From NCBI GenBank assembly GCA_020060385.1, contig JAGVAH010000032.1, positions 1 through 52,817 on the forward strand: 52,817 bases of DNA, read 5' to 3'. Shown here in pieces: positions 1 to 52,817 of this stretch. The stretch is from Syntrophobacterales bacterium. GTDB lineage: Bacteria > Desulfobacterota > Desulfobaccia > Desulfobaccales > 0-14-0-80-60-11. The position numbers were made by a program, and so were the translations under genes. Position 1 is the stretch's first letter, and every line of letters starts with the position of its first letter. Below the pieces are notes generated by a model. That model searched no databases. It was not told the origin of the DNA and saw nothing but the letters and a program-made list of their open reading frames with translations.

Positions 1-1
1 G

Positions 2-535
2 GCCGGGTTGTTCATCGGCGGCCTGTTGCCCTACTACTTCGGCGCCCTGTGCATGGAGGCCGTGGGTAAGGCCGCGGGCGGCGTGGTGGAAGAAGTGCGG
101 CGCCAGTTCCGGGAAATCCCGGGCATCATGGAAGGCACCGCCAAACCCGAATACGGCACCTGCGTGGACATCGTCACCAAGAGCGCGCTGCGCCAGATGA
201 TGGTTCCGGCCCTGATTCCGGTGCTCTCCCCCATCGTCGTCGGCTTCACCCCGGGTCTGGGTCCCGTGGCCCTGGGCGGCATGCTCATCGGCTCCATCGT
301 CACCGGTCTCTTCCTGGCCATTGCCATGACCTCCGGCGGCGGCGCCTGGGATAACGCCAAAAAGGCCATTGAAGACGGCCTCTACGGCGGCAAGGGCTCT
401 GACGCTCACAAAGCCGCAGTAACCGGCGACACCGTGGGCGACCCCTACAAGGACACCGCGGGCCCGGCCATCAACCCCATGATCAAGGTGGTGAACATCG
501 TGGCCCTGCTGTTGGTGCCTCTGCTCACTAAGTAA
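2..535 (+). CDS. hppA: Membrane-bound ion-translocating pyrophosphatase, C-terminal part (cut by window edge)
   Basis: C-terminal 177 residues of a membrane pyrophosphatase, which couples PPi hydrolysis to H+ or Na+ export across the inner membrane. Visible family signatures are the LFIGG...PY segment with the following [12 protein letters not shown] stretch, and the near-terminal block [20 protein letters not shown], whose Asp and Lys residues belong to the PPi/Mg site of the family. Several hydrophobic helices are seen, the last ending close to the stop. The start lies outside the window, so the residue that separates K+-dependent from K+-independent types is not visible. The frame is open to the first base. 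A strong terminator follows, so this gene closes its own transcript and is unrelated to the opposite-strand sugar operon beside it. Pyrophosphatases of this kind are common in energy-limited anaerobes. Confidence 0.95.
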
Positions 536-558
536 ACCTGTAACTTACAGATAAAGAA

Positions 559-590
559 AAGGCCGGCTCTAAATGAGCCGGCCTTTTTTG
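559..590 (+). terminator. Rho-independent terminator of hppA
   Basis: An 11-bp perfect stem (AAGGCCGGCTC / GAGCCGGCCTT) with a 5-base loop is followed by a T run, starting 23 bases after the hppA stop codon. Confidence 0.9.
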
Positions 591-662
591 TTGGCGCTGG
601 TTGGCGGATGAGACCTACAGGGGGGGAGACCTTACCCCCTCCCCCCGGCCTTCCCCCCCTTC

Positions 663-3600
663 TCAAACCGCGGCCACGCCCTCCTGGACTGTTTTCGTCT
701 CCGCTGGCAAGGCAGGATACTGGCTCATACCCGGCACCATCTGCTGCAACTGTTCCAGCTGGGCCTGTTTCCCCTGGGCCTCGTAAAGATCCGCCAGTTC
801 CCGGGCAATCTCGTTTTTCCGGGGATCAAAAGGGTTGAACTTGATGGCCCGGAGATAGCAGGCTTCGGCCTGGTCCAGGACGCCTTCCTCCCTGTACCTG
901 ATCGCCTCCCGCCAGAAGGGGTTGTCATTGGCGTCATGGGCCAGAATAATAACCTCATTTCCCTGTTTGTCCAAAACCTCAATGGTGATGCCGTCTTCTC
1001 GATAATAATTTTGGTCATCGCAGAGAATCTTGTCGTACCACCTGGACCTGAAGATCTGGGAGTTTTCCCGATCCCGGTCGTTTCTGCCTGGGGTCTTGCT
1101 CTCCAGGTGATAGACCACGGCCCGGGGGGTGTAGACATTCTTGTAGCCTTGTTCCCTGAGAGTAAAACAAAGATCCACATCCTCAAAGCCGTTACGATAG
1201 CTCTCTGGGAAGGCGCCGGCTTTGAAGAAGAGGTCCTTTTTGATCAGCATGCAGGCGGCAGTGACCGCCTGGAATTCCCTCTCCTTGTTGACCGCAGGAT
1301 GGTCCCGGTCATAGTATTTATAGATATGATAAACGAGTTTGCTGTCGGTAAATACCACCCCGGCGTGTTGGATGGATTCGTCCGGATAAAGCAGCTTGGC
1401 CCCCACGGTCCCGATCTTTTCATCTTTCTGAGCCACCGTTACCATTTCCCGCAGCCAGCCGGGCTGGACGATGGTGTCGTTGTTGAGGAAGACCAGGTAT
1501 TCGCCCCGGGCCGCCTGGGCTCCTTGGTTGGAGGCCTTGGCAAAGCCCAGGTTGAGGCGGTTGGTGATGACTCGCACCGCTCCCCTGGCTTCCAAACCGT
1601 GGAGATAGTCCCGGGTGCCGTCGCTGGAGCCGTTGTCCACCACGATGATTTCGTGGGGCGCGTCGGTGTTTTCCTCGATGGACTCCAGGCATTGGCGGGT
1701 CAGGGAGAGGTTGTTGAAAACCGGGATGATAATGGAGGATAGGACCCGCACCGGCGCGGCGGCGGTTTCTTCCGGATTCGCCGCGGCCGGCGGCGCCGCG
1801 TCGCCCCCGTTGCCAGGGACCCGGCCTTTGGTCAGCTCCCGGAGCCGGGGGTGGGCGGCGTTGAGGGCCGCGGCCCGGCCACAAGCCTGGTCAAAGGCCT
1901 CCTGGTCTTCCAGCTGTTGGGCCACCCGGGCCAATCCCAGCCATGCTTCCAAATGCCGGGGATGGAGACGGATCGCTTCCTGCAAATAACCCTGGGCCTC
2001 CTGCAAGAGTCCCAGATCGATACAGGTGGCCCCCAGATGGCCCAGGATCTCAGGGTCTCTGGGGTTCTGATTCCAGGTCCTGGTGAAGGCCGCCATGGCG
2101 CCGCTGAGGTCCCCCCGTTGGCGGCAATTGAGGCCCAGGCGCTGCCAGAGGGGCGAAGAATCAGGGAACACCTGGCGGGCGGCCTGCAAGACTTCCCCGG
2201 CCTCCTGGAGCTTATCCTGCAAGGTCAGGACGTCGCTCAAAGACAGATAAGCTTCCAGCATATCGGGATAGCACTGGCAAAGGTCCCGGAGATAAGCCTC
2301 GGCAGCCGGCCAATCCTGCCGTTCCAGGGCAATAGTGGTTTGATGCAGCATTTTTTCCGGCCCCAGCTCCTCTGCCACTGCTCCGGAGCAATAGGTTTGC
2401 AGGGCATCTCTGTTAGACTGCAAGAATAGCCGCTGCTTCTTCTGAATATGCGGTTTGTCATTCAGGTGATCTTGATATCGGGCGTGGATGATCTCCATGG
2501 TGCGGACAAAATCCTCGAACTTCTGGCTGCTCATGGTGGTGCCGTCCTGACGCCAGGAAAACTCGCAGGTGACTTTCTTGATGTGGGAAAAAGGATAATG
2601 GCGGGAAAGGCGGATCCATAAATCCCAATCTTCGTGGGAGGTAAGGCTCTCATCAAAACCCCCCACCTCTTCCAGGCAGGATTTCTCGTGCATCAGGCAG
2701 AGGACCGGGAATTGATTGAACACCAGCAGTCGATCCGGATCAAATTCGTTGGAATATGGCACGTCTCTTTCAGTAGTCACGTATCTGCCGTATTGTTTCT
2801 CCTGATGGGCCCGGTGGGCGTCGGTATAGGCCACCCGGAAGTCAGTGGATTCCAGACAATCCACCAGGGTTTCCAGGTGATCGGGATAGAAAAGATCGTC
2901 GTCATCCAGGTAGGCCAGGTATTTACCCCGGGCCAGCTTGATGCCGGTATTCCGGGCCGCGGCCAGACCCCGGTTGCGGTCATGGCGGATATAGGTGATG
3001 TTCCCCTGCTGGTTGAGCCCGCCCACGATACCGGCCACATCCACTCCGCAGTCGTTGACCACGATGATTTCATGATTTTTGTAAGTCTGGTCGAGGATGC
3101 TTTGCAGGGAGGCCACCAGCAAGTCCGGGCGGTTGTGGGTGGGCACGATCACCGAGACCAGGGGGGGCGGGGTTATTCCCAGAATTTCTTGGGCCCTGGC
3201 GATGGCTTGCTCTTCATAGACTTCCCGGTTATTAAGGACCACCTGGGCCTTTTTCCTTTCGAAATCACCTAACGCTTCCTGGAAGATGCCGGTGTCGTGG
3301 CGGCGGTATTTGAACAGGGGTTTGGGGATGCGCCGGCCGATAAAACCCTTGGCGCCGGCGGCCACCCAGAAGTCCCAGTCCTCCACCGCCTTCACATTGG
3401 TGCGGATTCCCCCCACCGCGTCCCACGCCTCCCGGCGGAACAGGGCGCAATAAGAGATATGATTGGCATATTTCAGACGGGAGAAATTATAATCCCCGGC
3501 CAACACCACCTGATCCACGCCGTCAAAGTCCAGGCGATCAGTATAAGCAATGGCGATGGCTGGGTCGTTATGCAAAACCCTGAGGCATTCCTCCATAAAG

Positions 3601-5639
3601 GTGGGCTCAATCAGGTCGTCTGCATCAAGAAAGAGGATATATTCGCCTTTTGAGGCCGCGACGCCGCGGTTGCGGGGAAAAGCAGGCTGACCGGTGTTTT
3701 CCTGATTAATGACCCGCAGGCGGTATTGAGGATGGCCTGCGATTAACTGGCGGGCCACCTCCGCGGTATTGTCGGTGCTGCCGTCGTTGACGATGATAAC
3801 TTCAAAATCTTGATAAGTCTGAGCCAAAACGCTCTGTACGGCCTCCGGGAGATACCGGGCATAATTGTAGCAGGGGATGATGACGGAGACGGCGGGGTCG
3901 GGGAGGGCCCCGCCCCCATGAACTGCCGAAGGAGACGCCTTTTCAGCCTGGCCGGTTTTCCCACCGCTCTGCCGCGGCTGCCCCGGAAGGTCCTCAGAAG
4001 GGGCGGCCGGTTGGCGCTGGGGGTCAAACCAGGCAAGCTCATGTTCCTCCGTTCTTTGAAGGTCCAAGGGGGTCGGCGGCGGACATACCGGTTTCCCTTT
4101 CAGAATGATGTGGCAAATCCGGTCCAAATTCGGTTCCCGGCCGGGCAGTAAGGCCTCCAGAGAATCATAGGCAAGTTGCCCGGTGTGGGGGGTGGGCATC
4201 TTTACCAGGGGAAAAGGGATATTATGCCGGAAAAAAAGGCCGTAAGCGAACCGGTGGGCCAAGCGTTTAATTTCCAGGGCCTTCAGGCCCACCCCGCGCC
4301 GGTGCAGCGCGGCCAGCAGACCCTGGTAATCATTATTTGACTTAATAGTTTGAACAAAAGGGAGGTCGCTGATATAGCAGCCTGCGGCCACCACCACGGG
4401 TTTGCCTTTGCAAGCCATCTCCAACCCTGCGGTGCTCATGTATACCAGACCTAAATCGGCCAGGTCCATGAGGGAATAAGAGCTGACCGGGTCATCCGGC
4501 AGCAACATGTGCACATTGGGGGGGAGCTGGCGCTGCAGCTCCTTAAGTTCCTGTAACTGCATCAGGTTTTTGCCGGTGGATTTTTCCCCCCCGGTGTTGG
4601 GATGGACCCGGACGATCAGGGCGATGTCTCCGGCCCGGGCCGCGAAATTTATGGTCTCTTGCATCCATGCTATTTGGCTGGGGAAAGGACTGCCCCAATC
4701 TTTGACGGAGATGACTTCGTCGTCTGAGGTAGTAAATAACACCCAAACCTTTTGTCCCGGTGGCAGATCGAACTGACGGCGCAGTTCCTCCAGGTCCTGG
4801 GGCGCGGGATTGAACTGCTTCCAATTCAAGTCCTTGCCGTATTGGCGGCCGATCATGAATTGGCTCACCATCTCCAGTTCCCCCTCGCTCAGGGGGACAT
4901 CCCCCCAATCCCGCCAAATCTCTCTGATGGGTTCGAGGTCCAAGACGTTGAAGTTGTTGCAGAGCCTGAGGCTTTCGTAACGAAAGCCGCGTTCATGGCA
5001 GACTACCCGAATCCCCTGGCGCCGGGCCAATTCAAAGGCCACGCGGGTGGAGGAAAGCCGGCCGTTGAATTGCAGCAGGACATCCGGCTGATATTGGGCA
5101 AGCAGCCGGCTGAGACCCAGGCAGGCCACCAGGCCGCTTTCAAGATAACCGCGGTAAGCCTGCCGCACCTCTGGCAGGGATGGATCCAGGCTGGAGGTGC
5201 GCAAGTGGGAGTGGACCGATCCCCTGATCCACTCGCTCACCGGCCAATCGCCATAGCTTGCTTCTTTTAAATCCGCCACTTTCAAGGACTCGGCCCACTC
5301 CCGGGCCGGGAGGCGCTCCTCGGGGCCCAAGTAGCGTCCCAGCCAATGAAAATCCATACGCATGCCAGTGGCCAAGTTGGCTACAGTTGCCTGACAGTCA
5401 AGGCAGGACCGGGGATGCCTGGGGTTGGTGGAGCTCCAGAAGACGTCGCACTCGGCATACAGTCCGTCGCAGAAAACGTGGCGCACCTCGGCGCCCCGCA
5501 GCTTCAGGGCCTGGAGAATGGTGATCTCCCACATGCCGTGCAGGTCCCACATGTTATACGGCGAGTAACACAAAATGCGCGGCTTATCCTGGCGCCCAGT
5601 CGGCACTCTCTGCTCAGAGGGTGGAACAGAAGGTCTCAT
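663..5639 (-). CDS. Giant multi-domain glycosyltransferase (capsule-type GT, three GT2 domains, TPRs)
   Basis: A 1658-residue cytoplasmic glycosyltransferase. Residues about 20-530 resemble capsule-polysaccharide or spore-type glycosyltransferases (start RILCYSPYNMW). A GT2 domain begins near residue 584 (VSVIIPCYNYARYL, then NDGSTDNT and FLDADD). A second begins near 827 (VSVIVPTHNRPDLL, with YLDDDD). A third begins near 1300 (SSIIIPVFNN, with VDNGSSDGT and FLNNDT). TPR-like helices lie at about 1103-1250 and again near 1580-1640. Each GT2 domain keeps an acidic DxD-like motif, so all three could be active. It is the last gene of the leftward pseudaminic-acid operon, which suggests it adds that sugar, and perhaps others, to flagellin, a surface protein or a polysaccharide. 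The acceptor is unknown. No clear ribosome site precedes this ATG, so the start is less certain than the domain assignment. Confidence 0.85.
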   Translation of the reverse strand: MRPSVPPSEQRVPTGRQDKPRILCYSPYNMWDLHGMWEITILQALKLRGAEVRHVFCDGLYAECDVFWSSTNPRHPRSCLDCQATVANLATGMRMDFHWLGRYLGPEERLPAREWAESLKVADLKEASYGDWPVSEWIRGSVHSHLRTSSLDPSLPEVRQAYRGYLESGLVACLGLSRLLAQYQPDVLLQFNGRLSSTRVAFELARRQGIRVVCHERGFRYESLRLCNNFNVLDLEPIREIWRDWGDVPLSEGELEMVSQFMIGRQYGKDLNWKQFNPAPQDLEELRRQFDLPPGQKVWVLFTTSDDEVISVKDWGSPFPSQIAWMQETINFAARAGDIALIVRVHPNTGGEKSTGKNLMQLQELKELQRQLPPNVHMLLPDDPVSSYSLMDLADLGLVYMSTAGLEMACKGKPVVVAAGCYISDLPFVQTIKSNNDYQGLLAALHRRGVGLKALEIKRLAHRFAYGLFFRHNIPFPLVKMPTPHTGQLAYDSLEALLPGREPNLDRICHIILKGKPVCPPPTPLDLQRTEEHELAWFDPQRQPAAPSEDLPGQPRQSGGKTGQAEKASPSAVHGGGALPDPAVSVIIPCYNYARYLPEAVQSVLAQTYQDFEVIIVNDGSTDNTAEVARQLIAGHPQYRLRVINQENTGQPAFPRNRGVAASKGEYILFLDADDLIEPTFMEECLRVLHNDPAIAIAYTDRLDFDGVDQVVLAGDYNFSRLKYANHISYCALFRREAWDAVGGIRTNVKAVEDWDFWVAAGAKGFIGRRIPKPLFKYRRHDTGIFQEALGDFERKKAQVVLNNREVYEEQAIARAQEILGITPPPLVSVIVPTHNRPDLLVASLQSILDQTYKNHEIIVVNDCGVDVAGIVGGLNQQGNITYIRHDRNRGLAAARNTGIKLARGKYLAYLDDDDLFYPDHLETLVDCLESTDFRVAYTDAHRAHQEKQYGRYVTTERDVPYSNEFDPDRLLVFNQFPVLCLMHEKSCLEEVGGFDESLTSHEDWDLWIRLSRHYPFSHIKKVTCEFSWRQDGTTMSSQKFEDFVRTMEIIHARYQDHLNDKPHIQKKQRLFLQSNRDALQTYCSGAVAEELGPEKMLHQTTIALERQDWPAAEAYLRDLCQCYPDMLEAYLSLSDVLTLQDKLQEAGEVLQAARQVFPDSSPLWQRLGLNCRQRGDLSGAMAAFTRTWNQNPRDPEILGHLGATCIDLGLLQEAQGYLQEAIRLHPRHLEAWLGLARVAQQLEDQEAFDQACGRAAALNAAHPRLRELTKGRVPGNGGDAAPPAAANPEETAAAPVRVLSSIIIPVFNNLSLTRQCLESIEENTDAPHEIIVVDNGSSDGTRDYLHGLEARGAVRVITNRLNLGFAKASNQGAQAARGEYLVFLNNDTIVQPGWLREMVTVAQKDEKIGTVGAKLLYPDESIQHAGVVFTDSKLVYHIYKYYDRDHPAVNKEREFQAVTAACMLIKKDLFFKAGAFPESYRNGFEDVDLCFTLREQGYKNVYTPRAVVYHLESKTPGRNDRDRENSQIFRSRWYDKILCDDQNYYREDGITIEVLDKQGNEVIILAHDANDNPFWREAIRYREEGVLDQAEACYLRAIKFNPFDPRKNEIARELADLYEAQGKQAQLEQLQQMVPGMSQYPALPAETKTVQEGVAAV

Positions 5640-5715
5640 ATCGATTTCACCATTTTGTAATTTCTTGAGTGGGAAGTCCTATTTCTTTAAGAAAAAAATG
5701 GAAATTGAATGTAAT

Positions 5716-6447
5716 TTATTTTTTCAGAACCATCTCAATCCCGATATAAAAGAAGTTGGAATGATTAGGGTACTTAAAATAAAGGAGATTTAACGTATTT
5801 TGAGATATGAAGGGGTCATAAAGCTTATTCATCTCCGGATTATCATAACCTCTAAAAAGAAGAACTCTAAATTTGCTGGATCTTATCAAGTGTTCGTAGT
5901 CCTCGTAGAACAGCCGATTTTGGTCGGGACAGCCATCAACGTATTCCACAATTTGAGAGCTTAAATCTTGCGGAAAATAATTTTGACAGAATTTTAATAG
6001 AGCACTGGAATTCATCAATAGATGACAGAAAGGTGGCAATATTACATTCCAGTAATTATAAAGTTGATTGTGGTATTCAAACCATAGATGATGGCCGCAA
6101 ATGCCTGACCAGATCGGTCCAAAGATGGAATACAGCGTCCCACCCGGCTTTAAAAGGCGATACATCTCTTGAATGGCCGTCTCCAAATCATGTATATGCT
6201 CAAAAGCGGAAACCGAAACGATATTGTCAAAGTAGCCGTCCGCATAGCCGGTATGACGAATATCACCCGATTCCAGGCGGGAATTGGGGGACAACTCCTG
6301 ATCTTGTACCGCCGGATTCAAGCCGATGACTTCCTTTGGCTGGAGGCTCGCCAGTTGCTGGACGAGCTTACCCTCGAGATCGCAGCCGACATCGAGGATC
6401 GTCTTATTTTTCAAGCCACCGCAAAAAGATGCAATCTTGTCAATCAT
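5716..6447 (-). CDS. SAM-dependent class I methyltransferase
   Basis: A 243-residue methyltransferase with motif I ILDVGCDLEGK near residue 20, the acidic/aromatic segment YADGYFDNIVSVSAFEHIHD, and KPGGTLYSIFGP after it. This is the usual layout of Methyltransf_11/25-type enzymes. The substrate is not evident; position between the Pse methylase and the giant glycosyltransferase suggests O- or N-methylation of a sugar or glycan. The start is supported by AAGGTGG seven bases upstream of ATG. Base composition is visibly more AT-rich than in the flanking genes, including the tail after the stop, suggesting separate acquisition of this cargo gene. Confidence 0.8.
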   Translation of the reverse strand: MIDKIASFCGGLKNKTILDVGCDLEGKLVQQLASLQPKEVIGLNPAVQDQELSPNSRLESGDIRHTGYADGYFDNIVSVSAFEHIHDLETAIQEMYRLLKPGGTLYSIFGPIWSGICGHHLWFEYHNQLYNYWNVILPPFCHLLMNSSALLKFCQNYFPQDLSSQIVEYVDGCPDQNRLFYEDYEHLIRSSKFRVLLFRGYDNPEMNKLYDPFISQNTLNLLYFKYPNHSNFFYIGIEMVLKK

Positions 6448-6521
6448 GTCGCCACCTTATCGCCGGGTGTTAAGACTTAACTTGTGGAATTGTTCCTTCC
6501 AGCATTAATGGGGAGGCAAAG

Positions 6522-7175
6522 CTATTTTGCCAAGAGCCACCAATTTAAGTTGTCGAAAATGGGAAATTCCCGTTGCCACAGGAAGCCGTAGTTGACCACC
6601 CGCAAGCGGGGAAAACGATCCAAGTAATATGCTCCGAAGTCCCTTTTATATAAGAGTCCCTCCTGGCCCCGGTAGGGCACTTCCACGGGCGCGTGGGAGA
6701 AGTATTCAATACAGAGGACGTATTTGCGGGCCACCCGCACAATTTCGTTTAGAGCCCGGTCCAGGTCTGCCGGACCGATATGTATCAACACCCCCGCAGT
6801 AAAGACCAGATCGACGCTGTCCGGGGGCAGGGGCAGGTTGAAGGCGGTGGTGTTCCAGGCTTGTTCCAGTTTAAAGCGGCTTTGGGTCAGGAGCTTTTGG
6901 TAAGCCTTCTGGTTGGGTTCCACCGCATAGAGCTTTTTGGCCCCGGCAAACAAGGCGTTAATGAAGATAAGATTAAGGCCGATGTTACAGCCTACCTCCA
7001 AAACGCTGTCGAACTCGAGGCCGGCCAGGACGCGACGGAAGACCTCCATCCCTTGCTCCAACTTCCATTCGGCAAAGTCGTTGCGGTCGACGTAATCATT
7101 CCCGAACTCTCCGGTCCAGGCCGCCAGTTGCGGGGTGGCTGGCGGCTCCTCATGGTTGGTCAAGTCAGCGCGCAT
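6522..7175 (-). CDS. Pseudaminic acid biosynthesis-associated methylase
   Basis: A 217-residue SAM-dependent methylase. The N-terminal WTGEFGNDYVDRND segment, motif I VLEVGCNIGLNL near residue 58, VFTAGVLIHI, and the C-terminal YRGQEGLLYKRDFG stretch match the methylase family found in pseudaminic acid loci (TIGR03587-like, by recall). It probably methylates the nonulosonate or a precursor; the position modified cannot be read from sequence. It follows the amidotransferase gene in the same direction with a 59-base gap. An AAGGAA-type ribosome site precedes the ATG. Confidence 0.85.
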   Translation of the reverse strand: MRADLTNHEEPPATPQLAAWTGEFGNDYVDRNDFAEWKLEQGMEVFRRVLAGLEFDSVLEVGCNIGLNLIFINALFAGAKKLYAVEPNQKAYQKLLTQSRFKLEQAWNTTAFNLPLPPDSVDLVFTAGVLIHIGPADLDRALNEIVRVARKYVLCIEYFSHAPVEVPYRGQEGLLYKRDFGAYYLDRFPRLRVVNYGFLWQREFPIFDNLNWWLLAK

Positions 7176-7234
7176 GATCCTAGTTCCTTATAAAATAGTT
7201 ATGGGTGCCCAGTTCCAGATCGGTAATCGCGGCC

Positions 7235-8539
7235 TCACAGGACTACAAAATTGAGGCCGCTGCCAACCTCTGCCCGGATCGCTTCCAACGGGGGGAGGGC
7301 ACCGAGGTCCGGGTTATCTTCCCAGTAATAGAGGTGCCGGTTCCGTTCGCTAAAAGTACGGTCTTCCACCTGCGGCACCCGGGCCGCTTCCACGCCGGGG
7401 TCGTGCACATGGTTGGCCACCGAATCATTGGCCACCCAGATGCCGCCGCCGTTTTGCTCCCAGATGTCCAAATCCCGCATGGGTGCAATCCAGTCGTAGA
7501 AATCCTGTTCGGTAATTTGCAGAAAATTAATATAGGTATCCAAGGTGCTGGGGCGGACGTGGTCGTATTGTTTAACCAATTCCACACCTTCCTCCCGGGT
7601 CAGACGGCCGTGGCGAATCTCCATGCTGGCGTCGTCGGTGGCCCGGCCATAACCGAACTTGAGGAATTTGAGATAGTCGTGCACATCATTGGCGTGGTCG
7701 TCGGTTTTGCCGTACAGCAGGAAGGAGCGGTCCCGCTTGCCCCTAAGGGGTGCGAAATTATACTTTTCAATGACGAACTCCGCCTGCTCTTTGGCGTTCC
7801 AATAAATGAAATTGCTCAGGTAGATGCCCCGGACCCCCAATTCTTCTATCTCCTCGTCCCGGGGGTATTGGTAAGGGGCCACGTCCTGCCAGGCAATGCC
7901 GCTTTCTTCGTTAATCAGGTCTTCGGGCTCGAAGCCCCGCATATCGTGCTCCTGACGGGTCCATTTGGTGAACTCCACCATGTCCTCCAGGGTGACCATG
8001 CCCGTGAGTTCGGCAAAACCGTGCTCGCCCCAGATAATCAGGGGGATGCGGTATTTCACCGCCACCTGGAAGGGAAAGGTGCGGATGCCCGCATGGTAGT
8101 GCCAGGTGATGTCGCCCACGGTTTTCAGCATGTAGCGGGAGATTTTGCGCACGGAGACGGGATTGGCGGTGAAGCGGATGAGATCGCAGCCCAATTGGGT
8201 CACCAGGTTGTTGAGATTGCGAATCCCCAGGGGAGTATTAAAGGCATGGTTGTAGGTGACCAGCAGGGGGTTCAGCCCATAGACCTCCTTGACCAAGTAG
8301 GTCTGGTAGTGGCTGTCTTTGCCGCCGCTCACCGGGATGATGCAGTCATAAGGGTTCCCGGCCTCCCGGGCCTGGCGTTTGTAATGTTCCAGGAACTCCC
8401 GGAGGAGCTTTTCCCGGCCTTGCCAGTCGATGCGCTCCCGGGACTCGTGGTAGCGGCAGCCGCTGCAGACTCCCTCATCGTCAAAGATAATGCCTGGTTT
8501 GGCATTGGCCGGATATAGACAACGGGCGCAGTATTCCAT
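7235..8539 (-). CDS. pseA: N-acetyl sugar amidotransferase (PseA/WbpG-type)
   Basis: A 434-residue ATP-PPase amidotransferase. It has an N-terminal Cys4 zinc knuckle (C4, C7, C25, C28) and a PP-loop SGGKDS at residues 71-76. The family (WbuX/WbpG/PseA) converts a sugar N-acetyl group to an acetamidino group using ammonia, which here would come from the adjacent HisH/HisF-like pair. The start is supported by GGGGAG seven bases upstream. The stop of the hisF-like gene lies 13 bases before this start, so the three genes form one unit. The substrate would be the pseudaminic-acid-type sugar made by the upstream genes; if that sugar is formylated, a formamidino product is also conceivable. The symbol is by homology; wbpG would be equally fair. 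Confidence 0.88.
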   Translation of the reverse strand: MEYCARCLYPANAKPGIIFDDEGVCSGCRYHESRERIDWQGREKLLREFLEHYKRQAREAGNPYDCIIPVSGGKDSHYQTYLVKEVYGLNPLLVTYNHAFNTPLGIRNLNNLVTQLGCDLIRFTANPVSVRKISRYMLKTVGDITWHYHAGIRTFPFQVAVKYRIPLIIWGEHGFAELTGMVTLEDMVEFTKWTRQEHDMRGFEPEDLINEESGIAWQDVAPYQYPRDEEIEELGVRGIYLSNFIYWNAKEQAEFVIEKYNFAPLRGKRDRSFLLYGKTDDHANDVHDYLKFLKFGYGRATDDASMEIRHGRLTREEGVELVKQYDHVRPSTLDTYINFLQITEQDFYDWIAPMRDLDIWEQNGGGIWVANDSVANHVHDPGVEAARVPQVEDRTFSERNRHLYYWEDNPDLGALPPLEAIRAEVGSGLNFVVL

Positions 8540-8552
8540 TTTTCCGTCTCCC

Positions 8553-9365
8553 CTAATTTAGTCGTGGTAGCGGGCGGTCCTTGAAGGCATCGGTGCCCGC
8601 CTGGACGCGGCGCACCTCTATGCCGGAGGACGCCATGAAATCCTTGGCTTTCTTGGTGCTGTGTTCCGTATAGTGGAAGATATTGGCCGCGGCCACAGCG
8701 TCCGCGCCCCCCAGGACAATGCCGTCCACCAGGTGCTGCCAGGTGAGGACCCCGCCCATGGCAATGACCGGAATATCCACCGCCTCCACTACTCTCCGGA
8801 GCAAGCGGTGGTCGTATCCCTGGCGGAACCCGTCCCGGTCGATGCAGTTCAGGAAGATCTCGCCGGCGCCGTGCTCCCGGGCCTGGCGGGCCCAATCCCA
8901 CGGCAGGAGGCCGGTGGGCTCCCGGCCCCGGTCGATGTAAACCTCATAGTTGCCGTCGCCGTGGTCTTTGACGTCTATGGAGACCACCACGCATTGGCTG
9001 CCGAAAACCCGGGCGCATGCGGTGAGCAACTGGGGACGCCGCACCGCCGCGGTGTTCAGAGTCACTTTATCCGCGCCCAGGCGCAGGAGATGGCGCACTT
9101 CCTCCACCGAGTCCACCCAGCCGCCCACGGTGAGGGGCACGAAACACTTTTGGGCCAATACCCCCAGGATGGTGTGGAACTTCTGCCGCTGTTTCAAATT
9201 GCGGCTGACATCCAGGACCACGATTTCGTCCACGGCCCAGCGGTCGAAGAAATCCACCGCGGTGACTGCCTTCCAGTGGATGACGTTGGTGTGCTTAAAC
9301 TGGATGCTCTGCACCACCAAGCCGTCGCGCAGTATGAGCACCGGTATGAGACGTCTTTTGAGCAT
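8553..9365 (-). CDS. HisF-like ammonia-channelling subunit for amidine formation
   Basis: A 270-residue TIM barrel homologous to imidazole-glycerol-phosphate synthase cyclase HisF. The N-terminus reads IPVLILRDG where HisF has IPCLDVKDG, so the catalytic Asp equivalent to HisF D11 is replaced by Ile. The second catalytic Asp (D130 of HisF) is kept in SIDVKD, and the IDRDG block is present. Loss of D11 fits the 'HisF2' members of acetamidino-sugar loci, where the barrel passes ammonia from HisH to the amidotransferase rather than making histidine precursors. GGAGA nine bases upstream supports the start. The gene overlaps the end of the hisH-like gene by 71 bases. Confidence 0.87.
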   Translation of the reverse strand: MLKRRLIPVLILRDGLVVQSIQFKHTNVIHWKAVTAVDFFDRWAVDEIVVLDVSRNLKQRQKFHTILGVLAQKCFVPLTVGGWVDSVEEVRHLLRLGADKVTLNTAAVRRPQLLTACARVFGSQCVVVSIDVKDHGDGNYEVYIDRGREPTGLLPWDWARQAREHGAGEIFLNCIDRDGFRQGYDHRLLRRVVEAVDIPVIAMGGVLTWQHLVDGIVLGGADAVAAANIFHYTEHSTKKAKDFMASSGIEVRRVQAGTDAFKDRPLPRLN

Positions 9366-9999
9366 CGCGTTCTTCTCCGTAAACCACCCGGGTGAAGTTG
9401 GTCAGGAGGAGCAGCCCCTCCCGCTGGCTCTTCTCCGGATGAAATTGCACTCCAAAGATGTGGCCTCGACGCACGCTGGCGGTCACCTTTTCCCCATGGT
9501 AACAGGCGGAGGTGAGAAGGCTGCTTTCTGTTTCCTCCATCACCAGGTGATAACTATGGACGAAATAAAAGATGGGCTCCGGGCTGAGCCCTGCAAACAG
9601 GGGGCAGGGATTATCTACCTCCACGTTATTCCAGCCGATGTGGGGGACCCGGAAGCGCTTATCAGCGGGCGCGAGGCGCCGCACTGCTCCCTCAATCCAG
9701 CCCAGGCCCGGATGTACGCCGTGTTCGTGGCTCTCCCGGGCCAGGAACTGCAGACCCAGGCATATGCCCAGATAGGGCTTTCCCTGGCCGATGACCTGAT
9801 CGGTGAGGGCCTCCACGAAATTGAGGCGCCGGAGCATGGCCATGGAGTCTCCGAACGCGCCCACTCCCGGCAAGACAATGCCTGCTGCCTTATCCAGATC
9901 CCGATAGTTGTCAGTGATCAACGCCTGCTGGCCGATGGCCCGGAAGGCATTGGCCACCGAGCTCAAGTTTCCGGCACCGTAGTCGATAATGGCAATCAT
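9295..9999 (-). CDS. HisH-like glutamine amidotransferase subunit
   Basis: A class I glutamine amidotransferase of 234 residues that releases ammonia from glutamine. The nucleophile is C80 in GICLGLQ, and the His/Glu pair is H187 and E189 in VQFHPEKS. HisH proteins are usually near 200-210 residues; here about 25 extra residues run on after the conserved domain and overlap the next gene by 71 bases in another frame. Its start overlaps the stop of pseI as ATGA, indicating translational coupling. Paired with a HisF-like barrel lacking D11 and an amidotransferase, it most likely feeds sugar amidine formation, not histidine synthesis. Confidence 0.88.
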   Translation of the reverse strand: MIAIIDYGAGNLSSVANAFRAIGQQALITDNYRDLDKAAGIVLPGVGAFGDSMAMLRRLNFVEALTDQVIGQGKPYLGICLGLQFLARESHEHGVHPGLGWIEGAVRRLAPADKRFRVPHIGWNNVEVDNPCPLFAGLSPEPIFYFVHSYHLVMEETESSLLTSACYHGEKVTASVRRGHIFGVQFHPEKSQREGLLLLTNFTRVVYGEERDAQKTSHTGAHTARRLGGAEHPV

Positions 10000-11060
10000 G
10001 GCCTCTCCTCCGCCACCAGGTCCCAGGAGAGGGGAGTGCCCGGGGCCAGGGCCGCAGCGGCCCGCTGTCCCAGAATTTTCTCCAGATACCTGGGGCTTAA
10101 TCCATGACCAGGCCGGATGCAGCGCACGTTCTCCGGGGTAAACCTCTCCCCGGCCTGCACTTCCCGCACCACGAAGAGAGAGCGCCGGAAGACCCGGCTC
10201 CGGGCCTCCTGTTCGCTTACCCCGTAGTGAATTTCGCCCAAGGCCTGCTCCGCGGTGCGGATGGCCTGCACCATTTCCCGGAACTCGCGGGGTTCCAGGG
10301 AGAAGGCGCTATCCGGGCCGGGCTGGCTGCGGGACAGGGTGAAATGCTTTTCCACCAGACAGGCCCCCAGGGCCACCGCGGCCACCGGCACCGCGATCCC
10401 CAAGGTATGGTCCGACAACCCCACCGGCAGGGAAAAGGTCCGGGCCAAGTGGGGGATAGTGCGCAGGTGCATCTCCCGGGGCGGCGCGGGATAGGCGCTG
10501 GTGCATTTTAGGAGTGCGATCTGGTTTGCCCCTGCGGCCCTGGCGGTGTCCACCGCTTCGGTAATCTCCTCCAGGGTGGCCATGCCGGTGGACATGATCA
10601 GAGGCTTGCCGGTTTGGGCCACCCGCCGGACCAAGGGCAGATCCACCACCTCGAAGGAGGCGATCTTGTGGGCCGGAACCCCGATCTCTTCCAGGAAATC
10701 CACGGCACTGGCATCGAAAGGAGTGGAGAAGAGGTCCAGCATCAGTTCATCAGCAAGGGCTTTGAGCTGGGGGTGCCACTCCCAGGGGGTGCAGGCCTCT
10801 CCATAAAGATCATAGAGATTCCGGCCTTCCCAGAGGGTGCCAGGGCCGATCTGAAAAGGCGCAGCGCTGCAGTCGATGGTGAGGGTGTCAGGGGTGTAGG
10901 TCTGGAGCTTCACCGCGTCAGCGCCGGCCTCCTTGGCCGCGTGGAGTATTTCCACCGCCCGGGCGAAGTCCTGGTGATGGTTGGCGGACATCTCCGCCAC
11001 TACGTAAGTGGGCTCACCCGGACCGATCCTTCTACCGTTGATTTCCAAATGCATTCTCAT
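9996..11060 (-). CDS. pseI: Pseudaminic acid synthase (NeuB family, SAF C-terminus)
   Basis: A 354-residue synthase that condenses phosphoenolpyruvate with the 6-deoxy-altrose derivative to give pseudaminic acid. The barrel keeps the family pattern: AEMSANHHQD near the start, KLQTYTPD, STPFD, KIASFE, and both Mn-binding histidines, H218 in SDHT and H239 in EKHF, exactly 21 residues apart as in Neisseria NeuB (His215/His236). A C-terminal SAF (antifreeze-like) domain covers about residues 290-350. The start overlaps the end of the pseG fusion by 29 bases and the stop overlaps hisH as ATGA. M3 is an alternative start. Legionaminic or other NeuB specificity is less likely given PseB and PseC upstream. 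Confidence 0.92.
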   Translation of the reverse strand: MRMHLEINGRRIGPGEPTYVVAEMSANHHQDFARAVEILHAAKEAGADAVKLQTYTPDTLTIDCSAAPFQIGPGTLWEGRNLYDLYGEACTPWEWHPQLKALADELMLDLFSTPFDASAVDFLEEIGVPAHKIASFEVVDLPLVRRVAQTGKPLIMSTGMATLEEITEAVDTARAAGANQIALLKCTSAYPAPPREMHLRTIPHLARTFSLPVGLSDHTLGIAVPVAAVALGACLVEKHFTLSRSQPGPDSAFSLEPREFREMVQAIRTAEQALGEIHYGVSEQEARSRVFRRSLFVVREVQAGERFTPENVRCIRPGHGLSPRYLEKILGQRAAAALAPGTPLSWDLVAEERP

Positions 11061-12675
11061 AAGTTAGCTCTGCTTTCCCGGGGTGGGAGCGATAGAGCCC
11101 GGTGAGCGCAGCCACCGGAGTGTCCCAGCCCTTTTCCTGGATCAGAGGGGCAAACTGCTCGCTGTCCCGCAGGTAATGCAAGGTGCCGTCCCCTGATTGG
11201 GGCCGGGGGGGGATGAACCCGCTTTTCAGCTGTTCCCAGTGGTCTTTGAACAATTGCTGCATTTCCTGATGCAATTTTAGATAAGATGACTTCAAGGTTT
11301 CCCGGTCCGCCTCCAAGACCACTTCCTTTTGCAGAAGAATATCCCCGGTGTCGATGCCTTCATCTATATAGTGGATGGTGACCCCCTTGGGGGTACCCTC
11401 CAGAAAGCTCCAGACATTGGGATGAGCCCCCCTGTTCCAAGGGAGCAGGGAGCTGTGGAGATTGATGGCCCCTCTGGGGGGGATGGCGAATATGTCCTTT
11501 TTTAGAATATACCGGTAGTTGTAACTGACGATGACGTCCGGGTTATACCGCCGGACAAAATGCGGGTCCACTTTCTCTTCGACGTATTCGACCTCCTCCC
11601 CTTGTTCCCGGAGCCAGACTGCCAGATCCAGGGAGAGGTTACCCCCCAAGAAGAGCACCCTCAATTTAATGCCCGTCATCGCCTGGGACACCCTGGCTGC
11701 GCCCCGGCCATCGATGAGGTCCCTGCCGGTCAATGAGAGTCTCTGCCGCAGGGATTGATCAGCCGCCAGGGCAGCCACCGCGTACCCCAATTCCTCAATG
11801 GTGGCGCGTCCCAAATCCAGGAACGCGGGATATCCGGCCCGGGCTAAGGCCAGCACCGCATTTTTCTGGTTGTCGGCCACTACGCCGAAGATCGCGGGCA
11901 CCCCCATAAAGGCCAGTTCCCAGATGGTGCTGCCTCCGGCAGAGACCGCCAGGTCGGCCCAGGCCATGAGGGGAGCCATGTTCTCCACATCCTGGAGGAT
12001 TTCCAGCCGGTGCCGGGACTGTTGGGCAGCTGCCCTGATCATCTCCAGGTGGGGATTGCTGGGTCCCAAAACCACCTTCACTGTTAGAGGAGCCTCCACC
12101 AAGTTAAGGGCCTCCATCACCTGGAAGGTGTGGTTCGCCTGGTCCGCCCCTCCCAGGGTCACCAGCAAGTTGCGGGCAATTTCCGGGATCTCTTTGTCCG
12201 CCGGCGCGGCCCGGAGGAATTCTTCCCGCAGCAAGACGTAGTCGGTTCCCAGTAGCAACTGCGCACCCGGTGCGGTCTGGTATGAGAAGGCCTGGGCTCC
12301 GTAATTCTGATTGAGAATCAAGTCTGCGCAATAGCGGGGCAGATGCTGATAATCATCCAGCACCAGGAGGCGGTGCCCCCGGTCCTTTAGAGCCTGCTGC
12401 ATTTCCCCATGGAAGTGGTAACCGTCCAGGACCACCCAGTGGACCGGGGCTGCCGCCAGGGCGCCCAGTAACTCTTCGATATCGGTGGGGGACTCCAACC
12501 CCCGGGCCCTAAATCCTTCCCGGTGCAGGCGGTCCAGGAAGCGCCCCTGGGGATCGTGAGTCAGAAACCGCACCTCTCCTCCCCGGCGCCGCCATTCTTG
12601 GGCCAAGGCCAGGCAGCGCATGAAGTGACCGGCGCCCATGGCAGGCCCGGCATCGACCCGGATGGCCAGACTCAT
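11032..12675 (-). CDS. pseG: PseG UDP-sugar hydrolase fused to a formyltransferase domain
   Basis: A 547-residue two-domain protein. Residues 1 to about 330 are PseG, the hydrolase that releases UDP from the 2,4-diamino-altrose nucleotide sugar; the catalytic-type histidine is H17 in GAGH, followed by a GT-B fold with GGADQANH and SAGGSTIWEL. Residues about 335-547 form a 10-formyl-THF-dependent N-formyltransferase domain: AINLHSSLLPWNRG and GIDTGD supply the Asn-His-Asp triad, as in Fmt. No separate PseH N-acetyltransferase is seen in the operon, so this domain may formylate the 4-amino group instead, before PseG removes UDP; the final sugar would carry 7-N-formyl. That is inference. The start overlaps the pseF stop as ATGA with GGGAG upstream. 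Confidence 0.9.
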   Translation of the reverse strand: MSLAIRVDAGPAMGAGHFMRCLALAQEWRRRGGEVRFLTHDPQGRFLDRLHREGFRARGLESPTDIEELLGALAAAPVHWVVLDGYHFHGEMQQALKDRGHRLLVLDDYQHLPRYCADLILNQNYGAQAFSYQTAPGAQLLLGTDYVLLREEFLRAAPADKEIPEIARNLLVTLGGADQANHTFQVMEALNLVEAPLTVKVVLGPSNPHLEMIRAAAQQSRHRLEILQDVENMAPLMAWADLAVSAGGSTIWELAFMGVPAIFGVVADNQKNAVLALARAGYPAFLDLGRATIEELGYAVAALAADQSLRQRLSLTGRDLIDGRGAARVSQAMTGIKLRVLFLGGNLSLDLAVWLREQGEEVEYVEEKVDPHFVRRYNPDVIVSYNYRYILKKDIFAIPPRGAINLHSSLLPWNRGAHPNVWSFLEGTPKGVTIHYIDEGIDTGDILLQKEVVLEADRETLKSSYLKLHQEMQQLFKDHWEQLKSGFIPPRPQSGDGTLHYLRDSEQFAPLIQEKGWDTPVAALTGLYRSHPGKAELTYENAFGNQR

Positions 12676-13382
12676 ATGGGAGCTCCCGTTCCCCTGCGGC
12701 GCAGGAGAAATTCGGCCCAGGCCAGGTCCTGGGCATTATCAATGTCCACGGATCGTTCGGGAGGGATAAAATACGGGGCCACCCGGGAGCCGTAGAATTC
12801 CCCCTCCTGAAGAAAGGCCGCGGTCCTGGCGAAGATAATGGAGCCGTCGTGGCGATAGAGGGGGTCAAGCAACTGGGTCTGTTTCATATACTGCAGGCCG
12901 AAATAAGGTTCCACAAAGCCATCAGGAGTCCAAACCGCCCGCTGGGGTGGATGGGAATAGGGCACCAGGCTCATGACATAATTGGCGCCGGAGTCCCGGA
13001 AAATCCGGTAGGCCTCCACCAGGTCCCCGGGGGTCCGGAGGGGGTTAGTGGTCAGCAGCACCCCGAATTCCGGAAAATCCGAGCCTTGAGCGCGAAAATG
13101 CTCCAGCACCTGGACGCATACCTGTTTTACCTGGACCGTATCGCCGGCCAATTCCTTAGGCCGGGGTAAGGCGACCTGGGCCCCGTACCGGCGGGCCGCG
13201 TCCAGGATCTCTTCGTCCTCGGAAGAGACGCAGACGAGCCCGAAGACGCCGCTCTCCAGGGCCGCTTCCAGGGCGTAGGCCAGCAAGGGCTTGCCCAGCA
13301 GGGAGGCCAGGTTCTTCCGAGGCAGGCGCTTGGATCCCCCCCGGGCCGGGATTATGCAGAGAGGCTGCTTAATCTCTGTCAT
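12672..13382 (-). CDS. pseF: CMP-pseudaminic acid cytidylyltransferase
   Basis: A 236-residue activating enzyme that transfers CMP from CTP to the nonulosonate. The N-terminal PARGGSKRLPRKN motif (CTP binding) and the segments VCVSSEDEEILD and RHDGSIIFA are characteristic of PseF/NeuA. I chose the ATG at 13382 because GGGAG lies eight bases upstream and the protein then begins directly at the catalytic domain; the frame runs further upstream without resemblance to the family. It sits 17 bases after the NeuB-paralogue stop and overlaps pseG as ATGA. Confidence 0.92.
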   Translation of the reverse strand: MTEIKQPLCIIPARGGSKRLPRKNLASLLGKPLLAYALEAALESGVFGLVCVSSEDEEILDAARRYGAQVALPRPKELAGDTVQVKQVCVQVLEHFRAQGSDFPEFGVLLTTNPLRTPGDLVEAYRIFRDSGANYVMSLVPYSHPPQRAVWTPDGFVEPYFGLQYMKQTQLLDPLYRHDGSIIFARTAAFLQEGEFYGSRVAPYFIPPERSVDIDNAQDLAWAEFLLRRRGTGAPI

Positions 13383-13399
13383 TTGCGGCTCCCAAGGCG

Positions 13400-14443
13400 T
13401 TATACGTCCTCCCAGGAGATAGCTTCGTTGTACTTCAGGTCCCGCTTCACTTCCCGGCCTACGAAGAGGTCCAGATATTCCGGCGAGACGCCTTTCTCCG
13501 GCCGCTTTCCCTCCAGCATTTCCGGGGTGAGGAGGGCGCCCTTGGGAATATCCCGGTTGGCCACCAGGTGGCGGAACCACCTCTGCCGCTCTTTAAGGTC
13601 CGCGGGGCTGGGCCGCAGGTCATATACCCCCAGGGCGGATTGGAGATTCCGCAGCATCTGGACGTAGGCCTGAAATTCCTTGGGCTCCTTGGCGAGAATG
13701 TGGTGGTGGCCCGGCAGGCCACGGCTGATGGTGAGGCGTTTTTCCACCACCACCGCGCCCAGGGCTACGGCCATAATATCCACATCGTCTTTCAGACCTT
13801 CTGCGGAATAGCCCACCAAGGCGTTGAACGCGAAGCGCATATAGGGGATGGCCCGCAGGTTCATTTCCTGGAAATTGGGGGTATGGGTGCAGTGAAGGAA
13901 GCAGAGCTGGTCGTTTCCTTGCTCCCGGGCCAGTTGCACCACCTTGCCCACCTCTAAGGCGTTCACCGGGCCGGTGTCCACCAGCATGGGCTTGCCCAGC
14001 GCCGCAATGCGACGCCACAGAGGCAGATAATTATAGTCCCAGGAGCTGAGCTTGTAGGCTTCCAGGCCGATGGCCTCCGCGTACTCAATGCCGCCGGGAG
14101 AGTTGACCGTGGAGAAGACGATAATGTTTTTGCGGTCCGCGTACTCTTTTATTTCCCGCCATTCATCCAAGGTGAACCTTAACTGGTTCAGCATTTCGAA
14201 CATGTTTTCGGTTTTCTTGCCATGGACCGTGTCATAAGAATAGGTGACGGATTTGTCGCTCATGATTTCTTCAGGGAACCAGAAGATAAACTTGACGGCA
14301 TCCGCCCCCGCCTCATGGGCGGCGTCGATCAATTCCTTGGTGATCCGCAGGTCATAATTACAGGTAACGCCGGTTTCGGCGATGATGAATAAGGGATGAT
14401 CTTCCCCGATGCTTTTAGGGCCTATCTTGATTTCTTTCTTCAT
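13400..14443 (-). CDS. Divergent NeuB-family paralogue lacking the metal histidines
   Basis: A 347-residue protein homologous over its full length to NeuB/PseI synthases, including a C-terminal SAF-like domain (about 285-345). Conserved framework is visible: IAETGVTCNYDL near the start, HCTHTPN, MNLRAIPYM, VALGAVVVEK. The two Mn-binding histidines of the family are replaced by E215 (SAEG instead of SDHT) and R236 (EKRL instead of EKHF), with the 21-residue spacing kept. NHHQ- and STPF-type active-site motifs are also altered (TCNY, STVNS). It is therefore unlikely to be an ordinary PEP-condensing synthase. It lies between pseC and pseF in the operon, next to a normal PseI copy, so it may have a distinct lyase, aldolase or partner role. 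Its function is unknown. Confidence 0.8.
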   Translation of the reverse strand: MKKEIKIGPKSIGEDHPLFIIAETGVTCNYDLRITKELIDAAHEAGADAVKFIFWFPEEIMSDKSVTYSYDTVHGKKTENMFEMLNQLRFTLDEWREIKEYADRKNIIVFSTVNSPGGIEYAEAIGLEAYKLSSWDYNYLPLWRRIAALGKPMLVDTGPVNALEVGKVVQLAREQGNDQLCFLHCTHTPNFQEMNLRAIPYMRFAFNALVGYSAEGLKDDVDIMAVALGAVVVEKRLTISRGLPGHHHILAKEPKEFQAYVQMLRNLQSALGVYDLRPSPADLKERQRWFRHLVANRDIPKGALLTPEMLEGKRPEKGVSPEYLDLFVGREVKRDLKYNEAISWEDV

Positions 14444-14465
14444 TGCCTCTATCCGTCAGCATTAA

Positions 14466-15695
14466 TTAATTCCCCAGGCCGGCTGTTATGGGGAAATCTG
14501 CGTCCAGTCCTCTCATGGTTGCGTCCGGAGAACTCTCATTGAGGCGGAATTCCTCCAGGGTTTCCCTTAGGGCCTCAATAACCTGGAAAACTTCTTCATC
14601 GGACAGGCCCGGGAAGATAGGGAGGCTGAGGAGGCGTTCATAAGCCTCCTCCGCCACAGGGCAGTCTCCGGGACGGGTCTGTAAATGCTGTTGGTAAAAA
14701 GGATGCAGGTGCACGGGCAGATAATGGACATTGACCCCGATCCCCCTGGTCCGCAAGGCCTGAAAGACCTGGTCTCGATCCGCTCTCAGGCGTTTCAATT
14801 CCAGCAGAATGACGTAGAGATGATGGGAGTGGGAGACCTGGGGGGGAGTCTGAATGAGGGAGATCCCGGGAAGATCGGCCAGGTGGGCGTCGTAGCCACG
14901 GGCGATCTCCTGCCGGCGGGCCACCCAGGCGTCCAGCTTGGCCAGCTGGCTTATTCCCAGAGCGCACTGAAAATCGGTCAGGCGGTAGTTATAGCCCAGT
15001 TCCAGCATCGCATAGCGCCAAGTGCCCTGTTGGGCCCGCTGCCGGTGATCGGTGCTCAGGCCGTGGTTGCGGAAGCGGCGCATGGCCGCGGCCCATTCGG
15101 GGTTGTCGGTGACCACCATCCCCCCCTCGCCGGTGGTAATGTGCTTCACCGGGTGGAAGCTGAAAACGGTGAGGTCGGCCAGGGTCCCCACCTTTTTGCC
15201 CTGGTAAGAGGCTCCCAGGGAGTGGCAGGCGTCCGCGATCAAAATCAAGCCACGGGTTCGGGCCAGGGTTTGAAGAGCTTGATAATCGCAAGGACAGCCG
15301 GCATAATCCACGGCGACGATGGCCTTGGTGCGGGGGGTGATCTGGGCCCGGACTTTTTCCGGGTCGAGGAGCAGGGTCTCGGGGTCAATGTCCGCGAAGA
15401 CCGGTTTTCCCCCCTGGAAAACCACGGCATTGGCGGTGGCCACAAAGGTCAAAGGGGGGACGATGACCTCGTCCCCCGGGCCGATGCCCACGGCCGACAT
15501 GGCGCAATGGAGGGCGGCGGTGCCGCTGCTCACCGCCACCCCCTCCCGGGCGCCCACAGACGCGGCCACGGCCGACTCAAAGTCCGCCACCCGGGGGCCG
15601 GTGGTCAGCCAATCGGAGCGCAGGACCGCGGCCACTGCCTCCAGGTCGTCGGCATCAACCCATTGCCGCGCGTAAGGTATGACTTTCCGTTCCAT
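14466..15695 (-). CDS. pseC: UDP-4-keto sugar C4 aminotransferase
   Basis: A 409-residue DegT/DnrJ/EryC1-family PLP aminotransferase that installs the 4-amino group on the PseB product. The PLP lysine is K184 in FSFHPVKHITTGEGG; SSGTAAL (residues 56-62) and ADACHSLGA (154-162) bind the cofactor. It follows pseB directly and overlaps it by 41 bases, the usual PseB-PseC order. A weak AGG lies seven bases before the ATG. The stop is 22 bases from the start of the NeuB paralogue. Confidence 0.92.
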   Translation of the reverse strand: MERKVIPYARQWVDADDLEAVAAVLRSDWLTTGPRVADFESAVAASVGAREGVAVSSGTAALHCAMSAVGIGPGDEVIVPPLTFVATANAVVFQGGKPVFADIDPETLLLDPEKVRAQITPRTKAIVAVDYAGCPCDYQALQTLARTRGLILIADACHSLGASYQGKKVGTLADLTVFSFHPVKHITTGEGGMVVTDNPEWAAAMRRFRNHGLSTDHRQRAQQGTWRYAMLELGYNYRLTDFQCALGISQLAKLDAWVARRQEIARGYDAHLADLPGISLIQTPPQVSHSHHLYVILLELKRLRADRDQVFQALRTRGIGVNVHYLPVHLHPFYQQHLQTRPGDCPVAEEAYERLLSLPIFPGLSDEEVFQVIEALRETLEEFRLNESSPDATMRGLDADFPITAGLGN

Positions 15696-16677
15696 CGAGA
15701 CCTATCATTTGGCGTAATTCTTCCACCGAAAGCCAACACTCGTTGGTGTCGCTCTTATAATTAAAACCCGGGGGCACCGGTTTGCCCCGGTTCAGGTTGC
15801 CATTCTGCCACCAGCCCATGATGGAGCCGGGCTGCACCACAAAGAACTCATTAAATTCCAAAGTCCGGCGGGCTTCATCTTCCGTGAGCAAGACTTCATG
15901 GAGTTTTTCCCCGGGACGGATGCCGATAATTTCATGGCGGCACTCCGGAGCTATGCTCTGGGCCAGATCGGTGAGACGCATGCTGGGCAGCTTGGGAACA
16001 AAGATTTCCCCTCCCTGCATGAGCCTAAGGCAGCGATTGACAAAGGCCACAGCCTGGTCCAGGGTAATCCAGAACCTGGTCATGGTGGGGTCGGTGATGG
16101 GTAGCGCCCCGGTGGCCCGGCGTTCCAGAAAGAGAGGGATGACGCTGCCCCGGCTGCCCATGACATTCCCGTAGCGCACCACGGCGAAGCGTGTCATTCT
16201 GGGGCCGGCGTAAACTCCGGCGGCGATAAACAGCTTGTCAGCGCACAACTTGGTGGCGCCGTAAAGGTTGATGGGGTTCACCGCTTTATCGGTGCTGAGG
16301 GCCATGACCTGCTTCACCCCCCGGTCGATGGCCGCGTCGATGATATTGGCCGCGCCCATGACGTTGGTCATGATCACTTCCAAGGGGTTATACTCCGCGG
16401 TGGGCACCTGTTTCAGGGCCGCGGCATGGATGACGACGTCCACGCCGTGGAAGGCCCGGAGCAACCGCTGTTTATCCCGGACATCGCCGATAAAGTAGCG
16501 AACGGGAGAGCCCTCGCCATCAGGAAATTGGCTCCGCATCTCCAGTTGTTTGACTTCATCCCGGCTAAAGATAATGAGCCGGCGGGGAGGTTGGTTCTCC
16601 AGCATAAATTTTACAAAGGCTTTGCCGAAAGAACCGGTGCCCCCGGTAATCAGGACGCTCTGATCTTGCCAATCCAT
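15655..16677 (-). CDS. pseB: UDP-GlcNAc 4,6-dehydratase (inverting), first step of Pse synthesis
   Basis: A 340-residue extended SDR enzyme. The NAD(P) site GGTGSFG is at residues 12-18; the catalytic set T129-D130-K131 (LSTDKAVNP) and Y139/K143 (LYGATK) is intact. PseB converts UDP-GlcNAc to the 4-keto-6-deoxy-L-arabino sugar. It is the promoter-proximal gene of the 16-kb leftward operon. AGGAG eight bases upstream supports the ATG. Family members of this length and motif set can be called with confidence from PseC adjacency. Confidence 0.93.
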   Translation of the reverse strand: MDWQDQSVLITGGTGSFGKAFVKFMLENQPPRRLIIFSRDEVKQLEMRSQFPDGEGSPVRYFIGDVRDKQRLLRAFHGVDVVIHAAALKQVPTAEYNPLEVIMTNVMGAANIIDAAIDRGVKQVMALSTDKAVNPINLYGATKLCADKLFIAAGVYAGPRMTRFAVVRYGNVMGSRGSVIPLFLERRATGALPITDPTMTRFWITLDQAVAFVNRCLRLMQGGEIFVPKLPSMRLTDLAQSIAPECRHEIIGIRPGEKLHEVLLTEDEARRTLEFNEFFVVQPGSIMGWWQNGNLNRGKPVPPGFNYKSDTNECWLSVEELRQMIGLDGTESHTLRAAMG

Positions 16678-17002
16678 ACGGGCTGCTCCTATGCTTTTCT
16701 CTCTGGGTGAAATCTGTTATTAATTTTTATTCTGTGGCCAGACCTCTCAGACAAGAGGGAATAGCCGAGCAAGTGTAGTAGTTCCCTCGCCAGGGCCAGG
16801 GGATGAGCCTGGCCCTGGGTTCAATCCGCTCCATATCTAAGCAAGAGCGAGGCCAAATGGATATTAATAATTATTTTATATAGTTAACTTTTCGTGGGGT
16901 GTGCGGGAAGTTTTCGGACAATACGATTCTGCCGGAAAATATTTAAGTCCCCTGCCGATACAGGAAAAATTTGCCTATTTAGAAGAAGACCTTTCAAGGA
17001 GG
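16678..17002. promoter_or_regulatory. Divergent intergenic region with a strong hairpin (16790-16818)
   Basis: This 325-base gap separates the leftward pse operon from the rightward ArnT gene and must hold both promoters. It contains an 11-bp perfect hairpin, CCAGGGCCAGG / CCTGGCCCTGG, with a 7-base loop and no T run on either side. AT-rich DNA lies at 16715-16730 and 16855-16892. I could not settle on a specific -35/-10 pair. Confidence 0.45.
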
Positions 17003-18730
17003 ATGATTTTGACGGGACCAACCGCGGCCAACCCAGAAAGTCCTAAGGGGAGACCTCTCTATCTTGGAGCCCTGCTCCTGGTGGGGCTGCTCCTCTTTTT
17101 CTGGCGCCTGGGGGTTCCCGGTCTGATGGACCCGGATGAGGGCCGCTATGCGGAGATCGCCCGGGAAATGCTCCTCTTAAAGGACTGGCTCATCCCCCAT
17201 CTCAACCTGCTGCCCTATTTGGAGAAGCCGCCCCTGGTCTATTGGCTCACGGCCCTGAGTTTTCAGGTCCTGGGCCTCTCTGAGTTTGCGGCGCGCCTGC
17301 CTTCGGCCCTGTGCGCCCTGGGGGGCGTCATTCTGGCCTATGGTTTGGGGAGGGTTTTCTGGGGGGCGGCCGCGGGCCTCTTAAGCGCCCTGGTCCTGGC
17401 TACCTGCGGGGGCTATGTGGTCATGGGGAGGCTGCTGACCCTGGACATGGCCCTGAGCCTCTTTCTCGACCTGGGGGTGGGGCTGGGCTACCTGGCCTTA
17501 AGCCGGGAGCGCCGGGGCTTATGGCCCTGGGCCTATCTGGCCCTGGCCCTGGGCATCCTCACCAAGGGGCCGGTGGCCCTGGTGTTGGCGGCCATCATCT
17601 GGACCGGGGCCGCCTGGTCCCAGGGGCGGCCCCTGTTCCGCTCCTGGCTCCGGCCCTGGAGCCTGGCGCTTCTGGTGGCGGTCTCCCTGCCCTGGTTCCT
17701 GGCGGTAATGGGCCGCTATCCGGATTTCTTCCGTTTTTTCATCCTGGAGCAGCATTTGGGGCGCTACCTCACCGCTGCCATTCACCATCACCAGCCTTTT
17801 TGGTATTACCTGCCCATCCTCCTGGTATTCCTGCTGCCCTGGAGTTTTCTCCTGCCCTGGGTCTTGGGGCGGGAGAAGCCCTGGGCCGACCGGGACCGGC
17901 TTTTCCTCCTCATCTGGGCCGCCGTGATTTTTCTTTTTTACACGCTGTCCCGGGGGAAGCTATCCCCCTATATTCTCCCGGCCCTGCTGCCCCTGGCCCT
18001 CCTGGTGGGCCACAGCCTGTGGGACCTGGCGGCTGGCGGCTGGCGGCTGTCGGCCAGCCGCGGCCTGAGGCTCACCCTGGGTATCTGGGCCCTTCTGGGT
18101 TGGGTGGCCCTGGGCCTGTATCTCTGGCCTTCCGCTTCTTTGACCAGCCTGCTGCTCCAGGGGGGCCTGGTGGCCCCAGGCACGCTTTTGGGAGTATTGG
18201 TCCTGGCCCTGACCCCCACTATCGCCCTCGTCTGGCGGCGGCTGGAGGTCCTGCTGGCGGGCGCCCTGGTGTTGAGCCTGCTGGTCTTCTGGGGCATGGA
18301 AAGAGTGAGCCAGCAACGTTCTCCCCGGGAAATGGGCCTGATGGTGAAATCCCAGTGGCAGCCGGGGGCCGGGCTGGGGGGTTACTACCTTTATTCCCAA
18401 GGGCTCTCGTTTTACAGCGGCCAGATCATGCATATCCTGGAGTTCTCCACGGAACTGGATTACGGCCGCAAGTTGGCTCCCCACAACCCCCTATTTTTCC
18501 GGACCCCCCAGGAGATGGCCGCCTGGGCGAAGTCCCGGCCGGTGGTCTTCTTTTTTCTGAAGCCGAAAAGCCTGGGATTCCTGGAGCGGGACGTGCCGGG
18601 AAAATTTCACTTCCTGGCCCGCCAGAAAAATAGTATTCTTGTCAGGTATGATGGACCATCCCAGCATGCCAGGGAAGATGCGGGGAAGAAGCTGATCCCC
18701 GCCACTCCGCCGCGAACCGCCGGCCACTGA
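17003..18730 (+). CDS. ArnT-like/GT39-family membrane glycosyltransferase
   Basis: An integral membrane glycosyltransferase of the ArnT/PMT (GT83/GT39) superfamily, about 575 residues, using a polyprenyl-phosphate sugar donor on the periplasmic face. Signature DPDEGRYAEIAREML holds the catalytic Asp-Glu of the first periplasmic loop, followed by YLEKPPLVYWL. About 11-12 hydrophobic segments are visible, then a soluble C-terminal region. AAGGAGG abuts the ATG at 17003, so translation may instead begin at TTG 17009, six bases downstream of it; a longer open frame upstream lacks family resemblance. The acceptor could be lipid A or another envelope glycan. The stop is three bases before the LptF-family gene, so the two are probably co-transcribed and both serve outer-membrane lipid work. 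Confidence 0.87.
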   Translation: MILTGPTAANPESPKGRPLYLGALLLVGLLLFFWRLGVPGLMDPDEGRYAEIAREMLLLKDWLIPHLNLLPYLEKPPLVYWLTALSFQVLGLSEFAARLPSALCALGGVILAYGLGRVFWGAAAGLLSALVLATCGGYVVMGRLLTLDMALSLFLDLGVGLGYLALSRERRGLWPWAYLALALGILTKGPVALVLAAIIWTGAAWSQGRPLFRSWLRPWSLALLVAVSLPWFLAVMGRYPDFFRFFILEQHLGRYLTAAIHHHQPFWYYLPILLVFLLPWSFLLPWVLGREKPWADRDRLFLLIWAAVIFLFYTLSRGKLSPYILPALLPLALLVGHSLWDLAAGGWRLSASRGLRLTLGIWALLGWVALGLYLWPSASLTSLLLQGGLVAPGTLLGVLVLALTPTIALVWRRLEVLLAGALVLSLLVFWGMERVSQQRSPREMGLMVKSQWQPGAGLGGYYLYSQGLSFYSGQIMHILEFSTELDYGRKLAPHNPLFFRTPQEMAAWAKSRPVVFFFLKPKSLGFLERDVPGKFHFLARQKNSILVRYDGPSQHAREDAGKKLIPATPPRTAGH

Positions 18731-18733
18731 CCT

Positions 18734-19924
18734 ATGCGCGCCTTACCCCTACCCTACATCATCTACCGCTATCTCCTCCAGGAGATCATGGCCCCCTTTG
18801 GCGCCAGTCTGCTGACCTTTACCCTCATCGTCTTTTTGGGCCGGCTGATGCGGGTGACCCAAATGATTGTGGTCAAGGGCGTGGGCCTGATGGAAGTTCT
18901 CAAGACTTGCGTCTATCTTTTTCCCTATCTCCTGGTCTTTACTCTGCCCATGGCCGCCACGGTGGGCATCTTGCTGGCCCTCATGCGCCTCAGCGTGGAC
19001 CAGGAGGTGGTGGCCTTAAAGACCTCGGGCCTGAGCTTTGTGCAGTTGACCCCCCCGATCTTCCTCTTTTCCCTGGCCACCGCCCTGATGGCCCTGTTTC
19101 TCACGGCCTATGGCAGCCCCTGGGGGCAAAAGGCCACCCGGGCCCTGATGATGGAAGTGGTCAAACGCCGGGCGGATTTGGGGGTCAAGGAGCAGGTTTT
19201 CAGCACGGACTTCCAGGGGCTGATGCTCTTTGTCAACCGGGTGCCCTCCGTCCATGGCCAGCTGGAGGGCATCTTCATTTATGACTCCCGGGACAAGGAC
19301 AATCCCAATACCGTTTATGCCCGCAAGGGGCGCTTGAGCTTTGATGAATCCCAGGAAGCCCTGGTGCTCCATTTGTCCGACGGCCGGGTGATGCGTTGGG
19401 GACCGGCCTTGACCCGGTGGCAGACCGTGGAATTTAAGTCTTACCAACTGCCGTTGCATCTTTTCAGCTTTGCCCTGAAGGAGAAAAAATCGGAAGACGA
19501 GATGTATGTGGGGGAGTTGTGGCAGAACCTGCACCAGGAGGCCCCGGGTTCGGACCGCTATATCCGCTACGCGGTGGAGTTGAGCCGGAGATTTTCCCTG
19601 CCCTGCGGCGCCTTTCTCCTGTGCATCATCGCCATGCCCCTGGGGATGAGCCCCCGGCATCACGGCCGCACCTGGGGCCTGATCCTGGGCCTCCTGGTCT
19701 TTCTGGTCTATTATGTGGTGTTTACCGCGTCCTGGCGGTTGGCCATCAGTTCCCGCCTCAATCCCTTCCTGGCCCCCTGGTTGTCGAACCTGTTGTTCGC
19801 CGGGGTGGCCGTCTTCCTCTGGCGCCGCACCGTGAAGGAGGAGCCTCTGCTGCCGGCCTCCTGGCCCATCTGGTGGGAGCATCTGCAGTCATTCCTCCAG
19901 TCATTAACCAGAAAAAGAAGGTAA
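18734..19924 (+). CDS. lptF: LptF/LptG-family LPS export permease
   Basis: A 396-residue inner-membrane permease of the YjgP/YjgQ family. In LPS transport these proteins form the membrane part of LptB2FG, which extracts LPS and passes it to LptC/LptA. Three N-terminal membrane segments (first from about residue 18), a large periplasmic beta-jellyroll (about 130-270) and three C-terminal segments are seen. Conserved pieces include PMAATVGILLALMRLS and ALKTSGLS in the coupling-helix region, and AMPLGMSPR near residue 300. No partner permease is adjacent, so the choice between LptF and LptG is tentative. No ribosome site is evident; translation is likely coupled to the gene ending three bases upstream. 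Confidence 0.85.
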   Translation: MRALPLPYIIYRYLLQEIMAPFGASLLTFTLIVFLGRLMRVTQMIVVKGVGLMEVLKTCVYLFPYLLVFTLPMAATVGILLALMRLSVDQEVVALKTSGLSFVQLTPPIFLFSLATALMALFLTAYGSPWGQKATRALMMEVVKRRADLGVKEQVFSTDFQGLMLFVNRVPSVHGQLEGIFIYDSRDKDNPNTVYARKGRLSFDESQEALVLHLSDGRVMRWGPALTRWQTVEFKSYQLPLHLFSFALKEKKSEDEMYVGELWQNLHQEAPGSDRYIRYAVELSRRFSLPCGAFLLCIIAMPLGMSPRHHGRTWGLILGLLVFLVYYVVFTASWRLAISSRLNPFLAPWLSNLLFAGVAVFLWRRTVKEEPLLPASWPIWWEHLQSFLQSLTRKRR

Positions 19925-19955
19925 TCTCCGCCTCGCCTGGCGGGGTTGACCAGTA

Positions 19956-20017
19956 ATCAGTGATCAGTTTAGGTCATTTTTTTCACTGATCACTGATCAC
20001 TGATCACTTTTTTTTTT
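19956..20017 (+). terminator. Hairpin plus T-run terminator built from an ACTGATC tandem repeat
   Basis: ATCAGTGATCAGT at 19956-19968 pairs with ACTGATCACTGAT at 19985-19997, part of three tandem ACTGATC units. A 10-base T run follows (20008-20017). It lies 31 bases after the lptF stop. Confidence 0.7.
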
Positions 20018-20116
20018 CACCTCCCGCGCCGGGTTTGGGAAGGGGTGGGGTTTTATATGTTAAGAGCCGCAGGTCGGCTCTCCACCTTGCAAGGAAAAAA
20101 AGAGGAGATTTTACAC

Positions 20117-20647
20117 ATGAAACGCCAAATGATAACCAAGGGATTACCGGTGATGCTGATCTTGGCCCTGATCCTGGGCTTGAGCACCGCGGCCTGGGCC
20201 CAGCCCATGGGCCGCGGCCACGGCCGGGGCTGGATGCTGAACCTGACCCCGGAACAGGCGGGGCAACTCTTCGATCTCAAACAAAAATTTATGAATGACA
20301 CCGCGGAGCTACGCAAAAACATGTTGGTGAAGAGGACGGAGCTGAGGGCCCTGTGGAAGGCCGAGAACCCGGACGCCAAGCAGATCGTGGCTAAGCAGAA
20401 GGAATTGAGCGCCCTCCGGGAGCAGTTGCTGGAAAAGAGTGTAGCCTACCGGCTGCAGGCCCGGAAGATCTGCCCCCAGATCGGTCAAGGCTTTGGTAAA
20501 GGCCAGGGCAAGGGCGCTGGCATGGGTATGGGCGCCGGGTGTGGCATGGGCACGGGCGCCGGGTGCGGCATGGGCTCTGGCATGGGTATGGGCATGGCCA
20601 TGGCCGGTGATGGACCGGGCTTCGGGGGCATGGGCTGCTCCTGGTAG
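20117..20647 (+). CDS. Spy/CpxP-like periplasmic protein with Gly-Met-rich tail
   Basis: A 176-residue exported protein. Residues 1-28 form a signal peptide ending AAWA. The core (about 38-125) is helical, with NLTPEQAGQLFDLKQKF and the LRKN/LWKAENPDA repeats typical of the LTXXQ/Spy-type periplasmic chaperones and metal-stress proteins. The last 50 residues are low-complexity Gly/Met/Ala with cysteines in GCGMG units, a composition often linked to copper or other soft-metal binding. AGAGGAG about nine bases upstream of ATG 20117 sets the start, shorter than the open frame. Terminators on both sides make it a single-gene unit. Metal binding is inference from the tail. Confidence 0.8.
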   Translation: MKRQMITKGLPVMLILALILGLSTAAWAQPMGRGHGRGWMLNLTPEQAGQLFDLKQKFMNDTAELRKNMLVKRTELRALWKAENPDAKQIVAKQKELSALREQLLEKSVAYRLQARKICPQIGQGFGKGQGKGAGMGMGAGCGMGTGAGCGMGSGMGMGMAMAGDGPGFGGMGCSW

Positions 20648-20670
20648 CCTGACTCCCCCTAAGCATCCCC

Positions 20671-20704
20671 AAGGGCGGTGACTTCGGTCCCGCCCTTTTT
20701 TTTG
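20671..20704 (+). terminator. Rho-independent terminator
   Basis: The stem AAGGGCGG / CCGCCCTT is followed by eight or more T residues, 24 bases after the Spy-like stop codon. Confidence 0.8.
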
Positions 20705-20924
20705 GGGTGGGCAAGGGGCAGGGGTAGAAAACAAAGCGAAGGACCTATGATAACTTATTACTCAAATAATAACTGCATTTATAAAAAGATTTTATTTACA
20801 ATTAAAATATATTTTGAGGGGAATTTGTGCTATTTTGCAGGGAGTAAGGCCAGGGGGTTGAAGGCAGGGGAACTTCTCCGGGATAGCGTTTACTAGATAG
20901 GGAGAGGGGCTGGAGGTCATAAGT

Positions 20925-22253
20925 ATGGGCAGCGACGGGGCCAAACCCAGAGTGGCTTTGATCAACCCCTCCTGGGAGACCCGGCACTGGAACCCCGGGG
21001 CCTTGCCCGATTTATATCCGCCCCTGGGTCTGGGCTGCGTGGCGGCAGTCCTGCGGGCTGACGCCTTTCCGGTGGAGATCATTGATATGCCGATTTTACG
21101 GCTGTCGGATCAGGACTTGATCCGGCATCTCCACCAGGCCAGACCCGGCATTATCGGCCTGACCGCGGTGACCTTGACCTATCCCCGGGCAGTGCACCTG
21201 GCTGGGCTGATCCGGCGGGAACTGCCGGGGATTCCCATCCTCGTGGGCGGGGTGCATGTGACTCTCAGCCCCGACGCGGTGCTCCAGGCAGATTGCTTCG
21301 ACTTTAGTGTCGCCGGAGAAGGTGAACTGGCGGCCTTGGCAATCTGCCGGGGGCTGGCCCGGGGGGAAGTGGCCCCCGAGGTCAACGGCGTGGGGTATCA
21401 TGGGCCAGGGAGACCCTATCGCCATCCCCCGGCGGATCTCGATCTCCGGGGATTGCCCCCCAGCGCCTATGACTTGTTTGAGATGGGAAAATATCAGCGC
21501 CTCTTTAAACGCATGGCTATTATGACCACCAGGGGTTGTCAGGGGCGCTGTATTTTTTGCGCCACGGGTTATGCCTGGCCCCGGGTGAAGTTTCTGCCCC
21601 TGGAGCGGTTGATGACGGAACTGCGATATCTGGTGCAAGATGCGGGCTTCCGGTACATCAACATTTTTGACAGCAGCTTCACCGCCGACCGGAGGCGGGT
21701 GCACCTGCTTTGCCACCTGATCCTCAAAGAGGGATTGGAGTTTCGCTGGCGCTGCTTTTCCCGGGCCGATGGGGTGGATTTAGGGCTCTTCCGGAAGATG
21801 CGGGCCGCGGGCTGCTCCCACGTCCTCTTCGGGGTGGAAACCAGTCACCTCCGCACCTTAAAACTGATCAAGAAGGGCACCTCCCCCCAACAAATGGTGG
21901 CGGCCTTTCGCCGGGCCCAAGAGGCGGGGTTGAAGCGGGTGGCCTATGCCATCATCGGCCTCCCCGGGGAGGGCAGGCAGGATATCCTGGACTCCCTGGA
22001 TTTTTTCGAGAAGTTGGAGGCGGAGCATTATGTGGTGTCGCCCATCAGTCTGATGCCCGGCACCCCCCTCCATGACCGCCGGGATGCCTACCAGATGATT
22101 CTTGGGGAAGACGACTATGGCAAGGGGGGCCAGGGGCAGGCCACGGCCAGCAATACCCTCCTCAGCGTGGCAGAAATCCAGGAGCTAGCAGATTATGCTT
22201 ACCGGCGGCTCAACCGGGGCCGCCAGGGTTACAACTGGATCGATGAGCATTAA
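20925..22253 (+). CDS. B12-binding-domain radical SAM protein
   Basis: A 442-residue protein with an N-terminal cobalamin-binding (Rossmann) domain (about 1-150, opening with ALINPSW and holding GITAVTL-like and VGGVHVTL segments) and a radical SAM barrel. The [4Fe-4S] cysteines are C205, C209 and C212 in CQGRCIFC, a canonical CX3CX2C. GVETS and GLPGEG-type motifs follow. Members of this class perform radical methylations or other B12-assisted chemistry; the substrate is unknown. GGAGG about ten bases before the ATG supports the start. It converges on the second radical SAM gene (25-base gap) and may belong to the same system. Confidence 0.87.
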   Translation: MGSDGAKPRVALINPSWETRHWNPGALPDLYPPLGLGCVAAVLRADAFPVEIIDMPILRLSDQDLIRHLHQARPGIIGLTAVTLTYPRAVHLAGLIRRELPGIPILVGGVHVTLSPDAVLQADCFDFSVAGEGELAALAICRGLARGEVAPEVNGVGYHGPGRPYRHPPADLDLRGLPPSAYDLFEMGKYQRLFKRMAIMTTRGCQGRCIFCATGYAWPRVKFLPLERLMTELRYLVQDAGFRYINIFDSSFTADRRRVHLLCHLILKEGLEFRWRCFSRADGVDLGLFRKMRAAGCSHVLFGVETSHLRTLKLIKKGTSPQQMVAAFRRAQEAGLKRVAYAIIGLPGEGRQDILDSLDFFEKLEAEHYVVSPISLMPGTPLHDRRDAYQMILGEDDYGKGGQGQATASNTLLSVAEIQELADYAYRRLNRGRQGYNWIDEH

Positions 22254-22278
22254 ACCAAGGCAGCCCCACCACCAGCAG

Positions 22279-24387
22279 TTACAGGAAGGCCACGGCCCGA
22301 GTGTCACCTTCCGCGCCCAGCAGCAAACCCGCCTCATAAAGGTAATGCACCATCTCCCCGGCTTCGCCGGGGGAATAGTCATCCCCGGAGAGGTACTGCA
22401 ACCACTCCCTCAGGACCTTGAGGGGCACCGGTTCCAGGGCCGCCAACAGCAACAGGAGGATGCTGCCGTCCGCGGCCGCCAGCAACTCCGGCACTTCCAG
22501 GGTAGAGATGAGTAATCTGGTCCAATCTTGGGGGTAGCTGGGGCCTGCGGGGCGGATCATCAGGCCCTTGGCGCTCCGCAAGGCTGTGTTCTCCTCCAGG
22601 GGACCGGGATGGCGATGGGGGCGTTGGTTCCAGGAGATAAACACCTCCGGGGCATAGCGGCGGGTGTAGAGGGAGGTATGGGCATGGCCCAGTCCGCCCT
22701 TGAAAAAGAGATCCCGGTCGGGGTAGATCCGGTCCAGGGTTGCTTCCACTTCTTCAAAGAAGATGCTGGTCTTATCCGAATCGATGCCATCTTTCCGGGT
22801 GTAGCGGTACATCCATGACAGATCTTCCTCCGGGGGGCGGGGGTGGATCATCACCCCATACCGCCGGGGATGTTGAAAAATCCTGGACCCCTGTTCCAGG
22901 GCGAACTGGGCCAGGGAGACAAAGGGCACCCGCTCCCGGTTATCCCGGAGAAAAACCAGGGTGTCCACGGCCTCGTCCTCGGTTTCCCCGGGAAACCCTA
23001 TCTGGCACATGAGACTCACCGTAATCCCCACTTCCCGGCAGTGGGCAATGATGCGCTGCACCGTGGGGAAGTCCAGGCCTTTATGCATCAGTTGGGCCAC
23101 CCGGGGGGAGGCGGTCTCGAAGCCGAAACGGAGATGCCGGCAACCGCCAGCCGCCAGGTTTTTCAGGACCTTGCCGGTGAGGCCCCGGTCCAGACGGACC
23201 TCCGAATCCCAGGTGAAGGGCCACCCCTTAGCCTTGATGGCCCCGGCGATCTCGGCCAGGGCCCGGGCAGGCAGACTGTCGTTGGCCAGATTAAAGGCCT
23301 GGGCCCCTGTCTGGCGGTGGACGAAATCCAGGTCGGCCACGATCTTTTCCGGGGAGCGCTGCCGGTAGGCCCGGCCCCGGCGCTCCGGGCCCCAGGTGGC
23401 GGGGGAGATGGCGCAAAACGCGCATTTGCCGTAATAGCAACCCCGGGAGGAATTGATGAGCAAGGCCGGCTCCGGCCACCAATAGGAGTCCAGGGCCAGC
23501 CCCTGGTGGTCGGGGTGGGGCAGGAGGTCCAGATCCTCCGTGTGCATCCGGGGGGAGGTGGCGACTGCGCCGCCTTGCACTTCCATGACGTTGGGCGCGT
23601 CCGTGCCTGCCTGGCCCTGCTCCCAGGCTTGCAGCAAGGCCGGGAAGGCCGTCTCCCCTTCGAAGAGGATGCAGGCATCCACCTTCTTAAACAATTGGGG
23701 CGCCTGGCGCAGCCCGTCCTTGATGCGGGTGATGGTGGCTCCCCCGAAGACCACCTTGATGCCCGGGAACCACTCTTTGGCCCGGGCCGCCAACGTCCAG
23801 GCCGGGATCATCTGGGTTTGAAAGGTGACCGACACGGCCAGGACGTCCGGCCGGTGGGCCGCCAATCGGGGGCGGGCCACCTCTTCGCAGTAGTGGAGAA
23901 AGATGTTGGAGGCTTCGTCTTGGGCCGCGGCCAAGATTCCTGCAGAAGATAAGTAGGAATGGGCGGTTTTGAAACTCTGGAGGGAGATCTGCCCGGGATA
24001 GTAAGGGGCAGAGACGGCGGCCAGGGCTTTCTGCAGCAGACGGATGGCCCAGGCGTAGGCCCCGGGATCATAAAAGCGGGTGGGGTCCCGGAGAATTCCC
24101 AGGGCCTGGGAGACCGCGGCAGCCAGTTGGCCCCCGCCGGCCGCGGCCTGGCGCAGGACGGCCTCCTGGTTGGCGTCACGGAAAGCGGCGGCAGACAGCC
24201 GCTGTTCTACGGCCTGCAGGGAGGCCTCAATGGTTTGCCGCTGGCAGAGGTAGTTGAAGAAATCCACATTGAGGTCGGCCACCGCCACCTGCAGGCCGGC
24301 GCGCCGCCAGGCCCCCAAAAGAACGGCCAAAGAGGAATAGGGCTGGGCCGGGTCGGCCTGGGGCGGTTCCACCAAGAGCACTTGCAT
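22279..24387 (-). CDS. Large B12-type radical SAM protein, candidate RiPP/protein-modifying enzyme
   Basis: A 702-residue protein. An N-terminal cobalamin-binding-like domain (VLLVEPPQAD..., later VVFGGATIT and EGETAFPALL near residues 210-260) precedes a radical SAM barrel whose cysteines C317, C322 and C325 sit in CYYGKCAFC, a CX4CX2C spacing rather than the usual CX3CX2C. GFETAS and GFPGETEDEA follow; the last 100 residues could be a small winged-helix-like domain. By layout it resembles the B12 radical SAM enzymes that act on NHLP/Nif11-leader RiPP precursors. GGGAGG six bases upstream fixes the start at 24387; a longer frame from 24483 is possible. It follows the repeat protein gene directly, which makes that protein the prime substrate candidate. 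Confidence 0.83.
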   Translation of the reverse strand: MQVLLVEPPQADPAQPYSSLAVLLGAWRRAGLQVAVADLNVDFFNYLCQRQTIEASLQAVEQRLSAAAFRDANQEAVLRQAAAGGGQLAAAVSQALGILRDPTRFYDPGAYAWAIRLLQKALAAVSAPYYPGQISLQSFKTAHSYLSSAGILAAAQDEASNIFLHYCEEVARPRLAAHRPDVLAVSVTFQTQMIPAWTLAARAKEWFPGIKVVFGGATITRIKDGLRQAPQLFKKVDACILFEGETAFPALLQAWEQGQAGTDAPNVMEVQGGAVATSPRMHTEDLDLLPHPDHQGLALDSYWWPEPALLINSSRGCYYGKCAFCAISPATWGPERRGRAYRQRSPEKIVADLDFVHRQTGAQAFNLANDSLPARALAEIAGAIKAKGWPFTWDSEVRLDRGLTGKVLKNLAAGGCRHLRFGFETASPRVAQLMHKGLDFPTVQRIIAHCREVGITVSLMCQIGFPGETEDEAVDTLVFLRDNRERVPFVSLAQFALEQGSRIFQHPRRYGVMIHPRPPEEDLSWMYRYTRKDGIDSDKTSIFFEEVEATLDRIYPDRDLFFKGGLGHAHTSLYTRRYAPEVFISWNQRPHRHPGPLEENTALRSAKGLMIRPAGPSYPQDWTRLLISTLEVPELLAAADGSILLLLLAALEPVPLKVLREWLQYLSGDDYSPGEAGEMVHYLYEAGLLLGAEGDTRAVAFL

Positions 24388-24496
24388 GACGGCCTCCCAT
24401 GAGCAAGCCAGGGCAGGGAATAGAGACGCCCCCAGCCAAGCCGTCTTGCCGGCGGGGGCGTCCGGTTCCGCTCCCTTCAACATGGCGGAGATTTTT

Positions 24497-25105
24497 TCAG
24501 GTGGTCTCTTTTTCCAGCTTCGCGGCCAGGCGTTCCAGCTTCGGCTGCACCCGCTCCAACTTGGCCAGCACCCGCTCCACCTTGGGTTCGACCCTTTCCA
24601 GCTTTGGAGCCACCCTTTCCAGCTTTGGAGCCACCCGTTCCAGCTTGGGCGCGACCCGGTCCACCTTGGGAGCGACTTTCTCCAATTTGGGGGCGACTCT
24701 CTCCAGTTTAGGCGCGACCCGCTCCAATTTGGGGGTCACCCGCTCCAGTTTGGGGGCGATCCGTTCGAGCTTGGGGGCGATGCGCTCCAGTTTGGGGGTC
24801 ACCCGCTCCAGTTTGGGAGTGACCCGTTCCAGTTTGGGGGCCACCCGCTCCATCATGCTGGCGAAGCGCTCCCCTTCCGCCCCCCCCCGGCTGGAGGGCA
24901 GAAGTGAAGCCACCGCGGCTCCGCTGGCGCCCACCAGGGCCTCCAACCCCTGGCCTTGATGGAGCAGCCGCATATTTTTGAGGATCTCCTTTTCCTTGTC
25001 GGTGAGATCATAATCAACGCCCGGATCGTAATCCTCTTTTTTCAGTTTCTCGAGAAAATCTCGATCCACCAGAGCCCGGATCAGAACTCGTTCCAATTCC
25101 TTCAT
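24497..25105 (-). CDS. NHLP/Os1348-like leader protein with 16 heptad repeats (candidate modified precursor)
   Basis: A 202-residue protein. Residues 1-45 (start MKELERVLIRALVDRDF, then DYDLTDKEKEIL) resemble the nitrile-hydratase-like leader peptides (NHLP clan, Os1348 type) that guide RiPP enzymes. A linker with AVASLLPSSRGGAEG follows. Residues 86-197 are 16 seven-residue units of consensus E-R-V-x-P-K-L; Val and Leu alternate 4/3 as in a heptad, yet Pro occurs in nearly every unit. The protein ends EKETT. GAGGAGG just upstream sets the ATG at 25105; the open frame extends further. It lies between a PqqD-like/radical SAM set and the large radical SAM gene in one operon. It could be a repetitive RiPP core or a structural coiled-coil protein; I favour a modified substrate but cannot prove it. 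Confidence 0.7.
   Translation of the reverse strand: MKELERVLIRALVDRDFLEKLKKEDYDPGVDYDLTDKEKEILKNMRLLHQGQGLEALVGASGAAVASLLPSSRGGAEGERFASMMERVAPKLERVTPKLERVTPKLERIAPKLERIAPKLERVTPKLERVAPKLERVAPKLEKVAPKVDRVAPKLERVAPKLERVAPKLERVEPKVERVLAKLERVQPKLERLAAKLEKETT
24515..24850 (-). repeat. Sixteen 21-bp coding tandem repeats
   Basis: 336 bases encode 16 heptads (E/D-R/K-V/I-x-P-K-L/V). Units differ at many synonymous positions, so the repeat is conserved as protein rather than as recently slipped DNA. The last units (VEPKV, VLAKL, VQPKL, LAAKL) are the most degenerate. Confidence 0.9.
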
Positions 25106-25254
25106 AATTTCCTCCTCCCCTGCTGATCCCCTGGAGTTACGGCACCTTGGACCCACAGGACCCCATCTCCCCGGAGAATCACAGGAAAGTCCGGCCAACC
25201 TGACCGCTGCGCCTTAATAAATATTACCCGGAGCAGGAAGTCATTTACATTTGC

Positions 25255-25316
25255 TGTCATTCTGAGGCCCCGGAGGGACCGAAGAATCTAGACCCTTCGC
25301 TTCGCTCAGGGTGACA
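25255..25316. repeat. Dispersed intergenic palindrome of the 'CATTCTGAG...GAAGAATC' type
   Basis: TGTCATTCTGAG at the left pairs imperfectly with CTCAGGGTGACA at the right, with GAAGAATC and CTTCGCTTCGC between. This pattern recurs in intergenic DNA of many bacteria. It sits in the 268-base gap between the 67-residue protein gene and the repeat-protein gene; nothing else was recognised in that gap. Confidence 0.6.
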
Positions 25317-25373
25317 AAAAAGCAATTTATTTGGTGCTCCTGGTAATAAAACCTTCTGCTTTCCGGCAGGTTC

Positions 25374-25577
25374 TTACCCCGCTTCAATGATGTCCACGAT
25401 ATTGAATTGAATCTTGATCTGGCCTTCCCCTTTCTCATAGTCCGCCAGCAATTGCTTCACGTTTTTGCCGGTCAGCTTCTCCACGTCAATGGCCTTGAAC
25501 CTTATAATGGCTCCGAGATGCGAGGGTTTCCCGTCGGAGCCCACCATCAGAATGGCAGGGCGTTCATAGATGGGCAT
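25374..25577 (-). CDS. Small protein of unknown family, paralogue of its upstream neighbour (67 aa)
   Basis: A 67-residue protein beginning MPIYERPAILMVGSDGKP and ending FNIVDIIEAG. It aligns along its whole length with the 79-residue protein encoded 18 bases upstream (about 70% identity by eye), lacking only that protein's last 12 residues. No signal peptide, cysteine or known motif is seen. GGGAGG six bases before the ATG makes it a convincing gene. As part of an operon with radical SAM, PqqD-like and NHLP-like genes it may be a second substrate, a scaffold or a partner protein. No family is recognised. Confidence 0.75.
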   Translation of the reverse strand: MPIYERPAILMVGSDGKPSHLGAIIRFKAIDVEKLTGKNVKQLLADYEKGEGQIKIQFNIVDIIEAG

Positions 25578-25595
25578 GGTCTTTCCTCCCTAAAA

Positions 25596-25835
25596 TTATT
25601 GGCCCTTGGATGCTAATTTGACGGCTTTTTCCGTGCCGGCTTCCACGATGTCCACGATATTGAACTGGATGGTGAGTTTGCCTTCCCCCTTTTCATAGGT
25701 TGCCAGCAATTCCTTAACGCTCTTGCCGGTGAGTTCGACCACGTCGAGGGCCTTGAATCTGATAATGGCTCCCAGATGGGCAGGTTTCCCATCGGCGCCC
25801 ACCAATAGAATAGCGGGGCGTTCATAAACGGGCAT
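25596..25835 (-). CDS. Small protein of unknown family (79 aa)
   Basis: A 79-residue protein, MPVYERPAILLVGADGKPAH at the start, FNIVDIVEAG near residue 66, then a Lys/Ala tail TEKAVKLASKGQ not present in its 67-residue paralogue. The shared core alternates hydrophobic beta-like stretches (PAILLVG, GAIIRFKAL, LTIQFNIVDIV) with one helical segment (SVKELLATYEKG), suggesting a compact domain rather than an unstructured precursor. AGGAGG seven bases upstream of the ATG and a 14-base overlap with the PqqD-like gene indicate coupled translation. Function not recognised. Confidence 0.75.
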   Translation of the reverse strand: MPVYERPAILLVGADGKPAHLGAIIRFKALDVVELTGKSVKELLATYEKGEGKLTIQFNIVDIVEAGTEKAVKLASKGQ

Positions 25836-26151
25836 CGGGCTCTCCTCCTTTCGTGTCTAAGGGTTTTTTTAGTTCAATGGCCTCCAGCTGGATTAATAGG
25901 GCCAAATATTCCGCCACATCCTCCAAGATTTTCTGGGCCGGCACCTGATATTTCTTGGCCAGATGCTGGAGGATATCCATGGTGGAATAATGGCTGTCAC
26001 AAAGGATTAAGATGTCGTAAGCCGTGGCATTGAGTTCAAAGAAGATATTTTTCTTGGAATGGAAGAGATGGCGCTTCCCTGCCGATTCCTGCAGAATGAG
26101 ATAAGGATGACGCACCGGCCGGTCATCCAGGCTGAGAACGACCTTCTCCAT
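25822..26151 (-). CDS. PqqD-like peptide-recognition (RRE) protein
   Basis: A 109-residue protein resembling PqqD, the peptide chaperone that delivers precursors to radical SAM maturases. The typical pattern is visible: FFELNATAYDILILCDSHYS (the Phe/Asn/Thr-Ala motif), then a helix-turn-helix-like DILQHLAKKYQV and DVAEYLALLIQLEAIEL. A charged C-terminal tail follows. The ATG overlaps the stop of the radical SAM gene as TGATG, so the start at 26151 is preferred over the longer frame; GAGGAG lies just upstream. Coupling to a radical SAM gene supports an RRE role; not every PqqD-like protein binds a peptide, so this is inference. Confidence 0.8.
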   Translation of the reverse strand: MEKVVLSLDDRPVRHPYLILQESAGKRHLFHSKKNIFFELNATAYDILILCDSHYSTMDILQHLAKKYQVPAQKILEDVAEYLALLIQLEAIELKKPLDTKGGEPDARL

Positions 26152-27452
26152 CACTCCTCCTCTCCCACCCCCGCCGCGAAACAGGCTTCCATCCACAATT
26201 GATTGAGCTGGGGGGCAGTTAAATGCCTGGTCTCGATAACGCTGGGAGCATTGCCGATATGCCGCTCCGGGTCGTCGATGACGAAGCGCAGGCCGTAATC
26301 TCCAAGTTTTTCGTAAAGTTCAGACCCCGGATCGGGATGCAAAAGGTTCCAAACTACTTCGTGGGGCCGCAGGCGGTGGGTAACGAAGGCGATATTTTCC
26401 CGGATGTCCTGCTCCGTTTCCCAGGGCAGCCCCATGAGCATGGCGCAGGTGGTCTCGATACCCACCTCCCGACAGAGGCGCACCGCTTCCAGACTGTCCT
26501 CCAGCCGGGAGCGCTTGCGCAGGAGGTCCAGGGACTTCTGGCTGCCGGATTCCACGCCGATGAACAGGCCGCTGCAGCCGGAGTCCCGCATGGCCTGCAG
26601 CAGGGGCCGGGTGAGGGAGTCGGCCCTCACCGAACAGCGCCAGTCCAATTGATAATTCCCGGCATGGAGGGCCTGGCAGATCTCAAAGACCCGGGGATTA
26701 TCAAAGGAGAAGTTGTCGTCCCCGAAGACCATGGTCTTGGCGCCATACCGGTCCACCAAATGGTCGATTTCGGCCATGAGGTGGTCTATGCTGCGGACCC
26801 GCCAGCGATGGCCCCAAAAAGGAGAGGAGGAACAAAAGATACACCGGTAGGGGCAGCCCCGGGAAGTGACCACCAGGAATTCCCGCAAGCGGGCATAGAT
26901 GGGCATGGTCTCCAGTAAGTCGTAGGCCGGCAGCGGCAGGCTGTCCAGGTCGGTGATATAGGCCCGGGGAGGGTTAACCTGAATGGCGCCGCTTTCATCC
27001 TTATAGCTGATGCCGGCGATTCCCCCGAGGCCGTCGGCTCCGGCCTCCAGATGGGCCAGCACCTCCAGCACCGTGCGTTCCCCTTCGTTTCTGACCACAA
27101 TGTCCACCGGATATCGTTCCAGGGTGCTCCGGTCAGCAAAGGTGGGATGCATGCCCCCCATGAGAACGGCAACCTGGGGGTCCAGCTCCTTGACCAACCC
27201 GGCGATGGCGGCCCCCTTGGTGAAGGAGGCGCTGATGGCGCTGATGCCCACCACCTGGGGGCGAAAGGCTTTGAGCTTTCTCCTCAGCGCCGCCAAAGTC
27301 ATGTTGGACACGGTCATATCCACCAGGATTACTTCATGGCCGGCCTCTCTGAGCACCGCACCCAGATAGCAGATGGACAGGGGAGGGAACTGGAGTTCCG
27401 GTGCGTCCTCCAGGGTATAGGGCATGGGGGGGACTAGCAGCGCTACCTTCAT
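26151..27452 (-). CDS. B12-binding-domain radical SAM protein
   Basis: A 433-residue protein and the first gene of the leftward operon. The N-terminal cobalamin-binding domain (about 1-140) has VALLVPPMPYTL, PPLSICYLGAVLREAGHEV and VLMGGMHPTF. The radical SAM cluster ligands are C200, C204 and C207 in CPYRCIFC (CX3CX2C). Further motifs are VFGDDNFSFD, GVESGSQ and MGLPWET. It is a BchE/P-methylase-type layout. Its stop overlaps the start of the PqqD-like gene. The reaction is unknown; a peptide or the small neighbouring proteins are possible substrates. GAAGG lies a few bases before the ATG. Confidence 0.87.
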   Translation of the reverse strand: MKVALLVPPMPYTLEDAPELQFPPLSICYLGAVLREAGHEVILVDMTVSNMTLAALRRKLKAFRPQVVGISAISASFTKGAAIAGLVKELDPQVAVLMGGMHPTFADRSTLERYPVDIVVRNEGERTVLEVLAHLEAGADGLGGIAGISYKDESGAIQVNPPRAYITDLDSLPLPAYDLLETMPIYARLREFLVVTSRGCPYRCIFCSSSPFWGHRWRVRSIDHLMAEIDHLVDRYGAKTMVFGDDNFSFDNPRVFEICQALHAGNYQLDWRCSVRADSLTRPLLQAMRDSGCSGLFIGVESGSQKSLDLLRKRSRLEDSLEAVRLCREVGIETTCAMLMGLPWETEQDIRENIAFVTHRLRPHEVVWNLLHPDPGSELYEKLGDYGLRFVIDDPERHIGNAPSVIETRHLTAPQLNQLWMEACFAAGVGEEE

Positions 27453-27805
27453 GGGATTGGCCTTCGAGGTTTAAAGGTTATAATCCCTACAGATGGAAAG
27501 CTATTATTTAGTAAATTTTTAAGATAAATTAATTCAGCGCCAGGATATTGCCAGTCATTTTTGTGGGAAATTTTTACAAGTAAATTAATATGGAAAAACT
27601 TAATTGTCAAGAACTTTACACCAGGAAATACCTGTGCTAACATAGATTAAGGATCTGGCCAAATGCTCTATACGGTCCTACAAGAAATATGCGCCTTAGT
27701 GGATGATAGCCAGTATATAAAGCTATGATGGGTACTACAGATTAACATAGTCTAAATTGGAAACTTTAATGGTTTTTGTTAGGGGCCTGGGGCCATCCTT
27801 AAACC
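27453..27805. other. 353-base divergent intergenic region between two operons
   Basis: AT-rich DNA (especially 27480-27610) separates the radical SAM operon from the aminotransferase operon. No RNA gene or open frame is convincing. It probably carries both promoters; the best candidate, on the + strand, is listed separately. Confidence 0.6.
27615..27643 (+). promoter_or_regulatory. Candidate sigma70 promoter with a palindrome in the spacer
   Basis: TTTACA and TAACAT are separated by 17 bases. The spacer holds the symmetric sequence CAGGAAATACCTG (27622-27634), placed where a repressor could block RNA polymerase. The start codon is about 160 bases downstream. Confidence 0.35.
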
Positions 27806-29158
27806 ATGAAAAATTCCCAGGAGCTGCGGTCTAGACTGAGGACTTTTAAGGGCAGGGGGGAGCGGTATGCGCCGGCCACCTCTGGTCCCTTCCCGAAGAC
27901 CGTGCATGAGGCCGCGTCTACGGATGCCTTGCGTTCCTGGCCCCCAAGCCCGGTCTTTGTGCAGGCCCAAGGCTGCCGCCTCTTCTCCCGCAGCGGCAAG
28001 GCCTACTTTGACGGCACCGGCGGCAGCGGCGCCGTCAATCTGGGACACCAGCACCCCCGGGTAGTCGCCGCCATCATACAGCAGTGCCAAAAACTCACCC
28101 ATACCGGCTGGAATCTGCAGTCCCAGGTGCGCACCGAATTGGTCCGGGAGCTGGGCGCCTTTGCGCCTTACCAGGACTGCGCGGTCCTCTTCACGGTTAC
28201 GGGCTCTGAGGCCATCGAGGCCGCTTTAAAGGTGGCCCGGGCTTACACGGGGCGGGACACGGTCATTGCCTTTGACAGGTCCTATCATGGCAAAACGGGC
28301 GGGTCCCTGCTGGTCACCTGGCGGGAGCGGTTCAGAAAGTATTCCCCGGTGGCCGCGGAGACCGTCAGCTTCGCGCCTTTTCCCCTTTTACACCTGCCCG
28401 GTCCGGCAGGGCAACCGGCATACTGCCTGGAGGCCCTGCAAAACCTGGTGGCGGCAGCCTGGTCCGCCGGTTGTCCTCCTGCCGCCCTGATTCTGGAGCC
28501 CATCCAGGCTGCCGAAGGCATCCTCCCGGGGGGCCGGGATTTCCTGGCGGGCGTCCTCCAGGTGGCCCGGAAATGCGGCAGCCTGGTGATCTTTGATGAG
28601 ATCTACACCGGCTTCGGCCGCTGCGGCACTCCCTTTTATGGCAGCCGGGAAGGGTTGACCCCGGACTTGCTGGTGGTGGGCAAATCCCTGGGCAACGGCC
28701 TGCCCGTCTCCGCGGTCCTGGGCCCTGCCCGGGTGCTAAATGTCCTGCCCCCCGGCTTCCATACCTCCACCTTCGCGGGCCATCCCCTGGCTTGCCGGGC
28801 GGCCCTGGCAGTGCTGGAGGTGATGGAGCAAGAAAAGCCGTGGCAGCAAGCAGCCGCACTGGGTCTGCGGGTTTTCCAATTCCTGCAGGACCAGGAGAAC
28901 CGGAGCGAGGTCATTGCCGGGGTGCGGGGGGAAGGGATGATGCTCGGTTTTGACTGCGTCGATCAAGGGGGCCAGCCCTCAGCCAGTCTCTCCCGGGCCT
29001 TGGTGGAAGAGGCCCTCGCCCGGGGCCTGGTCCTCCGGTGCGGGGGATTTACTGGAGCTACGGTCAAGCTTACCCCGCCCCTGATCATTCCCGCAGAGGA
29101 TATGGACTTTCTGTTGGCGGCCTTGGCCCAAGCCATCGCCGCCATTAGGAAAAGGTGA
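27806..29158 (+). CDS. Class III PLP-dependent aminotransferase
   Basis: A 450-residue fold-type I aminotransferase of class III (omega-aminotransferase/glutamate-semialdehyde aminomutase group). The PLP lysine is K293 in VVGKSLGNGLP; FDEIYTGFGRCG contains the ring-binding Asp; TVTGSEAIEAALKVAR and HGKTGG bind phosphate. It would transfer an amino group to or from a ketone, aldehyde or omega-amine. It opens a seven-gene rightward operon of biosynthetic enzymes, so its substrate is likely an intermediate of that pathway. No strong ribosome site precedes the ATG; the N-terminal 40 residues are consistent with the family. Confidence 0.88.
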   Translation: MKNSQELRSRLRTFKGRGERYAPATSGPFPKTVHEAASTDALRSWPPSPVFVQAQGCRLFSRSGKAYFDGTGGSGAVNLGHQHPRVVAAIIQQCQKLTHTGWNLQSQVRTELVRELGAFAPYQDCAVLFTVTGSEAIEAALKVARAYTGRDTVIAFDRSYHGKTGGSLLVTWRERFRKYSPVAAETVSFAPFPLLHLPGPAGQPAYCLEALQNLVAAAWSAGCPPAALILEPIQAAEGILPGGRDFLAGVLQVARKCGSLVIFDEIYTGFGRCGTPFYGSREGLTPDLLVVGKSLGNGLPVSAVLGPARVLNVLPPGFHTSTFAGHPLACRAALAVLEVMEQEKPWQQAAALGLRVFQFLQDQENRSEVIAGVRGEGMMLGFDCVDQGGQPSASLSRALVEEALARGLVLRCGGFTGATVKLTPPLIIPAEDMDFLLAALAQAIAAIRKR

Positions 29159-29210
29159 AGGGAGAAGAAGGCCGCCTTTCCGGGACCTTGGAGAGCGGAG
29201 CAGAATCAAG

Positions 29211-30419
29211 ATGCCCTTTAGTGACCTCGCAAAATATGTCCTGGACCAGGAGCTCTGCGCCCATTGCGGCGCCTGCCTGGTGGCCTGTCCGGAAGACCTC
29301 ATCGACTTCCATGATCTTTTCCCGGGGCTGGTGGAGAGAGCCGGCTTTTCCTCTTGCGGCGCCTGCAGGGACTGTCTGGATACCTGCCCGGGGCTTGATC
29401 CGGCCACGGCCGGGTCGGAGGCGCGCCTCTTTGGCAGGCACCGGCGACAGCAGGAGAGGTGGCTGGGGATATACCGCCAGGCCGTGGCGGCCTGCGCCGC
29501 CGCCCCCGCGGTCTTTGAGGCCTCCGCCAGCGGCGGCAGCGTCACCGCCTTGTTGGCCGCGGCCATGAAGTGTCTGCACCTGGACTGCGTCCTGGTGGCG
29601 GGCAGAGACGGGGCCCGGCCCTGGAGGGCCGCGACCGCGGCGGTGTTTACCCCCGACGCCTTGATCCGGTTTTCCCAATCCACTTATCAGATCTTTCCCC
29701 ATCTGGGCTTGATCAAGACCTTGTTGCGGCAGCACCCCTATTTGCGGCTGGGACTGACGGCCCTTCCCTGCCAGACCCAGGCCCTCCGCAAGCTGCAAGG
29801 CCTGGAGACCCCCTGGGGAGAGATTATCCGCCAACAGGTGGTGTTTATCTTGGAAATTGCCTGCAGTTCCAATACCCTGCCCCTGGGCACGGAAACCCTG
29901 ATCACCGATCTGGCCCGCATCCCCCTCAAAGAAGTCCAGGATATCCGCTACCGGCAAGGCCCCTATCCGGGGCAGATCGCCATCACCACCAAGCAGGGGG
30001 AGACGGTAACCGTGCCTTTTTGGCAGGCAGTAAGACATTTTAAGGACTTCAAAAACCACCGCTGTCTCTCCTGCGGCGATTGGATGTCGGGGCTCTCCGA
30101 CCTCAGCGTCTGCGACGGCGAGCCCAATATCTTCAAATCCAGCCAGGACGCGGCTTTCCCCCCCAAGTTCGGCATGGTTCTGGTGCGGACGAAGACCGGG
30201 GCCAGGGTCCTGGATTGGGCCAAGTGGACGGGGACCCTGAAAACCTGGCCCCACCCCTTAAGGGAGGATAATCTGGGCTTGCGGCGCAAGCGCAATCGCC
30301 GAGGCTATTATGAAAAGTTGGGAATACCCATACCCTTGGGTCCGATTCCGGGGTACCGGGAGATCTTCGAGCCGGTTCCGGATGAGTCCCTGATCCCCAA
30401 AATAGGGATTTATGACTGA
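29211..30419 (+). CDS. FrhB/FpoF-like coenzyme F420-type oxidoreductase with two ferredoxin clusters
   Basis: A 402-residue protein of the coenzyme F420 hydrogenase/dehydrogenase beta-subunit family. The N-terminus carries two [4Fe-4S] ferredoxin motifs, C16/C19/C22/C26 and C49/C52/C55/C59 (both CxxCxxCxxxCP). SASGGSVTALLAAAM near residue 100 and CLSCGDWMSGLSDLSVCD are typical of FrhB domains, which bind flavin. Family members reduce or oxidise diverse substrates with ferredoxin or F420; many non-methanogens use ferredoxin. Here it probably supplies a reductive step in the pathway. The stop overlaps the next start (ATGACTGA). Confidence 0.87.
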   Translation: MPFSDLAKYVLDQELCAHCGACLVACPEDLIDFHDLFPGLVERAGFSSCGACRDCLDTCPGLDPATAGSEARLFGRHRRQQERWLGIYRQAVAACAAAPAVFEASASGGSVTALLAAAMKCLHLDCVLVAGRDGARPWRAATAAVFTPDALIRFSQSTYQIFPHLGLIKTLLRQHPYLRLGLTALPCQTQALRKLQGLETPWGEIIRQQVVFILEIACSSNTLPLGTETLITDLARIPLKEVQDIRYRQGPYPGQIAITTKQGETVTVPFWQAVRHFKDFKNHRCLSCGDWMSGLSDLSVCDGEPNIFKSSQDAAFPPKFGMVLVRTKTGARVLDWAKWTGTLKTWPHPLREDNLGLRRKRNRRGYYEKLGIPIPLGPIPGYREIFEPVPDESLIPKIGIYD

Positions 30420-31200
30420 GTCATTGGTTGACAAGTCCGGCCCCCCCGGGAGACGGCTGGGTTTAATGAATGAGGTTGACCTGGGACGGCTGCCTGAGCA
30501 TTTGGTGGCCCTGCTGCCCCTGGGGAGCATGGAGCCCCATGCCCACCTGCCCCTGGCCACCGACACCCTCATTGCCGCCGCCATTTTGGAGCGGGTCGCG
30601 GCCGCCACCCCCCATACCTGCTTGTTTCCCGCCATCCCCGTGGGATTCTTGTTTAAATATGCCGGCTGGCCCGGGGCCATCGGGGTGGGCCAGCAGATCT
30701 TAACGGGCCTGATTGGGGATATTTGCCGGGGCCTGAGCCACCTGGGGCTGCGCAAGCTCTTTATCATGTCCGGGCATGATGAGAATCGGGAGTCGGCCTT
30801 GCAGGCTCTCCGGGAGGCCCACAGGGAGTCGGGCACCCTGGCCGTTTATTGCGATTGGCTGGAGTTGGGGCTGCCGCTGCTGGCCCGAATCTCTGCCTCC
30901 CGCAATGAGGGCCATGCCAGCGAAATCCAAACCTCGGTGTTTCTCCACCTGTTCCCCCATCTGCCGGTGGACCTGCCCCGGCCCGCGCTCCAGCCGTTGG
31001 GGCCGCCCCCCCTGGGAGCCGACGATCTCTTCGCCCCCCCGGAGCAGGGCACCTGGGTCCGGGCCGTGCCCCGGCACCAGGGCCGGTCCTGCACCGGCGA
31101 CCCGGGCCAGGCTACTCCGGAAAAGGGGAAAATGGTGGTGGAGGCCATTGTCCAGCAGGCCCAGAAAATCATCGAAGGTTTGCGGGCGTTACCGGATTAG
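30412..31200 (+). CDS. Creatininase-family metal-dependent amidohydrolase
   Basis: A 262-residue creatininase-family protein. Metal ligands are readable: E41 and H43 in GSMEPHAHLP, D51 in ATDT, H122 in SGHDEN, and E171 in EGHASEIQTS; CTGDPGQATPEKG is the family's C-terminal motif. Members hydrolyse cyclic or linear amides (creatinine, formamidopyrimidines) or trim peptides, as MftE does in mycofactocin synthesis. Its start overlaps the FrhB-like gene by 8 bases, so translation is coupled. With a PqqD-like/radical SAM operon next door, a peptidase role is possible, but a small-molecule amidase is equally consistent. Confidence 0.88.
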   Translation: MTESLVDKSGPPGRRLGLMNEVDLGRLPEHLVALLPLGSMEPHAHLPLATDTLIAAAILERVAAATPHTCLFPAIPVGFLFKYAGWPGAIGVGQQILTGLIGDICRGLSHLGLRKLFIMSGHDENRESALQALREAHRESGTLAVYCDWLELGLPLLARISASRNEGHASEIQTSVFLHLFPHLPVDLPRPALQPLGPPPLGADDLFAPPEQGTWVRAVPRHQGRSCTGDPGQATPEKGKMVVEAIVQQAQKIIEGLRALPD

Positions 31201-31215
31201 AGGCCCTGATCCCCC

Positions 31216-32370
31216 ATGATGACCGGATTGGAGCTGCATCAACATCTGTTTGACCAGTTGTCCCGGCGGGGGGCGGAGGGCCGGGTTTACCGCCGCCTCC
31301 TGGAAGAAATCCTGGGGTTCCCGGTGGAAAATGTCCTCATTTCCACCGCCGAACACACGGCCCCTTTCAACCGGGCCCATACGGTGAGCTTTCTTTTGCC
31401 CCAGCTCATTCTGCAGCAGGCCGGGCTAAAGCCCCGGGCGCCCATCCTGATCCTGGCGGCCTCCCTGATTCCCCTGGACAATGAGCATTATCCCCGGGGC
31501 TTTCTCCTGCCCCAGGGTCGCTTCAACCTGTTCCCCTGCCGCCAGAGGAAGAAAAGCCCGGCCCTCCTGCCCCCGGCCAAGGCCTTGGAGAAGACGGGCG
31601 CCCCGGCTTTCTTCAGCCGCTATCCCTGGCTGCGCCGGGTTTTCCAGGAGGAGCGCAGCCATACCAGTTATGCCCGCCAGATCAGCGGCTGCATGGAAGG
31701 GATGGCCCAGCAGTGGTTCCCGGAGGCCCCGCCGGGCAACGTACGGGTGCGCCCCCTGGAAGAGGTGGCCCGGCAAATGCTGATCAGGCTTCTGGAAGCC
31801 GACGACGCCTTACTCGGGCAACTTCTCTTTGATAACAGGATACGCGGCCTGGTGGCCCGGGATCTGTTGGGGATCTTTTGCGCCTGGGGCCAAACCCAGG
31901 GAAGTTTTTATTTTTGGGGGGCCCAGGATGCCGGGGTCGCCCGGCTCCGGGAGGAAAACGGCCACCTGCTGGGCGCCTCCTGGCGGATCCCCCTGGAGAA
32001 AGACAGCCTCCTGGATTTTTTGCGGGCCGGGAGACTCTGGCCCGGGGTCTTTCTCTCCCTGCTGATGGTGTCCTTCTTCCCCAACCTGCCCATCTCGGGG
32101 GGCCCGAAGCAGCTCCATTATTACCGTTTAATGATCTGGGCCGCCAACCGCCTGGACTGTGCGCCCCGGGAGGAGCGGCTGGCCGGATATGGCTATATGA
32201 TTCTGGACTTTACCGGCATGAGGCTGGGACGGGAGAATGGCGGGCTTCTGCCCAGTTGCGCGCCCGGCCTGGCGCTCGCCGACGCCCAACTGGACCCGGA
32301 CTGGCTGGCGGCGGAACTCTCCCGGCTCCCTCTCCTGCCTTTCCCGGAGGTGATACCTGGCTTGAGGTGA
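31216..32370 (+). CDS. Unrecognised 384-aa protein of the biosynthetic operon
   Basis: I do not recognise the family. The protein is soluble-looking apart from one hydrophobic stretch (VFLSLLMVSFFPNLP, near residue 285). Notable elements are STAEHTAPFNRAHTVSFLLP (residues about 43-62), LDNEHYPRGFLLPQGRFN, EERSHTSYARQISG and ISGGPKQLHYYRLM. The His-rich polar motifs near residues 47, 56 and 150 could be catalytic or metal-binding. It lies 15 bases after the creatininase gene and 60 before the EPSP-synthase-like gene, so it is probably an enzyme of the same pathway. ATGs at 31216 and 31219 are adjacent; the start is uncertain only by one codon. Confidence 0.8.
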   Translation: MMTGLELHQHLFDQLSRRGAEGRVYRRLLEEILGFPVENVLISTAEHTAPFNRAHTVSFLLPQLILQQAGLKPRAPILILAASLIPLDNEHYPRGFLLPQGRFNLFPCRQRKKSPALLPPAKALEKTGAPAFFSRYPWLRRVFQEERSHTSYARQISGCMEGMAQQWFPEAPPGNVRVRPLEEVARQMLIRLLEADDALLGQLLFDNRIRGLVARDLLGIFCAWGQTQGSFYFWGAQDAGVARLREENGHLLGASWRIPLEKDSLLDFLRAGRLWPGVFLSLLMVSFFPNLPISGGPKQLHYYRLMIWAANRLDCAPREERLAGYGYMILDFTGMRLGRENGGLLPSCAPGLALADAQLDPDWLAAELSRLPLLPFPEVIPGLR

Positions 32371-32430
32371 ATCCGGGTTTATGGCTGCTGGCGAAAATGG
32401 TCCGGCTCCCTGGACCGGAGAGATTGGGTA

Positions 32431-33768
32431 ATGCGGGATCTGTTGGTCTCCGGCGGCGATTTTAGGGCTCTGGAGGATAGGTCCGTAAACATCCCCGGGG
32501 ATAAATCCATCTCCCACCGGGTCCTGCTGCTGGCGGCCATCCTGCCCGGGCCGACGCGCATCAACGGCTTGAATGAGGGCGGCGCGGTGCAGGCGCTCAA
32601 GCCGGCTCTCCAGACATTGGGGGTCCGTCTCGAGGAAAAAGACGGGGCCTTGACCGTGACCCCCCCCGCAGGCGGCCTCCGGCCAGAGGGGGTTTACCGG
32701 TTCAACCTGGGGTCATCCAGCACCGCCGCCCGTCTCCTGCTGGGACTCTTAAGCGGGCTGGGAATCCCGGCCGTTATCGACGGGGACGCCAGCCTGCGGG
32801 CCCGGCCCATGGATTGGGTGGTGACGCCGCTCCGCCAGTTGGGAGCCAACCTCAAATATTTGGGTATCCCCGGCCGGGTCCCGGTTCTTATTGAAAATGG
32901 CAGACTGCGCCCCGGCCAGGTCCGGCTGGAGGTGGTCAGCGCCCAGGCCAGCTCCGCTATCCTCTTCGGGGCTTTTGCCGCGGGCCAGGAGGTGGAGATC
33001 TCCCTGGTGGCCCCCTCCCGGGACCATACCACCCGGCTTCTGCGCCATCTGGGAGTGAAGGTCGAGGAAACCCGGGAAAGCATCAAAATCGTGGACGTGA
33101 ATTACCCCCCCTTGCCGGAATATCAGGTTCCCGGGGATCCATCCGCGGCCGCGTTTCTGGCCGGGGCCTGCGTCTGCCAGGGTGGGCCGGCGAAGCTGAC
33201 GGTGGAGCAGGTCTGCCTTAACCCCACCCGCCTGGGCTTTTTTGAACTCCTGGGGGAATGCGGGGTGGCCATCGATTATGCCGATATTGCCGAAAGATAT
33301 GGAGAGCCGGTGGGGAACCTCAGGGTCGGCGGTTTTCCCCCCGGGGTCAGGCCCTTTCACGTGGACCAGGTGGGGCGCACCCATGCCATGATCGATGAAA
33401 TTCCTCTGGCTGCGGCTCTGGCCACCTTGATTCCCGGGACCTCCTCCATCTCTCAGGCCGGGGAGTTGGCTTTTAAGGAAACCGACCGTCTCCAATCTAC
33501 CCGCAATATGCTGCGGGCCTTCGGGGCTGAGGTGGAAGCCACCCCCGATTCCCTCCAGGTGAGGGGCGGTTTGCCCCTGAAGGCGGGGGTGGTGCCGAGC
33601 TTCGGCGACCATCGCCTGGCCATGGCCGCGGCGGCCCTGGCCTGCGCCCTCCCTGGCCGCACCAGGATCCTGGGAGGGGAGTGCTACCAGACATCTTTTC
33701 CGGAATTTTCCGAGAAAATGCGTTATCTTGGCTTTGGGGTGCATCTTTCCGAGGGGGCGGCAGGATAA
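32431..33768 (+). CDS. EPSP-synthase-like enolpyruvyl transferase, probably specialised
   Basis: A 445-residue homologue of AroA (5-enolpyruvylshikimate-3-phosphate synthase). Conserved pieces: PGDKSISHR at 22-30 (K25, R30), STAAR with R101, R125 in ARPM, SAQASSA, the PGDPSAAAF block, DEIPLAAALA, FKETDRL and GDHRLAM. Departures: the acidic D/E-D pair after the first strand is replaced by EGG at 49-51, and the GNAGT-type loop reads LGSSST. No other shikimate gene is nearby and it sits among aminotransferase, PhzF-like and dehydrogenase genes, so a secondary-metabolite enolpyruvyl transfer is more likely than chorismate synthesis. That cannot be settled here; it could be the cell's only AroA. 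GGAGA lies eight bases before the ATG. Confidence 0.85.
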   Translation: MRDLLVSGGDFRALEDRSVNIPGDKSISHRVLLLAAILPGPTRINGLNEGGAVQALKPALQTLGVRLEEKDGALTVTPPAGGLRPEGVYRFNLGSSSTAARLLLGLLSGLGIPAVIDGDASLRARPMDWVVTPLRQLGANLKYLGIPGRVPVLIENGRLRPGQVRLEVVSAQASSAILFGAFAAGQEVEISLVAPSRDHTTRLLRHLGVKVEETRESIKIVDVNYPPLPEYQVPGDPSAAAFLAGACVCQGGPAKLTVEQVCLNPTRLGFFELLGECGVAIDYADIAERYGEPVGNLRVGGFPPGVRPFHVDQVGRTHAMIDEIPLAAALATLIPGTSSISQAGELAFKETDRLQSTRNMLRAFGAEVEATPDSLQVRGGLPLKAGVVPSFGDHRLAMAAAALACALPGRTRILGGECYQTSFPEFSEKMRYLGFGVHLSEGAAG

Positions 33769-34673
33769 TGGCGGCTGGCGTAGACCACGAATTATGGCAG
33801 TTGGCGGTTTTTTGCGCCGCGGGGGCCGTGGGCAATCCCACCGGGGTGGTGTTTCCCGGGCCGGGGCTGGGCCCTGAAGATTATCTCAGACTTGCGGCCT
33901 GGTTGGGTTATCCGGATACCGTCTTTTTAAGGCCCGGGCCGGACCTGAGCCATTGGCGGGCCCACTCCTTTTCGCCGGCGGGCGAGCTCTCTTTTTGTAT
34001 TCAGACGCTGCTGGCCGCCGACGCGGTGATTCGCCGCAAATGGCCGCGGCTGATAAAGGAAACCCTCTCCTTGACCACGCCAAGCCGCCTGGCCACCGTG
34101 GAGCGCCTCCCCGGAACCATGCCCGCCCTGGGGTGGGTGAAAATATCCCAGGCAGAAATCCGGGTGCGGCCCGGGGGGCCACCGCTGCACTCCATCTTTA
34201 GGATGGACCTTAAAGGAGAATTTCCGGAGTTGATCATCGACAGCGGCCGTTCCCGGGTCTACCGGCGGCTTCCGCACCTTTCGGACCTGGAAGAGGTCTG
34301 GCTTCCTCCGGACCAGGTCCTGGCCTATTGCCAGGACTCCCAGGTCCATGGGATCTGTCTTTTTTCCCTCATGGGCCACCGCACTATGGCCACCCGGGTC
34401 TTCACCACTTCCCTGGATGGCCGGGAAGATGTGGCCACGGGCGGGGCGGTTCTGGGCTTGCTAGCCTATCTAGCCAGGCAGGACCCGGGCATTACCCGGG
34501 GCGGTGATTTCTGGACCATCCACCAGGGCCAGGGGCCCCCGCACCGGCGGGGCACCCTCTTCATCAAGGAGTTGCCCGAGGAGCAGGCCGTAGCCGTGGG
34601 CGGCTTAACCCGGGTGGTGGCCCAGGGGGTCCTGGTGAAGGTGGAGGATTTGCTGGAGAAAGGCAGGAGATGA
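33768..34673 (+). CDS. PhzF-like isomerase-fold protein
   Basis: A 301-residue protein resembling the PhzF/diaminopimelate-epimerase fold. The N-terminus AVFCAAGAVGNPTGVVFP corresponds to the family's FT..p.GNPaaVv pattern; DTVFL at 50-54 aligns with the ET.F motif that holds the catalytic Glu45 of PhzF, giving Asp here; SPAGELSFCIQTLLAA aligns with the TP..E..CGHAT block, with GH changed to IQ. A second half with VATGGAVLGLLAYL and FIKELPEEQAVAVGG follows. It probably acts on a small cyclic or amino-acid intermediate. TAATG overlaps the AroA-like stop, so this start is preferred over the longer frame. Confidence 0.7.
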   Translation: MAAGVDHELWQLAVFCAAGAVGNPTGVVFPGPGLGPEDYLRLAAWLGYPDTVFLRPGPDLSHWRAHSFSPAGELSFCIQTLLAADAVIRRKWPRLIKETLSLTTPSRLATVERLPGTMPALGWVKISQAEIRVRPGGPPLHSIFRMDLKGEFPELIIDSGRSRVYRRLPHLSDLEEVWLPPDQVLAYCQDSQVHGICLFSLMGHRTMATRVFTTSLDGREDVATGGAVLGLLAYLARQDPGITRGGDFWTIHQGQGPPHRRGTLFIKELPEEQAVAVGGLTRVVAQGVLVKVEDLLEKGRR

Positions 34674-35695
34674 AAGGAGTGGTCGCTGATGTCCGGGGCC
34701 AAGCGCGGGTGCAGGACCTGCCTGCACCCCAGCCCGCCCCGGGCCAGGTGCTGATCAAGGCCGCGTGCAGTTTGATCAGCCCCGGCACGGAGCTTTTTTA
34801 TCTCGAACAGGCGGCCCTCAACGGAGAGCCCCGCCCCCTGGGTTACTGCTCCAGCGGTTATGTGGCGGGCCTGGGGGCAGGGGTGGCAGGTTTGGCCGCG
34901 GGGGACCGGGTCATCGCCATGGGCTGGGATTATGCCGTGCATGCCGAGCAAATTTGCGTGCCCCATCGGCTCTGTGTGAAGATCCCGGAAAAAGTGCCCT
35001 TTGACCGGGCGGTCTTTGCCAACCTGGCGGCCACCTGCCTCCACGCGGTCCACCGGGCCCGCCTGGGGCAAGAAGACCGGGTACTGGTGCTGGGGGCAGG
35101 ATTGGTGGGCCAACTCCTGGCCCAAATCGCCCGGGGCGGGGCCGCCCTGGTGGCGGTGGCGGATTATGTGCCGGCCCGTCTCCAGGCGGCCAAACTGTCC
35201 GGAGCCGACGCGGTCTTCAACAGCTCCCAGGCCTCCTGGGTAAGCCAAGGGATGCAAACCACCAAGGGGAGGGGATTCAACACCATCTTCCTCTGTTGCC
35301 GCGGCGAAGCCACGTCAAGTGTGGCCCAGTGCCTCGATACCCTGACCCAGGCCCCGGATGGGCAGCGCCGGGGCGTCCTGGTGGCGGTGGGCCGGTTCCG
35401 GGCCCAGGTGGAGTTTAGTGTGGAACTGGGCAACATCGATATCCGCTATGCCGCCCGCTGCGGCAGCGGTTACCGGGATGACGAGTATGTCCACGGCCGC
35501 CGGGATTACCCCCCTCCCCCCGGGGAGGGGGCGGTGGGCGACAATCTGCGCCAGTGTCTGGCCCTCATTGCCTCCGGCCGGATTAATCTTGAGCATCTCC
35601 ACACCCACCGGCTGGCCCTGGCCGCGGCCCCTGGGGCCTATGACCTGTTGCGCCCCCCTGGACCAGCCCTGGGCGTGACCCTGCATTACGACTGA
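34670..35695 (+). CDS. BchC-like medium-chain dehydrogenase/reductase
   Basis: A 341-residue MDR-superfamily protein. LISPGTELFYLE near residue 40, LGYCSSGYVAGLGAGV (57-72) and GDRVIAM resemble the BchC / zinc-independent branch; VLGAGLVGQLLAQIA (about 139-153) is the dinucleotide site. The structural zinc cysteines are absent. It would oxidise an alcohol or reduce a ketone with NAD(P)H. The start overlaps the PhzF-like stop as ATGA with AGGCAGGAG upstream. It is the last gene of the operon, 12 bases from the convergent caspase-fold gene. Confidence 0.85.
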   Translation: MKGVVADVRGQARVQDLPAPQPAPGQVLIKAACSLISPGTELFYLEQAALNGEPRPLGYCSSGYVAGLGAGVAGLAAGDRVIAMGWDYAVHAEQICVPHRLCVKIPEKVPFDRAVFANLAATCLHAVHRARLGQEDRVLVLGAGLVGQLLAQIARGGAALVAVADYVPARLQAAKLSGADAVFNSSQASWVSQGMQTTKGRGFNTIFLCCRGEATSSVAQCLDTLTQAPDGQRRGVLVAVGRFRAQVEFSVELGNIDIRYAARCGSGYRDDEYVHGRRDYPPPPGEGAVGDNLRQCLALIASGRINLEHLHTHRLALAAAPGAYDLLRPPGPALGVTLHYD

Positions 35696-35707
35696 TTCCT
35701 GACCTTT

Positions 35708-37792
35708 TTAGGTGACGAACAATACCCGGGAGGCGAAGGCCAAATCACTGGCAGAGGCGGCCACCGCTTTCAGGAAATAGCGATGGGGCGGAAGGTCGGG
35801 GGGGATCACAAACCGGAAGCGCATGTCTTCCCGGCCGGGGGCGGTGGGGGTAAATTCATAATGGGGGGGGGCAGGGACCGCCTGGCAGAGGCCCACGGCC
35901 GAGATGCGGGGGCAGACCAGGACGGCCGTCCCCTCCCCGGGCCGGGAGGTCTCCACCAGGACCTCCACTTCCAGGGGCTGGCCCCGGCCCACTTGCCCCG
36001 GCGCCGCCAGAACCAGGGAAGTGAAGGGGCCGTCTGCGGGCAAATCACTGACGATGCCGCAGCGGGGACATACGGTCACCTGCCGGCCGTCCCCGGAGAG
36101 AGGGTGCTTCAGCCCCTTGGTGATGGCTGGACCCTGGCAGTTGGGGCAGAGGGAATCCCTGAGGCCCTGACTCAGGTATGCCGGGGTATAAAGGTTGGTG
36201 GGCCAAAAAGGCTGCAGGAGTTTGGCGGCCAGCCAGTCGACCGCCTCATCCCTGGCCAGGGTCACCGTCCGGTCCACCAAGGCCCGGCACTCCTGGAGGC
36301 GCTCCCAGGCAGAAGCATCGTTGGACATCTTCACCATCATTCTGGCCAAGGCAGTGTGAACCTGCGTCTGCATCTCCTGAAGATGGTGAAAAACCTCCGG
36401 GGACTCCTTGTTCAAGCCCGCCAGAGCGAAAAAATCCAGCCACCGCCGGAGATGGGCCAGGCTGCGCCGGGCCGAATCTTCCGCTTCCTGCCGGTTGACC
36501 AGGGCCAGGCGCACCCTTCCCAGGGCCTCAGGAAAGCGGAAGAGAAAGAGGCGCACCTGGGATGAGGCTGCCGGGATGCCCTCCTGGCGCCGTTCTGGAC
36601 GGGCAAACCAGTAAATCTGCTCTCCGGGGGAGGCAGGGGAGAGGCGCAGCCCCAGGCTGCCGTAGGAGGCAAGTTCCACCGCGGCCCCATCCCTAACCAG
36701 AATCTCCCCCAAATAAGCGGACCCGAAATCCAGTGCAACTGCGTCAGTGATCTGGGAAATCACCGGCACCGCGGCATCCCCGGGGGGCTCAGTCACCCGG
36801 AAATCAGGTTGGCCGATGGCCAGGTAACCGGGGTATTCCCCCCGGCGGCAATACAGCAAGGCATTGATCAAGGCCGCAGCCTCCCCCAGGGTTCGCCCGG
36901 AGGCCATGGCCGCGGCCAGGGCCACCGCGGCCATGGCGCCCCCCTGACTGCATAACAGGCTGGAGACGTAACCCACCCCCTCACCGTCCAGGAAGGACAG
37001 ACCCAGGTTGAAGCTGGACCGGAGCACACTATCGGCCAGTCTGAGGCCATTGCAGGATTCCAGCATGAGGACGCGGCTGGGCAACCGGGCCAGGGAGACC
37101 CGGATGGACCCCCGCACGCAGAGGGGCTGGCAGCCGCAGGAGAGGAGGCCCAGCCCCTGGAAGGTGGCAGAGGGGAGATCAACCTGGCGACCGCACAAGA
37201 CTATGCCGCCACCCCCATCCGCACAGGCTTCGAAGCCGTGGGTAGTCAGGGCGGTGAGATCCGCCGGCGCAGCCAAGGCCGCCACCAACTCTGCCGGGGG
37301 GAGATCGCGGCAGGAACTCCTGGGTCCTCCACCGTGGGTGGCCGGGTCCAGGAGCAGTTCCCGGGAAGAGCAGCCTTCCCGGTGGGGGAGATAGTGAACC
37401 AAACGAAGGGGGCGGAGATTGCGGTCTCGCTGACTCTCAGCTAGGATGCGGCAGGCCAGACGGGACAGGGAGTTGACATTCCGGGCCACCAGGAGGGTGA
37501 AGCGGGGCAGGAGGGGCCAGGGAAGATCAGTGTCCAGCGCCTTCCTGAACCTCTCTAAAAGGCCGAGGAGCAGCTCATCGGTGGCTTCCGCCAAGGGGAG
37601 CGCCAGCCATAGGGAGCCCGGCAGATGGCCGGCCTGGGAGAATACAGCGGCCGCCAGGTTCCCATGAATCTGGCGGCTGGGGATATTCAGGGCCGTCCCT
37701 AACTCCCGGATCAACCCGGAGGCGGGTCCCTCACCCACGAAAATCGTGGGTTGGGACCCAGTGGTTGCCGGAATGCCGTCAGGTTGCCGCAT
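35708..37792 (-). CDS. Caspase-fold (CHAT/C25-like) protein with zinc ribbon and C-terminal beta domain
   Basis: A 694-residue protein. A His-Gly motif (H185 in TTHGFEA) and a Cys motif (C247 in LMLESCNGLRLADS), with hydrophobic strands before each, match the His/Cys dyad arrangement of CHAT and gingipain-type C25 peptidases. A helical middle part (about 420-540) follows, then a zinc ribbon with CxxC pairs near 547 and 577 (LCPNCQG and VCPRCG), and a beta-rich C-terminal domain (about 600-694). The protein is probably a cytoplasmic protease or regulator; the target is unknown. It is convergent with the biosynthetic operon and downstream of a 50-residue gene on the same strand. Only weak ribosome-site bases precede the ATG. 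Confidence 0.68.
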   Translation of the reverse strand: MRQPDGIPATTGSQPTIFVGEGPASGLIRELGTALNIPSRQIHGNLAAAVFSQAGHLPGSLWLALPLAEATDELLLGLLERFRKALDTDLPWPLLPRFTLLVARNVNSLSRLACRILAESQRDRNLRPLRLVHYLPHREGCSSRELLLDPATHGGGPRSSCRDLPPAELVAALAAPADLTALTTHGFEACADGGGGIVLCGRQVDLPSATFQGLGLLSCGCQPLCVRGSIRVSLARLPSRVLMLESCNGLRLADSVLRSSFNLGLSFLDGEGVGYVSSLLCSQGGAMAAVALAAAMASGRTLGEAAALINALLYCRRGEYPGYLAIGQPDFRVTEPPGDAAVPVISQITDAVALDFGSAYLGEILVRDGAAVELASYGSLGLRLSPASPGEQIYWFARPERRQEGIPAASSQVRLFLFRFPEALGRVRLALVNRQEAEDSARRSLAHLRRWLDFFALAGLNKESPEVFHHLQEMQTQVHTALARMMVKMSNDASAWERLQECRALVDRTVTLARDEAVDWLAAKLLQPFWPTNLYTPAYLSQGLRDSLCPNCQGPAITKGLKHPLSGDGRQVTVCPRCGIVSDLPADGPFTSLVLAAPGQVGRGQPLEVEVLVETSRPGEGTAVLVCPRISAVGLCQAVPAPPHYEFTPTAPGREDMRFRFVIPPDLPPHRYFLKAVAASASDLAFASRVLFVT

Positions 37793-38011
37793 AATTCCGC
37801 AGGGGGCAGGAAAGACGTCTGAGGCTGAATGGGCAGGTTAAGTCATCAAAGGCAAATCAGTTATCTGCACGCCGAAAGATTGGGGGAGATCATCTCAACC
37901 AGATGATTGCTTTTAAAAGTTTAAAGTCAGAAATTTTCCTGAAAAATATGGAAATGTAGTGCCCACCGCAAACGCGATCCGCTAGGTTTGGAACAATATT
38001 GTCAAATTATT

Positions 38012-38042
38012 GGCTCCGGCTCTCCCAAGGGTCACCGGAGCC
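38012..38042 (-). terminator. Hairpin after the 50-aa gene (weak terminator or processing site)
   Basis: The 8-bp stem GGCTCCGG / CCGGAGCC has a 15-base loop, 22 bases beyond the small gene's stop. The following AATAATTTG is AT-rich but lacks a true U run, so read-through to the caspase-fold gene is possible. Confidence 0.4.
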
Positions 38043-38064
38043 TCCAAAATATATCCTATGAAAA

Positions 38065-38217
38065 TCACCAACATATCACCTGTTCCATTGATGCCCCGGC
38101 TTTGTGCAGATCGATATTAACCTTGCTGATCTCCGCCTTCAATTCCCTGAGTTTGTTTATCATTTCCAACTTCTTGTCCATAAGTTCTTTTGCCTTTTCA
38201 CTTTTGACCTCGGCCAT
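38065..38217 (-). CDS. 50-aa helical small protein with strong promoter
   Basis: A small gene encoding 50 residues: it begins MAEVKSEKAKELMDKKLEM, continues as a charged amphipathic helix (INKLRELKAEISK) and ends ASMEQVICW. No signal peptide is seen. The ribosome site AAGGAGG lies nine bases before the ATG, and a near-consensus promoter lies 34 bases upstream, which makes the gene convincing despite its size. Codon use is AT-richer than in the neighbours. The C-terminal Cys-Trp after a helical leader-like segment recalls a peptide precursor or a protease substrate, but a coiled-coil structural or regulatory protein is as likely. No family is recognised. Confidence 0.65.
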   Translation of the reverse strand: MAEVKSEKAKELMDKKLEMINKLRELKAEISKVNIDLHKAGASMEQVICW

Positions 38218-38250
38218 GTTCACTGCCCTCCTTATCTTTTCTTTTTCCGG

Positions 38251-38279
38251 TCTATATAAAAGATGGTCGCAAATGTCAA
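38251..38279 (-). promoter_or_regulatory. Sigma70-type promoter of the 50-aa gene
   Basis: Reading leftward, TTGACA (consensus -35) is followed by a 17-base spacer and TATAGA (-10). The ATG is 34 bases beyond the -10 element. This is the clearest promoter in the window. Confidence 0.75.
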
Positions 38280-38847
38280 GTAAAATGTTTACAGGTTATT
38301 AATAATTAAAGAAGTTATGGCCTTATTAAATAAGAGTAATTCATATTCATAGGCGAGGGATCAAAAAGAGGCAAAAGGGGAGCAGGAAGAGGTATAAGGG
38401 GGGGGGAGATCGTCAGGATGCTCAAGGAAGCTGAGGCAGCTGGGGCTCATGGCCGGGTGCTGGCCAGGAACTGTCCTGGTGTAGGGCGCACCCGGGCGTG
38501 TCCTCCCCCGGGGGGGAGACGGGGTCCGGTCCCCAAGGAAAATTTCTTTGACAGAAACCTGGTATCAGGGGGAGACGGGGGCCAGGGTTTGCCGTTGGGC
38601 CAGGCCTGGCAGCAAGACCCGGCCTGGCCAAAGGAAGTTATCATTTTTTTTTAATTATCTTCTGGGTGAGTCTTGACCGGGTTTAACAAAAATGATTTTA
38701 TCCAGGAGGTCCGTCAGGAGTGCCTGGAGGACCGGCTCCGGCTGCTGCGGGACCAATCTTGTGGCCAAAGGTGAGGAGCAAAGGCTTCCGACCTATCCGC
38801 CCTGAGGGCTTCCGGCAGCGCCGCAGATTTTCTTCAAGGAGTAGTTC
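38280..38847. other. Intergenic region without a convincing gene
   Basis: The left part is AT-rich. The centre is G-rich with a repeated GGGGGAGACGGGG motif (near 38511 and 38570) and a 9-bp hairpin, GGCCAGGCC / GGCCTGGCC (38598-38629), followed at a distance by a T run at 38646-38653 that could end a transcript. An open frame across 38418-38654 has no ribosome site or family resemblance. Confidence 0.5.
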
Positions 38848-40053
38848 GTGACGTACCCACATTGTCAATGCTCCACCAGGATAGTTGCGTTCTTGCTGGC
38901 CACCGTTTTCGCTTTGGGGCTCGCCCTGGCAGGCTGTGGGAGCGATGGGTCTGGGGACGCGCAGGCCACCACCACCGCCAAACATGAACGCCCCACTCCG
39001 GCGGCTTCCGCCACTCCGGCCACTCCCGGGGAGCCGGCTGGGCCAGCCACTCCACCGGCCACGACTCCCCCGCCGTCCACTCCACCGGCGGCCCCCACCC
39101 CGGCCACCACCACCGCGGCCGTTGATACCGCCCCGTCCGGGCCGCCCCCCGCGGCCCAGGCCCCAGCCCCTGACAAAAAAGCTCCCAAGGTTAAGTACCT
39201 GGCCGGGGAGGACCCGGAGTATGCGAAACGGTGCGGCTGGCCGGTGAAATATCCGCCCCCCCTGCCGGGCTCGATCCTGCCCTACAAGCGGATCGTCGCC
39301 TATTACGGTAATCCCAAATCCAAGAAAATGGGGGCACTGGGTGAATACCCGAAAGACGAAATGCTTAGGCGGCTAAAAGGGGAAGTGGCCAAATGGGAAA
39401 AGGCGGATCCGTCGCTGCCGGTGCAACCCGCCCTGCACCTGGTGGCGGTGGTGGCCCAGGGTGAGCCGGGCAAGGCCGGCAAATACCGGATGATCCATCC
39501 GGACGCGTTGGTCAACGAGGTTTACGGCTGGGCCAAGGAGATAAAAGGCATCTTCTTCATCGACATTCAGACCGGCCATTCCGACATCCGCACCATCCTG
39601 CCCCGTTTCGAATGGATCTTGAAGAATCCGGACGTGCACCTGGGGATTGACCCGGAGTTCAACTTGATCAAGAGCGGCAAGATACCCTGTAAAAAGATCG
39701 GCACCTATGACGCCGCGGACATCAACTATGCTTCCGGCTTCCTGAAGGACCTGGTGAAAAAATACAACCTGCCCCCCAAGGTGTTCGTGGTCCACCGCTT
39801 CACCCGCAAAATGGTCACCAATGCCAAAAGCATCGTGGTCCGCCCCGAAGTGCAGATGGTCATGCATATGGACGGCTGGGGGCCCCCCTGGCTGAAGCGG
39901 GATTCCTACAGGGATTATATCATCAAGGAGCCGGTGCAGTTTACCGGCTTCAAGCTCTTCTACCACAACGACACCAAGAAAGGCGACCCGCTGATGACGT
40001 GCCAGGACCTGTTGAAGTTGAATCCGAAACCCATCTACGTCCAGTACCAGTAA
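38848..40053 (+). CDS. Lipoprotein with Pro/Thr/Ala-rich linker and unknown C-terminal domain
   Basis: A 401-residue probable lipoprotein. The signal peptide ends in LALAGC, lipid-modified at C30. Residues about 38-110 are a Pro/Ala/Thr linker that would cross a cell-surface or peptidoglycan layer. The domain from about 140 (IVAYYGNPKSKKMGALGEYP) to the end shows alternating strands and helices: HLVAVVAQGEPG, IFFIDIQTGHSD, HLGIDPEFNL, VFVVHRFTRKM and MVMHMDGWG. This suggests a TIM-barrel hydrolase-like fold, with acidic residues in FIDIQ and GIDPEF as possible catalytic ones. Translation starts at GTG with AAGGAG six bases upstream. Substrate unknown; a glycan or cell-wall hydrolase is a guess. 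Confidence 0.78.
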   Translation: MTYPHCQCSTRIVAFLLATVFALGLALAGCGSDGSGDAQATTTAKHERPTPAASATPATPGEPAGPATPPATTPPPSTPPAAPTPATTTAAVDTAPSGPPPAAQAPAPDKKAPKVKYLAGEDPEYAKRCGWPVKYPPPLPGSILPYKRIVAYYGNPKSKKMGALGEYPKDEMLRRLKGEVAKWEKADPSLPVQPALHLVAVVAQGEPGKAGKYRMIHPDALVNEVYGWAKEIKGIFFIDIQTGHSDIRTILPRFEWILKNPDVHLGIDPEFNLIKSGKIPCKKIGTYDAADINYASGFLKDLVKKYNLPPKVFVVHRFTRKMVTNAKSIVVRPEVQMVMHMDGWGPPWLKRDSYRDYIIKEPVQFTGFKLFYHNDTKKGDPLMTCQDLLKLNPKPIYVQYQ

Positions 40054-40089
40054 TAGGGGTCGATTACGGAGGCCACAGCCCAAAAGGAA

Positions 40090-40120
40090 GAGGCTGCCTG
40101 ACCCAGGCAGCCTCTTTTTT
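40090..40120 (+). terminator. Rho-independent terminator
   Basis: The 10-bp stem GAGGCTGCCT / AGGCAGCCTC with a 5-base loop is followed by six T residues, 36 bases after the lipoprotein stop. Confidence 0.9.
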
Positions 40121-40306
40121 AGCGGGTTGCGGGCTTCTATGAGTGATCGAGACCCCGGCGCCGTGTCGCTCTGGGGGACTGCATCCTCCCCCCCGTGCCG
40201 GGCTTCTGCATCCCTATTTCACCAGCCGCCAGATCGTTGCGCAACGCTAGTTATTGGGAGTAGCGGGGGAAATGGGCGTACTACCTCCCCGGGGAAAGCC
40301 CCAAGC

Positions 40307-40783
40307 CTAATTGAGGTGTTGGCCGGAGGGCATGGCCGATGTTTCCATGAGCTGGGCCTGGCGATAAGCCCGGAGGACCTCACGCTCATACGCGGCGGTG
40401 CAGGTGGAATTGTACACGTGTAACACCTTGCGGATATTTCCGTGGTATTTCTCCAGCAGGTGGGCCAAAACTGCGGCCCCGCCCATGATATTTTCCCGGG
40501 GGTCATGGGGGTCAACGCCATACTTCTTGGCGGTGTCCTTATGCAATTGCATCAGGCCAAAACATTTCCCTGACCTGGCTTCCTGGTTATACCGGGATTC
40601 GATGGCGCAGACCGCCTGGATGAGAAAGGGTGAAATGTCGTAGCGTTGGGCAGCTTCCTTGATGTATTCCCAATACTCCTGCTTCAGCTTCAGGTGGCCG
40701 ATACGCGGCGGGGTTTGGGGCCAGGGCTGGGCCCAGGCGGCGGTGGTCAAAAGTAAAAATATGGCAATGGTTTTTAAGGCCAT
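40307..40783 (-). CDS. Lytic transglycosylase (SLT domain)
   Basis: A 158-residue secreted peptidoglycan lytic transglycosylase. A signal peptide ends AAWA near residue 18. The SLT domain shows the catalytic Glu, E62 in AIESRYN, then SGKCFGLMQLHKDTAKKYGV and NIMGGAAVL, and an ending with YNSTCTAAYE. It cleaves the MurNAc-GlcNAc bond to form 1,6-anhydro ends. At this size it is a single-domain enzyme of the kind used in cell-wall remodelling or to open the wall for secretion machines; no such machine is adjacent. AAGGAGG six bases before the ATG is a strong start. Confidence 0.88.
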   Translation of the reverse strand: MALKTIAIFLLLTTAAWAQPWPQTPPRIGHLKLKQEYWEYIKEAAQRYDISPFLIQAVCAIESRYNQEARSGKCFGLMQLHKDTAKKYGVDPHDPRENIMGGAAVLAHLLEKYHGNIRKVLHVYNSTCTAAYEREVLRAYRQAQLMETSAMPSGQHLN

Positions 40784-41298
40784 AGTACCTCCTTGTTTTC
40801 GGCTCCGTGGTGATTTGCTCAGGCAAATGCTGGAAAACAGAGGGCTGGCAGCTTTCAGAAGGGAATCCCGGGTCCGGTTTCCCTGCTTACCGGCTGACCA
40901 TTATTGTGGAGATTGTGAAATCCTTAACATAAAAATCTGCCAAAGGCTATAAAAAAATTCATGTCCCTAATAATTATATTATAATATCAATGACATATGT
41001 TGCTAGTGATGTATATTAACAACCACTTTGCCCAGGTATAAGGGGGTGGAAGGGAAGGGCGGAAAGGGCCGGAAAGAGGGAAACCTGGTTGTAAAATTAT
41101 CCCGGGACCAGGCCTTTAGACCATTGCCACTATGTGGCTCACCCCGGGGATTTTTACTTTTTGCAAGTTATCAAGGAGTTAACCTGGTCGTAACTTCCCG
41201 GCTCCCCAGCAAAATTCCCCCCCACTTGCAGCTAGTCCTTGAAAAGCGTCTCTATTTCCCGTAGAATCAATAATTATTACCAATTGTTAGGCATTGAG
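40784..41298. other. Intergenic region upstream of def and slt genes
   Basis: AT-rich DNA at about 40920-41020 (including TATTATAATAT) probably holds promoters. A CCTGGT / ACCAGG inverted pair lies near 41085-41115. I see no RNA family or convincing open frame. Confidence 0.45.
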
Positions 41299-41811
41299 AT
41301 GGCCAAATTACCGATTATCCGGCTGCCGGACCCGGTTTTACGGCGGCAGGCCCAAGAGATCACGGAAATCAACGGCGACTTGCAGCGCCTCATCGATGAC
41401 ATGGCGGAGACCATGTACGCCGCGCCGGGGTTAGGGCTGGCCGCCAACCAGGTGGGGGTGCTCCGGAGGCTCATCGTCCTGGATGTGGCCCACCGGGACG
41501 GGGCCAAGGACCTGAAAGTCATTCTCAACCCCTGCCTGAAGGCCGGGGAAGGGGAGGTGGTCCGGGAAGAGGGGTGCCTGTCGGTGGCGGATTTTTCCGC
41601 AGAAGTGCGGCGCCACGCCCGGGTGACCGTCACCGGGGTGGACCGGGAGGGCAAACCCATTGAAATCAGAGGCGAAGGGTTGTTGGCGGTGGTGCTGCAG
41701 CATGAGATCGACCATCTGGACGGGGTGCTGTTCATTGACCATATCGGCCGGTTGAAAAGGGGGCTCTATTTAAGGCGGCTCAAAAAGCAGATGGCGGCCA
41801 AGGGCCGATGA
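41299..41811 (+). CDS. def: Peptide deformylase
   Basis: A 170-residue metalloenzyme that removes the N-formyl group from new proteins. All three motifs are intact: GLGLAANQ (residues 44-51), EGCLS with ligand C93, and QHEIDH with ligands H135 and H139 and catalytic E136. The ATG at 41299 starts at the usual family N-terminus; a longer frame exists but adds nothing family-like, and no strong ribosome site is present at either. It overlaps fmt by four bases (ATGA), the classical def-fmt pair. Confidence 0.95.
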   Translation: MAKLPIIRLPDPVLRRQAQEITEINGDLQRLIDDMAETMYAAPGLGLAANQVGVLRRLIVLDVAHRDGAKDLKVILNPCLKAGEGEVVREEGCLSVADFSAEVRRHARVTVTGVDREGKPIEIRGEGLLAVVLQHEIDHLDGVLFIDHIGRLKRGLYLRRLKKQMAAKGR

Positions 41812-42752
41812 AGACCAAACCCTGGCGCCTGATTTTCATGGGCACGCCGGCCTTTGCCCTGCCTTCCCTGGAGGCCCTGCTGGCCGCGGGGGAGGAAGTG
41901 GCCGCGGTGGTCACCCAGCCGGACAAGCCCCGGGGCCGGGGGCGGAAGATCAGCCCCTCGCCGGTGAAGGACCTGGCCCGGGACTGGCACCTGCCGGTCC
42001 TGCAGCCCCAGAGCCTCAAGGATCCGGACTTTAGGGCCGCGCTGCGGGCCTATGCCCCGGAACTGCTGATCGTGGTGGCCTACGGCCGGATCCTCACCCA
42101 GGAAATCCTGGCCCTGCCCCCGGTGGGCTGTCTCAATGTCCACGCCTCCCTGCTGCCCCGCTACCGGGGCCCGGCGCCCATCAACTGGGCCCTGATCCGG
42201 GGAGACCGGGAGACGGGAGTCACCATCCAGTGGATGAAGTACGAGGTGGACACCGGGGAGGTCTTCCTGCAGGAGAGGCTGCCCATCCTGGAGGAGGACA
42301 ACGCCGGCACCCTGGCGGCCAAGTTGGCGGAACGGGGCGCGGCCCTGCTGGTCCAGGCCCTGGAGATGCTGCGCCGGGGGGAGGCCGTCCGCGGGGTCCA
42401 GGATGAGGCCGGGGTCACGCACGCGCCCCTCATCGCCCCGGAGATGCGCCGCCTTGATTGGGCCCAACCCGCCCAGGACGCAGCCAACTGGATCCGGGGG
42501 CTGGACCCCCGGCCTGGGGCCTATACCTTAAGCCGGGGCCAGATGCTGAAGCTCTTCGGAGCCCGGGTCAAAAAGAGCCACGGCCGCCTGGCCGCACCGG
42601 GCACGGCCCTGGGCCTCGCGTCCCAGGGGCTGGAGATTGCCTGCGGCCAAGGGAGCGTCACGGTGGCGGAGCTGCAATTGGCGGGGCACAAGCGCCTGGC
42701 CGCGGCGGATTTCCTCCGGGGGCAGGACTTAAGCACGCAGGTATTGGGGTAG
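41808..42752 (+). CDS. fmt: Methionyl-tRNA formyltransferase
   Basis: A 314-residue enzyme that formylates initiator Met-tRNA with 10-formyl-THF. FMGTPAFALPSLEAL opens the protein; the catalytic block NVHASLLPRYRGPAPIN holds the Asn and His, and EVDTGEVF the Asp. A C-terminal beta-barrel tRNA-binding domain (about 205-310) is present. It starts on the def stop as ATGA. Useful for comparison with the formyltransferase domain fused to PseG, which shares the triad but lacks this tRNA-binding domain. Confidence 0.95.
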   Translation: MKTKPWRLIFMGTPAFALPSLEALLAAGEEVAAVVTQPDKPRGRGRKISPSPVKDLARDWHLPVLQPQSLKDPDFRAALRAYAPELLIVVAYGRILTQEILALPPVGCLNVHASLLPRYRGPAPINWALIRGDRETGVTIQWMKYEVDTGEVFLQERLPILEEDNAGTLAAKLAERGAALLVQALEMLRRGEAVRGVQDEAGVTHAPLIAPEMRRLDWAQPAQDAANWIRGLDPRPGAYTLSRGQMLKLFGARVKKSHGRLAAPGTALGLASQGLEIACGQGSVTVAELQLAGHKRLAAADFLRGQDLSTQVLG

Positions 42753-42819
42753 GACCTGGCAGTTAACCGTCTCAGGAATATCGTCTCTAAATGTTAAGGG
42801 CTACACTCCCTCCTCCTTA

Positions 42820-43692
42820 ATGGGGGAGGGAAAAAAATCTGAGAATCCCCAAGGATCCATGGAACAGCCCCCCAAAATCCTGGACGGCGGCAACTCCATC
42901 AGGCCCCAGAAGCGCATCTTCCTGGGCCTGCTGGCGGTGACCTGCGTCCTCTTCACCGTTCTTTTGGCCGTCTTCTGGTACGTGCCTTACGTGGGCCTCT
43001 CCAACTTAAGCCCGCAACTGCCCCTGTTCCTGGGCACCTTCTTTCTGACCCTCCTGGTCCTGGTGTTCGTGGTGGTGGCCATGCTGGGATTCACCGTGGT
43101 TTTGGGCCGGGACCTCTTTTTCTCCAAGAAGCTCCGGGGGGTGGTGATCAAGCTGCTGCTGCCCCTGATGAGCGGGGTGGGCAAACTCTGCGGCGTCTCC
43201 CGGGACCAGGTGCAGCGCTCCTTTATCGCCATCAACAACCAGCTGGTCCTGGCCCAGCATCCCCGGGCCACCCCGGAGAAGCTTCTCCTCCTCATGCCCC
43301 ACTGCCTCCAGTTCCACGAGTGCCAGTTCCGCATCACCGGCAACGTCATGCACTGCAAGAAATGCGGCAAGTGCCCCATCAAGGGCCTGGTGGAACTCTC
43401 CGAAAAATACGGGGTGGGCCTGGCGGTGGCCACCGGCGGCACCCTGGCCCGACGCATCGTTGTGGAGCGGCGGCCCCGGTTGATCATCGCCGTGGCCTGC
43501 GAACGGGACCTCTCCAGCGGCATCCAGGACAGCTATCCCCTCCCGGTGTACGGCATCATCAACCACCGGCCCCAGGGCCCCTGCTACGACACCCTGGTGA
43601 ACCTGGAACGGGTGGAAGAGGCGTTGCAGACGTTCTTGGTGCCTGGGGCGAGTGCCAGCCTTCCTGTCAAAGATAACTCTCCAGGCAAATAG
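42820..43692 (+). CDS. DUF116 membrane protein
   Basis: A 290-residue protein of the DUF116 family, often found beside fmt and def in anaerobes. Two membrane segments (about 32-52 and 66-96) precede a cytoplasmic domain with conserved cysteines: PHCLQFHEC and MHCKKCGKCPIKG, then GGTLARRIV and VACERDL. The Cys pattern could bind zinc or an iron-sulfur cluster; function is not established. The ATG at 42859, five bases after AAGG, is an alternative start. It lies 67 bases after fmt in the same direction. Confidence 0.85.
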   Translation: MGEGKKSENPQGSMEQPPKILDGGNSIRPQKRIFLGLLAVTCVLFTVLLAVFWYVPYVGLSNLSPQLPLFLGTFFLTLLVLVFVVVAMLGFTVVLGRDLFFSKKLRGVVIKLLLPLMSGVGKLCGVSRDQVQRSFIAINNQLVLAQHPRATPEKLLLLMPHCLQFHECQFRITGNVMHCKKCGKCPIKGLVELSEKYGVGLAVATGGTLARRIVVERRPRLIIAVACERDLSSGIQDSYPLPVYGIINHRPQGPCYDTLVNLERVEEALQTFLVPGASASLPVKDNSPGK

Positions 43693-43698
43693 AACTCG

Positions 43699-43777
43699 TG
43701 GCGGGAAAGCATGGCGCATCCCGCCTTTTATTAGCTACCCCGATTGGCGAAGGCGGGATGCGTTTCACTTTCCCGCC
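43699..43777. repeat. Long imperfect inverted repeat (REP/MITE-like), may also terminate transcription
   Basis: The left arm (43699-43725, itself a GGCGGGA / TCCCGCC hairpin followed by TTTTA) is complemented by a right arm (about 43750-43777) with few mismatches. The element starts just after the DUF116 stop. Confidence 0.6.
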
Positions 43778-43848
43778 CTACGCCCCTACGGCCCAGACCG
43801 GGAGTCTGCCGGAAAATCCCACACATCTTGAAAAAGGAGGATTTACCC

Positions 43849-45432
43849 ATGCTGACCTTGATCCTGCGGCGTAAGCATTGGTTTAGGGGTTTTGTGGGTC
43901 TGTTCATGACGGCCGGGTTATGGTTCTGGGCTGTGGCCGCCTACGCCGTAGAGAAATCCTCCCCCCAGGAAAAGCCTGAGGACCTGCAAAAAATCCTGGC
44001 CGCGTTTGAGAAATACGCGGAAGAGGCCCGGAAGGCCTGGCAGGTGCCGGGGATGGCCATTGCCGTGGTCCAGGGGGATAAAGTCGTTTACGCCAAAGGG
44101 TTCGGGGTCAAGGAACTGGGTAAGGCCGACCCGGTAAATGAAGAGACCCTGTTTCAGATCGGCTCCACCTCCAAGGCCTTTACCGCGGCCCTGGTGGGTA
44201 TGATGGTGGAGGAAAAGAAGTTCGGCTGGCAGGATCAGGTGGTGGAGCTCTTTCCCGACTTTCAGATGTACGATCCCTGGGTAACCCGGCAGTTCCTGGT
44301 GGAAGATGTCATGGCCCAGCGCAGCGGCCTGCTGAGCCACGTTGGAGATTTGCAGACCATCCTGGGATTCGACCGCCAACATATCATCCGCACCTTGCGT
44401 TATTTCAAACCGGTGAGCAGTTTCCGTTCCCAATTTGCCTATCAGAACGGCCTCTTTCTGGTGGCCGCGGCCTTAATCGAAAAATATTCCGGCAAGAGTT
44501 GGGAGGAAAATGTCCAGGAGCGCATCTTCACCCCCCTGGGGATGTCCGCTTCCTCCACCGATTTTCAAACCCTGAGGCAGGCCAAAAACAAGGCCACCGG
44601 GCATGTGATCAATAAAGACGGCAAAGTGGAGGTTCTCCCCTGGGATTGGCCTTATCATCAGGCGCCCTATATCTGCGGGCCTGCGGGGGGCATCAACTCC
44701 AACGTCCTGGATATGGGTAAATGGCTGCGCCTGCAGTTGGGGCAAGGGAAATTCGGAGGCAAGCTTCTTCTGAGTGAAAAAAACCTGGAGTTCATCCAGA
44801 CTCCCAAAATCATGGCCGGCGCCAGGTGGGGTCTCCGGCATTTTTACTGCGAGGCCTGGATGTACACGCCCCGCTGCCCGTACCCCCTGATCTGGCACAA
44901 CGGCGGCACCCAGGGGAACAAGACCATGGTGGCCTTCGCGCCCGAAGCCGGGGTGGGCCTGGTGGTCCTCTCCAATCTGGTTACGGAATTGCCCGAGGCC
45001 CTGGCCCTGGCTTTTTACGACCTCTATTTCCATCAACCGCCCCGGGATTGGAGCGGGAAGATGCTCCAGGAATTCCAGGAGGCCGAGAAAAAAGGGAAAT
45101 TACCCCCTAGGCCGGCGTCAGCGGCGCCGCCTTTGCCCCTGAAAAACTATGTGGGGACTTATGCCAATCCCGTTTACGGCAAACTGGTGATAACTGTGGA
45201 TCAGGACAACCTGGTGGGGACTCTGGGACCCAAGCAGGTGAAGATTTCCTTCCGCTCCTGGGACCGGGACAACTTCATTTATACGGTTCCGGAGGTTGAT
45301 CAGGGCAAGGCGCCAGGAGGGACTGCCTTCAGGATAGGCGCTGATGGCCGGGCCCACAGCCTTTTCCTGGATGTGGATGGAGGCACGGAATTTAAGCGGG
45401 TGGAGGAGAAACCTTCTTCTGAAGGGGGTTAA
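43849..45432 (+). CDS. Serine beta-lactamase-family hydrolase (exported)
   Basis: A 527-residue exported enzyme of the serine beta-lactamase/penicillin-binding-protein-like family (class C, EstB type). A signal peptide ends near residue 33 (AAYA). The catalytic set is S106-x-x-K109 in GSTSKAF, Y198-Q-N200, and H350 in HNGGTQG. A C-terminal domain (about 425-525) of beta strands (NYVGTYANPVYGKLVI) is the DUF3471-like lipocalin type. Such proteins act on D-amino-acid peptides, esters or peptidoglycan; true beta-lactamase activity is not implied. AAAGGAGG eight bases upstream sets the ATG; the frame extends further upstream. Confidence 0.9.
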   Translation: MLTLILRRKHWFRGFVGLFMTAGLWFWAVAAYAVEKSSPQEKPEDLQKILAAFEKYAEEARKAWQVPGMAIAVVQGDKVVYAKGFGVKELGKADPVNEETLFQIGSTSKAFTAALVGMMVEEKKFGWQDQVVELFPDFQMYDPWVTRQFLVEDVMAQRSGLLSHVGDLQTILGFDRQHIIRTLRYFKPVSSFRSQFAYQNGLFLVAAALIEKYSGKSWEENVQERIFTPLGMSASSTDFQTLRQAKNKATGHVINKDGKVEVLPWDWPYHQAPYICGPAGGINSNVLDMGKWLRLQLGQGKFGGKLLLSEKNLEFIQTPKIMAGARWGLRHFYCEAWMYTPRCPYPLIWHNGGTQGNKTMVAFAPEAGVGLVVLSNLVTELPEALALAFYDLYFHQPPRDWSGKMLQEFQEAEKKGKLPPRPASAAPPLPLKNYVGTYANPVYGKLVITVDQDNLVGTLGPKQVKISFRSWDRDNFIYTVPEVDQGKAPGGTAFRIGADGRAHSLFLDVDGGTEFKRVEEKPSSEGG

Positions 45433-45567
45433 AGGTGAGGGGCAGATCGGTCCTGGCCGCAGTGCGGCTGCCCGTGAGTTGCGCCGTGTCTTGTGGTATA
45501 TTTACTCGTTACTGAGGTATTTAAAATACCGGGACAGGCTGGGATTGATGGGGCCGCGGTGGCAGGC

Positions 45568-46209
45568 ATGGAAAATCTTTCTAAGAAAACGGCGGTGGCC
45601 GCAGGGATAACTTTTGTTATTTACCTGATTCTCTTCCTTTTCGTGGACCGGGCCGTTGATCTCTGGGTGCATACAAATTGGGCCCATACCCGGGTCTTTC
45701 AAGCAGGGACCTATATCTCCTATTTGGCCCAGGGCAGTTATGTCAAACTGGGCCTGGCCCTGGGCTTCATTCTCATCATCGCGGTCGATCCTGGCTTGCA
45801 AAAAAAATGGGCCAGGAATTTGCTCTATATCTGCACGGCCGGGGCCTGCGCCATCATTATCGGCGACGGCCTGAAATACCTCCTGGGACGCTACCGGCCC
45901 CTCATGCTCTTTGACCATAACCTCTATGGGCTACACTTCTTTTCCTCCAAATGGGCCCTAAACTCCACCCCCTCCGGCCACACCGTCAGGGCCTTTTCCC
46001 TGTTAACGGCCTTATCCCTGGTACAGAGGCGCGGCACCGTGCTCTTTCTCTCATTGGCGGCGCTCATCGGGGTGAGCCGGGTGTTGGTAACTGACCATTA
46101 TCCCAGTGATGTGCTCTTTGGGGCGTTTATCGGCATATTTACCGCCCTCTGGACCTATAAGTACTTTTTTGTTAAAGACAATGGAGGCAAAAAAGTTATC
46201 ATTAAATAA
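45568..46209 (+). CDS. PAP2-family membrane phosphatase
   Basis: A 213-residue inner-membrane phosphatase. The three PAP2 motifs are complete: K103...R110-P111 in KYLLGRYRP, PSGH at 135-138, and S170-R171...H177...D181 in SRVLVTDHYPSD. Five to six membrane segments are seen. Possible substrates are undecaprenyl pyrophosphate, phosphatidylglycerophosphate or lipid A phosphate. No strong ribosome site precedes the chosen ATG; a longer frame from 45493 adds 25 non-family-like residues. Confidence 0.9.
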   Translation: MENLSKKTAVAAGITFVIYLILFLFVDRAVDLWVHTNWAHTRVFQAGTYISYLAQGSYVKLGLALGFILIIAVDPGLQKKWARNLLYICTAGACAIIIGDGLKYLLGRYRPLMLFDHNLYGLHFFSSKWALNSTPSGHTVRAFSLLTALSLVQRRGTVLFLSLAALIGVSRVLVTDHYPSDVLFGAFIGIFTALWTYKYFFVKDNGGKKVIIK

Positions 46210-46283
46210 TCCTGGCTTTGGGGAAGCAAGGCACCGGGCAGGCGGATCGCCTGTCTGATCAACGCCAACTGAGGAGAAGCAAG

Positions 46284-46985
46284 ATGACGAACGGCCAAAT
46301 ATCTTATCAAAGAGACCGGGTGGAGGCGGCACAAGGAGCATTCATCCGCCGGGTCTACAACTGGATGGCGTTGGGGCTGGGGGCTACGGCCCTGGTGGCC
46401 CTGTACACCGCGGGCAATCCCACCCTCCTGAAGTTCATCTTCGGGAACACCCTGGTCTTTTTTGGTCTGATTATCGCCGAACTGGGCCTGGTAATCTGGC
46501 TGAGCGCGGGCATCAACCGCATGCAATTTTCCACGGCGTCGGCGATGTTCTTTGTTTACTCGGCCTTAAACGGCCTGACCCTGTCAGTGATCTTTCTGGC
46601 CTATACCCGGGCGTCCATTGCCAGTACGTTCTTCGTCACCGCCGGCACCTTCGGGGTCATGAGTTTCTACGGCTATACCACCAAGAAGGACCTGAGCAGT
46701 TGGGGCTCCTTCTTCTTCATGGGCCTGATCGGCATCATCATCGCCTCGGTGGTGAACATCTTTTTGAAGAGCCCCATGGTTTACTGGGTGGTGACTTACG
46801 CAGGGATCCTGGTTTTTGTGGGCCTTACGGCTTATGACACCTATAAATTGAAACAGATGGCCCTCCAGGGCTTCGCGGATGAAGAAACGGAGGGGAAAAG
46901 CGCGGTGCTGGGCGCGCTGGCCCTGTATCTGGACTTTATCAACCTCTTTTTGATGTTGCTGCGGATCTTCGGGAGGAGAGATTAA
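46284..46985 (+). CDS. Bax inhibitor-1/YccA-family membrane protein
   Basis: A 233-residue protein with seven membrane segments. It begins with the short N-terminal motif RVEAAQGAFIRRVYNWMALGL typical of YbhL/YccA proteins; GLTAYDTYKLK near residue 190 and ALYLDFINLFLMLLRIFG at the end are family hallmarks. In bacteria these are linked to membrane-protease control and calcium leak. GAGGAG eight bases before the ATG confirms the start. A strong terminator follows. Confidence 0.92.
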   Translation: MTNGQISYQRDRVEAAQGAFIRRVYNWMALGLGATALVALYTAGNPTLLKFIFGNTLVFFGLIIAELGLVIWLSAGINRMQFSTASAMFFVYSALNGLTLSVIFLAYTRASIASTFFVTAGTFGVMSFYGYTTKKDLSSWGSFFFMGLIGIIIASVVNIFLKSPMVYWVVTYAGILVFVGLTAYDTYKLKQMALQGFADEETEGKSAVLGALALYLDFINLFLMLLRIFGRRD

Positions 46986-47024
46986 GAAGGCCAAATTTTT
47001 TCTCTTGCCATAGCGCTGGGAAGC

Positions 47025-47068
47025 AAAATAACTGCCGGGTGCGGGGGATGCAACCGGCAGTTATTTTT
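47025..47068. terminator. Bidirectional rho-independent terminator
   Basis: TAACTGCCGG pairs with CCGGCAGTTA around a 15-base loop; flanking AAAA and TTTT tracts extend the stem and give a U run on either strand. It lies between the convergent BI-1 and DUF599 genes. Confidence 0.85.
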
Positions 47069-47137
47069 TAGAGACCTATCCCCGACCTCCAACCTGGAAC
47101 TCCGGGAAGCAGGCCGCGGCCTCACTCCGGACAGGGG

Positions 47138-47833
47138 TTATTTCAAGGCGCGATGATTTATATCGCAACTGGCGGTGGAATAATCCAGGGAGCAGCAGTG
47201 GTCCAGCTTATAGAGGACATAGGTCAGGACCAGGCTGCCCAGAAACATCCACACCGGCCCAAAGAGCCACAGGGCCACTACCACCGAGAGGTAGAAGGCC
47301 CGCATTCCCAGGGTGTAGTGGGTCATGCCCAAATCCAGGGTGTGGGCGATGAACTCCGGGGTCAATAAAGGGTCGCAGTCGATGGGCACGTTGATCATGA
47401 AGTTGACCTGGTTCATGTAGCGGATGGAGAGGGTGAAGCTGAAAAAGGCAAAGAAGAAGTGCACCATCAGGAGCATCAGCTTGCCCAGGAAGAGGGTCTT
47501 CATGTGGGAGAAGATGAGACTGAATTCGAAAGGGATTTCGGTTACATGCTCAGGCTTGAAGAGCAGGCTGAGGAGCCCCAGGCCGATGATCATGGCGGTG
47601 GAGGCCAGGAAACTGGAGGCCATGATCCAGTTGCGCAAGGTCTGGACGGAAAGGATATCCCGTTTCTCCTTCATCACCGATTCCACCCACATGCGCCGGA
47701 GATATTTGGTAATGCCCCGGTAGGTCCGCAGCGGGGCCCGGCGTACCTGGTAGACCCAGTAGACATGATAGGTGGTCAAGACCAGGAAAGTGGCGGCGCC
47801 GAAAACGATCTCAGTCCAATGGATGCCTCTCAT
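47138..47833 (-). CDS. DUF599 membrane protein
   Basis: A 231-residue protein of family DUF599 with about four membrane segments. The family pattern is visible: YWVYQVRRAPLRTYRG near residue 27, WVESVMKEKRDILSVQTLRN (49-68), then FLASTAMIIGLGLL, and RYMNQVNFMINVP. Function is not known. AAGGAA lies four bases before the ATG. It is a single gene pointing toward the shared terminator. Confidence 0.87.
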   Translation of the reverse strand: MRGIHWTEIVFGAATFLVLTTYHVYWVYQVRRAPLRTYRGITKYLRRMWVESVMKEKRDILSVQTLRNWIMASSFLASTAMIIGLGLLSLLFKPEHVTEIPFEFSLIFSHMKTLFLGKLMLLMVHFFFAFFSFTLSIRYMNQVNFMINVPIDCDPLLTPEFIAHTLDLGMTHYTLGMRAFYLSVVVALWLFGPVWMFLGSLVLTYVLYKLDHCCSLDYSTASCDINHRALK

Positions 47834-48298
47834 GTTCCTTCATTAGCCCCTGAGAGAAATTGAACCTGATGTGGAGATTAACAAGTTTAAATATATATTG
47901 TCTTTCCCCTTCTTTGAAGAGAAAACAAACTCCCGGATTTTCAAGGTTCTCCCGGCTGGAAAGGCACTCCCTAGGGAATAATTAATCGCCCCTAACCAGA
48001 GAACGTCAGGGTATACTTATGGAAAGACCGCAGTTAAACATTCTCATGAAGAATACGCGTGCATTTATCCTTTGATCATCACCTTGTTTAGAATCTTGAA
48101 CGATATGTGAAAATAAATTTAAAGTCAAAATTTTCTTGGTAAAATAATTCGGGTTGTTGTAATGTGTATAAGAATGGTTATTTAGAAAAAATAGGGCAGT
48201 TTCGATTATCATTTAGAAAAAGATTTACCGGCAGAGAAACGGATAATGTTGAGACGTAATTCCGGTTAGCATCTTCCTGAAAGCGCATTATCACTATC
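47834..48298. other. AT-rich intergenic region upstream of the histidine kinase and DUF599 genes
   Basis: 465 bases of mostly AT-rich DNA, with ATATATAT-like tracts near 47890 and a long A/T stretch at 48090-48240. Promoters for both flanking genes are expected here but I could not pick one. No RNA gene or coding sequence is convincing. Confidence 0.5.
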
Positions 48299-50974
48299 AT
48301 GTGCCATCTGCTGCCGAGATATTTAGTTTTCTGGCTTACATTCATCGGGTGCGCCCCGATGTTATTCCCACCAGCAGCAGCGGCTCAAAAACAGCCGAAG
48401 CTCCATATCCTCATTCTTCATTCTTATAACCACGGTTATATCTGGACCCACAAAATTTCCGAAGGCATGGAAGTGGTATTGAATCACCATTTTCCGGCTG
48501 CGGAAATTCACACCGAATATATGGACACCAAGAGGATCAAGGGGCCCGAGCATCTCAGCAACCTCCACCGTCTCTACCAGCATAAATATCGGCGGTTCAA
48601 ATTTGCCGCGATCCTGGTTTCCGATGATGACGCCTTGAACTTTATGCTCCGCCACCAACCGGAACTCTGGCCCCACACCCCGGTGATCTTCTGCGGGATC
48701 AATAATTATGCCGCCGCGGGCATGCAAGGAAAGGACGATTTTACCGGGGTTCTGGAAGACGTCAGCATCCAGGAAACCCTGAATACGGCGTTAACCTTGC
48801 ATCCCCGGGCCCGGCGTTTATATGTGGTCAATGATAGCAGCGCGGTGGGGCAGGCCCTCCATGCCCAGGTCCTGGAGGCGGTGCCCCACCTTTCCCGCCC
48901 CCTGGAACTGGTCTTTCTGGAAAACCTAAAGATAGAGGAAATAGAAAAAGAGGCCGCCCAAATACCCCGGGACAGTCTCATGCTCTTTCTCATCTTTTTT
49001 CGGGATAAGGCCGGCCGGGTCTTCTCTTATGATGAAAGCTTCCGGTCCATCCAGTCCAGAACCAGGGTGCCCATCTATAGTCTTTGGGATATGTATCTGG
49101 GCCAGGGCATAGTGGGGGGCATGTTGACCAACGGTTATGCCCAGGGGGAACTGGCGGCCCAAATTGCCGTCCGCATCCTCAAAGGGGAAGAGCCCTCTGC
49201 CATTAAGGTGGTCAGGGAGAGCCCCAACCGCTTTATGTTCGATTATCCGCAAATGCAGAGATTTGGGATCACTCCGGCCCAACTGCCCCCGGGGAGTTTT
49301 ATCCTGAACCGCCCCTATTCCTTCTATGATCAGAATAAGAAGCTGATCTGGGGCGTTTTGGTGTTCATAGCCTTCCAGGGGATGGTCATCGTTGTCTTAA
49401 TGGTTAATATCAATACCCGCCGCCGCACGGAGAAGGCGTTCCGGGAAAGCGAGGATAAATACCGGCTGTTGGTAAATCAAGTGCCCGCGGTGGTATTTAA
49501 AGCGGACCTGGATTGGAGCTTCGAATGCTTTAATGACAAGATCGAAAAAATCACCGGCTACCCCAAGGAAGACTTCAATTCCCAGCGGCTAACCTGGCTC
49601 GACCTGATTTTTCCCGAAGACGTGGAACCCACCAGAAATCTCTTTGCCGAGGCGCTCCGCGGCAATCACTCCTACGTTACGGAACACCGTATCCGCAAAA
49701 AGAACGGCGAGGTTTGCTGGATCCAGGCCTGGATTCAGATCATTTGCGACCGGGCAGGGCAGGTGGACTATATCAGCGGGGTGTTTTTCGATATCTCGGC
49801 CCGCAAAAAACTGGAAGAGCAACTGGCCCAATCCCAGAAGATGGAGGCTGTGGGCCTCCTGGCCGGGGGCATGGCCCACGATTTCAACAACCTGCTCACG
49901 GCTATCATGGGCTACAGCGAGATCATGATGCTGGAGATCCCCGAGCATGACCCTTTACGCGGCCATGTGCAGGAGATCATGAAGGCTGCGGAAAATGGCG
50001 CGGCCTTGACCAATAAGCTCCTGGCCTTCAGCCGCAAACAGATTTTGCAGCCCCGGGTGATCGATCTCAACCTCGTCGTCAGGGATATGGAGAAGATGCT
50101 GCGGCGTCTGTTGGGGGAGGACATTGATCTGGTCACCCATGGCGCGCCGGAGTCGGGCCTGGTGAAGGCCGATCCCGGCCAGGTGGAACACATCCTCATG
50201 AACCTGGCGGTCAATGCCCGGGACGCCATGCCCCAGGGCGGCATGCTCACCATTGAGACGGCCGACGTCTATCTGGACGATGCCTACGCCCAGAACCACG
50301 TGGGGGTCAGCCCCGGTCCCCACGTCATGGTGGCGGTCACCGATAACGGGATGGGCATGGAGGCCGAGACGCTCTCCCACATCTTCGAGCCCTTTTTTAC
50401 CACCAAGGAGAACGGCAAAGGCACCGGCCTGGGGCTGGCCATGGTCTATGGCATTGTCAAACAAAGCGGCGGTCATATTTGGGTCTACAGCGAACCCGGC
50501 CAGGGAACCACCTTCAAGGTCTACTTCCCCCGGGTGGCGGCTGGTCCGGCTCCGGAGGCGCCGCCCCCCCGGGAACTCCCCCAGGCCGCGGGCGGCGTGG
50601 AAACCGTCTTGTTAGTGGAAGATGACGGCGCCTTACGGGAGTTGATATCCAAGGCCCTGCGGAAATACGGCTATCAGGTCCGGGAAGCTACCAACGGGGA
50701 TGAGGCTTTAGCCATCTGCGAAAAGGAAGAAGGCCCCATCCATCTGCTGCTCACGGATGTGGTGATGCCCCAGATGAGCGGCCGGGAACTGGCCGGACGG
50801 GTGGCCCATTTATGTCCGGCGATCAAGGTGCTCTACATGTCGGGCTATACTACCAACACCATCGTCCACCACGGCGTCCTGGACGCGGGCATAAACTTCA
50901 TCCAAAAGCCCGTGAAGGTCCTCGGCCTGCTCCAGAGGGTGCGCCAGGTCCTGGATGGGGACGGGTCTTCTTGA
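48299..50974 (+). CDS. Hybrid histidine kinase with ABC-substrate-binding-like sensor
   Basis: An 891-residue membrane sensor. After a signal segment (1-29) comes a periplasmic domain (about 33-335) like the ABC_sub_bind family ([44 protein letters not shown]), usually binding small organic ligands. One membrane segment (about 352-373) leads to a PAS domain with PAC (about 390-505), a HisKA domain with phospho-accepting H527 (GGMAHDFNN), and an ATPase domain ([34 protein letters not shown]). A C-terminal receiver domain carries D820 in [12 protein letters not shown]. No output regulator is adjacent, so the signal may pass to a distant response regulator. The ATG has only weak ribosome-site support. 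Confidence 0.9.
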
Positions 50975-51028
50975 AGTCGGGTCGGGGGTCCCGGGAACCT
51001 GACCCCGGACGTGGTTTCCAGAGGTCTC

Positions 51029-51125
51029 ATACCATTTCGCAATTAAAAGACATTGAACTGCAGGGGCGAATCTTGTATTCGCCCTGTGCGGGCGGGCGAA
51101 CACAAGGTTCGCCCCTACCAGAAAA
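51029..51125. repeat. 97-bp dispersed palindromic repeat, copy 1
   Basis: Differs from the copy at 52721-52817 at about four positions. The core is a long inverted repeat: an outer 17-bp arm (CAGGGGCGAATCTTGT versus its complement near the right end) encloses smaller TTCGCCC / GGGCGAA hairpins. It lies after the histidine kinase gene. Confidence 0.9.
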
Positions 51126-51209
51126 TTGCCGTTAGATTGCAACTTGATATCACTCACTGCGCCCAGGGCCATGCCGGAGCAGGGAATTTGCCGCAGTTCC
51201 GGAAGAAAA

Positions 51210-51247
51210 GGCGCAACTAACCGGCCTGACCACCGACTAGTTGCGCC
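51210..51247. other. Hairpin in the histidine kinase 3' region
   Basis: A 10-bp perfect stem, GGCGCAACTA / TAGTTGCGCC, has an 18-base loop and no T run. It could protect an RNA end or be part of a repeat. The rest of the 50975-51286 gap holds only the 97-bp repeat. Confidence 0.5.
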
Positions 51248-51286
51248 GTGATCCTGTGCCGCCTTCAACGGCAGTGGGTATCTGTT

Positions 51287-51517
51287 CTATTTCTTTTCCG
51301 GGCTGGGTTTGGCCGGCGCGGGTTGAGGGGCCGCAGGTTTGGGGGCGGCGGGCTGGGTCTCCGGCTTAGTAGCTGGCGCCGCCTCTTTCTTGGCCGGGGC
51401 GGCGGCGGTGGGGGCCGCGGGTTTCTGGGTCTTGGCGGGTTCCTCCTTCTGGCCGCAGGACCCTACCAGAAAAAGCGCCAGACAGATCATCCCCAAGAGC
51501 AAAGCCAAACGTTTCAT
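51287..51517 (-). CDS. Small Ala/Pro/Lys-rich lipoprotein
   Basis: A 76-residue lipoprotein. The signal ends LVGSC with lipid-bearing C21. The remainder is low complexity (Ala, Pro, Lys, Gln, Glu), with repeated PAAP and PAK units, probably extended and periplasmic or surface-exposed, perhaps bridging the outer membrane to peptidoglycan. The ATG at 51517 (M3 of a TTG-initiated frame) is eight bases from GAGGAGG. No family or function is recognised. Confidence 0.75.
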   Translation of the reverse strand: MKRLALLLGMICLALFLVGSCGQKEEPAKTQKPAAPTAAAPAKKEAAPATKPETQPAAPKPAAPQPAPAKPSPEKK

Positions 51518-51635
51518 CAGCAATACCTCCTCAGTTTTTTAATGGGTTCCAGGTTTGCCGGGCCAGAAGGCCCCAGGTTTGCAGTACCCCAGGTTAATGG
51601 GGAGTAGCTTAGCCGCGGTGGGGAGAAGTCCGGTT

Positions 51636-52082
51636 TCATTCCCCCCACACCATGTCACTCCTGACCCAGCCGATCTCCTCGTTTTCCAGGTAATAACCGA
51701 TTTTTACCCATTTCCCCTTTTCCTCAAAGAGCTTATAGATCATGCCGCCTTCAGCCTGCTCCACCACTTTATATTTCAGGCCGGGACCTTTGCGGATATT
51801 CACCCGGTCCGGGACCACCAGCACGGTTTGGACCTTCCTATTGATCAGCGGATAGTAAACCCAGCCGGTATTGCCCTCCCAGTCTCTGATTTGCACCCAG
51901 GAGCCTTTAGTCTTCTGCACCTCCACCGGGTATCCGAAGTGGGCCTGAAAAAGGATGTCGGCGCTGGTGCTGGGAGCGTTGCGGACGTTGACATTTTTCT
52001 TGGCAATGCTGGCCATGGAGGCCCAGGCTGGTCCCAGCAGCAGGGCCATCCAGATAACTATCAGGGATAAAATTCTCAGCAT
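51636..52082 (-). CDS. Exported protein with two bacterial SH3 domains
   Basis: A 148-residue secreted protein. The signal peptide ends WASMA near residue 23. Two SH3b domains follow: about 26-80 (KKNVNVRNAPSTSADILFQA, then WVQIRDWEGNTGWVY) and about 86-145 (VNIRKGPGLKYKVVEQA, then WVKIGYYLENEEIGWV). SH3b domains commonly bind peptidoglycan peptides or mediate protein contacts; no catalytic domain is attached. AGGAGG six bases before the ATG sets the start. The 153-base gap to the small lipoprotein gene allows co-transcription. Confidence 0.85.
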   Translation of the reverse strand: MLRILSLIVIWMALLLGPAWASMASIAKKNVNVRNAPSTSADILFQAHFGYPVEVQKTKGSWVQIRDWEGNTGWVYYPLINRKVQTVLVVPDRVNIRKGPGLKYKVVEQAEGGMIYKLFEEKGKWVKIGYYLENEEIGWVRSDMVWGE

Positions 52083-52457
52083 AACCGTCCTCCTAGTGGA
52101 AAAAATATACCTCACCGGGGTTGGGCAAGGTTGCCTGTCGGTTAACGATCTGTTGATGGTGGTGGCCGGGAAAGGCGAAATGGCAGCCGCCCAGCCGGGG
52201 TTGCAGATTGCTGATCAGTTATAGGAAAGGAAAATCATCCATTGAACAAACGCGCCGGGAATCAATCGGTGAACCACAATCATGCCTGTGGTTCATTAAC
52301 CTTCATCATCCTACAAGAAAAAAAAAGAAGGTGTCAACCCCGGTTGCAGGGAGGTGTAAGGACAATTTATTGAAATGATTGCTATATTTTTTATTATTTT
52401 TCTTAATTTGGTCGGCTGGCGGTTTATACTGGTTGCCAAAAGTTTTTTCCGCCCCCT
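52083..52457. other. Intergenic region without recognised genes
   Basis: The part next to the SH3 gene should hold its promoter. No convincing coding or RNA gene was found; dispersed repeats begin immediately after this stretch. Confidence 0.5.
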
Positions 52458-52499
52458 CCCTCACCCTAACCCTCTCCCCCCGCTGGGGGGAGAGGGGAT
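52458..52499. repeat. Dispersed intergenic palindrome 'CCCTAACCCTCTCCCC' type
   Basis: CCCTCTCCCCC at 52470-52480 pairs with GGGGGAGAGGG at 52486-52496. The pattern of CCCTCACCCTAACCC followed by this hairpin recurs between genes in many bacterial genomes. Confidence 0.7.
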
Positions 52500-52607
52500 A
52501 AGAGGAAAGAACTTTTGGCAAATGCTATAATTCCTAGAAGTCATTTCAAAACCGAATTTTGAAGTCGTTTTGGTTCATCCAGGATGGCTTGATGGGAAAA
52601 AGTATCA

Positions 52608-52689
52608 CCCCCTTTTTTAAAGAGGGGTAGAAGTGATTATATAAGCGCCTGATAATCCCCATAAATCCCCCTTTAGAAAAGGGGGACTT
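52608..52689. repeat. Dispersed C/G-tract palindrome repeat
   Basis: Two hairpins built of CCCCCTTT / AAAGGGGG-type arms (52608-52627 and 52667-52685) flank AATCCCCATAAATCCCCC. This is a second common intergenic repeat family in this 400-base stretch. Confidence 0.65.
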
Positions 52690-52720
52690 AAAAAACCTCC
52701 TGCCATACTTTTGGGTGTTG

Positions 52721-52817
52721 ATACCATTTCGCCATCAAAAGACATTGAACTGTAGGGGCGAATCTTGTATTCGCCCTGTGCGGGCGGGCGAACACAAGGT
52801 TCGCCCCTACAAGAAAA
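52721..52817. repeat. 97-bp dispersed palindromic repeat, copy 2 (reaches window end)
   Basis: Same orientation and nearly the same sequence as 51029-51125. The outer arms GTAGGGGCGAA / TTCGCCCCTAC are perfect in this copy. It may continue past the window. Confidence 0.9.

Follow-up and report, generated by a model that had tools for sequence, protein, structure and literature searches.

Described systems close to the locus analysed here include the proteusins, as in the polytheonamide pathway (B12-rSAM C-methyltransferases PoyB/PoyC, with an NHLP leader). PoyC is a B12-dependent radical SAM (rSAM) enzyme that iteratively C-methylates valine on a proteusin precursor, and its cluster motif has been reported as CX7CX2C (PMC11285071). 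NHLP-type precursors carry a Gly-Gly (or Gly-Ala) leader/core cleavage motif (PMC2887384). The aminopyruvatide pathway is an RRE-dependent RiPP pathway whose enzyme ApyD provides a precedent for combining an RRE with a B12-rSAM (PMC10635010), and Os1348 is an antibiotic-related small protein of Pseudomonas sp. Os17 (PMC7726476). Titles and abstracts on repeat-core rSAM RiPPs yielded no matching system.

The locus lies in a window of 52,817 nucleotides (the whole stretch of DNA that was analysed) and shares with the proteusins a TIGR03975-like B12-rSAM whose neighbour is a protein bearing an NHLP-clan domain; if one chain were modified iteratively here, that would be analogous. Unlike in the proteusins, the core consists of 112 residues of heptads without Cys or Ser, the leader-like domain scores below cut-off and is not RiPP-specific, and no epimerase, protease or exporter was recognised among the scanned neighbours (the Pfam scan of neighbouring proteins gave no C39 peptidase or ABC exporter, which may lie elsewhere in the genome). 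The features are as follows.

26151..27452, minus strand: rSAM433, a 433-aa B12-binding radical SAM protein with CX3CX2C (domain models, cluster motif)
25822..26151, minus strand: PqqD-like, a 109-aa PqqD-family (RRE-type) protein (domain models)
25596..25835, minus strand: small protein 1, a 79-aa protein outside known families (family models)
25374..25577, minus strand: small protein 2, a 67-aa paralogue of small protein 1 (79% identity, pN/pS 0.20)
25293..25313, minus strand: REP-like dispersed element in the gap between small protein 2 and the repeat gene (14 copies genome-wide)
24497..25105, minus strand: 202-aa repeat protein (ORF, RBS GGAGGAGG)
24965..25105, minus strand: Os1348/NHLP-clan helical domain, residues 1-47 of the repeat protein (profile matches)
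24515..24850, minus strand: 16 E-R-V-x-P-K-L heptads, residues 86-197 of the repeat protein (repeat analysis)
22279..24387, minus strand: rSAM702, a 702-aa B12-binding radical SAM protein with CX4CX2C (domain models, cluster motif)

The preliminary description had placed these genes in one leftward operon. All of its minus-strand ORFs were recovered at their coordinates and all run leftward, but a single operon is uncertain because 268 bp containing the dispersed REP-like element separate the gene of small protein 2 from the repeat gene. The element divides the gene row into two modules. In the first (module A), the ATG of the PqqD-like gene overlaps the stop codon of rSAM433 (TGATG), the end of the PqqD gene and the gene of small protein 1 share 14 bp, and a strong RBS precedes each small-protein gene. 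In the second (module B), the rSAM702 gene adjoins the repeat gene on the same strand with 109 bp between them. A diverging cluster at 27.8-35.7 kb holds class III aminotransferase, FrhB-like, creatininase-like, EPSP-synthase, PhzF-like and alcohol-dehydrogenase genes.

Our preferred reading, to which we give somewhat less than an even chance, is a RiPP-like protein-modification locus of two modules, in which rSAM702 repeatedly modifies the heptads and rSAM433 with the PqqD-like protein works on the small proteins. In module B, rSAM702 would most likely modify the heptads of its 202-aa neighbour repeatedly by radical chemistry, most probably C-methylation; the Os1348/NHLP-clan domain would be a docking handle, and the 16 uniform heptads would present the enzyme with a V-x-P-K-L context that recurs unchanged at regular intervals. 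In module A, rSAM433 and its translationally coupled PqqD-like RRE would act on the two small paralogues of the tight unit, and this pair may act on the heptad protein as well.

In module A, rSAM433 passes the Pfam cut-offs for B12-binding (81.9 bits, cut-off 32.1) and Radical_SAM (85.6 bits, cut-off 29.5), and the PqqD-like protein passes that of PF05402 (43.3 bits, cut-off 23.4), a match by which it is a true PqqD-family member. The coupling of a B12-type radical SAM protein to a PqqD/RRE-like protein, proposed earlier, is borne out by both the domains and the stop/start overlap. The best NCBIfam match of rSAM433 is the RiPP enzyme ApyD (E 6e-68, 229.8 bits, far below the cut-off of 750). 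The locus differs from that of ApyD in having no MNIO, P450 or ApyA-like precursor and in carrying its RRE as a separate PqqD protein. No PqqD was found in the 1.5-kb flanks of rSAM433 relatives by single-sequence phmmer, a weak test. BchE, HpnJ and HpnR, B12-rSAM families acting on small molecules, also match the B12-rSAM proteins of the locus. These matches, together with the metabolic enzyme genes of the diverging cluster, would suit B12-rSAMs that act on small molecules, such as lipids or a metabolite of that cluster, with the small and repeat proteins as unrelated accessories. We consider this quite improbable, given that rSAM433 is coupled to a true PqqD-family protein and that both rSAMs match RiPP families best.

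The two small paralogous proteins noted earlier are present and 79% identical. They could be the real precursors, with module A alone of RiPP type, rSAM433 and PqqD modifying them, and the heptad protein with rSAM702 forming a separate unit with another job. The overlapping or tight spacing of the four genes, the strong RBS before each small gene and the gap with its REP-like element, which sets this unit apart from the repeat gene, all favour such an arrangement, and duplicated small genes beside an RRE would fit precursor peptides. However, the small proteins are conserved over their full length (79% identity, pN/pS 0.20) without a split into conserved leader and variable core, and they match no precursor family in the family models searched. 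A Foldseek search with their AlphaFold2 model, whose confidence is low (pLDDT 59), gave no match at E<=0.001. We regard a RiPP function confined to module A as rather unlikely.

As for module B, rSAM702 is a B12-type radical SAM protein as originally proposed, with both Pfam domains above cut-off (B12-binding 36.1 bits against 32.1, Radical_SAM 59.2 bits against 29.5). Its closest NCBIfam model is TIGR03975, for RiPP C-methyltransferases (E 1.6e-42, 145.8 bits, below the cut-off of 281.85), and the enzyme's cluster motif, CYYGKCAFC, is the CX4CX2C common to its aligned relatives rather than the CX7CX2C of PoyC. Its C-terminus has no Pfam or NCBIfam match; a PqqD-like domain suspected there by eye received no support from hhalign (probability 1.4%), and a PADLOC PDC-M51A match of the rSAM proteins was rejected as generic radical-SAM similarity. 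Elsewhere in the same genome, two tandem rSAM702 paralogues (33-36% identity) belong to a second RiPP-like cluster, which includes a SPASM maturase-like rSAM as well as a 65-aa peptide with the C-terminal sequence GDGGGGGVGIA, and a family member in the genome G101 neighbours a SPASM rSAM, a PqqD and a small peptide gene. Most relatives in the phylum stand in contexts without a recognisable precursor, for example among oligopeptide ABC transporter and ATP-grasp genes; these contexts were read from ORF sequences, not all of which were scanned with models.

The 16 E-R-V-x-P-K-L heptads of the preliminary description were confirmed at residues 86-197, and Tandem Repeats Finder independently places a 21/42/63-bp array at 24512-24852. 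The consensus is E/D R/K V/I/L x P/A K L/V, with Lys invariant (16/16) and Pro in 14 of the 16 units; the repeat core also lacks aromatic residues. Between units, pS is 0.63 and pN 0.15 (ratio 0.23, bootstrap 0.14-0.34). The units therefore differ mainly at synonymous sites, which indicates purifying selection on the heptad, and with pS so far above pN the array is not the product of fresh slippage.

The array shows the a/d hydrophobic pattern of canonical coiled coils (16 in-phase heptads, Leu/Val at a/d) but not their lack of proline: 14 of its 112 residues are Pro, compared with 0-1 per 110 for three comparison proteins. The pattern resembles ordinary coiled coils except for proline. Designed and natural coiled coils such as CC-Hex-KgEb and sc-apCC-4 share a=Leu, d=Val/Ile, e=Ala, g=Lys and b=Glu, whereas here Pro occupies f in 14 of 16 heptads. 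The protein could instead be a scaffold or structural element that carries no modification, with an Os1348-clan domain for docking and, after it, one long amphipathic helix (a=Leu, b=Glu, c=Arg, d=Val, e=Ala/Thr, f=Pro, g=Lys). It would hold or organise partner proteins, and its place beside the rSAM genes would reflect either chance or an accessory role; the prolines, regularly spaced along the outer face, would make the helix curve. Several observations point this way: the solved structures that match the repeat region best are coiled-coil barrels of designed sequence and the coiled coils of chemoreceptors, similar LDRVETRL heptads are present in ordinary proteins of the phylum, and the exchanges V/I/L, E/D and R/K look structural, the tolerance of V/I/L at hydrophobic positions fitting structure better than residue-specific chemistry. 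The nearness of the N-terminal domain to domains of signalling proteins agrees with it as well. AlphaFold2 in single-sequence mode predicts one helix over residues 76-201, at low confidence (pLDDT roughly 60-78) and with no alignment behind the model. Normal coiled coils avoid proline, however, and we hold a scaffold role to be somewhat unlikely. Matches of the repeat region to RHA1_ro05818_N, SMC, tape-measure, ZorA and similar Pfam, NCBIfam, PHROG and PADLOC entries were rejected as coiled-coil or low-complexity.

The N-terminal domain had been likened to an NHLP/Os1348 leader. Searches against these models matched residues 1-47, none above the curated cut-off: NF038399 (Os1348 family) at 23.1 bits (E 5.8e-5, cut-off 40) and PF14407 at 23.0 bits (E 9.6e-5, cut-off 48). 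The resemblance is statistically real, and membership of the Os1348/NHLP clan is supported. That the domain marks a RiPP leader is not supported. Os1348 itself stands alone as an 85-aa protein and has different neighbours, and in this phylum its model gives similar scores to domains at the termini of response regulators, molybdopterin oxidoreductases and GCV_H-type proteins (21-36 bits on the response-regulator and molybdopterin-oxidoreductase domains versus 23 on the repeat protein). The closest relatives found are response-regulator C-termini, nearer to the domain than the NHLP-type peptides examined. Since the model matches non-RiPP proteins comparably or better and the nearest relatives are response regulators, the "leader" is no RiPP marker; with the domain also in ordinary proteins of related bacteria, a substrate role is no more than plausible. 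Between domain and heptads lie Gly-Ala at 59-60 and Gly-Gly at 74-75 with no convincing surrounding motif; any cleavage or export is conjectural.

Comparative searches returned no orthologue of the small proteins in 395 phylum genomes and none of the repeat protein in 99 relatives. A collection of genome contigs gave no relatives with either rSAM702 or the small-protein alignment, nor did plasmids by tblastn with small protein 1. The genomes searched thus held no orthologous locus in which the repeat protein and an rSAM could be seen to co-occur.

Taken as a whole, the interpretation first proposed for the locus is only partly supported: the gene set and the clan of the N-terminal domain agree with it, the domain as a mark of a RiPP leader does not, and multi-site modification is a prediction. 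What remains for the RiPP-like reading, as far as sequence evidence goes, is the RRE-like PqqD, two B12-rSAMs nearest to RiPP families, and the second RiPP-like cluster with the same rSAM subfamily. The adjacency of the repeat and rSAM702 genes and the purifying selection on the heptad also count in its favour. Against it count the occurrence of the N-terminal domain on non-RiPP proteins, the rSAM702 relatives in contexts with no recognisable precursor, the scanned neighbours among which neither peptidase nor exporter was recognised, the lack of an orthologous locus in the searched genomes, the core devoid of Cys, Ser and aromatic residues, and the V/I/L exchanges. A more specific form of this reading, which we consider unlikely, is that a B12-rSAM acts on one and the same position in as many as 16 proline-phased heptads of the 202-aa protein, docking through an Os1348/NHLP-clan domain that signalling and redox proteins also carry. 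Its product would then be not a small peptide but a protein C-methylated (or crosslinked) many times over.

If the heptad protein is modified repeat by repeat, this B12-rSAM substrate would differ from known RiPP cores, and proteins C-methylated at many residues in a fixed register could be derived from it. Apart from that, a terminal Os1348/NHLP-clan domain recurs in response regulators, molybdopterin oxidoreductases and GCV_H-like proteins of the phylum, and given this recurrence in non-RiPP proteins, a weak match to an NHLP-leader model should not on its own be taken to indicate a RiPP precursor.

Every gene that the preliminary description had assigned to a possible RiPP-like system is present as described, on the minus strand.

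Genes and repeat element of the cluster
26151-27452, minus: rSAM433, a 433-aa B12-binding radical SAM (rSAM) protein, open reading frame as first described
25822-26151, minus: PqqD-like protein, 109 aa, its ATG overlapping the rSAM433 stop
25596-25835, minus: small1, 79 aa, 79% identical to small2
25374-25577, minus: small2, 67 aa
25293-25313: REP-like 21-mer CACCCTGAGCGAAGCGAAGGG, 14 dispersed genome copies with at most two mismatches (reversed-sequence control, 0 copies in the genome)
24497-25105, minus: repeat protein, 202 aa, strong RBS
22279-24387, minus: rSAM702, a 702-aa B12-binding rSAM protein, open reading frame

By gene spacing, rSAM433, the PqqD-like gene, small1, and small2 are closely packed as one unit. 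A 268-bp gap holding the REP-like 21-mer precedes the repeat gene, and 109 bp separate the latter from rSAM702. The single leftward operon proposed earlier is uncertain in view of this gap, and there may be two transcription units. Past the small2 stop, the frame (25359-25376) reads EPAGK, weakly like the small1 C-terminal tail (TEKAVKLASKGQ), as if small2 had lost its tail via a stop codon. Other genes lie nearby.

Neighboring genes
20045-20647, plus: 200-aa protein, C-terminus rich in Met/Gly/Ala (GMGMGAGCGMGTGAGCGMG...)
20925-22253, plus: 442-aa B12-binding radical SAM protein, the third of its kind here, convergent with rSAM702
27806-35695, plus: row diverging from the cluster (class III aminotransferase, ferredoxin-FrhB-like, creatininase family, orphan 384-aa, EPSP synthase, PhzF-like, alcohol dehydrogenase)

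The diverging row looks like a biosynthetic cluster, and its creatininase-family protein is nearest to mycofactocin MftE.

Pfam bears out the enzyme assignments: B12-binding and radical-SAM domains each exceed cut-offs in rSAM433 and rSAM702, and the 109-aa protein falls in the PqqD family. Among NCBIfam models, rSAM702 comes nearest to TIGR03975 (RiPP C-methyltransferase) and rSAM433 to ApyD, each scoring well under cut-off. The rSAM702 cluster motif, common to aligned relatives, is CX4CX2C, whereas CX7CX2C is reported for PoyC (PMC11285071). Relatives of rSAM702 (E<=1e-50, about 30% identity) occur in 17 of 395 phylum genomes, and two contexts are RiPP-like.

RiPP-like clusters elsewhere
L010:7245-12903 (contig C92, same genome; separate cluster): 65-aa peptide with C-terminal GDGGGGGVGIA, SPASM rSAM nearest to nif11-peptide maturases, two tandem ~700-aa B12-rSAM paralogues of rSAM702 (33-36%)
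L105:2548-7488 (G101, another genome): 631-aa B12-rSAM related to rSAM702, PqqD-like protein, SPASM rSAM, 54-aa peptide with Cys near the C-terminus

Most other phylum relatives have no precursor visible in their neighborhood. Taken together, these contexts agree with a role of the subfamily in modifying peptides, but membership in it does not establish such a role.

The 16 E-R-V-x-P-K-L heptads described earlier run in phase over residues 86-197 (E15/D1, R15/K1, V13/I2/L1, x = A10/T3/E/L/Q, P14/A2, K16, L14/V2) and were recovered independently by Tandem Repeats Finder. Between units, synonymous differences exceed non-synonymous ones (pS 0.63, pN 0.15; ratio 0.23, bootstrap 0.14-0.34), which indicates that the amino-acid heptad was held while the DNA drifted; by this measure, the array is a genuine coding feature and not a slippage artefact. 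The coiled-coil register would be a=Leu, b=Glu, c=Arg, d=Val, e=Ala/Thr, f=Pro, g=Lys, and AlphaFold2, with no alignment behind it, predicts a single helix (residues 76-201, pLDDT about 60-78), a model too low in confidence to decide between the readings. The main rival reading, an unmodified scaffold forming a Pro-phased amphipathic helix, gains from the closest solved structures by sequence, namely designed coiled-coil barrels together with coiled coils from chemoreceptors, but fits poorly with the proline content. The 112 residues include 14 Pro, compared with 0-1 per 110 in each of three other heptad proteins, and this is the unusual trait of these heptads. Pro-free LDRVETRL-type heptads in related genomes have no rSAM neighbor within the stretch examined. 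In 99 relatives, the repeat protein drew nothing beyond generic heptad matches, the small proteins had no relatives outside their own genome among 395 phylum genomes, and scans of a genome-contig collection returned none for rSAM702 or the small proteins. With no orthologues found, the neighborhood comparison proposed earlier, the best test of the association between repeat protein and rSAM, was lost.

The NHLP/Os1348 leader claimed for the repeat protein holds as a clan likeness and fails as a RiPP-specific sign. The only relevant families matching residues 1-47 are NF038399 (Os1348 family, E 5.8e-5) and PF14407 (E 9.6e-5), both NHLP clan and both under cut-off, a likeness that we judge statistically real. 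Across the phylum, PF14407 gives the same score level to response-regulator C-termini, nitrile-hydratase-like proteins, and small peptides. In pairwise comparison, the window domain reaches 70-72 with two response-regulator C-termini and no more than 50 with any NHLP-type peptide examined, and phmmer over about 4,000 ORFs of retrieved loci matched otherwise only response regulators. A profile built from the domain and related sequences, which leans to the response-regulator type and matches the window by construction, found it in 18/148 genomes, where it usually lies at the C-terminus, or close to it, in response regulators, molybdopterin-oxidoreductase proteins, and GCV_H-domain proteins, the last adjoining ferredoxin-type redox genes. 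NF038399, independent of this profile, scores these non-RiPP-type domains at 14-36 bits versus 23 for the window; because of these scores and the response-regulator closest matches, the domain does not mark a RiPP precursor. It is an Os1348/NHLP-clan helical module carried in this phylum mainly on non-RiPP proteins, and may act as a docking handle in the repeat protein. Such terminal domains (L108, L110, L112, L113, L114, L116, L119, L120, L126, L127, L129), on these same three host types and frequently with NuoE-like or ferredoxin-type redox genes as neighbors, are possibly an undescribed accessory domain family.

Because the seemingly clinching feature, the leader-like domain, lacks specificity, our confidence is limited. 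The best single account, which we put forward tentatively, is a RiPP-like protein-modification locus in which rSAM702 would modify the heptad protein as its likely substrate, and small1 and small2 would be the likely partners of rSAM433 and the PqqD-like protein.
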